Shown one piece after another: positions 1 to 35,732 of a DNA stretch of 35,732 nucleotides; position 1 is the stretch's first letter; the number at the start of each line of letters is the position of its first letter. This stretch comes from a virus. Below the pieces are notes generated by a model. It was given only the letters and a program-made list of their open reading frames with translations, was not told the origin of the DNA and made no database searches. A program made the position numbers and the translations under genes. The stretch is taken from IMG/VR virus record IMGVR_UViG_3300025430_000059, positions 1 to 35,732 of that record; one strand, written 5' to 3'.

Positions 1-77
1 ATTTTTGTTGCCATTACAACGGCTGAACCACATTCTTTCCAGACTGCAATCCATTCTTCATCGCTTAAATGGTACAT
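1..77 (-). CDS. Partial conserved phage protein, probable helix-turn-helix N-terminus
   Basis: The first 25 codons of a leftward gene are visible; the rest lies beyond the left edge. The start ATG (75-77) follows a strong AAGGGG ribosome binding site at 84-89, so the start is well supported. The peptide begins MYHLSDEEWIAVWKECGSAV and continues into VMATKN. The 'LSDEEWI.WKECG' opening, followed by a likely helix, recalls small phage proteins with an N-terminal HTH that selects the next helix by residues such as 'VMATK'. That reading is from memory and only the first helix pair is visible, so the function is inferred. The gene is divergent from the VRR-NUC gene to its right. Confidence 0.6.
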   Translation of the reverse strand, partial: MYHLSDEEWIAVWKECGSAVVMATK

Positions 78-87
78 TAAATTCCCC

Positions 88-117
88 TTAACAAGTAAAA
101 GAACACTAACATACAAT
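88..117 (+). promoter_or_regulatory. Candidate sigma70 promoter before VRR-NUC gene
   Basis: TTAACA (88-93) and TACAAT (112-117) each differ from the -35/-10 consensus by one base, with an 18-base spacer. The predicted start would fall at or just inside the ATG at 119, and no Shine-Dalgarno precedes that ATG. The transcript would therefore be leaderless, or this promoter serves downstream genes only. Weak until tested. Confidence 0.35.
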
Positions 118-118
118 T

Positions 119-406
119 ATGTCTTATATTAAAAAAGTTGATTTAATTCAAAAGGATGTAGTAAATAAACTACGCTCAATGGGGGCTACTGTCGTTGATT
201 TGTCTGCTGTAGGCAAAGGAATGACGGATTTACTTGTAGGTTTTGACGGACAAACTATTTTACTAGAAGTTAAAAGTGGCGCTGACAAAAAGTTTACACC
301 CCAGCAAATTAAGTTTTTTGCTACCTGGACTGGCGGTATGCTCGCTAGGGTCAATTCTGTACAAGAGGCTGAAGATTTGTTACAATCTATAAAGCAAAAC
401 CCCTAA
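119..406 (+). CDS. VRR-NUC domain nuclease
   Basis: A 95-residue stand-alone VRR-NUC protein, a PD-(D/E)XK-type nuclease fold common in phages beside replication or packaging genes. Visible signatures are Asp37 in MTDLLVG, the LLEVKSG strand with Glu50 and Lys52, and Gln62 in the following helix (TPQQIKFF). Length and motif order match single-domain family members. Such enzymes act on branched or structured DNA in characterised relatives; the substrate here is unknown. The ATG has no clear ribosome binding site, but the first helix (residues 4-20) belongs to the domain, so a later start is unlikely. The stop codon lies inside the hairpin at 397-430. Confidence 0.88.
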   Translation: MSYIKKVDLIQKDVVNKLRSMGATVVDLSAVGKGMTDLLVGFDGQTILLEVKSGADKKFTPQQIKFFATWTGGMLARVNSVQEAEDLLQSIKQNP

Positions 407-430
407 GAAATTGAAGTTTCTTAAGGGTTT
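397..430 (+). terminator. Hairpin terminator/attenuator overlapping VRR-NUC stop
   Basis: AAACCCCTAAGAAA (397-410), loop TTGAAG, then TTTCTTAAGGGTTT (417-430) form a 14-base-pair stem with one C-A mismatch. There is no long T tract beyond the stem (it continues CTACC), so it may terminate only partially. It sits between the VRR-NUC gene and the HNH gene, and a related hairpin precedes the second HNH gene at 25883-25918. Confidence 0.6.
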
Positions 431-457
431 CTACCAATGAACTGTTAAGGAGTTGCA

Positions 458-970
458 ATGGATTCAAAAATTATAACCCAAAAATATTTACAAGAAATCT
501 TTGATTACAAAGACGGCAATTTGTTATGGAAAAACAAAACTGTTGACTCTATAGGAAGAAGTAAAAACCATTTAAACGGTCAAATTGCTGGAACTTTAGA
601 AAAACATGGGTATTTAAGGGTAAGAATTGATAATAAAAACTATTTAATTCATAGGCTTATATTTTTATACAATTATGGATTTTTACCAATTCAAGTAGAC
701 CATATTGATGGAAATACATTAAATAACCACATTGAAAATTTGCGCCAAGCTACAAACGCTGAAAATTGTCAAAATTCAAAATTATCAATTAACAATAAAT
801 CTGGTGTAAAGGGAGTTTCTTGGCATAAAACCCATAAAAAATGGGTTGCAAACATACAAACCCCAAATAAAAGATACACAATAGGTTATTTTGATAAGAT
901 TGAAAAAGCAAAAATAGCTATAATTGAAGCAAGAAATAAATTACACGGTGAATTTGCTCGCCATTATTAA
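458..970 (+). CDS. HNH homing endonuclease with AP2-like DNA-binding domain
   Basis: A 170-residue free-standing HNH endonuclease. The HNH core spans residues 60-100: HRLIF, VDHIDGNTLNNHIENLRQAT with the catalytic His at 82 and Asn residues after it. It is followed by an AP2-type DNA-binding segment (about 113-160: NNKSGVKGVSWHKTHKKW, then GYFD and an Ala-rich helix). Such genes are mobile elements that nick or cut an allele lacking them and spread by repair. The start is set by AAGGAG about five bases before the ATG. The gene is AT-richer than its neighbours. A paralogue of the same architecture lies on the other strand at 25365-25856, and both sit just behind a hairpin. Confidence 0.92.
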   Translation: MDSKIITQKYLQEIFDYKDGNLLWKNKTVDSIGRSKNHLNGQIAGTLEKHGYLRVRIDNKNYLIHRLIFLYNYGFLPIQVDHIDGNTLNNHIENLRQATNAENCQNSKLSINNKSGVKGVSWHKTHKKWVANIQTPNKRYTIGYFDKIEKAKIAIIEARNKLHGEFARHY

Positions 971-979
971 GGAATAATC

Positions 980-1216
980 ATGCCAATGGACAAAAGTGGG
1001 TCAGCCCAAAGCGTAGGTAAAAACTATAAAACTGAAGTTGCCGCAGGAAAACCTAAGAAACAAGCATTGGCAATCGCATTAAGTGAACAACGGGCGCACT
1101 CTAAAGGCAGTCGTAAAGCTAAATTAGAAGAACAATACGCTAAACACATGAAATCAGCCGAAGAAAAGACAGATGTTAAAAAAGAGTCTAAAAAAGCTGA
1201 AATGGGTGAAATGTAA
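980..1216 (+). CDS. Small basic conserved phage protein
   Basis: A 78-residue, very Lys-rich soluble protein. Its N-terminus (MPMDKSGSAQSVGKN) and the 'AGKPKKQALAIALSEQR' stretch are familiar from hypothetical proteins placed near terminase genes in many environmental phages; no function is known to me. The C-terminal half is charged and probably helical (KLEEQYAKHM... KKAEMGEM). It begins 10 bases after the HNH stop, with AAGGAA upstream, and its TAA overlaps the ATG of the next small gene, so the two are translationally coupled. DNA or RNA binding is possible from the charge, but that is inference. Confidence 0.75.
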   Translation: MPMDKSGSAQSVGKNYKTEVAAGKPKKQALAIALSEQRAHSKGSRKAKLEEQYAKHMKSAEEKTDVKKESKKAEMGEM

Positions 1217-1383
1217 TGTTTACTAATAAGTCTGTAGTAGGCCGCCCAAATACAAAGAAGCCTGAAGAAACAGTTAATAGTAAGACTGACATACTCAATA
1301 AGAAGGTTAATCAAAGACTAAAGCGTAAAGAAGCATTGTCTAAGGCTATGAACAAATACCACGACCCTGATATTGTTGGCTAA
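1216..1383 (+). CDS. Small basic hypothetical protein, 55 residues
   Basis: A short gene starting at the ATG of a TAATG junction with the preceding stop and ending in TAA. The product begins MFTNKSVVGRPNTKKPEETV and is rich in Lys and Asn, with a helical middle (NKKVNQRLKRKEALSKAMNK). No membrane segment or known motif is visible. The tight coupling and similar composition to its neighbour suggest the pair work or are expressed together. The opposite strand carries a longer open frame, but it has no ribosome binding site and lies antisense across this operon. I do not recognise the family. Confidence 0.65.
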   Translation: MFTNKSVVGRPNTKKPEETVNSKTDILNKKVNQRLKRKEALSKAMNKYHDPDIVG

Positions 1384-1428
1384 ACTGTAGTAGAATTAAA
1401 CCCTTATAAATCAATTACTTGAGATTAT

Positions 1429-2037
1429 ATGGACAAAAAAGAATACAAATGGTATGTGTACCAACTAATAGACCCTCGTAACAATGAGGTGTTTTATATT
1501 GGGAAAGGCACACAAGATAGAATCCATGAGCATGAAAAGGAAGCCTTGAAAGGGGTATGCTCGTATAAATGCCATAAAATCAATAAGATACGCAATTCTG
1601 GTTTAAATATAATTAAGAAAAAAATAGCTTATTTTTGTGATGAGGAATACGCTTATCAAATAGAGTTCGATTTAATTTCTAGCACACCTAATTTAACTAA
1701 TGTTGTAGGGAGAATGGAAAAGACCCCTGCTCAATACCAATTAGAAATGCCATTACCTATTCCAAGACCATTATTAGAAATTGCTACAGAAAACTATCAA
1801 GCAATACAAAAATACATGGGTGAGTTTGCCTTTTGGTATAAGAACAGCAAACATGGTACTTTAAAAGCAAGTATTAGTGATGTAGATGGCACTTATGGAA
1901 AGGTTATGAAGGCATGTATTAATTCCCTATATAACACCATGTTTCCATCAGTTTTAACAAATATTAGAAAATCCCCCAAAATAGAACAGCTCTTAAAACA
2001 AGAATTAAATGCTTATGGGGTTCAATATGGCTGCTAG
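1429..2037 (+). CDS. GIY-YIG endonuclease (LEM-3-like)
   Basis: A 202-residue protein with an N-terminal GIY-YIG nuclease domain. The YVYQLIDP strand (residues 9-16) supplies the GIY-equivalent tyrosine; FYIGKGTQDRIHEHEKEA (22-39) supplies YIG and the basic residue after it. A Glu in the later helix (EFDLIS) fits the metal-binding Glu. The C-terminal half (from about 95) is unfamiliar and may bind DNA. It is a probable homing or mobile nuclease, like the HNH genes nearby. Its end overlaps the start of the small terminase gene, which suggests insertion directly upstream of the packaging genes. The leader of about 45 bases carries TTATAA-type sequences but no convincing -35. Confidence 0.85.
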   Translation: MDKKEYKWYVYQLIDPRNNEVFYIGKGTQDRIHEHEKEALKGVCSYKCHKINKIRNSGLNIIKKKIAYFCDEEYAYQIEFDLISSTPNLTNVVGRMEKTPAQYQLEMPLPIPRPLLEIATENYQAIQKYMGEFAFWYKNSKHGTLKASISDVDGTYGKVMKACINSLYNTMFPSVLTNIRKSPKIEQLLKQELNAYGVQYGC

Positions 2038-2257
2038 GAAGAAACTAAACCTCACGCAGGCTTGGAAAGATAAAATTCAGATAGCCAATATCATTGATAG
2101 GCTTGTAAAGCATGTAAACGATGAGATTGATATGAAGCCCACTCAACTTAAAGCTGCTGAAATATTGCTTAAAAAGGTTGCTCCTGACCTTTCTAATACT
2201 ACCCTTGAAGGTAATGAGGATGTTCCTGTACGCATGGTGGTGTCTTGGAAGAAATAG
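2027..2257 (+). CDS. terS: Small terminase-like packaging protein (TerS1)
   Basis: A 76-residue protein directly before the large terminase, overlapping it by 13 bases. I chose the ATG at 2027 (MAARKKLNLTQAWKDKIQ) over 2009 because GGGG lies just upstream and the overlap with the GIY-YIG gene is smaller. A central helix pair (ANIIDRLVKHVNDEIDMKPT, then QLKAAEILLKKVAPDLS) resembles small terminase-like proteins of aquatic phages. A TerS is expected to recognise viral DNA and feed it to TerL. The protein is short for a full TerS and shows no clear HTH, so the assignment rests mainly on position. Confidence 0.65.
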   Translation: MAARKKLNLTQAWKDKIQIANIIDRLVKHVNDEIDMKPTQLKAAEILLKKVAPDLSNTTLEGNEDVPVRMVVSWKK

Positions 2258-3591
2258 TCCAAGAGGTAGAGTTAGACTACCAACCTCGTGATGTATTCCT
2301 AGATTTCCATGAAAGACAGCAGCGTTGGGCTGTTATTGTTGCCCACCGTAGATGTGGCAAAACTGTTAGCTGCATTAATGAATTAATCTATAAAGCCCTA
2401 ATAGAGGGCAAAAATGATGGTCGCTACGCTTATGTTGCACCATATTACAGCCAAGCCAAGAATATCGCCTGGGACTACCTATTAAGATTTAGTAAGCCTG
2501 TAATGGCTAAAGCTAATCAATCTGAACTATGGGTGGAACTTATAAATGGCGCAAGGATTAGGTTGTTTGGTGCTGATAATGCTGACTCTCTTCGTGGTTT
2601 ATACCTTGATGGGATTGTCTTAGATGAATATGCAGATATGCGCCCTCGTATTTGGGGTGAGATTATTCGGCCTTTGCTGGCAGATAGACTCGGATGGGCA
2701 GTTTTTATTGGAACGCCTAAAGGTCATAACGCCTTCTGGGACATCTATAGCAACGCCATTAAGTCAGACGATTGGTATGCCAAGACTCTAAGGGCTAGTC
2801 AAACAGGCTTACTGCCTAAGAGTGAGTTAGATGATGCTGCCAAGTCAATGACGCAAGACCAATACTTGCAAGAGTTTGAGTGTGACTTTGAATCAGCCAT
2901 TTTAGGCGCTTTCTACGGCAAAGAGATGCGCCAACTTACCGACCAAGGCAGAGTTACTAATGTTGACTATGACCCTATGTTTCCTGTGCATACAGCATGG
3001 GACTTGGGTTATTCAGACGATACCGCTATTTGGTGGTTTCAAGTCGTGCATGGCGAGATTCGTATGCTTGATTACCATTCATCCAATGGTCAACCAGTAG
3101 CTTTCTATGCTGGCATTATTGCAAACAGAGAACACGAAAGAGGCTATCACTACGGCACTCATTATTTACCCCATGATGCTCGTGCTAAGACTTTAGCTTC
3201 AAATAGAAGCATAATTGAGCAACTTTCAGACAAAATTGCGTTAAAATCTATGAAAATTGTACCAATGTTGTCATTGCAAGATGGAATACAAGCAACTCGA
3301 TTAGCTTTAACAAGGGCTTGGTTTGACCATAGATGTGAGGATGGCATTGAATGTTTACGGCAATACCAGCGTGAGTACGATGAGGACAAGAAGGTCTTTA
3401 GGGATAAACCTAGACACGATTGGACTTCTCATGGTGCAGATGCTTTTAGGATGCTAAGTATTGCTTGGAAAGAAGAAGCTAAGTTGCCCCATAAAGATGA
3501 CTCGATTAAAGGGCTGTTTGTAGGACAGACGGAAGTATCACTAAACGATATGTGGAAAGACACAAAAACGATAGTGAATAGGAGATATTAA
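2245..3591 (+). CDS. terL: Terminase large subunit (TerL1)
   Basis: The DNA-packaging motor ATPase plus nuclease, 448 residues. Walker A is AHRRCGKT (33-40), Walker B GIVLDEYAD (123-131), and the coupling motif FIGTPKGHN (154-162). The RNase H-like nuclease starts near 248 with HTAWDLGYSDDTAIWW (acidic residue in AWDLG), followed by LPHDARAKT and a late GADAFRM acidic residue. The length is typical of podovirus TerL. The start is TTG at 2245, inside the TerS1 gene, since no ATG lies near and the conserved DYQPRDVF segment must be included. TAATG couples it to the portal gene. It is unrelated in sequence to the second TerL at the right end. Confidence 0.95.
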   Translation: MEEIVQEVELDYQPRDVFLDFHERQQRWAVIVAHRRCGKTVSCINELIYKALIEGKNDGRYAYVAPYYSQAKNIAWDYLLRFSKPVMAKANQSELWVELINGARIRLFGADNADSLRGLYLDGIVLDEYADMRPRIWGEIIRPLLADRLGWAVFIGTPKGHNAFWDIYSNAIKSDDWYAKTLRASQTGLLPKSELDDAAKSMTQDQYLQEFECDFESAILGAFYGKEMRQLTDQGRVTNVDYDPMFPVHTAWDLGYSDDTAIWWFQVVHGEIRMLDYHSSNGQPVAFYAGIIANREHERGYHYGTHYLPHDARAKTLASNRSIIEQLSDKIALKSMKIVPMLSLQDGIQATRLALTRAWFDHRCEDGIECLRQYQREYDEDKKVFRDKPRHDWTSHGADAFRMLSIAWKEEAKLPHKDDSIKGLFVGQTEVSLNDMWKDTKTIVNRRY

Positions 3592-5855
3592 TGGCGAATG
3601 ATAAGGCAACTGTAAACCACAGTTATGAAGATTGGTACAAAACAGTAATGGGCTATGAACGCTCATATAAGCGTTGGGAATCCAGAGTTGACCGCATTGT
3701 AAAGAAATACAAGGATGATAGTCGTTATGACCGCAATCCTAATGCTAGATTTAATATTCTTTGGTCTAATGTTCAAACCATCCAGCCAGCTATCTTTGCT
3801 AGACTTCCTAGACCTGATGTAAGCCGTAGATTTAGAGATAGCGACCCTATTGGTCGTGTAGCCTCAATGATGTTAGAACGGGCGTTAGAGTTTGAATTAG
3901 AACACTATGGTGACTACAAATCAGCTATGAATAACGCTGTGCTAGACCGCTTATTGGGTGGTCGTGGTGTAGCTTGGGTGCGCTATGAGCCACATATTGT
4001 AGGCGAACAAGCTGATGAACCTGAAGATGGTTATGAAATCACAGAAGATAGTGATGAAGCTGAAACAGAAAGTGGTATTGAAAACGAATCTCAAGAACGC
4101 ATTGAGTATGAGTGTTGCCCTGTTGATTATGTCCATTGGAAAGATTTTGGACATACGATTGCTAGAACCTGGGAAGAAGTCACAGCCGTATGGCGCAGAG
4201 TATATATGTCACGCTCGGCATTGGTTGAGCGTTTTGGCGAAGAATTAGGCTATAAAATCCCATTGGATACAAAACCTGATGATTTAAAACAATCTTATAA
4301 GTCAGATGATGGAGTATATGAAGCGCTAATATACGAAATCTGGGACAAAGAAACAGGCAAAGTATTATGGATTAGCAAGTCATTAGGAAAGATTCTTGAT
4401 GAAAGAGATGACCCTTTACAGCTTGAAAACTTTTGGCCTTGCCCTAAACCACTATATGCAACACTCACTACAGACTCTTTAGAGCCTATTCCTGACTTTG
4501 TTATATATCAAGACCAAGCTAGAGAATTAGACGCTTTATGTGACCGTATTGATGGTTTAATCAACGCTTTAAAAGTGCGTGGTGTCTATGACGCTTCATC
4601 TAGTGAATTACAACGCTTATTTTCTGAAGGCGAAAACAACACTTTAATACCTGTACACAACTGGATGGCATTTGCTGAAAAGCAAGGCATGAAAGGTGCG
4701 ATTGATTTAGTTGACATTACCCCATTTGCTACTGCATTGCAGTCTTGCTACACAGCAATGGAGCAAGTAAAAGCTCAAATATATGAATTAATGGGTATTG
4801 CCGACATTCAGCGTGGTCAGACTGACCCTAATGAAACGCTTGGCGCACAAATTATCAAGTCAAACAACGCTATGGGTCGCTTAAAGACTCAGCAACACGC
4901 AGTAGTTGACTTTGCTACTAGCTTATTGTCAATTAAAGCACAGATTATCTGCAATCATTTTACAGATGAAACGATTGTCAAGATTTCTGGTGCAATGCAA
5001 TTATCTGACCAAGATAAACAGTTAATTCCACAAGCATTAGAGTTGTTGCGTGATGAAGCCAGCAAAAACTTCCGTATTGAAGTGACTTCTGATTCAATGA
5101 TTTACCAAGATGAACAGCAAGAAAAAGCCGATAGAATGGCATTTTTGCAAGCTGTAGGTTCATTCTTTCAACAAGCCGTGCCAATGATTCAAGCACAGCC
5201 TGAACTCGCACCTATGGCGATTGAAATGCTTAAATTTGGTGTAACAGCCTTCAAAGCAGGCAAACAGTTAGAAGGCATTATTGACGAAACTGCTGATAAA
5301 TTGCGTGAACAAGCTAAACAATCTGAAGGTCAGCCTAAGCCACCTCCTCCTGAAATTCAGAAGGCACAGATGGATAATCAAGCTAAAATGCAACAGATTC
5401 AAATGCAAGCACAAGTTGAACAGGCTAAGTTGCAAGGTCAAATGCAGTTAGAAAAGGCTAAACAAGAGTACCAGGCGCAAGAAAATCAACTTAAATTCCA
5501 GTTGGAATCACAGCGCAATCAAGCAGACTTAGAAATGCAGTCAAAAGTAGCACAAATGAAGATGATGACTGAGCGCAACACGCAAGTATTGTTAGCTCAT
5601 ATCAACAATGGCGCTAAGATTGAAACTGCTAGAATATCTGCTGGTGTAGATGATGGAACGCAGGCTTATTTTTCAGAAGAAGATTTAGCGCACTCAATGG
5701 AACATCCCCTACAGCCTATTGCCAACGCAATCGGACAAGGAAATCAACAAATGGCTCAAGCTATTAGTTCTTTAGTAAATACTATTAATGAACAACACAA
5801 TAGACCAAAGCAAGTTATTCGTGGCGCTGATGGCAAAATTATAGGTGTTCAATGA
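3591..5855 (+). CDS. Portal protein (podovirus type)
   Basis: A 754-residue portal, the dodecameric ring at the capsid vertex through which TerL pumps DNA. The N-terminal region (SYEDWYKTVMGYERSYKRWE, RYDRNPNARFNILWSNVQ, ARLPRPDVSRRF) matches long P22-like portals of environmental podoviruses. An acidic insert follows near 145-170, then the stem/wing region (IADIQRGQTDPNETLGAQI near 405). From about 595 to 680 lies a Gln-rich coiled coil (repeated QAKMQQIQMQAQ-type heptads), like the C-terminal barrel of P22 portal. It overlaps TerL by one base and the next gene by four. In many relatives the scaffold follows directly; here about 6 kb of fibre genes intervene. Confidence 0.93.
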   Translation: MANDKATVNHSYEDWYKTVMGYERSYKRWESRVDRIVKKYKDDSRYDRNPNARFNILWSNVQTIQPAIFARLPRPDVSRRFRDSDPIGRVASMMLERALEFELEHYGDYKSAMNNAVLDRLLGGRGVAWVRYEPHIVGEQADEPEDGYEITEDSDEAETESGIENESQERIEYECCPVDYVHWKDFGHTIARTWEEVTAVWRRVYMSRSALVERFGEELGYKIPLDTKPDDLKQSYKSDDGVYEALIYEIWDKETGKVLWISKSLGKILDERDDPLQLENFWPCPKPLYATLTTDSLEPIPDFVIYQDQARELDALCDRIDGLINALKVRGVYDASSSELQRLFSEGENNTLIPVHNWMAFAEKQGMKGAIDLVDITPFATALQSCYTAMEQVKAQIYELMGIADIQRGQTDPNETLGAQIIKSNNAMGRLKTQQHAVVDFATSLLSIKAQIICNHFTDETIVKISGAMQLSDQDKQLIPQALELLRDEASKNFRIEVTSDSMIYQDEQQEKADRMAFLQAVGSFFQQAVPMIQAQPELAPMAIEMLKFGVTAFKAGKQLEGIIDETADKLREQAKQSEGQPKPPPPEIQKAQMDNQAKMQQIQMQAQVEQAKLQGQMQLEKAKQEYQAQENQLKFQLESQRNQADLEMQSKVAQMKMMTERNTQVLLAHINNGAKIETARISAGVDDGTQAYFSEEDLAHSMEHPLQPIANAIGQGNQQMAQAISSLVNTINEQHNRPKQVIRGADGKIIGVQ

Positions 5856-7594
5856 CAATATCCGTCACACATAGTAAGGTTTCAACGATACCTGATGGGA
5901 CTGACACATCGGTAGTTAGGCCGTCAGATTGGAACGCTACCCATACTTTAGTCGGTGTTGGTACTGCTGCATCTTTAGATGCTGGTGTTGCTAATGGTGT
6001 AGCGACTTTAGACTCTGGTGGACAAGTACCATTATCTCAGCTTCCCCCATTAGGTGACTTGAACTATCAAGGAACATGGAATGCCACTACAAATAGCCCT
6101 ACACTCACTTCCAGCGTGGGTACTAAAGGATATTATTATGTCGTTAGCGTTGCTGGTAGCACTAATCTCAATGGTATTACTGATTGGAAAGTTAGCGATT
6201 GGGCTGTATATAACGGCACAGCATGGCAAAAAATAGACAATACTGACGCTGTTACAAGCGTAAATGGTCAAACAGGCGCAGTTAACATTACTCTTTCTGG
6301 CTTAGGTGCAGGAACTATTGCAACGCAAAATGCTAATAATGTAACGATTACTGGTGGTACATTAAATGCAGTAGCAATCGGTGGTTCAACTGCTGGTGAT
6401 GGTACTTTTGATGTATTGACAGCTAATGTCACTAATTTGACTAATGTCACATCATCTGCTGGCATTGTCATTACTGGCACATTTACAGGTTCATCTCCTA
6501 CAGATGGTCTTGTAATGGATTATTCAACAGGTTGGGGTCGTTTTAGCGACTTTGGCGGTGATGGCTTTCAATGGTTTAATGCAGGCTTAGCAACAACTAA
6601 GTTAATGGAATTGTCTAGTACAGGCGCATTGGCTACGACAGGCACAGTAACAGCTAACGGAGTTCTATTAACAGGAAATACAGGAACAGTTACAGGAGTT
6701 ACTGCAACAAGCCCTGTAGTTTCAAGTGGTGGTACAGCACCAGTTATTTCTATGCCAGCCGCAACGACTTCTGTAAGCGGTTATTTGACATCAACTGATT
6801 GGAATACATTTAATGGTAAATCCAATACTAACGGAACAGTTACAAGCGTAGCTGCGCTGACTTTAGGCACAACTGGTACTGACCTATCATCTACTGTAGC
6901 TACAGGTACTACAACCCCTGTAATCACGCTACAAGTACCAACTGCTTCAGCTTCTAATCGTGGTGCTTTGTCATCTACAGACTGGTCAACATTTAATGGT
7001 AAACAAGCCACATTAGTAAGCGGCACAAACATTAAAACTGTTGCTGGAGTTTCTTTATTAGGTTCTGGAGATGTTGGTTTAATTGGTGGCACTTATGGTG
7101 GTACAGGCGTCAATAACGGTTCAAATACCATTACTGTTGCTGGTAATTTAACCCATGCAGGTGCATTTACACAATCTTATACAGCTACGGCTAATACTGC
7201 TGTTACTTTGCCTGCTGGCTCTACTGCTTCTTCAAATAACTTATTAAGCTCTGCAACTGCTGTGGGTATTGTTACAGGAACTCCATCTTCTGCGACTTAT
7301 TTGCGTGGTGATGGTACTTGGGCAACAGTAGCGGCTACTCCTGCTGGTTCTACAACTCAAGTGCAATACAACAATGCTGGTGCTTTTGGTGCTTCATCTA
7401 GCTTTACTTATGCTAACTCAACATTAACTGCTCCAAACTTATCTGCAAGCAATGGCATATTGCAGTCAAACGCCTCGATTGGCGCAAGTTTTTCTATTAC
7501 AAGTGGCTATAATGCAATGTCCGTAGGCCCTGTAACAGTAGCTTCAGGGCAGTCTGTAACCGTGCCGTCAGGCTCAAGATGGGTGGTAATTTAA
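5852..7594 (+). CDS. Tail fibre protein
   Basis: A 580-residue protein of low complexity (Thr, Ser, Gly, Ala, Asn) typical of beta-rich trimeric phage fibres. The N-terminus (TISVTHSKVSTIPDGTDTS, then VVRPSDWNATH) is a recurring virion-attachment segment in aquatic phage fibres. Further motifs seen are TSVNGQTGAV, repeated STDWNTFNGK (about 315 and 380) and the YLRGDGTWAT segment near 480. These short repeats suggest shaft modules built by duplication. The C-terminus is beta-rich and ends in GSRWVVI, with no visible chaperone peptidase. The gene overlaps the portal by ATGA and the next gene by one base. It probably mediates host contact; the receptor is unknown. Confidence 0.85.
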   Translation: MTISVTHSKVSTIPDGTDTSVVRPSDWNATHTLVGVGTAASLDAGVANGVATLDSGGQVPLSQLPPLGDLNYQGTWNATTNSPTLTSSVGTKGYYYVVSVAGSTNLNGITDWKVSDWAVYNGTAWQKIDNTDAVTSVNGQTGAVNITLSGLGAGTIATQNANNVTITGGTLNAVAIGGSTAGDGTFDVLTANVTNLTNVTSSAGIVITGTFTGSSPTDGLVMDYSTGWGRFSDFGGDGFQWFNAGLATTKLMELSSTGALATTGTVTANGVLLTGNTGTVTGVTATSPVVSSGGTAPVISMPAATTSVSGYLTSTDWNTFNGKSNTNGTVTSVAALTLGTTGTDLSSTVATGTTTPVITLQVPTASASNRGALSSTDWSTFNGKQATLVSGTNIKTVAGVSLLGSGDVGLIGGTYGGTGVNNGSNTITVAGNLTHAGAFTQSYTATANTAVTLPAGSTASSNNLLSSATAVGIVTGTPSSATYLRGDGTWATVAATPAGSTTQVQYNNAGAFGASSSFTYANSTLTAPNLSASNGILQSNASIGASFSITSGYNAMSVGPVTVASGQSVTVPSGSRWVVI

Positions 7595-8493
7595 TGAGTT
7601 CAGTCGTTATATCAGGTGATACAAGTGGCGCTATTACTCTAGCAGTACCAGCCGTAGCTGGAACAAATACTATTACTATTCCCGCTGTTACTGGAAATAT
7701 GATTGTTGGATATTCAGCATCTTATTTAATTGTTGGGGGTGGAGGCGGTGGTGGCTCTTCTGATGCTGGTGGAGGCGGAGCAGGCGGATATTTAACTGGA
7801 ACTAATACTTTAACTTTAGGAAATACTTATTCAGTTACTGTTGGTGCTGGTGGAGCTGGAGCAACTGGAGCACTTGCGCCAAATTTTGGCGTTACAGGTT
7901 CAAATTCAAGTGTTTTTGGTTTTTCTTCTTTAGGTGGTGGCGGAGGGGGAGGATATGTAAACGCTGGTTTGTCAGGCGGTTCAGGCGGTGGTGGAGCTGA
8001 AGCGGCAAGTGGCTCAGGAACTAACGGCCAAGGAAATTCTGGAGGAACTGGAAGCTCTTCAAGCCCTAATTATGGTGGTGGTGGTGGAGGTGGCTCTAGT
8101 GCTGTAGGTGCTAATGGAACAAACACTACTGGTGGAGCTGGAGGAAACGGAACAGCATCGTCAATTACTGGCTCATCAGTAACTTATGCAGGCGGTGGTG
8201 GTGGCGGAACATATACTGGTGGAACTGCTGGCGCAGGTGGAAATGGCGGTGGTGGAGCAGGCTCTAATTCAGGAGCAGGTACAGCAGGAACAGCCAACAC
8301 AGGTGGTGGTGGTGGTGGTGGCTTTGGAAATGGGTCAACTGGTTATGCTGGTGGTGCTGGAGGTTCAGGAGTAGTTATTATTTCTGTTCCAACATCTAAT
8401 TATTCAGGCACAACTACAGGTAGTCCAATTGTGACTACAAGTGGTTCTAATACAGTAATTAAATTTACCTCATCAGGAAGCTACACAGCATGA
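7594..8493 (+). CDS. Glycine-rich adhesin / tail fibre tip 1
   Basis: A 299-residue protein with a short N-terminal attachment region (residues 1-45), the conserved SASYLIVGGGGGGG entry strand, then about 200 residues in which Gly runs of 4-8 alternate with short Ser/Thr/Asn/Ala strands. This is the pattern of glycine-rich (polyglycine-II) adhesin domains that form receptor-binding tips in T-even gp38-like proteins. The C-terminus (SGTTTGSP, TTSGSNT, FTSSGSYTA) is shared with the paralogue at 9154-10104. I use the TAATG start at 7594 rather than an ATG five codons upstream. GGT/GGN triplet runs (for example 8303-8320) could change loop length without breaking frame. Confidence 0.85.
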   Translation: MSSVVISGDTSGAITLAVPAVAGTNTITIPAVTGNMIVGYSASYLIVGGGGGGGSSDAGGGGAGGYLTGTNTLTLGNTYSVTVGAGGAGATGALAPNFGVTGSNSSVFGFSSLGGGGGGGYVNAGLSGGSGGGGAEAASGSGTNGQGNSGGTGSSSSPNYGGGGGGGSSAVGANGTNTTGGAGGNGTASSITGSSVTYAGGGGGGTYTGGTAGAGGNGGGGAGSNSGAGTAGTANTGGGGGGGFGNGSTGYAGGAGGSGVVIISVPTSNYSGTTTGSPIVTTSGSNTVIKFTSSGSYTA

Positions 8494-8804
8494 GTACCAT
8501 AATTTCAGCAGGAACAACTAGCGGAACAGCGTTTAGCGTAAATCCTGATACATCAGGTCAGTTGGTAGTGCAAACTAATGGCACTACAACTGCATTAACT
8601 ATTGATACAAGCCAAAATTCTACATTTGCTGGTTGGGTAAAAATGCCTGTTTATACAGTATCAACTTTACCAGCAGCAGGAACAGCAGGAAGAAGGGCAT
8701 TTGTTTCTAATGCTTTAACGCCTGTTGCTTTAACAGCAGTAGTTGGTGGTGGCGCTATTACTGTGCCAGTTTATGACAATGGAACAACTTGGATGGTAGG
8801 TTAA
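8490..8804 (+). CDS. Small tail/fibre-associated structural protein
   Basis: A 104-residue protein that starts at an ATGA overlap with the glycine-rich adhesin. The N-terminal half (ISAGTTSGTAFSVNPDTSGQ, then VVQTNGTTTALTID) is the short beta-rich attachment module seen at the N-terminus of many fibres. The C-terminal half (MPVYTVSTLPAAGTAGRRAF, SNALTPVALT, PVYDNGTTWMVG) matches a small conserved domain from phage fibres that often caps a shaft. It may be a detached fibre tip or a linker between adhesins. No enzyme motif is visible. Its place inside the adhesin cassette supports a virion role. Confidence 0.7.
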   Translation: MSTIISAGTTSGTAFSVNPDTSGQLVVQTNGTTTALTIDTSQNSTFAGWVKMPVYTVSTLPAAGTAGRRAFVSNALTPVALTAVVGGGAITVPVYDNGTTWMVG

Positions 8805-8806
8805 TT

Positions 8807-9154
8807 ATGGGACATTTTGCAAAAGTAGTAGATGGTAAAGTAACGCAAGTAATCGTTGCTGAACCTGACTTTTTTACAACATTCGTAGATTCAAGTCCTG
8901 GCACTTGGCTGCAAACTAGCTACAACACAATAGGTGGCAAGCACTTATTGGGTGGCACACCTTTGCGTGGCAACTATGCTGGTGTAGGTTACACATACGA
9001 CCAAGCTAATGATGTGTTTTATGCGCCACAACCTTTTGCAAGTTGGACTTTAAATAAAGACACTTGGACTTGGGAAGCACCAACACCCATGCCTGAAGAT
9101 GGCAAAGCATACAAATGGGATGAGCCAACAACTTCTTGGGTTGAGGTAGTGTAA
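8807..9154 (+). CDS. Conserved virion structural protein (cyanophage-like)
   Basis: A 115-residue protein beginning MGHFAKVVDGKVTQVIVAE. The set of conserved pieces (QVIVAEPDFF, WLQTSYNT, LRGNYAGVGYTYD, FYAPQPFASW, then 'W.WEAPTPMPEDGKAYKWDE') is a familiar small structural protein in cyanophages and other environmental phages, usually encoded among tail or neck genes. It is Trp- and Pro-rich and likely a compact beta fold. The start at 8807 is preferred over an upstream ATG in frame because it keeps the conserved first residues and avoids overlapping the previous gene. The exact position in the virion is unknown. Confidence 0.8.
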   Translation: MGHFAKVVDGKVTQVIVAEPDFFTTFVDSSPGTWLQTSYNTIGGKHLLGGTPLRGNYAGVGYTYDQANDVFYAPQPFASWTLNKDTWTWEAPTPMPEDGKAYKWDEPTTSWVEVV

Positions 9155-10104
9155 TGACTGTAATTATTGACGGCACACGAAGTATTGCTCCTGCACAATG
9201 GACTACTGCTGGTAGGCCGTCAAGTCCTGCGCTGGGGCAATTTGGTTATAACACCACATTAAATCAAGCTGAAATATGGTCAGGAGTAGCTTGGACTGGC
9301 ATTACTAGTCAAACTTATTCAGCATCTTATTTAATAGTTGCTGGCGGTGGCGCTGGTGGTGCTAGAGTTGGTGCTGGTGGTGGCGGTGGTGGACTTCTTA
9401 CTGGTTCAACAACGCTTTCTGTTGGAACAGCTTATACAATTACAGTAGGGGCTGGTGGTGCGGCTGTTACTGATTCTGGTGGAGCAGGTGTAGCTGGAAA
9501 TAGTGGTTCAAATTCAAGTGCTTTTAGTCAAACTGCTATTGGCGGTGGTGGTGGCGGAGCATATAGCGGGCTTGCCGCAAAATCAGGCGGTTCAGGTGGT
9601 GGCGGTTCATATAATGGCGGCACAGGTGGTTCAGGAACTACTGGACAAGGATACGCTGGTGGCAATAACTCAGGAAATGCAAATGGCGCAGGTGGCGGTG
9701 GAGCAGGTGCTGTTGGTGGTGCAGATTCAGGAAATACTGGCGGTAATGGTGGTATAGGGGCAATTTCTACTATTACTGGCTCATCAGTTTATTACGCTGG
9801 CGGTGGTGGTGGTGGTGGCAACACATCAAATGGTGCAGGTGGTACTGGTGGTGGTGGTGCTGGAAATTCTCAAGGATTTACCCCAGCAACAAGCGGAACT
9901 GCAAACACAGGTGGTGGTGGTGGTGGCGTTCGAGATGTAAATGATTCAGGTGGATTTACATCAGGAGCAGGCGGTTCAGGTATTGTTATTGTTTCTGTCC
10001 CAACGGCTTCATATTCAGGCACAACTACTGGAAGCCCTACAGTTACTACTTCAGGTAGCAACACTATATTGTCGTTTACTTCTAGCGGTAGTTACACGGC
10101 CTAA
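9154..10104 (+). CDS. Glycine-rich adhesin / tail fibre tip 2
   Basis: A 316-residue paralogue of the adhesin at 7594. Its own N-terminus (TVIIDGTRSIAPAQWTTAGR, PSSPALGQFGYNTTLNQAE) is a different, common fibre attachment module. It then joins the same SASYLIV entry strand and a glycine-run domain of about 200 residues, ending in the shared SGTTTGSP, TTSGSNT and FTSSGSYTA tail. The two genes thus share distal domain and terminus but not the anchor, suggesting they attach at different places or were assembled by recombination. Codons are strongly GGT/GGC with triplet runs at about 9800-9820 and 9910-9930. Confidence 0.85.
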   Translation: MTVIIDGTRSIAPAQWTTAGRPSSPALGQFGYNTTLNQAEIWSGVAWTGITSQTYSASYLIVAGGGAGGARVGAGGGGGGLLTGSTTLSVGTAYTITVGAGGAAVTDSGGAGVAGNSGSNSSAFSQTAIGGGGGGAYSGLAAKSGGSGGGGSYNGGTGGSGTTGQGYAGGNNSGNANGAGGGGAGAVGGADSGNTGGNGGIGAISTITGSSVYYAGGGGGGGNTSNGAGGTGGGGAGNSQGFTPATSGTANTGGGGGGVRDVNDSGGFTSGAGGSGIVIVSVPTASYSGTTTGSPTVTTSGSNTILSFTSSGSYTA

Positions 10105-10577
10105 TGTTTCAAACTGCTTTTCAACCTACTGCGTTTCAAAATAACGCATTTCAGATTGTTATCACTCCACCTACGCCTTCTGGCCCTACAGGTGGTGATG
10201 GTTGGACACCAGAAGAATGGAAGCGCTACAAAGCATTAGATAAAAAGCGTAGAAAAGCTGAAGAAAAACGCATTGAAGCACTTAAAGCAGATGCAAAAAA
10301 TCGTAAGCAAACTATTGCTGATTTAGTTGACCCTAAACCAGTTGCGCCAATACAACAAAATAAAGTACAATCCAATCAAGAAGTTAGCGTTGATATACCG
10401 TCAAACCTAGCAAATATTGACCGATACATCGCTAATCTTGTTAGACAGCAACAAGACCTGCAAACCGCAGTAGCAATGAGAGAAGCAAAACTCCGCTTAG
10501 AGCAGGAGATTGCAATACTCGAAGCCAAACGACAAGCAGAACTAGACGATGAGGAAGCCATACTATTACTACTGTAA
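10104..10577 (+). CDS. Coiled-coil conserved phage structural protein
   Basis: A 157-residue protein starting at TAATG, with the characteristic N-terminus MFQTAFQPTAFQNNAFQ, a short repeated FQ/AFQ peptide that opens many small fibre-region proteins in aquatic phages. After a proline/glycine linker (residues 20-35) comes a long charged coiled coil: WKRYKALDKKRRKAEEKRIE, and again from about 105 to the end. It ends in a run of hydrophobics (ILLLL). It probably bridges or caps fibre components. The gene end overlaps the likely non-ATG start of the next gene, and a -1 shift in its last codons would fuse the two products. Confidence 0.7.
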   Translation: MFQTAFQPTAFQNNAFQIVITPPTPSGPTGGDGWTPEEWKRYKALDKKRRKAEEKRIEALKADAKNRKQTIADLVDPKPVAPIQQNKVQSNQEVSVDIPSNLANIDRYIANLVRQQQDLQTAVAMREAKLRLEQEIAILEAKRQAELDDEEAILLLL

Positions 10578-11467
10578 ACCCCCAAGAGCAATTTAGCCTA
10601 GCCTCTAAACACTTACACGCTGGCAGATATGAACAAGGTTTTAAGTTATACGAATATCGCTGGCATGAGGACATCATTAAAAATGAACCCTCACCTACTA
10701 GACCTGCGCTAAAAATCCCAGTATGGGAAGGTCAATCTTTATTAGGGAAAACCATTACTGTACAGGTAGAACAAGGCTTTGGTGACATTATTATGTTTGC
10801 TAGATTCTTGCCTGCATTAAAGGTATTGGGCGCTAAAAAGGTCGTAGTCCTACAAGAAGGCTCACTTCATTACTTATTAGGTCAAATAGACGCTGTAGAT
10901 GTCTTTACAAATGAAGTCGATATAGGTGTAGCAACAGAGTCAGATTATTGGATTGGCTTAATGTCTTTACCCTATTATTTGTCTGTTTCGCATCCTATTG
11001 CTAAAAATCTATTTCCTGTTACTACTAAGAAAATAGTAGGTTCTGAAGGTTATTTACACGCTATTCCTAGCAATATTCCACCCAAGATTGGAGTGAATTG
11101 GGAGGCTTCTAAGCAGATTTTGTACTACATCAAGTCTATAGATATGCGTGAGATGGAAAAGCTCGTAGGAAGCGATTGCTACAGCTTAAACCCTAAAACT
11201 GATGGTGTATTTAACTCTTTACCTGACGATGGTTGGAAAACAGACTGGAATAAGTCTGCAAGCCACATGAAAGCGTGTAAAGGCATTGTTACAGTTGATA
11301 CAGGAACAGCCCATCTTGCAGGCGCATTGGGCATTAAAACCATTGTTTTGTTACCTAAAGAAGAATTTGTCTGCTGGCGTTGGAAGAATGGCAGATGGTA
11401 CGATTCTGTAGTTGCTTTAAGACCCCACGAATATGACCAAATCCCTGAACTTATAAAGCGAATGTAA
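10565..11467 (+). CDS. TPR-linked glycosyltransferase-like protein, non-ATG start
   Basis: A 300-residue product resembling TPR-glycosyltransferase (GT9/GT41-like) proteins. A TPR-like helix pair (EQFSLASKHLHAGRYEQGFK, then LYEYRW) is followed by PVWEGQSLLGKTI, the strand VEQGFGDIIMFARFLP, and a late sugar-nucleotide-site motif TVDTGTAHLAGALGIKTIVL. The first in-frame ATG (10793) lies inside the conserved FGDIIMFARF strand, so it cannot be the real start. No ATG, GTG, TTG or CTG occurs between the TGA at 10550 and 10793. I place the start at ATT 10565, nine bases after AGGA. A -1 frameshift from the previous gene or a base error are alternatives. It might glycosylate virion adhesins or a host glycan. 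Confidence 0.72.
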   Translation: MTTVNPQEQFSLASKHLHAGRYEQGFKLYEYRWHEDIIKNEPSPTRPALKIPVWEGQSLLGKTITVQVEQGFGDIIMFARFLPALKVLGAKKVVVLQEGSLHYLLGQIDAVDVFTNEVDIGVATESDYWIGLMSLPYYLSVSHPIAKNLFPVTTKKIVGSEGYLHAIPSNIPPKIGVNWEASKQILYYIKSIDMREMEKLVGSDCYSLNPKTDGVFNSLPDDGWKTDWNKSASHMKACKGIVTVDTGTAHLAGALGIKTIVLLPKEEFVCWRWKNGRWYDSVVALRPHEYDQIPELIKRM

Positions 11468-11534
11468 AAATGATTACAAAAGATTATTTACACCAATTAT
11501 GGCAGTTTTTCTAGACATAAATAAGGAGAATGTA

Positions 11535-11906
11535 ATGAAATGCCCAAATTGCGGATATGAAGAAGGAAATCATGTTGCAAAACTTAGCGATGAAGATTAT
11601 TTCATGGAAATATGGACTCCCACTTTGGGACTCGAAGAAGCTAAAAAGTCATGGTTAGAGAAGCAAAATGCCCCTAGACAGACTACCCACATGGTGATGT
11701 CTGATATTCAAGGCCACATTAGCATGGCAGATGGCACATGGATTTCAAGTCGTTCTAAGCATAGAGAGAACCTAAAACGCAACCATTGTATTGAATTAGG
11801 CAACGATGTACCTATGGAAAGAAAAGCCGTAGAAATTAGTAAAAAGTCCCAAGAAGCACGAAAGCGTCAAATAGCTGAAATAGCATACGAAAAACTTAAA
11901 TACTAG
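11535..11906 (+). CDS. Conserved phage protein with zinc-ribbon-like N-terminus
   Basis: A 123-residue protein. The ATG at 11535 is chosen over one 12 codons upstream because AAGGAG stands seven bases before it and the product then begins MKCPNCGYEEG, a CPxCG zinc-knuckle half. Only one Cys pair is present early, with another Cys in the NHCIELGND segment. The motif GTWISSRSKHRENLKRNHCI near residue 75 is a recurring block in small proteins of cyanophages and podoviruses that lie between portal and scaffold genes. Function is unknown; position suggests head assembly. Confidence 0.75.
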   Translation: MKCPNCGYEEGNHVAKLSDEDYFMEIWTPTLGLEEAKKSWLEKQNAPRQTTHMVMSDIQGHISMADGTWISSRSKHRENLKRNHCIELGNDVPMERKAVEISKKSQEARKRQIAEIAYEKLKY

Positions 11907-11914
11907 GAAAAATC

Positions 11915-12964
11915 ATGGCAGAATTAGACCGTAGGGATATGTTAGAAGCTGCACTAGAAGCAGCAGAAGAAGGCACTCTTGAAGCACCTATCGAAAAAGA
12001 CATTGAAGTGCCTGAAACGGACAATATTTCCGAAGAATCCGCTAAAGAGAAAGTTAGCGAATCAGACCACGAAGAACCTTCCGAAGTCATTGAAGCTACT
12101 GAGTCTGAGGCTGAGGATGAGATACCGCAGGAAAAGATAACTCGCCCTTCAACCTGGAAGAAAGAATATGTCAATATCTGGGATAAGCTAGAAAAAGGCG
12201 AACAAATTAACAAGGATGACTTTGTTAAATTTGCTGAATATGCTAATCAGCGTGAATCAGAGTATAAAAAAGGCGTTTCTACTTATAAAGCTGAAGCTGA
12301 TAGGGCTAAAGAGTATGAACAGGCAGTAGCGCCATTTGTACCTGACTTAGAAAGACGCAATATTAAGCCTGTACAGTACATTCAAAACTTGGCTAGGGCT
12401 GACCAAATTCTGACAAATGCGCCTTATGACCAGAAAGTACAAATTTTTCAAAGACTTGCACAAGAATATGGAATACAATTAAATGGTGAAAGTGTTGTTC
12501 AAGCACAACAGCTTGACCCATACACTCAACAACTGATGTACCAGTTAAATCAGGTAAATCAGGAAGTTTCATCTATTAAAGGTCGGTTTGCCCAAGAGGA
12601 AAATCAACGCTTAATGGGTGAAATTGAAAGAGTACGAAGTGATGTGGAGAAGTTTCCGCATTTTGATGTGGTAAGGGAAGAAATGGCTCAATTACTTGAG
12701 TTAGGGAAAGCCCAAGACCTAGAAACAGCTTACAAGAAAGCTGTGCGTATGAATGATGAAGTTTGGGCATTAGAACAGGACAGACTCCTGAAGGATTCCA
12801 AACAAGCGTTAATCAAAGCGCAGCAAGTACAGAAAGCGAAGGCGGCTGCGGTAAGTCCGAAATCTACTACACCTAGTGGAAAAGTGGCAGACTCAGGCGA
12901 TAAAAAGGATAGACGCTCAATGATAGCCGAACAATTAGGCGAAGCAATGAGTCGTAGGGTTTAA
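11915..12964 (+). CDS. Capsid scaffolding protein
   Basis: A 349-residue, highly charged, mainly helical protein directly before the major capsid gene. The N-terminal 70 residues are very acidic (runs such as EAALEAAEEG, ESEAEDEIPQ). A conserved podovirus scaffold segment follows (RPSTWKKEYVNIWDKLEKGE), then long coiled-coil helices rich in Gln/Glu, and a basic C-terminus (VQKAKAAAVSPK... DKKDRRSMIAEQ) of the kind that binds coat protein. It should form the internal core around which capsid assembles and then leave or be degraded; no protease motif is seen. AGGAAA precedes the ATG. Confidence 0.88.
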   Translation: MAELDRRDMLEAALEAAEEGTLEAPIEKDIEVPETDNISEESAKEKVSESDHEEPSEVIEATESEAEDEIPQEKITRPSTWKKEYVNIWDKLEKGEQINKDDFVKFAEYANQRESEYKKGVSTYKAEADRAKEYEQAVAPFVPDLERRNIKPVQYIQNLARADQILTNAPYDQKVQIFQRLAQEYGIQLNGESVVQAQQLDPYTQQLMYQLNQVNQEVSSIKGRFAQEENQRLMGEIERVRSDVEKFPHFDVVREEMAQLLELGKAQDLETAYKKAVRMNDEVWALEQDRLLKDSKQALIKAQQVQKAKAAAVSPKSTTPSGKVADSGDKKDRRSMIAEQLGEAMSRRV

Positions 12965-12992
12965 CTAATTAACATTTTTAAGGATAATAATC

Positions 12993-13973
12993 ATGGCATT
13001 TGCTAACTCAGCAATCACCGATATTATCGCTACCACTATTCAAAGTCGTAGCGGTGATTTGGCAGATAACTTAACACAAAACAACGCAATTCTTACTCGT
13101 TTAAATCAAAAGGGTAACATTAAGCCTTTCTCAGGCGGTAATGTAATCCTCCAAGAAATTATGTACGATGATGCGTCAACCAACAACGCAAACTCCTATT
13201 CAGGATATGAAGTATTGAACATCGCTCCAGATAGCCCTATTTCTGCTGCTCAGTTCAAAATTGCACAGTACGCAGACTCAGTAACAATGTCTGGTCTAGA
13301 AATGTTGCAAAACAGTTCTAAAGAAGCAATCATCGACTTGTTAGATGGTCGTATGCAAGTTTCTGAAGCCCGTTTGCTTAACCGCATTTCTGGTGACTTG
13401 TACGGTGATGGTACTGGTAACGGTGGTAAGAACTTAGATGGTTTGGGCGCTGCTGTTGCAGTTTCTCCTACATCTGGTACTTACGGTGGTATTAACCGTG
13501 CTACTTGGACATTCTGGCAGAACCAAATCACTACTGGTGCTACTTCCTCAACAACCATCCTTGCTGCGATGACTACTGCTGCTATCAAGCAGATTCGTGG
13601 TACAGACAAGGCTGACTTAATTGTTGCTGGTAACACTTTGTATGGTTACTATGTAGGCGCTTTGCAAGCTATTCAGCGTATCGCTTCTGAGGAATCAGGC
13701 GCTGCTGGTTTTGCTTCATTGAAGTTCTACGGTGGTGGTACATCTGCTGATGTGGTATTAGGCGGTGGTTATGGTGCTCAAGAAACAGCTACATATATGT
13801 ATATGTTGAACACCAATTACATCTTCCTACGCCCACATAAAGAGCGTAACTTTGTACCTATCGGTGGCGAGCGTCAGGCTATCAACCAGGATGCGATTGT
13901 AAAATTGTATGGCTGGGCCGGGAATCTTACAACTTCAAACAGCTTCCTACAAGGCTTGTTGACTGGTAGTTAA
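12993..13973 (+). CDS. Major capsid protein
   Basis: A 326-residue protein with the features of an HK97-fold coat protein. The N-terminal helix (DNLTQNNAILTRLNQKGNIK), a P-loop-like GGNVILQE strand, the spine-helix region with SKEAIIDLLDGRMQVSEARL, and the ISGDLYGDGTGNGGKNLDGL turn are typical of podovirus coat proteins in aquatic phages. The C-terminal strand ends in NFVPIGGERQAINQDAIVKL. It is preceded by TTAAGGAT and the scaffold gene, and followed directly by a terminator hairpin, as is usual for this highly expressed gene. Codon use is richer in GGT/GCT/CGT than its neighbours, consistent with strong expression. Confidence 0.93.
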   Translation: MAFANSAITDIIATTIQSRSGDLADNLTQNNAILTRLNQKGNIKPFSGGNVILQEIMYDDASTNNANSYSGYEVLNIAPDSPISAAQFKIAQYADSVTMSGLEMLQNSSKEAIIDLLDGRMQVSEARLLNRISGDLYGDGTGNGGKNLDGLGAAVAVSPTSGTYGGINRATWTFWQNQITTGATSSTTILAAMTTAAIKQIRGTDKADLIVAGNTLYGYYVGALQAIQRIASEESGAAGFASLKFYGGGTSADVVLGGGYGAQETATYMYMLNTNYIFLRPHKERNFVPIGGERQAINQDAIVKLYGWAGNLTTSNSFLQGLLTGS

Positions 13974-13978
13974 TAAAT

Positions 13979-14000
13979 AGGGGGAAACCCCTGTTTTAAC
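13979..14000 (+). terminator. Rho-independent terminator after capsid gene
   Basis: AGGGG, loop GAAA, CCCCT, then GTTTT directly follow the capsid stop codon. A short GC-rich stem with a tetraloop and T tract is a classical intrinsic terminator, probably partial, which would lower expression of genes past the capsid gene. Confidence 0.75.
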
Positions 14001-14029
14001 AGTCTATTTAATTATTTAAGGAAAATATC

Positions 14030-14311
14030 ATGGCATATTCAGTTCTTCCAATCGCAGGTGTTAATTTGACAGCACCTCAAACAGTAGCATCAGGCAGTTT
14101 GCCTTCATTTGGCCCATTAGGTGCAGAAACATTTGCATCAGATGGTAAGCGTTATGTTTACGGTCAAGCAGGTGTAGCTATTGCAGCATCTTCAGCAACC
14201 GTTGTAGTAAATGCTTCAACATTCCAAGCGACTTTGGGTGCTGGTTCATATTTCACAGCAGCTTCTATGGCTTCTGGTGACTATGGCTGGTTCTCTATTG
14301 CATCTGTTTAA
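14030..14311 (+). CDS. Small capsid-associated protein, possible decoration protein
   Basis: A 93-residue beta-rich protein (Ala, Ser, Thr, Val, Gly) without charge-rich helices, set between two terminators right after the major capsid gene. It opens MAYSVLPIAGVNLTAPQ and ends YGWFSIASV. Position, size and composition fit a head decoration or capsid fibre protein, and small proteins of this kind often follow the coat gene in aquatic podoviruses. I recognise no specific family. The ATG is preceded by AAGGAAAA. The flanking terminators mean it lies on its own transcript step with the capsid gene, consistent with high expression. Confidence 0.7.
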   Translation: MAYSVLPIAGVNLTAPQTVASGSLPSFGPLGAETFASDGKRYVYGQAGVAIAASSATVVVNASTFQATLGAGSYFTAASMASGDYGWFSIASV

Positions 14312-14335
14312 TCAACAGATAATGTAGTAAAAACT

Positions 14336-14369
14336 GGGACTCTCTCACAAGGGGAGTCCCTTTTCTTTT
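14336..14369 (+). terminator. Rho-independent terminator
   Basis: GGGACTC (14336-14342) pairs with GAGTCCC (14354-14360) around an 11-base loop, followed by TTTTCTTTT. A clear intrinsic terminator between the putative decoration gene and the next structural gene. Confidence 0.82.
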
Positions 14370-14403
14370 AACTGTAGTACCTAAACCACTTTAGGAGAAT
14401 TAA

Positions 14404-15027
14404 ATGGCTATTGATAGCGATGTTCAAGGTGCAGACGCACGACTAGCAGTCCAGTTCTATAAAAAGTCAGTAAAGCAAGATGACGAATCAAATGCTGCTG
14501 GCAGACCTATTTTTAAAGAATTCGACTTTGTAAGGATTATGATTCCTGGAGATAATCTGACAGAAATTGACACTTATGCCCAAGAATCACACAAAGCACG
14601 CTTTCCCCGTCAATGGGCGCATTATCAGAATCAAGTTGCAAACCATGAAAACATTGTTGGAACACCATTAGAACAATGGCCTCAGATTACTCGCAGTCAA
14701 GCTGAAGAATTGCGTGGACTTAAATTCCACACAGTTGAATCTATTGCTGACTGTTCTGACCAACAACTGCAAAGAATTGGCATGGTAGCTGGTATGTCAC
14801 CCCATAATTTTCGCTTAAAAGCTAAGGCTTTCTTGAATTTAGCGTCTGATTCTGCCGAAGTAGCACAAAGACAAGAAGAATTAGAAGCATTACGCCAAGA
14901 AAATGCTAAAATTACAGCAGAAACAGATGCGAAGCTATCCAAAATGCAAGAACAAATGGAAGCGCTACTTGCGGCTGTTGCGGAAAAGACCCCAAAAACA
15001 CGCAAAAACAAAGTAGCCGAGGCTTAA
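14404..15027 (+). CDS. Conserved phage structural protein with coiled-coil C-terminus
   Basis: A 207-residue protein. Residues 1-75 form a compact conserved region (ADARLAVQFYKKSVKQD, FDFVRIMIPGDNLTEID, ARFPRQWAHYQNQ). A middle helix-hairpin-like segment (about 100-140, ELRGLKFHTVESIADCSDQQ) resembles small DNA-binding HhH folds. Residues 155-190 are a charged coiled coil and the tail is basic (KTPKTRKNKVAEA). Similar proteins follow coat genes in several podoviruses, without a firm function; a head-completion or internal DNA-contacting role is possible. AGGAGA precedes the ATG, and one base separates it from the next gene. Confidence 0.75.
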   Translation: MAIDSDVQGADARLAVQFYKKSVKQDDESNAAGRPIFKEFDFVRIMIPGDNLTEIDTYAQESHKARFPRQWAHYQNQVANHENIVGTPLEQWPQITRSQAEELRGLKFHTVESIADCSDQQLQRIGMVAGMSPHNFRLKAKAFLNLASDSAEVAQRQEELEALRQENAKITAETDAKLSKMQEQMEALLAAVAEKTPKTRKNKVAEA

Positions 15028-15028
15028 T

Positions 15029-15940
15029 ATGTCATCAACCATGCTCCAACTTGTGCAACAGGTATCTGCCGAGTTAAACCTCGCTGTGCCTACTTATGTT
15101 GCAGGTAATCCTTCTCAAGATACGCAACAAATCTTGGCATTGATGAATGGGGCTGGTTATGACTTATTAAAAGAGCACGATTGGCAAGCATTACAAGTCC
15201 AATATCGCTTTTACACTCAATCTATTACAGCTAACGCAACTACGGTCAATGGTTCTACTACATTGACTGTAGCACCTGCTACTAATATCTCTCTTGTTAC
15301 AAGCCAATGGCAATTATCAGGGTATAACATCCCACAAGATACTTATGTAGTATCAGCAGATAACAACACAAAACAAGTAGTAATGAGTCAAGTTGCCTCT
15401 GGAAGTGGTACACAATCAGTAGTTCTTGCCCAAACAGCTTATGATTTGCCTGATGACTTTGAAACGATTACCGATAGAACTCAATGGGATAAATCCAAAC
15501 ATTGGGAAATGTTAGGGCCTGAAGATGCCCAACAATGGCAATGGCTAAAGTCTGGTTATATCTCAACTGGCCCTAGAGTTAGATGGCGCATATTGGATAA
15601 TCAATTCCAAATATGGCCTATTATGAATACCCAAGAGTATTTAGGATGGGAATATCGCAGTAAAGGTTGGGCTAGAAGTGCTGCAAATGCTGTTAAAAAC
15701 AGCTTTACATTAGACTCTGATACGACTGTATTTGATAATCGTGTTTTAGTGCTTTATACAAAACTCAAATATTTCCAAGTAAAATCGTTTGATACTACTG
15801 CGCTGCAACAAGACTATTTCCGTTACTTAAACATAGCTAAAGCTAATGACAAAGGTGCGCCTAATCTGTCATTTGCACCTTATCCTTCTAAGGTTCTTAT
15901 TGGTTATGCCAATATACCTGATACTGGCTATGGTAGCTAA
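15029..15940 (+). CDS. Head-tail adaptor (P22 gp4-like)
   Basis: A 303-residue protein. An N-terminal helical region (STMLQLVQQVSAELNLAVPT, LMNGAGYDLLKEHDWQAL) is followed by a beta region and the block LPDDFETITDRTQWDKSKHW, then GPRVRWRILDNQFQIWP. This order matches the gp4-like adaptor/tail accessory family of podoviruses, which binds under the portal and holds packaged DNA. Its place directly upstream of a gp10-like protein supports this, since gp4 and gp10 are sequential parts of the P22 tail. The start ATG lies two bases after the previous TAA. Confidence 0.78.
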   Translation: MSSTMLQLVQQVSAELNLAVPTYVAGNPSQDTQQILALMNGAGYDLLKEHDWQALQVQYRFYTQSITANATTVNGSTTLTVAPATNISLVTSQWQLSGYNIPQDTYVVSADNNTKQVVMSQVASGSGTQSVVLAQTAYDLPDDFETITDRTQWDKSKHWEMLGPEDAQQWQWLKSGYISTGPRVRWRILDNQFQIWPIMNTQEYLGWEYRSKGWARSAANAVKNSFTLDSDTTVFDNRVLVLYTKLKYFQVKSFDTTALQQDYFRYLNIAKANDKGAPNLSFAPYPSKVLIGYANIPDTGYGS

Positions 15941-15942
15941 AT

Positions 15943-17703
15943 ATGGCAACAGCTAAACCAAATTCTGCTACAACTGCTTCAATTACAGCGCCTATAGGTG
16001 GGTGGAACGCTAGGGATTCTATTGCCCAAATGCCTGCTACTGATGCTGTAACACTTAACAACTTTTATCCTACTCCTACTGATGTTCAGTTAAGACTAGG
16101 ATATACAAAGTATTCAACAGGCATAACAGGTCAAGTTAATACTTTAATGAACTATGCAGGGCCAACTACTCAAAAGCTATTTGCAGCAGCAGGCACAAAG
16201 ATATATAACGCTGATACCTCTACTGCTACACAAGTAGTAACTAGCCTTACAAGCGACAAGTTTCAATATGTCAATATGTCCAACATTGGTGGGCATTATT
16301 TAACAGCCGTAAATGGTACAGACGCTAATTTAGTCTATAACGGCACAACTTGGATTACAACAGCTAATACATCAACTGCCCAGACAATTAGCACTATTAC
16401 CCATGTGGGCGCAGTAGCAACAATGACTACAGCCTCAGCACATGGTCTAGCAACAGGAAATCAAATTACAGTAACAGGTGCTACATCAAGCGACTATAAC
16501 GGCACATTTATTGTTACAGTAACAGGCACTACAACGCTAACATACACAATGTTAACTACTCCTGTGGCTAATGCTACTGTAGTAGGAACATATACCGTTG
16601 CGTTATACATTACTGGTGTGGATTCTAAAAATCTTATCAATGTAAACTTGTTTAAACATCGCTTGTATTACACCGAGAAAAACAGCATGAAAGTATGGTA
16701 TTTACCTACTGATGCTATTGGTGGCGCTGCTTTATCACTTGATTTTGGTGGTATTGCCCGTATGGGTGGCTACATTCAAGCAATGGGTACATGGACTATT
16801 GATGCTGGACAAGGTGTTGATGACTATGCTGTGTTTGTAACTAATAACGGTGAAGTCATTGTTTATAACGGCACAGACCCTTCTGACCCTGCCGCTTGGG
16901 CATTAAAAGGTGTTTGGCAATTAGGACAAACATTTAGTCGCAGATGCTTTTTAAAATGGGCTGGTGACCTTTTATTGCTTACTCAAGATGGTTTAGTACC
17001 ACTCGCTTCTGCACTTCAATCTAGCAGATTAGACCCTAGAGTTAACATTACAGATAAGATTTATTTTGAAATTTCAAGAGAAATTAGCCTTTATTCTGCT
17101 AATTTTGGTTGGCAAATAATATATTTTGCTAGTCCTAATATGTTGCTTATTAATGTGCCTTCAGATGAAGGAATACAGCAATATGTCATGCACACTATCT
17201 CTAAAGCATGGTGTAGTTTTACTGGAATTAACGCTACTTGCTTTGAATTAAGCTACGATAACCTATTTTTTGGTGGGAATGGCTATGTAGGTCAATTTTG
17301 GAATGGCTATAGCGATGATGGCGCAAATATTAATGCTTCAGTACAACAGGCTTATAGCTATTTTGATGCACCAGGACAGTTAAAACGCTATACATTAGTG
17401 CGCCCTATTATTCAAACAGATAATGGTTTTCCAAGCGTTTTATGTGGTATTAATGTCGATTTTGATTATCAAAACCAATTAGGACAAATTGCATTTAACC
17501 CTGCTAGTACTGATTTAGGCACTTGGGATAATGCCAAATGGGATGCTAATACATGGGGTGGAAACCTTAGTATTAACCGTATTTGGCAAGGAGTTACAGG
17601 CTTAGGATTCTCGGCTGGTATTAATATGAGTATGGCTTCACAAGGAATTGATGTGCATTGGGTATCAACAGACTATGTGATGGAAAAAGGCGGTGTGCTT
17701 TAA
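15943..17703 (+). CDS. Tail hub / DNA stabilization protein (P22 gp10-like)
   Basis: A 586-residue protein with the signature opening of podovirus gp10-like tail proteins: ITAPIGGWNARDSIAQMP, ATDAVTLNNFYPTPTDVQLR. Repeated WD-like strands follow, such as LFAAAGTKIYNADT, YNGTTWITTAN, KRLYYTEKNSMKVWYLP-like 'HRLYYTEKNSMKVWYLP' and WALKGVWQLGQTFSRR, consistent with a beta-propeller hub. Residues about 145-222 hold an Ala/Thr/Val-rich insert (THVGAVATMTTASAHGLATG and onward) found as a stand-alone module in other phage tail proteins. The hub should close the tail below the adaptor. Confidence 0.82.
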   Translation: MATAKPNSATTASITAPIGGWNARDSIAQMPATDAVTLNNFYPTPTDVQLRLGYTKYSTGITGQVNTLMNYAGPTTQKLFAAAGTKIYNADTSTATQVVTSLTSDKFQYVNMSNIGGHYLTAVNGTDANLVYNGTTWITTANTSTAQTISTITHVGAVATMTTASAHGLATGNQITVTGATSSDYNGTFIVTVTGTTTLTYTMLTTPVANATVVGTYTVALYITGVDSKNLINVNLFKHRLYYTEKNSMKVWYLPTDAIGGAALSLDFGGIARMGGYIQAMGTWTIDAGQGVDDYAVFVTNNGEVIVYNGTDPSDPAAWALKGVWQLGQTFSRRCFLKWAGDLLLLTQDGLVPLASALQSSRLDPRVNITDKIYFEISREISLYSANFGWQIIYFASPNMLLINVPSDEGIQQYVMHTISKAWCSFTGINATCFELSYDNLFFGGNGYVGQFWNGYSDDGANINASVQQAYSYFDAPGQLKRYTLVRPIIQTDNGFPSVLCGINVDFDYQNQLGQIAFNPASTDLGTWDNAKWDANTWGGNLSINRIWQGVTGLGFSAGINMSMASQGIDVHWVSTDYVMEKGGVL

Positions 17704-17734
17704 TTAAGAAATAAGCTATAAATCAAGTTATAAT
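17704..17734 (+). promoter_or_regulatory. Candidate promoter before ejection-protein genes
   Basis: A perfect TATAAT at 17729-17734 lies in the 80-base gap after the gp10-like gene, with a poor -35 (TTAAGA, 17704-17709, 19-base spacer). This is the longest gap within the structural operon apart from the capsid area, and the gene after it has GAGGAA before its ATG. Weak evidence. Confidence 0.3.
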
Positions 17735-17783
17735 TGGTTCAGCCGATTCCTTGGTTATAGTCAAAAAACTTTGAGGAATTAAC

Positions 17784-18557
17784 ATGGCAACAAATACAGG
17801 ATTAAATGGCTTAGGTTTATCTTGGGGTGGTGGTACACAATCTCCATTTGGAAACCCTTATAACACTCAAGACCCTTGGTCTAATGCAGCATATAACACA
17901 GCATTAGGTAATCAAGCTGGCGCACAATACGCTACCTCTGCTAATAGAGTTAATCAAAATACGCCTTATGGTTCTTTAAACTATAGTCAAAGCACAGATG
18001 CTAATGGCAATCCAGTATGGACAGCAAATCAATCTTTAAGCCAGCCATTACAAGATTTAACTAATTCATCATTAGCTGGTTTGCAAGCAAGTCAAGCAAA
18101 TCCTATGTATGGTATTAATCCAGGACAAACTTATTCTGACGCTATTATGCAACGCCTTGCACCGCAACAACAACATCAATCAGAATCATCTGATGTGCAA
18201 TTAGCAAATCAAGGAATTATGCCTGGTTCAGAAGCCTATAATCGTGCTAAAACATTGCTTGGTCAAACACAAAACGATGCCAGAACAAGCGCTATTGTGG
18301 GTGGTATGCAAACAGGTTTACAAGCAACTCAAGCACAAAATCAAACTGCGGCTAATATTAAGTCTTTATCAACACCTAATTATGTAAACCCATACACTCA
18401 AGCTGCTGTTGCTGGGCCTGATTATTTAGGTGGTGCTGGTCTATCTAATCAAAACGCTATTTCTAACCAAAATATGCAAAATGCTTCTTCTGCTAATTTG
18501 CAAAATGGTTTGTTTGGTTTAGGCGGCACAGCTTTAACGGCTTACGCATTAAGTTAA
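17784..18557 (+). CDS. Probable internal virion / ejection protein A
   Basis: A 257-residue protein rich in Asn, Gln, Ala, Gly and Ser. It opens with a glycine-rich segment (GLNGLGLSWGGGTQSPFGNP), then a block common in aquatic podoviruses (YNTALGNQAGAQYATSANRV, NQNTPYGSLNYSQ, GIMPGSEAYNRAKTLLGQTQ). The last third is a Gln/Ala helix and a short hydrophobic C-terminus (LFGLGGTALTAYAL). Position after the tail hub and before three further Ala/Gln-rich proteins fits the ejection-protein cluster (P22 gp7/gp20/gp16 positions), but I see no sequence match to these. Confidence 0.7.
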   Translation: MATNTGLNGLGLSWGGGTQSPFGNPYNTQDPWSNAAYNTALGNQAGAQYATSANRVNQNTPYGSLNYSQSTDANGNPVWTANQSLSQPLQDLTNSSLAGLQASQANPMYGINPGQTYSDAIMQRLAPQQQHQSESSDVQLANQGIMPGSEAYNRAKTLLGQTQNDARTSAIVGGMQTGLQATQAQNQTAANIKSLSTPNYVNPYTQAAVAGPDYLGGAGLSNQNAISNQNMQNASSANLQNGLFGLGGTALTAYALS

Positions 18558-18558
18558 T

Positions 18559-19446
18559 ATGGCTGATTTAGCATCCTCACTCAGAAGTTCTGCACCATCG
18601 CTTGATGAATTAAGCGCTGCTGGTGGCATGACTGATGTCAATGGCGATACAACATACCAATACAAAGATGCTAGTGGTGGTACTGTTACTGTAGATTCTA
18701 CAGGTAAATCTGTAGGATATACCCCAACACAATCTTGGTATCAACAACAATATGCTGCACATCCTGATGCAATTCGCTCAGGAATGAATAATGAACAATA
18801 TTTAGCTCTTGGCCCATTAGACCAAACTTATAATCTTAATGGTCAAAATGTACCTATTACTGGTGCTTATGAGTATCAAATAGACCCTAAAACTGGGGCG
18901 CTTTCTAACACTCCAGTTGATAGAAAACAAAGTAGTAACTTTACAGACTGGGCTACAACGCCTGCTGGTGCATTAACTCTTGCTGGTACTGTTTTAGGCG
19001 GTGCTTATGGTGCTAGTGCATTGGCTGGTGAAGGTGCTGCTGGTGGTGCTTCAAGTGGCTTTGGTATAAACCCTGCTGCTTCTACTGGAACTTTTGGGTC
19101 ATTAACTTATCCTGCTGCTGGTAGCACATTTGGTGCTTTAGGTGGTGCGGCTTCTCCTGCTGGCATTGCTGCAACTGAAGCGGCTGCGGGTCTTGGATTA
19201 GGGTCTGGTACAACTGCTGGTTTAAGCGCATTGCAAAAAGCCCAATTATTGCGTATGGGTGTAAATTCATTAGGCAAAATGACAGGTGGCACAGGTGGTG
19301 GCGGTTATAGCACAATGGCGGGTGGAACTGGTGGCATGACTGCTTATCAGCGTCAAAATCCATATTTAAGCACATCACAACAAAATACTGTACCTGACAC
19401 AACAACAGCATCATTAATTAATTTGTTAAGAGGTCAAAATGGCTGA
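18559..19446 (+). CDS. Probable internal virion / ejection protein B
   Basis: A 295-residue protein, one base after the previous stop. The N-terminal 120 residues are soluble and contain PTQSWYQQQYAAHPDAIRSG and NNEQYLALGPLDQTYN. Residues 130-215 are strongly Ala/Gly-rich and hydrophobic (GALTLAGTVLGGAYGASALA), able to insert into or cross a membrane. The C-terminus is Gly/Gln-rich. An amphipathic, membrane-active middle is expected for a protein ejected ahead of the DNA to form a channel through the cell envelope. The role is inferred from composition and position. It overlaps the next gene by eight bases. Confidence 0.68.
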   Translation: MADLASSLRSSAPSLDELSAAGGMTDVNGDTTYQYKDASGGTVTVDSTGKSVGYTPTQSWYQQQYAAHPDAIRSGMNNEQYLALGPLDQTYNLNGQNVPITGAYEYQIDPKTGALSNTPVDRKQSSNFTDWATTPAGALTLAGTVLGGAYGASALAGEGAAGGASSGFGINPAASTGTFGSLTYPAAGSTFGALGGAASPAGIAATEAAAGLGLGSGTTAGLSALQKAQLLRMGVNSLGKMTGGTGGGGYSTMAGGTGGMTAYQRQNPYLSTSQQNTVPDTTTASLINLLRGQNG

Positions 19447-20623
19447 TATTACAAGCGCTGATTTAACAGCATTACAAAACCCTTATGCAGAAGAACTTGT
19501 AGGCTTAAATCGCCAGCAAGCATTAGCGCAAATGCTTTTGCAACAAGGTCAACAACAGCCACAAGGTCAAATGATTAGTGGTCGCTATGTAAAGCCTAGC
19601 CCATTACAAGGTGTTAATAACCTATTGCAAACAGCAGCAGGTTTGTATGGTCAAAAACAAGCAGAAAACAAACAATTAGAACTTGCAAAACTTGTAAGAC
19701 AAAAAGAAGGTGAAGCTGTTAATGCTTATACATCTGCAAAAACGCCACAAGAACAGTTTGCCGCAGCAACAAGTCAATACGCTCCAAGTTATTTAAAATC
19801 TGCTGCAACAGAGTTTTTAAAGCCACAAAAATTAGGCGAAGGCGAAACAATAAGTCGCATGAATTTTGGTACAGGTCAATTTGAGCCTATGGCGCAAGGT
19901 GGAGAAAAGAAAACTGAGGCTATTCGTGGGTATGAAATGGCTAAGTCACAAGGTTTCCCTGGTAGTTTTTTTGATTATGAACAACAATTAAAGCGTGCTG
20001 GTGCTTCTAATGTAAGCGTAAGTATGGATAAAGGTATTGCCGCACAAGTTGGCCCAATGATGAAAGAAGGTCAATTACAAGCTACTAGCGCTGTTAAAGG
20101 TATAGATGCTGCAAATCAAGTTATTAATGCTTTGGATACTAATAAATTGTTTACTGGGCCTTTGGCTAATCAAAAATTAAGTATTGCACAATTAGGCACT
20201 ACATTTGGTGGTGCTTCTGGTGATTTGACACAAAAAATTAATAATACTCGTGCCGCTATTCAAGGACTTGCTGAGATTACATTGCAAGGTCGTCAAGAAA
20301 TGCACGGTCAAGGCGCTATTACTGAATCTGAAGGCAAATTGGCTGAAAGGGCTAAATCAGGAGATATAAGCCTTACTCCTGGTGAATTAAAGCAACTTGC
20401 TAATGCTGCTAAAAGGGCTGGAGAGTTTACTTATAATAATTACCAGACTAAATTACAAATTATGTCTAAAGACCCTGCTACTGCTCAAATGGCCCCTTAT
20501 TTTGCAGTTAATCAAATGCCACCAAGGCAAGCCCCACAACAAGTACAACAAGTACAACCTAATGCTAATCAACAACTTAATATTCCATCAGCTAATGGTT
20601 GGTCTGTAATAGGTGTTAAATAA
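19439..20623 (+). CDS. Probable internal virion / ejection protein C
   Basis: A 394-residue, mostly helical protein, Gln/Ala/Lys-rich. Segments typical of aquatic podovirus internal proteins are seen: LNRQQALAQMLLQQGQQQPQ, SGRYVKPSPLQGVNNLLQTA near residue 40, and a middle conserved domain (KGIDAANQVINALDTNKLFT, LTQKINNTRAAIQGLAEITL, GQGAITESEGKLAERAKSGD) that recurs in phage proteins near lytic or ejection genes. The C-terminus is a Gln/Pro-rich tail. No lysozyme motif is visible. It begins inside the previous gene and its TAA overlaps the ATG of the next, so the cluster is translated as a unit. Confidence 0.68.
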   Translation: MADITSADLTALQNPYAEELVGLNRQQALAQMLLQQGQQQPQGQMISGRYVKPSPLQGVNNLLQTAAGLYGQKQAENKQLELAKLVRQKEGEAVNAYTSAKTPQEQFAAATSQYAPSYLKSAATEFLKPQKLGEGETISRMNFGTGQFEPMAQGGEKKTEAIRGYEMAKSQGFPGSFFDYEQQLKRAGASNVSVSMDKGIAAQVGPMMKEGQLQATSAVKGIDAANQVINALDTNKLFTGPLANQKLSIAQLGTTFGGASGDLTQKINNTRAAIQGLAEITLQGRQEMHGQGAITESEGKLAERAKSGDISLTPGELKQLANAAKRAGEFTYNNYQTKLQIMSKDPATAQMAPYFAVNQMPPRQAPQQVQQVQPNANQQLNIPSANGWSVIGVK

Positions 20624-22296
20624 TGACTCAATACACAGTACAAGCTCCTGATGGTAAAGAAATTACATTAGAAGGCCCTGCTGGTGCTTCACAAGAAGAT
20701 GTTATTGCACAAGCACAAAAACTATATCAGCCTAAAGCTAGTGTAGAAGTTTCTGCTGCTCCTGCTGCACAATTTGGTGAAACTGGTGGTGGTGCTGCTA
20801 CTGGTAAACCATTATTAGTTAATCGTACTAATGTACAGCCAGAACCACGCCCATTAGAGTCTGCAATGGCTGGACTTACTAAATCAATGGTAGATGTGCC
20901 TGTTGCTGCTTCTCAACTAGCAACAGGTGGTAATTTAGGAACAAGTCAATTAGCCCAAAGATTAGGGCAACAAGCTAGTGCTTATCAAGAAGCTAATCCT
21001 ATATCTTATGGCGCAGGTAGAATAGCTGGAATGATTGCGCCTGCAATGGCTGGTGGTAGTGCTATAGGCGCTATTCCTTCTTTTGCTAAATCTGCACCAT
21101 TAATGCAAAATGCTGCTTTAGGTGGTATTTCTGGAATGTTAACACCTGAAGAAACAGGTAAAACAGGTCAAGAATTATATAAAGAACAAGTAAAACAAGG
21201 CGGTATTGGAGCTACTATTGGCGCAGCAATAACTCCATTTCAAAAGTTAGCAGGAATATTGCGTGGGCCAGAGCAACCAGCACAAATGGCTGGTGCTGTA
21301 CAAAAAGCTAGAGATGTAGGATATGTAATTCCCCCTACACAAGCAAGAGGTGATATTGCCAATCGTTTAATGGAAGGTGTAGCAGGAAAGATTACTACTG
21401 CTCAAAATGCTAGTGCAAGAAACCAAGAAATTACCCATAAGTTAGTAGCAAAGTCTTTGGGACTTCCTGAAGATGAAGTTATCCTTCCCGAAGTATTAAA
21501 AGGATTGCGTCAAACTGCTGGTGAATCTTATGCTAAATTGGAAAATATTGGCAAAATTACCCCAGGAAAAGAATATACAGAAGGACTTAATAAGATTGCT
21601 GGTAAAGCATTAAAAGCACAAGAAGGCTTCCCTAATGCTCCCGCTAGTCCTGTTGTTGCATTAATAGATTCTTTAAAATCCCCATCTTTTGATTCTTCTG
21701 CTGTTATTGCTAAGATTAGTGATTTAAGAAATACAGCTAATAAGGCTTATGCTTCAGGAGATACAGATTTAGGAAAAGCTAGTAAAGATGCTGCTGCCTT
21801 GCTTGAAAATACCATTGAAAAACATTTAAAAGATACTAATGATATTTCTTTGCTTAAAGAATTTCGTGATGCAAGACAATTAATTGCTAAATCTTATTCT
21901 GTAGAAAAGGCTTTAAATCCAGCTTCAGGAACAGTAGATTCAAGACAATTAGCTGCCCAATTAAAGCGTGGTAAACCATTATCAGAAGAATTAAAAACTG
22001 TAGCTGAGTTTGCTAGTCAATTTCCAAAGGCTTCTCAAGTTACAGAAAAAATGGGTAGCTTGCCACAAATTAGTCCTATAGATTATGGATTGGGTGGATT
22101 GGCAGCATTATTAACTAACCCTATGGCTATTGCTGGCGTTGCTGCTAGACCAGCTTTAAGGGCTGCTGCATTATCTAATCCTGTTCAAAATAGCTTAATT
22201 CAGGGTGCTAAAATGACGCCTGACCAAGCAAATTTAGCTAAATTATTAAGTATTAGAAGCCTGCAAACTGGCTACAAAGGAGCAACAAATGAGTAG
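20623..22296 (+). CDS. Probable internal virion / ejection protein D
   Basis: A 557-residue protein and the largest of the four-gene ejection cluster. It starts with a small conserved domain (TQYTVQAPDGKEITLEGPAG, ASQEDVIAQAQKLY) common at the N-terminus of phage internal proteins. Residues 95-200 are Ala/Gly-rich with hydrophobic stretches (GRIAGMIAPAMAGGSAIGAI, ATIGAAITPF), which could embed in membrane. Residues 230-470 are helical (LRQTAGESYAKLENIGKITP, FRDARQLIAKSYSVEKAL). A final hydrophobic stretch lies near 490-520. The order of soluble, hydrophobic and helical parts fits P22 gp16-like proteins, though without visible homology. Confidence 0.68.
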   Translation: MTQYTVQAPDGKEITLEGPAGASQEDVIAQAQKLYQPKASVEVSAAPAAQFGETGGGAATGKPLLVNRTNVQPEPRPLESAMAGLTKSMVDVPVAASQLATGGNLGTSQLAQRLGQQASAYQEANPISYGAGRIAGMIAPAMAGGSAIGAIPSFAKSAPLMQNAALGGISGMLTPEETGKTGQELYKEQVKQGGIGATIGAAITPFQKLAGILRGPEQPAQMAGAVQKARDVGYVIPPTQARGDIANRLMEGVAGKITTAQNASARNQEITHKLVAKSLGLPEDEVILPEVLKGLRQTAGESYAKLENIGKITPGKEYTEGLNKIAGKALKAQEGFPNAPASPVVALIDSLKSPSFDSSAVIAKISDLRNTANKAYASGDTDLGKASKDAAALLENTIEKHLKDTNDISLLKEFRDARQLIAKSYSVEKALNPASGTVDSRQLAAQLKRGKPLSEELKTVAEFASQFPKASQVTEKMGSLPQISPIDYGLGGLAALLTNPMAIAGVAARPALRAAALSNPVQNSLIQGAKMTPDQANLAKLLSIRSLQTGYKGATNE

Positions 22297-22954
22297 AAAC
22301 GGTAGCGGTACATATAGCTTACCTACGGGTAATCCAGTAGTTACAAATACTACAATTAGCTCTACATGGGCTAATACAACGCTATCTGACATTGCAAACG
22401 CATTATCAGGAAGCATAGCTGCTGACGGTCAAACTACCGCTACTGGCAATCTTCAGATGGGCAACAATAAGATTACTGGATTAGCAAATGGCACAGCATC
22501 TACAGACGCAGTATCTTTAGGTCAGCTATCAGGCATGATTCGCCAGACTGTTGTTGCTACATTTAATGCCCAAAGCACAACAACTTCTGCTAGTTTTGTT
22601 AATACTTCTGTTACTGCATCTATTACTCCTAGTAGCGCATCTAGCAAAATCTTAGTTCTTTTTTCTTCTTCTGCTTACATTTACAACTATGACAATGAAC
22701 AAAACATTGACATTTATAACGGCACAGCAGAAGTAACAGGTAGCTATCGTATTAATAAAGTGTATTTGCCTATTGAGGGCGCATCACAAGAAAATAGAAA
22801 CCCATTCTCAATTAATGTGATTGATAGTCCTGCAACAACTTCTGCCGTTACTTATACAGTACGCCAGCGTTGCACAAACGGTTCTTCTGCTTTAGTTGCT
22901 GTTGGTTCAGGTGATACTGGTTCTTCTTGCATTATTTTGATGGAGATTTTGTAA
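22289..22954 (+). CDS. Short tail fibre / tailspike-like protein
   Basis: A 221-residue beta-rich protein. Its N-terminus (RNGSGTYSLPTGNPVVTNT, ISSTWANTTLSDIANAL) is the familiar attachment domain of phage fibres in which a 'GSYSLPAGNPVVTGT..SSTWANNTL' motif recurs, and MGNNKITGLANGTASTDAVS is a common shaft repeat. Residues 90-221 form a beta-rich C-terminal head ending CIILMEIL, probably the receptor-contacting part. It starts eight bases inside the previous gene, with AAGGAG upstream. A small tail-assembly-type protein follows, as in many fibre operons. Confidence 0.85.
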   Translation: MSRNGSGTYSLPTGNPVVTNTTISSTWANTTLSDIANALSGSIAADGQTTATGNLQMGNNKITGLANGTASTDAVSLGQLSGMIRQTVVATFNAQSTTTSASFVNTSVTASITPSSASSKILVLFSSSAYIYNYDNEQNIDIYNGTAEVTGSYRINKVYLPIEGASQENRNPFSINVIDSPATTSAVTYTVRQRCTNGSSALVAVGSGDTGSSCIILMEIL

Positions 22955-23325
22955 TGGCTACGATGGCACAAGCAATACAGGCATTAGCGCCTAGCGCACA
23001 ATTTAGTATTTTTGGCGAAGATTACAGCACTTTAGTATGGTTATCGCCTGAGATTACACAGCCTACTGAAGAAGCTGTAGTAGCGGAACAACTTGTATTA
23101 GATGAACAAGCACCTTTAAATGCTTGTAAAAACAAAGCAAATTCATTGTTATCTGCAACAGATTGGACAACTATTCCTGATGTTGCTAATCCTGCTGTTT
23201 CTAATCCTTATTTAATGAATCAATCTGTTTTTGCATCATATAGAAGCACAATTCGTCAATTAGCTGTATATCCTGTAGCTAATCCTACATGGCCAACAGT
23301 ACCTACAGAACAATGGAGCGCCTAA
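22954..23325 (+). CDS. Small tail fibre assembly-like protein
   Basis: A 123-residue protein. I use ATG 22954 (GGAG upstream) rather than the ATG nine codons earlier, which would overlap the fibre gene. The N-terminus (MATMAQAIQALAPSAQFSIF, GEDYSTLVWLSPE) and the C-terminal block (KANSLLSATDWTTIPDV, SYRSTIRQLAVYPVANP, WPTVPTEQWSA) match phage proteins with a 'LL..TDW..Pdv' segment, found as tail fibre assembly or capping proteins downstream of fibres. It probably helps trimerise or attach the short fibre. Coupled by TAATG to the next gene. Confidence 0.78.
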   Translation: MATMAQAIQALAPSAQFSIFGEDYSTLVWLSPEITQPTEEAVVAEQLVLDEQAPLNACKNKANSLLSATDWTTIPDVANPAVSNPYLMNQSVFASYRSTIRQLAVYPVANPTWPTVPTEQWSA

Positions 23326-23492
23326 TGTTTATCGTATCTTGGTTATTTGACAGATTAGGCTATATGCCTAAAGTAAGTGTTGAATCTACATGGCCTTTCC
23401 CTGCTACGCAAAAAGATTATGTAGCGCCTGAATTTGAAAAAGTTGTTAAAAAGACAGTTAAAAAAGCAACTACCCGTAAACCTAAAAAATGA
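23325..23492 (+). CDS. Small hypothetical protein with basic tail
   Basis: A 55-residue product starting at the TAATG junction (MFIVSWLFDRLGYMPKVSVE). A short hydrophobic N-terminus is followed by a middle segment containing STWPFPATQKDYVAPEF and a Lys/Thr-rich end (KKTVKKATTRKPKK). The open frame extends further upstream, but that part overlaps the previous gene and lacks a ribosome binding site. I do not recognise a family; small proteins of this type often sit between fibre and holin genes in aquatic phages. It could be membrane-associated. Confidence 0.6.
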   Translation: MFIVSWLFDRLGYMPKVSVESTWPFPATQKDYVAPEFEKVVKKTVKKATTRKPKK

Positions 23493-23710
23493 GTATTGAC
23501 ATGGCTGACGATTTTGATATGTTTAAATTTGGTGGCTTGGTCAATCAAGTTGAGAATCTACAAGCTAAAGTGGACTCAATGGATAGGGACATTAAAGAAT
23601 TATTAGAACTTGCCAATAAGTCAAAAGGCGGTTTTTGGATGGGGATGACAATCGCTTCTATTGTTGGCGGTTTTATTACTTACATTACCAGTTTTTTATT
23701 TCACAAATGA
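23489..23710 (+). CDS. Haemolysin XhlA-like / holin-associated membrane protein
   Basis: A 73-residue protein with a soluble N-terminal coiled coil (VNQVENLQAKVDSMDRDIKE, LLELANKS) followed by one C-terminal transmembrane helix (about 50-71: GMTIASIVGGFITYITSFLF) and a short basic end. This layout matches XhlA-like and other class III-type lysis proteins. It stands first in the lysis cassette, ATGA-coupled on both sides. Two ATGs lie five codons apart (MSIDM), with no Shine-Dalgarno visible for the first, so the true start is uncertain. It likely acts with the next gene as holin or accessory. Confidence 0.65.
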   Translation: MSIDMADDFDMFKFGGLVNQVENLQAKVDSMDRDIKELLELANKSKGGFWMGMTIASIVGGFITYITSFLFHK

Positions 23711-23892
23711 AGCGTATGCGTCAATCGAGGACTATGTGGTTCTCGCTTGCGTTGGTTATTTTTGGTGCTTTATTTGATAATTTTTCATATTTGCAGTCAG
23801 TTATAAGCGAAAGATACTATGGCGTATTGCTGGTTGGCATTGGTATTATTGTGGCTATATTGCGTTTTCTTACTACTGGGCCTGTAGAATGA
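23707..23892 (+). CDS. Holin candidate, two transmembrane segments
   Basis: A 61-residue protein starting at the ATGA overlap (23707). A basic N-terminus (MKRMRQSRTMW) is followed by two hydrophobic helices, about residues 11-30 (FSLALVIFGALFDNF) and 37-56 (YYGVLLVGIGIIVAILRFL), split by a short polar loop. The size, topology and place directly before the spanin and endolysin genes suggest the holin that permeabilises the inner membrane for the endolysin. A longer open frame upstream overlaps the preceding gene and is not favoured. No sequence family is recognised, so the function is by topology. Confidence 0.68.
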   Translation: MKRMRQSRTMWFSLALVIFGALFDNFSYLQSVISERYYGVLLVGIGIIVAILRFLTTGPVE

Positions 23893-24443
23893 ACTACATC
23901 TTATATCCGTTTTTAGTCATTATTAACCTAATTGGCACAGCGTTAACTTATCCATTAGCACCATTAATCGTGCTATTTAAGTCTAATCAAGTAGGTTGGT
24001 TAGACAACGCTACAAAGCAAGGAAATGGGCCAAGATTATTTAAGTTTTTGTCATGGTTTCAAACTCCAGACAATAGCTTAGATGGTGACCATACTTTTCA
24101 AAATTTATTTCCCCCTAGTTGGTGGTCAAGATGCCATTGGTTATGGAGAAATCCTTTCTACGGCTTTGCCGTAAAAACCTTTGATGGTTCTACAGGAATG
24201 AGCTATTCAGGCGATTTAGACTGTAGCCCTACAAAACCTGGTCATATCCTTGTTAAAGGTCATGGTCTATTTCAATGGGTTTATTACAAGAAATTAGGTT
24301 CTAAGTGTTTATATTTAAACTTTGGCTGGAACATCAAGGCCCTCGTAGAACCAGGGTTTATTACTCCTACACAATGGGTTGACAATACCGCACTTATAAA
24401 AGATTACCCTGCTACTTTTGCTTTTTCACCAAGGATTGTTTAA
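23889..24443 (+). CDS. Conserved phage membrane-anchored protein
   Basis: A 184-residue protein with a hydrophobic N-terminus (NYILYPFLVIINLIGTALTY, PLAPLIVLF, one or two membrane helices within residues 1-32). A soluble Trp-rich domain follows: WLDNATKQGNGPRLFKFLSW, FQTPDNSLDGDHTF, PPSWWSRCHWLWRNPFYGFA. This N-terminus and 'FQTPDN.LDGD' block belong to a conserved phage protein found in lysis regions of many environmental phages. Function unknown; membrane position suggests a link to lysis or superinfection control. It is coupled to both neighbours (ATGA before, TAATG after). Confidence 0.72.
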   Translation: MNYILYPFLVIINLIGTALTYPLAPLIVLFKSNQVGWLDNATKQGNGPRLFKFLSWFQTPDNSLDGDHTFQNLFPPSWWSRCHWLWRNPFYGFAVKTFDGSTGMSYSGDLDCSPTKPGHILVKGHGLFQWVYYKKLGSKCLYLNFGWNIKALVEPGFITPTQWVDNTALIKDYPATFAFSPRIV

Positions 24444-24853
24444 TGTTTCCATTGCCTATAAGTACATGGATTATGGCTGGTTTAAGCGTTATAGCTTTAG
24501 CTGGTTTTGGTTATGGAAAATATCAACATAACAAATATGTTAATTTTAAAGTAGAAGTCGAGGCTATTGCCAAAATACAAGAAGCCCATGTCGAGTCAAT
24601 CCAAAAACAACACGCTTTAGTCACTAAAGGAATCGCCAATGAATACGATGCAAAAATTGCTGCTTTGCGGAATTATTACAAATCTACAAGCGTGTGGAAC
24701 AGTAACAGCAGTCAAGTGTCAGGACTTTCCACTACCCCCAAGTCAGTTGATGTTATCACCGCCTACAATGTTCTTGCTGGCTCCTGCTCAGAAACAACCC
24801 AACAAGTAGTTAGTTTGCAAGAATGGATAAACGCCCAAATAGGCATTAAATGA
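24443..24853 (+). CDS. Rz: Rz-like inner-membrane spanin
   Basis: A 136-residue type II membrane protein: one N-terminal transmembrane helix (residues 5-25, ISTWIMAGLSVIALAGFGYG), then a periplasmic coiled coil (about 32-78, FKVEVEAIAKIQEAHVESIQ and onward) and a C-terminal region with a Cys. This is the layout of Rz i-spanins, which fuse inner and outer membranes at the end of lysis. The assignment is strengthened by a lipoprotein gene fully nested in the +1 frame (24639-24809), the classical embedded Rz1 arrangement. It overlaps the endolysin gene by four bases. Confidence 0.85.
   Translation: MFPLPISTWIMAGLSVIALAGFGYGKYQHNKYVNFKVEVEAIAKIQEAHVESIQKQHALVTKGIANEYDAKIAALRNYYKSTSVWNSNSSQVSGLSTTPKSVDVITAYNVLAGSCSETTQQVVSLQEWINAQIGIK
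24639..24809 (+). CDS. Rz1: Rz1-like outer-membrane lipoprotein (embedded o-spanin)
   Basis: A 56-residue gene nested entirely in Rz in the +1 frame. The ATG follows AAAGGA by seven to eight bases. The product starts MNTMQKLLLCGIITNLQACG: a signal peptide with the lipobox L-Q-A-C (lipidated Cys at 19), then a short mature part with a Pro-rich segment (PLPPSQ, SPPTM, LAPAQKQP) typical of Rz1. It would be anchored in the outer membrane and pair with Rz across the periplasm. This gene was detected only by reading the alternative frame inside Rz. It also indicates a host with an outer membrane. Confidence 0.87.
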   Translation: MNTMQKLLLCGIITNLQACGTVTAVKCQDFPLPPSQLMLSPPTMFLLAPAQKQPNK

Positions 24854-25368
24854 ACAATTTTAAAGAGTGTTTAGCATTAGTTTTAAAGTCTGAAGGTGGT
24901 TGGACTGGCGCACAAGGCCTTAAAGGTGACCCAGGCGGAGAAACGAATCTAGGCGTTACTAAAGCGGTTTGGGAAGAATGGGTAGGTCATCCTGTTAATA
25001 GTATGAAAAACCTTACTCCTGACCTTGTAGCACCTTTATATGAACAAAGATACTGGAGGCCTTGCTATGGAGAAGTATTACCTAGGGGACTCGACTTGCT
25101 TAGTTTTTCAATGGCAGTTAACGCAGGCCCAGGCAGAAGCGTTAAATTGCTTCAACAATCTCTTGGATGTGTACCTGACGGAGTTATTGGCCCAGCAACA
25201 AGAAGCCTTATTCTCGCAACTAATAGTGCAACTCTTATCTCAAAATTCTCAGAAACTAGGCGGGAATACTACCGTTCATTAAAGACATTTCCTATCTTTG
25301 GTGCAGGATGGTTAAAGCGTGTCGATAATGAAGAAAAAGAAGCATTAAATATGTGCAAGAACGGTTAA
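24850..25368 (+). CDS. Endolysin, glycoside hydrolase 108-like with peptidoglycan-binding domain
   Basis: A 172-residue endolysin. The N-terminal GH108 lysozyme signature is clear: catalytic Glu15 in LKSEGGWTG, then DPGGETNLGVTKAVWEEW (27-44), and YEQRYWRPCYGEVLPRGLDL. The C-terminal region (about 95-150: GPGRSVKLLQQSLGCVPDGV, IGPATRSLI) is the PG_binding_3 helix bundle that binds cell wall. No signal peptide is seen, so release needs the holin. The gene is the last rightward gene of the operon; the second HNH gene converges on it, the two stops overlapping by four bases. Confidence 0.93.
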   Translation: MNNFKECLALVLKSEGGWTGAQGLKGDPGGETNLGVTKAVWEEWVGHPVNSMKNLTPDLVAPLYEQRYWRPCYGEVLPRGLDLLSFSMAVNAGPGRSVKLLQQSLGCVPDGVIGPATRSLILATNSATLISKFSETRREYYRSLKTFPIFGAGWLKRVDNEEKEALNMCKNG

Positions 25369-25856
25369 AGCGCTTTTGCGTAATTCTTGTGTAATTCATA
25401 ACGCTTTTGTAAAGCAACAAAACAAGCATCTTTAAAATCTGTGTAATGACCAAAATGGTATTTTTTCCCATTTAATGCTATTTCAACAGCCCATTTATTT
25501 GCGTCTTTTCTCCAATGCACACCTTTAACACCTGATTTATTGTTAATTGGTTTTTGTTTATTATGTGCGTTTTGACTTTTAGTGGCTTCTCTTAAATTTT
25601 CAATTCTATTGTCATTTCTTATTCCATTTATATGGTCAACCTCAAAAGGAAAATATCCATAATGATAGAAGAATATAAGTCTATGACCTCTGTATCTTTT
25701 TTTATCAACTTTAATATGAACATAACCATCTTGGTTTAATGTTCCAGCTTTAGTACCAGCTTTTATGCTTTGTCTTGCATTTTTCCAGTATAAATTTCCA
25801 TTTTCGTAATCAAAAGTTTCTTTTAATTTTTGTTGGGATATAATTTGGTCAGCCAT
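25365..25856 (-). CDS. HNH homing endonuclease with AP2-like domain (second copy)
   Basis: A 163-residue paralogue of the HNH gene at 458-970, on the opposite strand. Shared features: IISQQKLKETFDYENGNLYW at the start, HRLIFFYHYGYFPFEVDHIN with the HNH His at about 75, NRIENLREAT, and the AP2-like SGVKGVHWRKDANKW, GHYTDFKDA. It lies between the end of the leftward operon and the endolysin, and begins 27 bases after the hairpin at 25883-25918 in its own direction. AGGTATTGC precedes the ATG, close to AGGAGTTGCA before the first copy. The two copies flank the 25 kb virion module in inverted orientation. Low GC. Confidence 0.92.
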   Translation of the reverse strand: MADQIISQQKLKETFDYENGNLYWKNARQSIKAGTKAGTLNQDGYVHIKVDKKRYRGHRLIFFYHYGYFPFEVDHINGIRNDNRIENLREATKSQNAHNKQKPINNKSGVKGVHWRKDANKWAVEIALNGKKYHFGHYTDFKDACFVALQKRYELHKNYAKAL

Positions 25857-25882
25857 GCAATACCTCTATATTGTGGTGGTCA

Positions 25883-25918
25883 GAAACCCCTATGTAGCGA
25901 AAACTACTAGGGGTTTTC
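25883..25918 (-). terminator. Hairpin terminator at end of leftward operon
   Basis: GAAACCCCTATGTAG and CTACTAGGGGTTTTC pair around a CGAAAA loop with one bulged T. It stands just past the stop of the last leftward-operon gene and before the second HNH gene. T-rich sequence lies on both sides, so it may work in both directions. The AAACCCCTA arm is shared with the hairpin at 397-430. Confidence 0.72.
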
Positions 25919-25927
25919 GTTATTATA

Positions 25928-26119
25928 TCAAAAACGGGTAATTATTAAATAAGCCACTAAAGCTAGTGTTGTTAATACCCCTAAAACACTCCAAAACACG
26001 CTGTATTCGCTTTCTTTTGGCTTAGTAATAGCTACACACCAATCATCTGTTTTAAACGCTTCTGCCATTGAATTAGGGGTTTTACGACAACTGCGAATTA
26101 CAAAGTCTGAATAGTTCAT
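25928..26119 (-). CDS. Small membrane protein, 63 residues
   Basis: The last gene of the leftward operon. A soluble N-terminal part (NYSDFVIRSCRKTPNSMAEA, DDWCVAITKPKESEYSVFW) is followed by one transmembrane helix (about 43-60, VLGVLTTLALVAYLIITRF) ending at the C-terminus. It is probably a tail-anchored membrane protein. Start codon overlaps the preceding gene's stop by four bases (ATGA), within the repeated 22-base element. I do not recognise a family. Confidence 0.6.
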   Translation of the reverse strand: MNYSDFVIRSCRKTPNSMAEAFKTDDWCVAITKPKESEYSVFWSVLGVLTTLALVAYLIITRF

Positions 26120-26137
26120 TTCTCTTGTGCCTTTTTT
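26116..26137. repeat. 22-base direct repeat, copy 1 (copy 2 at 26352-26373)
   Basis: The 22 bases starting TCATTTCTCTTGTGCC are identical at 26116-26137 and 26352-26373. On the coding strand each copy encodes the last residues of a gene (KAQEK-stop) plus the ATGA start of the next. The copies are 236 bases apart, one gene length, in the same relative position, which suggests duplication or recombination at gene junctions. Confidence 0.85.
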
Positions 26138-26355
26138 AGTATTGCTCTAGCAAATTCAACATAACCAAATCTTTCTCCTTCGAGTCTTTGATGTATATGT
26201 TCTTTAGCTATATCAATTATTTCCTCATCTGTTAGTGTCTTTAGCTGTGGCGAGCAAGTATGAATAGAATCACCAGTAACTTTTTGACCGCAAGCAGAAC
26301 AAGCAGTCCATACATCAATTAAAGTAATTGTGCCGTCATGGTTATTTTTAATCAT
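26116..26355 (-). CDS. Small conserved phage protein with Cys pairs
   Basis: A 79-residue protein beginning MIKNNHDGTITLIDVWTAC. The ATG at 26355 overlaps the stop of the preceding gene (ATGA); the longer frame upstream only repeats part of the neighbour. CSACGQKV (residues about 20-27) plus a later HTCSPQL suggest a zinc knuckle. The second half is helical: LTDEEIIDIAKEHIHQRLEG, GYVEFARAILKKAQEK, where 'LTDEEI' is typical of small phage proteins beside 'RAIL' repeats. The C-terminus KKAQEK is identical to that of the preceding gene, owing to a 22-base repeat. Function unknown. Confidence 0.65.
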   Translation of the reverse strand: MIKNNHDGTITLIDVWTACSACGQKVTGDSIHTCSPQLKTLTDEEIIDIAKEHIHQRLEGERFGYVEFARAILKKAQEK

Positions 26356-26591
26356 TTCTCTTGTGCCTTTTTTTCTAATTGATGTACTTTGCTCATTGCC
26401 TGTGTTGCCAAGTTGTGCATATCTTTGTACTTGCGTTTCCATTCTTCTATTTCAAGTGCTTGCTGTTTAACAATGCTTTCTGCAAGCCCAAATTGGCGCA
26501 ACATATTGGCGGCTTTACCAACTAAATGCTCAGATGTATAGGGTTTTTGTCTAGACTTATCTAATTCATCAGCTAGTTCATTTGCGTTCAT
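26352..26591 (-). CDS. Small coiled-coil phage protein
   Basis: A 79-residue helical protein starting MNANELADELDKSRQK. Blocks NANELADELD and GKAANMLRQFGLAESIVKQQ followed by a Glu/Lys coiled coil (ALEIEEWKRKYKDMHNLATQ) are common in small early proteins of many podoviruses of aquatic bacteria; the 'ANELAD..LRQ..ali..' pattern recurs with no known role. It overlaps both neighbours by four bases. The C-terminus KKAQEK is produced by the repeat element. Probably a soluble oligomer. Confidence 0.72.
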   Translation of the reverse strand: MNANELADELDKSRQKPYTSEHLVGKAANMLRQFGLAESIVKQQALEIEEWKRKYKDMHNLATQAMSKVHQLEKKAQEK

Positions 26592-26719
26592 TTTCTCACC
26601 TGTAAAAGTATTGGCCCGAATCTATAAACATAGTATAAATCGCCACCATTAAATCGTAAGTCGCCCCAATGAAACACACCCCCTCTGTGCCAGTGTGTTA
26701 TGTGTAGCTTTACTTTCAT
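26588..26719 (-). CDS. Small hypothetical protein, 43 residues
   Basis: A short gene locked in the operon by ATGA overlaps on both sides (26716-26719 and 26588-26591). The product opens MKVKLHITHWHRGGVFHWGD and is rich in His, Trp, Tyr and Gly, with a basic C-terminus. The His/Trp-rich core could bind metal, but that is inference. Exact coupling, rather than any recognised family, supports it as a gene. It fills what would otherwise be a 124-base gap. Confidence 0.65.
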   Translation of the reverse strand: MKVKLHITHWHRGGVFHWGDLRFNGGDLYYVYRFGPILLQVRK

Positions 26720-26913
26720 ACCTTCTCCACTTCTGTCCAAGCCGCAAAGTGACATAACTGTCCGTCTTTATCTTTGCAGTAACTATACATTCCATCAACG
26801 TGTCCAAACCAATATGCCTCATCAAGGTCTACATCATCATGTGCTGGAGGTACTCTCAATTCTTCATCAGTGATTTTAAACCAATCACCTTTACTCAATT
26901 CATATAGCTTCAT
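26716..26913 (-). CDS. Small conserved phage protein
   Basis: A 65-residue acidic protein. The block MKLYELSKGDWFKITDEELR, PPAHDD, and the end HVDGMYSYCKDKDGQLCHFA recall small early phage proteins of the 'MKLyeL..GtwF' type, which carry a small beta barrel. It starts four bases inside the end of the primase-helicase gene, so the two are translationally coupled, and lies downstream in the same transcript. Biological role unknown. No membrane segment. Confidence 0.7.
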   Translation of the reverse strand: MKLYELSKGDWFKITDEELRVPPAHDDVDLDEAYWFGHVDGMYSYCKDKDGQLCHFAAWTEVEKV

Positions 26914-28487
26914 AGTGTCTCCTGAATCTCTAACATCCGACCAGTGTCTTTGTTGTAGAGCAAGCTTGCACAGTGAGGACTGGTTAACCCACTGAAGCGA
27001 TTCTTTAGAATACTAACCCTCGTAGTATTACGTTCCATCGGGTCTTCATGCTGAGCATTACGAACTAAGCCAATGACAATGTCAGATAGCTGAGCAATCG
27101 ATGCAGAGCCACGCAACTGTGATAAGGATGTTGCAGCACCTTCCTCATGTCCTTTTGATTCAGGTCTTTTCAGGTGTGATACTGCAATCAAACTAATACC
27201 TGTTTCTTGCACAAGCATACGAAGCTTAGTCATAAGTTCATCGATAGCTTTACGCTCATCACCATTAGACTGAGAGGATACAACCATGCTAATATGGTCA
27301 AGAAAGACGTACTTGCAGTCTGCTGCTTTGGCGAAATAGCGTATACGATTGACCACATTGTCGATATCAGTAGAACCAAAGTTATCCCAAAAGAAAAGCC
27401 TATCAGTGCCAAGTGTTGTATCAAAAGCATTCTTTAACTCCTCAGGGCTGACGAGTGTGTCAGGTAGGTGTAGTGGTTTATTCAGATGGAGCGACATGAT
27501 ACCACGAGCAGTCTTACGTACTGACTCCTCCATAAACATCAAGCCGATGTTACCTTCTGAAGATTGAATTAAGTGCCATAGAATCTCTCGTAAGAATTGA
27601 GACTTACCTAGTCCTGAGCCTGCACAGACTGTGATGAGTTCTCCTGGACGAATGCCGTAGGTGAGTTCATTGACTCCTGCCCATGGATAGAGTGCAGATG
27701 ATTTCTCCACAGGTTTATTAACTTCGTCCCATAGCGTAGAGCCTGCGATGATTCCATCAGGTGTCCACTGCTCTGCTGCCCACCATTGTTTGACATACTC
27801 TGCTCCTTTGCCTACTGCAAGATAATCACACGCATCTTTAAAACCTGAGACATGCTTCACTATTTTGCACTTGCTACCAAGAATCTCTGCTACTTCGTTG
27901 GCTGCTTTCTGTCCTGCCTCATCAGCATCAAAGCAGATGTAGATACTCTCGAATGAAGATAACCACTCATAAGCCTGTTTAACATCCTTTAAGGCTGCTT
28001 GAGCACCGTTACGTACTGAGACGTTAGCGTACTTGCTACCACTCATCTGAAAGCCTGCGAGAGCGTCTAGTTCACCTTCGTGAATCGTTACTGTCTTACC
28101 GCCTTTAGCGAACAACTGCTGACCGAACAGTGTAGTGTTCTTCCACTCACCAGTAATACCAAAAGACTTAGTCTCTACCACACGATTCTTAGTGGCTACA
28201 ATAATGCCTTCTGAATCTGCGTAGGGATAATACTGCGTAGTCCCGTCTTGGGATACTCCATAATGCTGACAAGTATCTCGTGTGATACCTCTGTCGCTAA
28301 TCGACATAACACTACCTTTAATTTCTAACATACTTTTCTTCCTTGTAGGCGCAACATAACTTTCTGTTCCATCACCTTTAATATGATTACCACAAACAAA
28401 ACAATATTCATGGTTATCATCATAAATTGCATTACCATCTGAGCTTCCACATTTAAGACATGGAATATGTTTTATTAAATTGCTCAT
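26910..28487 (-). CDS. DNA primase-helicase (T7 gp4-like)
   Basis: A 525-residue replicative primase-helicase. An N-terminal zinc-binding motif (CLKCG... CFVCG; Cys10/13/29/32) precedes a TOPRIM primase region (HEGELDALAG near 137-145 with the catalytic Glu; CFDADEAG 185-192 with the metal-binding Asp residues). The C-terminal RecA-like helicase carries Walker A AGSGLGKS (289-296), Walker B YVFLDHISMV (about 395-404), and the later SLIAVSHLKRP and QLRGSASIAQLSD motifs. In T7 this hexamer unwinds the fork and lays primers. No polymerase is in the window. AGAGAG precedes the ATG. Confidence 0.95.
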   Translation of the reverse strand: MSNLIKHIPCLKCGSSDGNAIYDDNHEYCFVCGNHIKGDGTESYVAPTRKKSMLEIKGSVMSISDRGITRDTCQHYGVSQDGTTQYYPYADSEGIIVATKNRVVETKSFGITGEWKNTTLFGQQLFAKGGKTVTIHEGELDALAGFQMSGSKYANVSVRNGAQAALKDVKQAYEWLSSFESIYICFDADEAGQKAANEVAEILGSKCKIVKHVSGFKDACDYLAVGKGAEYVKQWWAAEQWTPDGIIAGSTLWDEVNKPVEKSSALYPWAGVNELTYGIRPGELITVCAGSGLGKSQFLREILWHLIQSSEGNIGLMFMEESVRKTARGIMSLHLNKPLHLPDTLVSPEELKNAFDTTLGTDRLFFWDNFGSTDIDNVVNRIRYFAKAADCKYVFLDHISMVVSSQSNGDERKAIDELMTKLRMLVQETGISLIAVSHLKRPESKGHEEGAATSLSQLRGSASIAQLSDIVIGLVRNAQHEDPMERNTTRVSILKNRFSGLTSPHCASLLYNKDTGRMLEIQETL

Positions 28488-28531
28488 TTTCTCTCTATTT
28501 AGTTAATGTAGTTTAATATTATAATAATAAC

Positions 28532-28744
28532 TTAATAATCATCTAAGTTACTTAAATCATCTAAGTAGTAATCTAAATCATCTATGTCTTCACTACTTAG
28601 TAAATCTACTCTGTCTCTATATAGTATATCTGTTTTTACTGTTTTAAGACATTTTAAACACATATCAAGAAAATCGTTAGTATTCACTGACTTAATCGTT
28701 GCTTCATAATCAGTCAGCAGGGTGTTACAACAATAACATCTCAT
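28532..28744 (-). CDS. Small acidic protein with paired Cys motifs
   Basis: A 70-residue protein with a Cys-rich N-terminus (MRCYCCNTLL) and a second pair, CLKCLKTV, at about 32-35, consistent with one zinc site. The C-terminus is very acidic (SSEDIDDLDYYLDDLSNLDD). I choose the ATG at 28744 because GGAG stands seven bases upstream; an ATG six codons earlier lacks a site. It lies directly upstream of the primase-helicase gene. Zinc-plus-acidic-tail proteins in this position could act as host or replication modulators, but this is speculation. Confidence 0.68.
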   Translation of the reverse strand: MRCYCCNTLLTDYEATIKSVNTNDFLDMCLKCLKTVKTDILYRDRVDLLSSEDIDDLDYYLDDLSNLDDY

Positions 28745-28812
28745 GGTGGTCTCCAGTACCATTTAAATCGATTTTAAAGCTCTTTACAGCCGTTTTCTCA
28801 TACATTTGATAC

Positions 28813-28938
28813 CTACACCTCATCTTCTTCTTCATCGCCTCCTAGAGCCTCTCCTGAGACGTTGTCACAATCCCAACTTACCCATTCGCAATCCATCTGC
28901 TCAGGTGAATAAGTATTAGCTCGATTAACTTCAGGCAT
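28813..28938 (-). CDS. Small acidic hypothetical protein, 41 residues
   Basis: A short acidic product starting MPEVNRANTYSPEQMDCEW and ending GGDEEEDEV. The chosen ATG (28938) overlaps the preceding gene by eight bases, with GGAG just upstream. A longer form from ATG 28995 exists with AAGGAG 13 bases upstream, but it would overlap the preceding gene by 65 bases in another frame. Two Cys residues and several Trp residues lie in the centre. No family is recognised. The acidic tail resembles small phage proteins that mimic nucleic acid, but there is no proof. Confidence 0.5.
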   Translation of the reverse strand: MPEVNRANTYSPEQMDCEWVSWDCDNVSGEALGGDEEEDEV

Positions 28939-29122
28939 TATCTCCATTAAGGAAAGAGTCTCGTGAATCAGATTGTGTGTTATAATATACCTCATAATAG
29001 TTTCTAAACTCCTTAGCTAATTTTCTCCAAGTAGGAATATTAGTTTCTCCTACTTCTCCTTCATACAATGTAGAAGCAATCCCACCTCTGTTTAGTATAG
29101 CGATTAACTCTGCGTCTGTCAT
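28931..29122 (-). CDS. Small hypothetical protein, 63 residues
   Basis: The product starts MTDAELIAILNRGGIASTLY and continues with a helical, Tyr-rich region (LAKEFRNYYEVYYNTQSD). AAGGAG stands nine bases before the ATG, and the ATG overlaps the preceding tiny membrane gene by four bases, so the start is secure. No known motif. It belongs to the leftward early-type operon and is probably soluble and acidic. Confidence 0.65.
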   Translation of the reverse strand: MTDAELIAILNRGGIASTLYEGEVGETNIPTWRKLAKEFRNYYEVYYNTQSDSRDSFLNGDNA

Positions 29123-29208
29123 TTTATTAACTCCTTATAAATATTTAATACAGTATCTATTACTGAGGATACTGCGAATATAATCAATAATATATCTTCT
29201 CTGTTCAT
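29119..29208 (-). CDS. Tiny membrane peptide, 29 residues
   Basis: Starts MNREDILLIIFAVSSVIDTV and ends with a short helix (LNIYKELIK). One hydrophobic helix covers residues 6-20. AGGAAC precedes the ATG, and the TGA overlaps the ATG of the next gene (ATGA), the same coupling seen through this operon. Together with the two tiny genes to the right it fills a stretch of 340 bases that holds no longer open frame. Codon-level evidence is limited by its size. Confidence 0.55.
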   Translation of the reverse strand: MNREDILLIIFAVSSVIDTVLNIYKELIK

Positions 29209-29209
29209 A

Positions 29210-29326
29210 TTAGTTCCTATGATAAGCGTCATGGGGATGTGTGAACATGCTGGCTAATAGCTCATCTACATTCTTAAACCATTGAATTACCTTTAAGCCA
29301 TTAGCCTGATAAATAGTAAAGCTCAA
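29210..29326 (-). CDS. Tiny hypothetical protein, 38 residues, TTG start
   Basis: Begins at TTG 29326 in the overlap TTGA with the preceding stop. A strong GAGGAGG is seven bases upstream, inside the preceding gene. The product opens MSFTIYQANGLKVIQWFKNV and ends in a His-rich tail (FTHPHDAYHRN). It has one alternative in-frame ATG at its second half, which would leave only 13 residues. The exact Shine-Dalgarno placement and coupling support the TTG start. Confidence 0.58.
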   Translation of the reverse strand: MSFTIYQANGLKVIQWFKNVDELLASMFTHPHDAYHRN

Positions 29327-29475
29327 AATAGTGCCTCCTCAAATTGAAACTTCGGTGCTTTTCTTAGCTCGATAGTCCAAGCATTAAAGCCTACGAATGC
29401 GAGAGCCTCAGCTTTAGTATAAAACCATCTAAAGGCGATACCATCCTCATCGTGAACCCAATATTTACTTAGCAT
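29323..29475 (-). CDS. Small hypothetical protein, 50 residues
   Basis: Starts MLSKYWVHDEDGIAFRWFYT; the rest (KAEALAFVGFNAWTIELRKA) forms an alternating aromatic pattern suggesting a small beta-alpha fold. The ATG lies inside the end of the preceding gene (overlap 11 bases). Its 'F.tkaEAlAFv' segment resembles small host-takeover proteins in podoviruses whose functions are unknown. No membrane helix. Confidence 0.62.
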   Translation of the reverse strand: MLSKYWVHDEDGIAFRWFYTKAEALAFVGFNAWTIELRKAPKFQFEEALF

Positions 29476-29722
29476 TTACAATTTCTTGCGTAAGATAGGC
29501 AGTGCATGTTAGGAATGCTTTCTTAATCTTGTTAATTTTCTTGACATCGTCCCAGTCTATATGGTCATTGGCTGGTCGCTTGTGAGCATTGACTGCCATC
29601 GTTACCAAGTCAAGCAGAGAGATAGTCTCGACTGCTTTAGGGTCATCGCCTACGAAGAGCTGAATTTGCCCTCTATCATTCATCCAGATATCTACATCAA
29701 GGTCTACGCTAATTTTACTCAT
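29465..29722 (-). CDS. Small conserved phage protein, 85 residues
   Basis: An acidic protein beginning MSKISVDLDVDIWMNDRGQI. A beta-rich first half is followed by helices (ISLLDLVTMAVNAHKRPAND, KKINKIKKAFLTCTAYL). No catalytic motif is seen. It overlaps its upstream neighbour by eight bases and its downstream neighbour by eleven. The compact alpha-beta profile suggests a single soluble domain. I do not recognise a family. Confidence 0.65.
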   Translation of the reverse strand: MSKISVDLDVDIWMNDRGQIQLFVGDDPKAVETISLLDLVTMAVNAHKRPANDHIDWDDVKKINKIKKAFLTCTAYLTQEIVNAK

Positions 29723-29921
29723 TTTCGTTTGCTTTCACATAAGAATGTAAATTAAACCATATTTCACGCAGGGATGTAGGATACATTTCCAATAACCAAT
29801 CTTGAAAAGCGTTGGCTGGGTTAATGTTTAACAAAAAACCCTCTTCATCTCTGCATTGCATTAAACAAACTACTAAATTTTCTAATGATTCTTGACTAAT
29901 ATTCTTTTTATCTGACTTCAT
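29715..29921 (-). CDS. Small hypothetical protein, 68 residues
   Basis: Opens MKSDKKNISQESLENLVVCL and continues with a helical stretch (MQCRDEEGFLLNINPANAF) and a Trp-containing end (DWLLEMYPTSLREIWFNLHS). It appears soluble and mixed helical. Overlaps of four and eight bases with its neighbours show operon coupling. No known domain is visible. Confidence 0.62.
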   Translation of the reverse strand: MKSDKKNISQESLENLVVCLMQCRDEEGFLLNINPANAFQDWLLEMYPTSLREIWFNLHSYVKANENE

Positions 29922-30262
29922 AACTTCTCCTTATTTTTAAAATCTTTAGACATCCAAGAGTCTACCGCTTGGTCTACATGGTCGCCTGTGAGCCACACGT
30001 GCGTAGTCATCTTACCATCACACAGCACGATAGCTGGTGCAATCTCTTCTTGAGGCACATCCCATGAGCCATCACGTAGCCAGCGATAACGTTCAGCATC
30101 TAAGAAGTTCTGATTGTCGCTTAACATCTTAGCGAACAGGTGTGCTCTGTTATCCTCTTGTGCTTCGAGAGCATCAGCAGCCCTCATCAGGAGTGAGCGA
30201 GTAACGACGTACTCATCCTTATCAGCGTATGCTCTTAGTTGTTTAACGAGGTTCTCAACCAT
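29918..30262 (-). CDS. Conserved phage protein with RYRWLRD motif
   Basis: A 114-residue protein. The N-terminal helix pair (ENLVKQLRAYADKDEYVVTR, LLMRAADALEAQEDN) and DAERYRWLRDGSW form a familiar pattern in proteins of many siphoviruses and podoviruses, usually labelled hypothetical. The second half (APAIVLCDGKMTTHVWLTGD, HVDQAVDSWM) has an alpha-beta look. The 'LRAYADKDEYVVTRSLLMRA' style is typical of DUF-type early phage proteins. Coupled upstream to a small membrane gene. Role unknown. Confidence 0.72.
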   Translation of the reverse strand: MVENLVKQLRAYADKDEYVVTRSLLMRAADALEAQEDNRAHLFAKMLSDNQNFLDAERYRWLRDGSWDVPQEEIAPAIVLCDGKMTTHVWLTGDHVDQAVDSWMSKDFKNKEKL

Positions 30263-30428
30263 GATTACTCCATACTAAAATTTGAACTACTACACAAGGA
30301 AAAAGCAATAACCAACCAACCCATACAAAAAGTCCTACAAAAATGTTTTGTAAATCTAATGACCAATTATATAAAAAAGCAAAGACCATTAGGTAGAAAA
30401 CTGCTAAACATCCTAAGAAAATTATCAT
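30255..30428 (-). CDS. Small membrane protein, two transmembrane helices
   Basis: A 57-residue, very hydrophobic product. The first helix covers about residues 2-20 (IIFLGCLAVFYLMVFAFLY), then a short polar loop (NWSLDLQN), then a second from about 29 to 52 (IFVGLFVWVGWLLLFPCVVV). The stop overlaps the next start by eight bases and the ATG overlaps the previous stop by four. A small two-helix membrane protein in an early operon could alter host membrane or block superinfection; this is inference. It is not the lysis holin, which lies elsewhere. Confidence 0.68.
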   Translation of the reverse strand: MIIFLGCLAVFYLMVFAFLYNWSLDLQNIFVGLFVWVGWLLLFPCVVVQILVWSNHG

Positions 30429-30598
30429 TGTTTTACAGTCTCCGCAGAATGATACATGGACAAAATATCCATAATTACTTTACCTTCACCATATTTTAAC
30501 ATCATAGCGACTGCGTCGGCAAGTGTATTGTGGTAGCAAAATTCTTCCCACATTAGTTTAGCCTCTTCAGGAAACATCTCAGCCTGTGTATTAGTCAT
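30425..30598 (-). CDS. Small conserved phage protein, 57 residues
   Basis: Begins MTNTQAEMFPEEAKLMWEEF at ATG 30598, overlapping the preceding stop by eight bases; a longer frame upstream overlaps that gene much more and is not favoured. Helical and acidic: CYHNTLADAVAMMLKYGEGK, IMDILSMYHSAE. Its 'MF.EEAk.mWEEF' start recurs in small early proteins of podoviruses, of unknown function. Confidence 0.62.
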   Translation of the reverse strand: MTNTQAEMFPEEAKLMWEEFCYHNTLADAVAMMLKYGEGKVIMDILSMYHSAETVKQ

Positions 30599-30875
30599 AG
30601 CCGTATTTCTCCACGTGTGTAATAGCCTTATCATACGCTAAAGTTGCATAAAAGTCTTCTACTTCTTTCACGACAATCATCGGAGCATGCGACTGCGTAG
30701 GGTATTGCTCCAGCGTATAACCTAGAGCCTTGAGTGCATCAGCCCATAAGTCTTCGTCAGGCATAGGATATTCATCCCTGAGAATGGTCTCAGTCCAGTA
30801 CACGACGGCATCGTTAAAAGCCTCTTCGTCATCCTCATCGTCTTCAGGTTCATAATACCTATCTTCCGTATACAT
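30591..30875 (-). CDS. Acidic hypothetical protein, 94 residues
   Basis: Highly acidic N-terminus (YTEDRYYEPEDDEDDEEAF) followed by an alternating helical/beta region with WTETILRDEYPMPDEDLWAD and GYTLEQYPTQSHAPMIVVKE. Strong acidity suggests a possible nucleic-acid mimic or regulator, as for several T7-type early inhibitors, but no known family is seen. The start is placed at the only in-frame ATG with AGGATT upstream. It is part of the leftward operon. Confidence 0.65.
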   Translation of the reverse strand: MYTEDRYYEPEDDEDDEEAFNDAVVYWTETILRDEYPMPDEDLWADALKALGYTLEQYPTQSHAPMIVVKEVEDFYATLAYDKAITHVEKYGYD

Positions 30876-30878
30876 GGT

Positions 30879-31049
30879 TTAATCCTCCAAGTTAAGTAGT
30901 AAGTGTAAGCCCTTTACTTCTAGCGTACAACCACTAGCAACATAAGTAGCACCATTTGATTCTACATGCTGTACTGTAGCCTCAGGAAAGTTCTCATCCA
31001 TATAAGTAATCAAGTCATCTTTGGTATTAAAAAATATATCATGCTTCAT
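30879..31049 (-). CDS. Small hypothetical protein, 56 residues
   Basis: Begins MKHDIFFNTKDDLITYMDEN at ATG 31049, with GGGAG about five bases upstream overlapping the preceding stop region; the longer frame from an upstream ATG would overlap that gene by 40 bases and lacks a site. Compact alpha-beta look (ATVQHVESNGATYVASGCTL, EVKGLHLLLNLED). One Cys. No family is recognised. Confidence 0.62.
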   Translation of the reverse strand: MKHDIFFNTKDDLITYMDENFPEATVQHVESNGATYVASGCTLEVKGLHLLLNLED

Positions 31050-31053
31050 TGTA

Positions 31054-31275
31054 TTACTCCCAGTCTTTAAAGTCACCACTACGCTCATTGTCAAAATAAC
31101 CCTGCATGTATACTGCTATCTCTTCATCGGTCAAATCAGTGACGGCCTCGCCGTTGTAACTGCCTTCAGGATAATAGTGAGGCCTCATTGGCCTGCGATA
31201 ATAAGAGTCAGCTCCGCCTCTATCGTATAGGCTGCCATGGTTTGCTATTGTGCTGTGAAAGTCTATTGCGCTCAT
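31054..31275 (-). CDS. Small conserved phage protein, 73 residues
   Basis: Starts MSAIDFHSTIANHGSLYDRG. The middle (GGADSYYRRPMRPHYYPEGS) is Tyr/Arg/Pro-rich and the tail carries DLTDEEIAVYMQGYFDNERS. The N-terminal block and the 'DRGGADSYY.R...PHyYP' stretch are typical of a small early phage protein found in many podo- and siphoviruses, without known function. AGGAAAA precedes the ATG. It marks the left border of the GGCC-rich block. Confidence 0.72.
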   Translation of the reverse strand: MSAIDFHSTIANHGSLYDRGGADSYYRRPMRPHYYPEGSYNGEAVTDLTDEEIAVYMQGYFDNERSGDFKDWE

Positions 31276-31286
31276 GATATTTTCCT

Positions 31287-31448
31287 TTATGCGTGTACGT
31301 TATTAGTATTAAACAAGTCTCTACCTAAGTCTATTAGGGTTTTCCCTTGCTCTTCAGTCATCCCTCTATGCTCTGCAAACAATGCAGGGCTAAGATAGTT
31401 ATTTTTAAAGTCCAAATACTGCTCGATTAAATAGTCTCTAGTGCTCAT
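31287..31448 (-). CDS. Small conserved phage protein, 53 residues
   Basis: A gene in the gap between two longer frames, starting MSTRDYLIEQYLDFKNNYLS with GGAG nine bases upstream. The helical product carries ALFAEHRGMTEEQGKTLIDL and ends NTNNVHA. The 'EhrGmteeqg..Li.lgr' segment recurs in small early proteins of T7-like and other podoviruses and is usually unannotated. Acidic and soluble. The upstream gene ends three bases before the start. Confidence 0.68.
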   Translation of the reverse strand: MSTRDYLIEQYLDFKNNYLSPALFAEHRGMTEEQGKTLIDLGRDLFNTNNVHA

Positions 31449-31451
31449 GGT

Positions 31452-31676
31452 TTAATCTCCTACTCTTATAAATTGAAAATGGTCTTTAATAAACTGCTCG
31501 GCCTCATCCTGGACAATCTCCCAATGGCCTGTAGTGTTGCCATTAGTATCTCGCACTTTTCCCTTAGTAAGGCCCAGGCCTACATCACTTGCAATGTATT
31601 CCACGTTCTTTCTTAGCTCGTATCCTAGGTCCTGGTATGCGTCGTTATCCAGGTTAATATTTAATTTGAATTCCAT
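31452..31676 (-). CDS. Small hypothetical protein, 74 residues
   Basis: Starts MEFKLNINLDNDAYQDLGYE, then RKNVEYIASDVGLGLTKGKV and a short C-terminus with HWEIVQDEAEQFIKDHFQFI. The pattern of an acidic strand, a helix and a Trp/Phe-rich end recurs in small phage proteins often annotated as hypothetical. It lies in the GGCC-rich block. TAATG couples it to its upstream neighbour. Confidence 0.66.
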   Translation of the reverse strand: MEFKLNINLDNDAYQDLGYELRKNVEYIASDVGLGLTKGKVRDTNGNTTGHWEIVQDEAEQFIKDHFQFIRVGD

Positions 31677-31978
31677 TATGCATTCTCCATTAACTCGGCC
31701 CAGTCCTGGCCTCTTTCTGCTGCAACAAAATCATATGAACCTTTTGTACCTGCTTGCACTTGGTCTCTAGATGGAATGTGATTACCATAATAATCTCTTG
31801 CTTCGCTCTTACCTAGCATGCAAAGGCCTGCCGATATTGCGTCCATCATGGCCCTGCCATATGAACCCTGAAGGCCCCATAATCCACTGTTAATAGTACG
31901 TTGCAAGGCCTGGTAATAATCCTCCATTGTGGCCTCTTCGTCGCATTCGATTGTATCGATATCATTTAAGCTTAGCAT
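31676..31978 (-). CDS. Conserved phage protein, 100 residues
   Basis: Begins MLSLNDIDTIECDEEATMED and contains YYQALQRTINSGLWGLQGSY, GRAMMDAISAGLCMLGKSEA, RDYYGNHIPSRDQVQAG. The 'GLWGLQGSYGRAMM.AI..G.C.lG...a.DYYGN.iPSR' series is a recurrent early protein in podo- and siphoviruses; its function is not known to me. Soluble and mixed helical. TAATG links it to the gene before. It is within the GGCC-rich block. Confidence 0.75.
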   Translation of the reverse strand: MLSLNDIDTIECDEEATMEDYYQALQRTINSGLWGLQGSYGRAMMDAISAGLCMLGKSEARDYYGNHIPSRDQVQAGTKGSYDFVAAERGQDWAELMENA

Positions 31979-32184
31979 TATTTTACCCCTTGAATTAAAC
32001 CGTCTACCATTGTGACAGTCGCAAAAAACTCTCGGCCCAGGCCTGTAATATGGGGACGGTTTGCCCCTGTAATGCTGCCAGTGGCCTTATACTCAGGACC
32101 AAATAAACTGGTCTCTATATATCGCAACGGTTTACCAATGCTTTCTTTTAATGCTTTCTTGCTTACGTATTTAAGTACAATCAT
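31978..32184 (-). CDS. Small conserved phage protein, 68 residues
   Basis: Basic N-terminus (MIVLKYVSKKALKESIGKPL), then RYIETSLFGPEYKATGSITG, ANRPHITGLGREFFATVTMV. The block 'KkaLKe.iGk.LryieTS.fGpEy...G...GanRP' is a conserved early-region protein in environmental phages. It is probably a small beta-barrel, possibly nucleic-acid binding from its charge. AGGAG precedes the ATG, and a weak hairpin sits upstream of it. Confidence 0.72.
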   Translation of the reverse strand: MIVLKYVSKKALKESIGKPLRYIETSLFGPEYKATGSITGANRPHITGLGREFFATVTMVDGLIQGVK

Positions 32185-32233
32185 TTTAAATTCTCCTAGT
32201 TAGTTAGACTACAATTACAGTTTAGTAAGTAAA

Positions 32234-32252
32234 ACCTATATCGTCTATAGGT
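32234..32252 (-). terminator. Weak hairpin between GP88-like gene and downstream genes
   Basis: ACCTATA, loop TCGTC and TATAGGT form a perfect seven-base-pair stem, followed leftward by TTTACTTAC. The stem is AU-rich, so it may be a partial terminator or a processing site rather than a full stop. It lies in the 76-base gap upstream of the 68-residue gene. Confidence 0.35.
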
Positions 32253-32260
32253 GTTTACCC

Positions 32261-32998
32261 TTAGTTAAGTACAAATCCTGAATTATCTTTTACGGCCTTG
32301 CCCTTGGCATACAATGCGACAATATGGCCTTGAGGCTCAACGTGACGCACGTCGCTATCGTCACCAGGTAAGACGGTCATGCCCTTGAATGTTAATGGGA
32401 TATCGGCCTTAAACCTAAACACTGCAGCGATACGGAATTGGTTTTTAATAGCAAGCTTATTAAATTTTGTAAACGTGCTGGCCCCTGAATAACTAAACGT
32501 CAAATCATAATTATTGGGTAAGTCTTTTCTATTGGGTATTTTTGTATAATCGTAAAATTGTACCAATGGAAAACGGGCCATTAAATTGGGATAAGCTTTA
32601 CCGTCAAAGTCTATAAACCCTTCATTTTCCCAGCGTATGTCCGACGTACCGTTTAACCTAATAAGCAATTCCTGGCCCAGCTTAGCAGCTTTACGCTGGC
32701 CCTTTTCTATATCTTTTATTAGGTTTAACAGAAAAGATTGTTTATTATTAAAAAAGCTTTTAGTCTTATTGATACGTGCCAATTGAATAGAATTGAATGC
32801 GCCTCGGCCTGCAGTGTATAAACAGGCCTTTTCACAATTGGCAGCTTTTGCCATTGGGCATACCTGGTGACCTGATATATCCGACGGGGCCAGATATAGG
32901 ATACCTGTATAAAATCCCAGCTTTTCACCTTTGACGGTTTTCGCATTGGTATTAAAACCTAGTAAGGCCTTGCGCTTGAATTGTAATTTATAACTCAT
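32261..32998 (-). CDS. GP88-like cysteine-containing protein
   Basis: A 245-residue protein resembling the mycobacteriophage gene product 88 family. Signs are the N-terminal LGFYTGILYLAPSDISGHQV, a Cys cluster CPMAKAANCEKAC (Cys47, 55, 59), LLIRLNGTSDIRWENEGFID, VQFYDYTKIPNRKDLPNNYD and LTFSYSGAS. The strand-like blocks 'RLNGTSDIRWE', 'FYDYTK', 'LTFSYSG' and the Cys cluster suggest a half-barrel with a bound metal or Fe-S cluster, in the manner of radical-SAM-like enzymes, but the classical CxxxCxxC spacing is not present. Function unknown. AAAGGA precedes the ATG. It is in the GGCC-rich block. Confidence 0.72.
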   Translation of the reverse strand: MSYKLQFKRKALLGFNTNAKTVKGEKLGFYTGILYLAPSDISGHQVCPMAKAANCEKACLYTAGRGAFNSIQLARINKTKSFFNNKQSFLLNLIKDIEKGQRKAAKLGQELLIRLNGTSDIRWENEGFIDFDGKAYPNLMARFPLVQFYDYTKIPNRKDLPNNYDLTFSYSGASTFTKFNKLAIKNQFRIAAVFRFKADIPLTFKGMTVLPGDDSDVRHVEPQGHIVALYAKGKAVKDNSGFVLN

Positions 32999-33012
32999 GA
33001 TGTATTGTCCTT

Positions 33013-33111
33013 TTAAAGTGTATCAGTAACGATAAGTATGAGCACTGTAAACAATCCTGCCATTAGGATAAACCCTAAGACGTTTGCTAGTATGTTAATT
33101 AGTTTATGCAT
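33013..33111 (-). CDS. Tiny membrane peptide, 32 residues
   Basis: A single-helix membrane peptide: MHKLINILANVLGFILMAG, then LFTVLILIVTDTL. It has a strong AAAGGG eight bases before the ATG and ends 14 bases before the GP88-like start. It is the first gene of the leftward operon after the long leader. No relatives are recognised. Because it is short, it could be overlooked; the good ribosome binding site and hydrophobic composition support it. Confidence 0.62.
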   Translation of the reverse strand: MHKLINILANVLGFILMAGLFTVLILIVTDTL

Positions 33112-33170
33112 GGTGTAACCCTTTATTGAATAGTTAAACTGTAAAGCATGTATACACTATAACGGGCCAT

Positions 33171-33192
33171 TGCCATATAAATCTATAGGGAT
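33171..33192 (+). promoter_or_regulatory. CTATAGGG element 1 (T7/SP6-like promoter candidate)
   Basis: Contains TAAATCTATAGGGAT and matches element 3 on the opposite strand at 20 of 22 positions, both beginning TGCC. The CTATAGGG core equals the initiation end of T7-class promoters. A transcript from the first G would begin GGGATAAACCC, a small hairpin. No single-subunit RNA polymerase gene is in the window. Confidence 0.42.
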
Positions 33193-33247
33193 AAACCCTA
33201 GGTTTTAAGCTTTTACATTTCACAATATGAGAAAAGCCAGGGCCATT

Positions 33248-33256
33248 CTATAGGGG
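33248..33256 (+). promoter_or_regulatory. CTATAGGG element 2
   Basis: CTATAGGGG preceded by GCCATT, resembling element 1 with three bases missing between GCCAT and TCTATAGGG. Same orientation as element 1, 68 bases away. Less complete than elements 1 and 3. Confidence 0.3.
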
Positions 33257-33373
33257 ATAACGGGATAGTAACTGCAGGGCATTGGGCAGGGTTGTCTTAT
33301 CATTTCGCATTGTGGAATAGTACTTAGGTAATGAAGGTAAGTTATTGAATAGATTACTGCAGCGATAACTCAT

Positions 33374-33414
33374 TAATTAATACGATAGTTTATAGAGTCT
33401 TTATCGATTAATTA
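33374..33414. repeat. AT-rich inverted repeat
   Basis: TAATTAATACGATA (33374-33387) and TATCGATTAATTA (33402-33414) are inverted copies with one extra base, around a 14-base loop. AT-rich with a CGAT core; it lies midway between elements 2 and 3. It could be an origin or a protein site. Confidence 0.5.
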
Positions 33415-33461
33415 GATAAGGGCTTGGCAGTACTTAGCAGGCCTGGGCAAAGCTGGGGAGA

Positions 33462-33483
33462 ATCCCTATAGATTTACAGGGCA
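33462..33483 (-). promoter_or_regulatory. CTATAGGG element 3 (leftward)
   Basis: The leftward reading is TGCC, then TAAATCTATAGGGAT, 20/22 identical to element 1. A transcript would begin GGGATTCTCCCC, again a short hairpin. It points toward the leftward operon. Confidence 0.42.
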
Positions 33484-33609
33484 GGGGAGGGTCAAAAAGA
33501 ATTATTATAGTTTTTATATAACGCTATTTATAACGCTGACATACTTTTTAAAACAAGGGGTAGTATCCGCATAGAGAAGTCTAGGAAAGACTGCAGAGTT
33601 ACTAGGCAG

Positions 33610-33683
33610 GGCTAACCTGTGCTCGGTAGCCTGTGGAAGATGTGCTCGAAGCACTGTGAAGGGCTGAGAAGTTCTCTTTGCCC
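33610..33683. ncRNA. Candidate structured RNA: three consecutive stem-loops
   Basis: Stem-loop 1: GGCT and ACC pair with GGT and AGCC across a TGTGCTC loop, one bulged A (33610-33631). Stem-loop 2: GTGCT-CGA-AGCAC (33642-33654). Stem-loop 3: GGGC and GAGA pair with TCTC and GCCC with short internal asymmetry (33661-33683). The stretch is much GC-richer than its surroundings and has no open frame. Read leftward it would be the early part of the operon's leader; orientation is not settled. Confidence 0.42.
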
Positions 33684-33688
33684 TATAG
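33681..33688 (-). promoter_or_regulatory. CTATAGGG element 4 (leftward)
   Basis: Leftward reading TAGTACTATAGGGCA. The core ACTATAGGG matches the T7 promoter initiation region, but the upstream bases differ from elements 1 and 3. A transcript from its first G would start with GGGC of stem-loop 3, so its 5' end would be folded. Confidence 0.33.
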
Positions 33689-33758
33689 TACTACATAGAT
33701 AAAGACATCTTAGTAGCTACTTAGTAATAACCTTTAATAGTAAACTCTATAAAATACT

Positions 33759-33800
33759 TACTATACAGAAACTAAAAAGAACTACTAAGATACTATACAG
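33759..33800. repeat. Direct repeat TACTATACAG, 32 bases apart
   Basis: TACTATACAG occurs at 33759-33768 and 33791-33800, spaced by 32 bases, about three helical turns, just downstream of the leftward promoter. A protein binding site pair is possible. Confidence 0.4.
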
Positions 33801-33803
33801 TAT

Positions 33804-33832
33804 ATAATAGCATACATTTTTAGATTTGTCAA
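33804..33832 (-). promoter_or_regulatory. Leftward sigma70 promoter
   Basis: On the minus strand TTGACA (33832-33827, perfect) and TATTAT (33809-33804, one mismatch) with a 17-base spacer. It would transcribe leftward from about 33797 into the long leader and the early-type operon. Divergent from the promoter at 33949. Confidence 0.65.
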
Positions 33833-33876
33833 GTACTATCTTCATTGTCTTTATTGTCTCTTTTAGATTAGGGTTT

Positions 33877-33934
33877 TGTATCTCATAGTATACATAACGT
33901 AGGTATTTGTAAACAATGAGATACATTTTGTATC
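33877..33934. promoter_or_regulatory. Operator-like inverted repeats TGTATC
   Basis: TGTATCTCAT (33877-33886) and ATGAGATACA (33916-33925) are perfect 10-base inverted copies. A third half-site TGTATC (33929-33934) forms GATACA-TTT-TGTATC with the second. The array lies between the two divergent promoters and ends 15 bases before the rightward -35, a typical place for repressor or activator binding. Confidence 0.6.
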
Positions 33935-33948
33935 TTTTAAAATAATCC

Positions 33949-33977
33949 TTGACTTTTAAACAAAAGCATGTTATAAT
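33949..33977 (+). promoter_or_regulatory. Strong rightward sigma70 promoter
   Basis: TTGACT (33949-33954), 17-base spacer, TATAAT (33972-33977): the best promoter in the window. The start of transcription would be near 33984, so the ATG at 33976 and the TTG at 33949 cannot be used. The ATG at 34000 with AAAGGA upstream is the gene start. Confidence 0.82.
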
Positions 33978-33999
33978 GACCCCACAAGTAAAGGAACGT

Positions 34000-34545
34000 A
34001 TGACAAGGCGTAAAAAGAGAGATTTAAAAGCTGAAGGTAAATGGTGGTCGGATACTCAGAAACTTGAGGCTGCTACTACATTCTTAGCTTTAGGCAATGG
34101 CGCACAGACTGCTGCTGTCTTAGACATACCCTTAGCTACCTTTAATCGTTGGCGTTATGCTGACTGGTTCAAGAAGATGGTTGATGACCTTAAGTCTGAA
34201 GATAACTTAAAGCTCAATGCTAGGTTAACTAAGATTGTGTCTAAAGCTTTAGATGTGACTGAGGACCGCTTAGAAAAAGGTAACTATCAATATGACCCTA
34301 AGACTTCTGAGCTAATTCGTGTTCCTGTCAGTTTAAAGGATGCTACCAAGGTCGCTAATGATATGTTAGCTCGTAAGGACATCATTGAAGATAAGCCTAT
34401 ACAGGAGCAGATAGAGCGTACTGTAGACGACAGACTAGCTAAGCTTGCTGAACAGTTCAGAGCCTTTGCTAAGCCTAAAACAACTGAAAAAGATATTACA
34501 CCTCAACCTTTGGTACTCGAACATGCCCCGCAAGGAACCACGTAA
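34000..34545 (+). CDS. terS: Small terminase subunit (TerS2)
   Basis: A 181-residue protein. The start at 34000 is fixed by AAAGGA and by the promoter, whose -10 overlaps upstream ATGs. An N-terminal HTH region (WWSDTQKLEAATTFLALGNG, AQTAAVLDIPLATFNRWRYA) is followed by long helices (KLNARLTKIVSKALDVTEDR, LEKGNYQYD) and VPVSLKDATKVANDMLARKD, the usual layout of small terminase proteins of this type in podo- and myoviruses. It should bind viral DNA and pair with TerL2 downstream. Unlike TerS1 it has a clear HTH and normal length. Confidence 0.82.
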   Translation: MTRRKKRDLKAEGKWWSDTQKLEAATTFLALGNGAQTAAVLDIPLATFNRWRYADWFKKMVDDLKSEDNLKLNARLTKIVSKALDVTEDRLEKGNYQYDPKTSELIRVPVSLKDATKVANDMLARKDIIEDKPIQEQIERTVDDRLAKLAEQFRAFAKPKTTEKDITPQPLVLEHAPQGTT

Positions 34546-34786
34546 CTACAAACAAGAATATAAAGACTACCATGGTACTGGGACTCAAAAGAAGAACAGA
34601 GCCTCCAGGAATGGTGCAAGAGCTGAAATGGCTTCTGCTGGTAAGGTCTCCAAAGGTGATGGTAAAGAAGTTGACCACAAGAAACCTTTAAGTAAAGGCG
34701 GTAGTACCGCTAAGAGCAACCTTCGAGTTGTAAGCAAGGCAGTAAATAGAAAAAAAGGTAATAGAACGAGTGGAGCTAACAAGTGA
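34523..34786 (+). CDS. HNH endonuclease of packaging module
   Basis: An 87-residue basic HNH protein overlapping TerS2 by 23 bases. It begins MPRKEPRNYKQEYKDYHGTG and carries KKNRASRNGARAEMASAGKV, then KGDGKEVDHKKPLSKGGSTA, KSNLRVVSKAVNRKK. EVDHKKPLSKGG with the following Asn and His/Asn positions is the HNH core. Such short HNH proteins sit beside terminase genes in many phages and help cos cleavage or packaging. No relationship to the HNH-AP2 genes. It ends inside TerL2. Confidence 0.88.
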   Translation: MPRKEPRNYKQEYKDYHGTGTQKKNRASRNGARAEMASAGKVSKGDGKEVDHKKPLSKGGSTAKSNLRVVSKAVNRKKGNRTSGANK

Positions 34787-35732
34787 AGTCATTGAAGGTT
34801 TTAGTAACGCCTGTCTAGTTAAGAACTATGATTCGGCTACGGAGACCCCAGAATTCCACAGAGAACTGTGGAGCTTGTGCTGCCATAAAGACAAGTTTGT
34901 TGCTATTGCTGCTCCTCGTGGTCATGGTAAATCTACTGCCGTCACTTACGCATATTGTCTTGCAGAAGTACTATTTCGTAGGTCTAAGTATGTCTTGATT
35001 GTCTCAGACAGCTTCTCGCAAGCTGGTTTGTTCTTAGGTGATATTATTAAAGAACTCAGGGACAATGACGATATACATGGTTTATTTGGTAACATTGAGT
35101 TGACAAAGCAAACCGAAGATGATATAATAGGTAAATTCGATGATGGTCATACATTTAGAATCCAAGCTAAAGGTTCAGAACAAAAGCTTCGTGGTTTGAA
35201 ATGGCTGAACAAACGTCCAGACTTAATCATCTGTGACGATATGGAATCTGATGAACAGGTTCTAAACAAGGATAGACGTGAAAAGCTTCGTAGATGGTTC
35301 TACTCAGCTCTTATCCCTGCTCTGTCAGTTACAGGTAAGATTCGCATAGTAGGTACTATTTTGCACTTAGACTCCCTTCTTGAAAGGTTGATGCCTGAGT
35401 CCCAACTAGCCTCGCTGGGCACTAAAGCTTTAAAGAATCTCATTACTGAAGATTTAAAGCAGTTTACAAATTACAAGACTTCTTGGTTGTCCATTAAGTA
35501 CAGAGCACACACAGATGACTTTAGTAAGATACTGTGGCCTGATAGATGGAACAAGAAAGCTTTAGAAGAGCGTAAAGCTCAATACGTCGCACAAGGTTTG
35601 GCTGACGTATATTCTCAAGAGATGCTCAACGTACCTCTTGATGATGCTAACGGATTCTTTAAAGAAAGTGATTTTACTCCTTTAAAAGACGAAGATAGAA
35701 AACTTAACCTAAATTATTATATAGCTGCTGAC
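34770..35732 (+). CDS. terL: Terminase large subunit (TerL2), partial
   Basis: The first 321 residues of a second, different TerL, cut by the window edge. It starts at GTG 34770 (AAAGGT ten bases before), overlapping the HNH gene by 17 bases. Walker A is APRGHGKST (48-56), Walker B DLIICDD (151-157), the coupling motif IVGTILHLDSLL (193-204), and the late DANGFFKESDF region leads to the start of the nuclease domain (YYIAAD at the edge). Sequence differs throughout from TerL1 at 2245. The module TerS-HNH-TerL is a usual order in podoviruses. Whether its portal gene follows is beyond view. Confidence 0.92.
   Translation, partial: MELTSEVIEGFSNACLVKNYDSATETPEFHRELWSLCCHKDKFVAIAAPRGHGKSTAVTYAYCLAEVLFRRSKYVLIVSDSFSQAGLFLGDIIKELRDNDDIHGLFGNIELTKQTEDDIIGKFDDGHTFRIQAKGSEQKLRGLKWLNKRPDLIICDDMESDEQVLNKDRREKLRRWFYSALIPALSVTGKIRIVGTILHLDSLLERLMPESQLASLGTKALKNLITEDLKQFTNYKTSWLSIKYRAHTDDFSKILWPDRWNKKALEERKAQYVAQGLADVYSQEMLNVPLDDANGFFKESDFTPLKDEDRKLNLNYYIAAD

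Follow-up and report, generated by a model that had tools for sequence, protein, structure and literature searches.

A virus contig with two large terminase genes is very probably an assembly chimera of two phages joined within a shared small gene

The window is the whole stretch of DNA analysed here, the 35,732 bases of the complete virus record IMGVR_UViG_3300025430_000059 in IMG/VR. It carries two genes for large terminase subunits (TerL). The window was first matched against every locus retrieved from IMG/VR and afterwards compared at single-base level with two contigs, and on this basis it divides into a phage A segment (positions 1–26585) and a phage B segment (positions 26586–35732).

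The phage A segment contains TerS1 and TerL1, portal, capsid, tail and lysis genes and the first leftward small genes. TerL1 (2245–3591, plus strand) is 448 aa and matches phrog_2 with an E-value of 7.5e-37. It has the Walker A motif AHRRCGKT and an acidic Walker-B-like motif, VLDEYAD. Directly 5' is an open reading frame (ORF) of 82 aa (2009–2257, plus strand), which by its position is a putative small terminase subunit. The portal protein gene follows TerL1 (3591–5855, plus strand; phrog_12082, E=3.9e-179), and the major head protein gene is at 12993–13973 (plus strand; phrog_9953, E=3.2e-93). The closest named relatives of TerL1 are from Methylophilales phage Venkman (EXVC282S), pelagiphages and Rhodoferax phage P26218, with 42–44% aa identity.

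Positions 1–26585 are identical to the phage A contig IMGVR_UViG_3300025466_000103 (35687 bp), with 0 mismatches in 26585 bases. Three other contigs, 3300004770_000220, 3300025648_000085 and 3300025403_000188, show 99.9–100% identity to parts of the segment. Beyond position 26585, 3300025466_000103 continues into an early region with genes other than those of the window. Contigs 3300025648_000085 and 3300025403_000188, like A, pass the same site into sequence that differs from the window, and the relatives L252 and L253 likewise pass into an A-type early region (95.7%). The two ends of the A contig adjoin in many relatives (L119, L111, L116, L106), usually with a gap of about 42–46 bases, and the A contig is therefore an essentially complete genome (about 35.7 kb). 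It has one TerL (phrog_2), one portal (phrog_12082) and capsid (phrog_9953) and its own early region past the join. A misjoin within the A contig itself was considered and rejected, since three identical contigs, and diverged relatives too, show the same arrangement. The HTVC010P-type podoviruses and relatives (Pelagibacter phages HTVC010P and Greip, Venkman, P26218) have genomes of about 34–39 kb, compared with 35.7 kb for A; they have one TerL, with 42–44% aa identity to TerL1, and are only distant in sequence, the comparison being one of TerL.

Phage A also carries related genes of two kinds. Three related HNH genes of one type are found at window positions 458–970 (plus strand) and 25365–25856 (minus strand) and at 33340–33834 of the A contig (window orientation; L328/L329). 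They are about 67–71% alike in DNA and represent a small homing-type gene family within one genome; the gene at 458–970 contains HNH_3 and AP2 domains. In the virion module, glycine-rich ORFs at 7579–8493 and 9154–10104 are about 66% identical in DNA across 767 bases and are likely a duplicated tail or fibre gene.

The phage B segment consists of leftward early genes, including a primase-helicase gene (26910–28487, minus strand; phrog_239, E=3.3e-177) and a GP88-family gene (32261–32998, minus strand; Pfam PF17338, E=2e-37), followed by TerS2, an HNH gene and TerL2. The putative small terminase subunit TerS2 is an ORF at 33949–34545 (plus strand), so named from its position; no small-terminase profile matches it or TerS1 at E-values up to 10. 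The HNH endonuclease gene lies between TerS2 and TerL2 (34445–34786, plus strand; Pfam PF01844, E=6e-5; phrog_4590, E=5e-19). TerL2 (34770–35732, plus strand; phrog_38, E=3.2e-53) has the motifs APRGHGKST (Walker A) and LIICDDMES and is cut short by the contig end after 321 aa. The full gene, in contig IMGVR_UViG_3300025423_000194 (L342, positions 8288–9805), encodes 505 aa.

Window positions 26483–35732 differ from this phage B contig (12,633 bp) by one mismatch in 9250 bases, at position 29036, and are 99.99% identical to 3300025402_000207. Past the window end, the B contig completes TerL2 and then has an HNH-like gene and a portal gene (phrog_1216). The exact phage B parent was not recovered as a single contig; its proxies are the 12.6-kb contig and diverged relatives. 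These relatives are 44–46 kb in length with end repeats of 99 bp (3300025429_000002), 46 bp (3300032753_000055) and 126/127 bp (3300032579_000032). TerL2 has 52–53% aa identity to the proteins of Caudoviricetes sp. MW202796 (43.8 kb, Manatee Spring) and Alcaligenes phage vB_Af_QDWS535 (50.1 kb). The size of MW202796 is near that of the B relatives, and the likeness to both phages is a comparison of TerL alone.

Between the GP88 gene (minus strand) and TerS2 (plus strand) is a 950 bp region of phage B, window positions 32999–33948, in which no ORF reaches 60 aa. Starting near position 33440, parts of the region are 94–99% conserved in close B relatives. It may contain promoters, or an origin of packaging or replication.

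The two segments meet at positions 26483–26585, a stretch of 103 bp that is identical in A and in the 12.6-kb B contig and is the sole exact match of at least 17 bp between these two contigs. Phage A departs from the window at position 26586. The identity to each parent and the position of the join are read directly from the alignments. The join is inside a 79-aa ORF (26352–26591, minus strand) that is common to A and B, and the reading frame is intact across it. The ORF has 98.7% aa identity to A and, against the B contig ends, 100% aa identity over 36 residues. B-type contigs from three assemblies stop within this gene, at 26483/26484 in two cases and at 26449 in the third (3300025381_000879). 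A 185-base probe spanning the junction (window 26418–26602) has no other match in IMG/VR, in a scan that may omit the window's own record. In tetranucleotide profile, the correlation between the two window parts is 0.77, compared with 0.91 between the left part and the A early region and 0.91 between the right part and B-type genomes. Composition is weak evidence, however, because the left part also correlates at 0.88–0.91 with B-type genomes.

The 79-aa gene itself has an uneven distribution. A near-identical part of it is present at the left ends of L002, L003 and L008, and phage types A and B are unrelated. The exact match covers 103 bp; in L008 the shared stretch reaches 137 bp, with a single difference at position 26451. 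A close B-type contig (L170) has different genes at this site, and L190–L192 of the B clade have a 38% homologue. The gene looks like a small gene recently exchanged between two unrelated phage types.

The sequence-only reading of this record had pointed to two complete, unrelated terminase modules on one contig. Both TerL genes are indeed present with their ATPase motifs, and the two Walker A motifs it cited are found in the ORF translations, but the second module is incomplete in that TerL2 is truncated. The two TerL genes fall into separate PHROG TerL families, phrog_2 and phrog_38. That reading had proposed to see whether a second portal and capsid follow to the right of TerL2; a portal gene is found there in the B contig, and portal, capsid and tail-fibre genes are found 3' of TerL2 in the B relative 3300032579_000032.

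Co-occurrence of the two genes was surveyed in 34 relatives, none of which has TerL1 and TerL2 together. Within the survey are 26 genomes sampled from both clades. Eighteen have TerL1 (69–100% identity) and no TerL2 match; eight have TerL2 (87–100% identity) together with the helicase and no TerL1 match. The B-type helicase is absent from G001 and the other TerL1 genomes, save for one 23% fragment (E=5e-5). Three further genomes with the helicase have only a distant TerL1 relative (35–36%) and lack TerL2. The phrog_2 profile weakly matches three B-type contigs at the TerL2 gene itself, and this signal thus reflects similarity across families rather than an additional gene. The idea that A hides another, diverged terminase was likewise rejected, as phrog_38 has no match in G001. 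The rule of one TerL per genome is a direct observation in these relatives, and on sequence evidence each of the two phages uses a single packaging motor. A literature search, judged by titles and abstracts, gave no relevant case of a two-terminase phage among the papers listed.

The contig is very probably an assembly chimera of phages A and B, joined at 26483–26585. A chimeric assembly of two phages had been among the options offered by the sequence-only reading, and it agrees with the finding that each part is near-identical to another, independently assembled contig. Phages A (about 35.7 kb) and B (relatives of 44–46 kb) would both hold a near-identical part of the small 79-aa gene. The assembler would have left genome A at this shared stretch and continued into genome B, and the structural half of A would thereby be fused to the early half of B, which ends in the B terminase. 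The ends of B contigs within the 79-aa gene would be the expected residue of an ambiguous node in the assembly graph. Chimeric contigs that form at sequences common to several genomes are documented in viral metagenome assembly (PMC3901335). Those chimeras resemble this contig in that two genomes are placed in one contig and joined at a common sequence; that study differs in having used simulated reads, while the chimera here is deduced from independent contigs.

The join most likely arose during assembly, not through natural recombination. A real hybrid of A and B that formed very recently in nature, with its crossover in the 79-aa gene and carrying both TerL1 and TerL2, is improbable, even though a crossover is physically possible if B truly carries the shared gene, as it may, and even though the join falls in a perfectly shared 103-bp stretch usable for recombination and leaves the ORF in frame. 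Such a phage would have had no time to diverge, given 0 mismatches to A and one base of difference from B, and its junction is in no other contig or assembly of the collection. It would have lost the early genes of A, would run into the second portal of B, which would probably give it a bigger genome than either parent has, and would need to tolerate two packaging modules. In addition, the B-type contigs break right at the shared stretch, as an ambiguous assembly graph predicts.

A different position for a chimeric join, at 33–34 kb, had been suggested from the sequence, and a break was to be sought at 32.5–34.2 kb. The direction of the genes does change there, and the region at 33.0–33.95 kb (950 bp) is free of long ORFs. 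This position can nevertheless be set aside as the least probable of all the explanations. The stretch at 32.5–34.2 kb is continuous in the independent contigs 3300025423_000194 and 3300025402_000207, which are unbroken across 26.48–35.73 kb, and the actual join is about 7 kb further left. The GP88 gene and TerL2 are also linked in four more contigs (3300020683_000008, 3300022602_000659, 3300032579_000032 and 3300020734_000011), which makes six contigs besides the window in which GP88 and TerL2 lie together. Misassembly through the HNH genes at 458–970 and 25365–25856 was rejected as well, since these are only about 67% alike and occupy the same places in A. That leaves a phage clade with a natural pair of packaging motors, or a satellite that has captured a terminase, both of which had been put forward as options. 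The sole support for either is that this one contig carries both TerL genes, and they are extremely improbable in light of the 26 of 26 sampled genomes of both clades that have one TerL and never both. For a captured module or satellite there is the further difficulty that genomes of the TerL2 clade have their own portal, capsid and tail genes after TerL2.

The observation of two terminases is thus most likely an artefact of the record. Reading the contig as an assembly chimera of A and B removes a false two-motor phage, for which, if real, the question would be how both motors are kept apart. The record can be flagged as chimeric and is unsuited to gene-content statistics, host linking and genome-based taxonomy. 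Two TerL genes on one metagenomic contig are a useful alarm for chimeras, and one small gene common to unrelated phages can suffice to cause one. One minor genuine finding is the near-identical stretch of a single small gene that the two unrelated phages appear to share.
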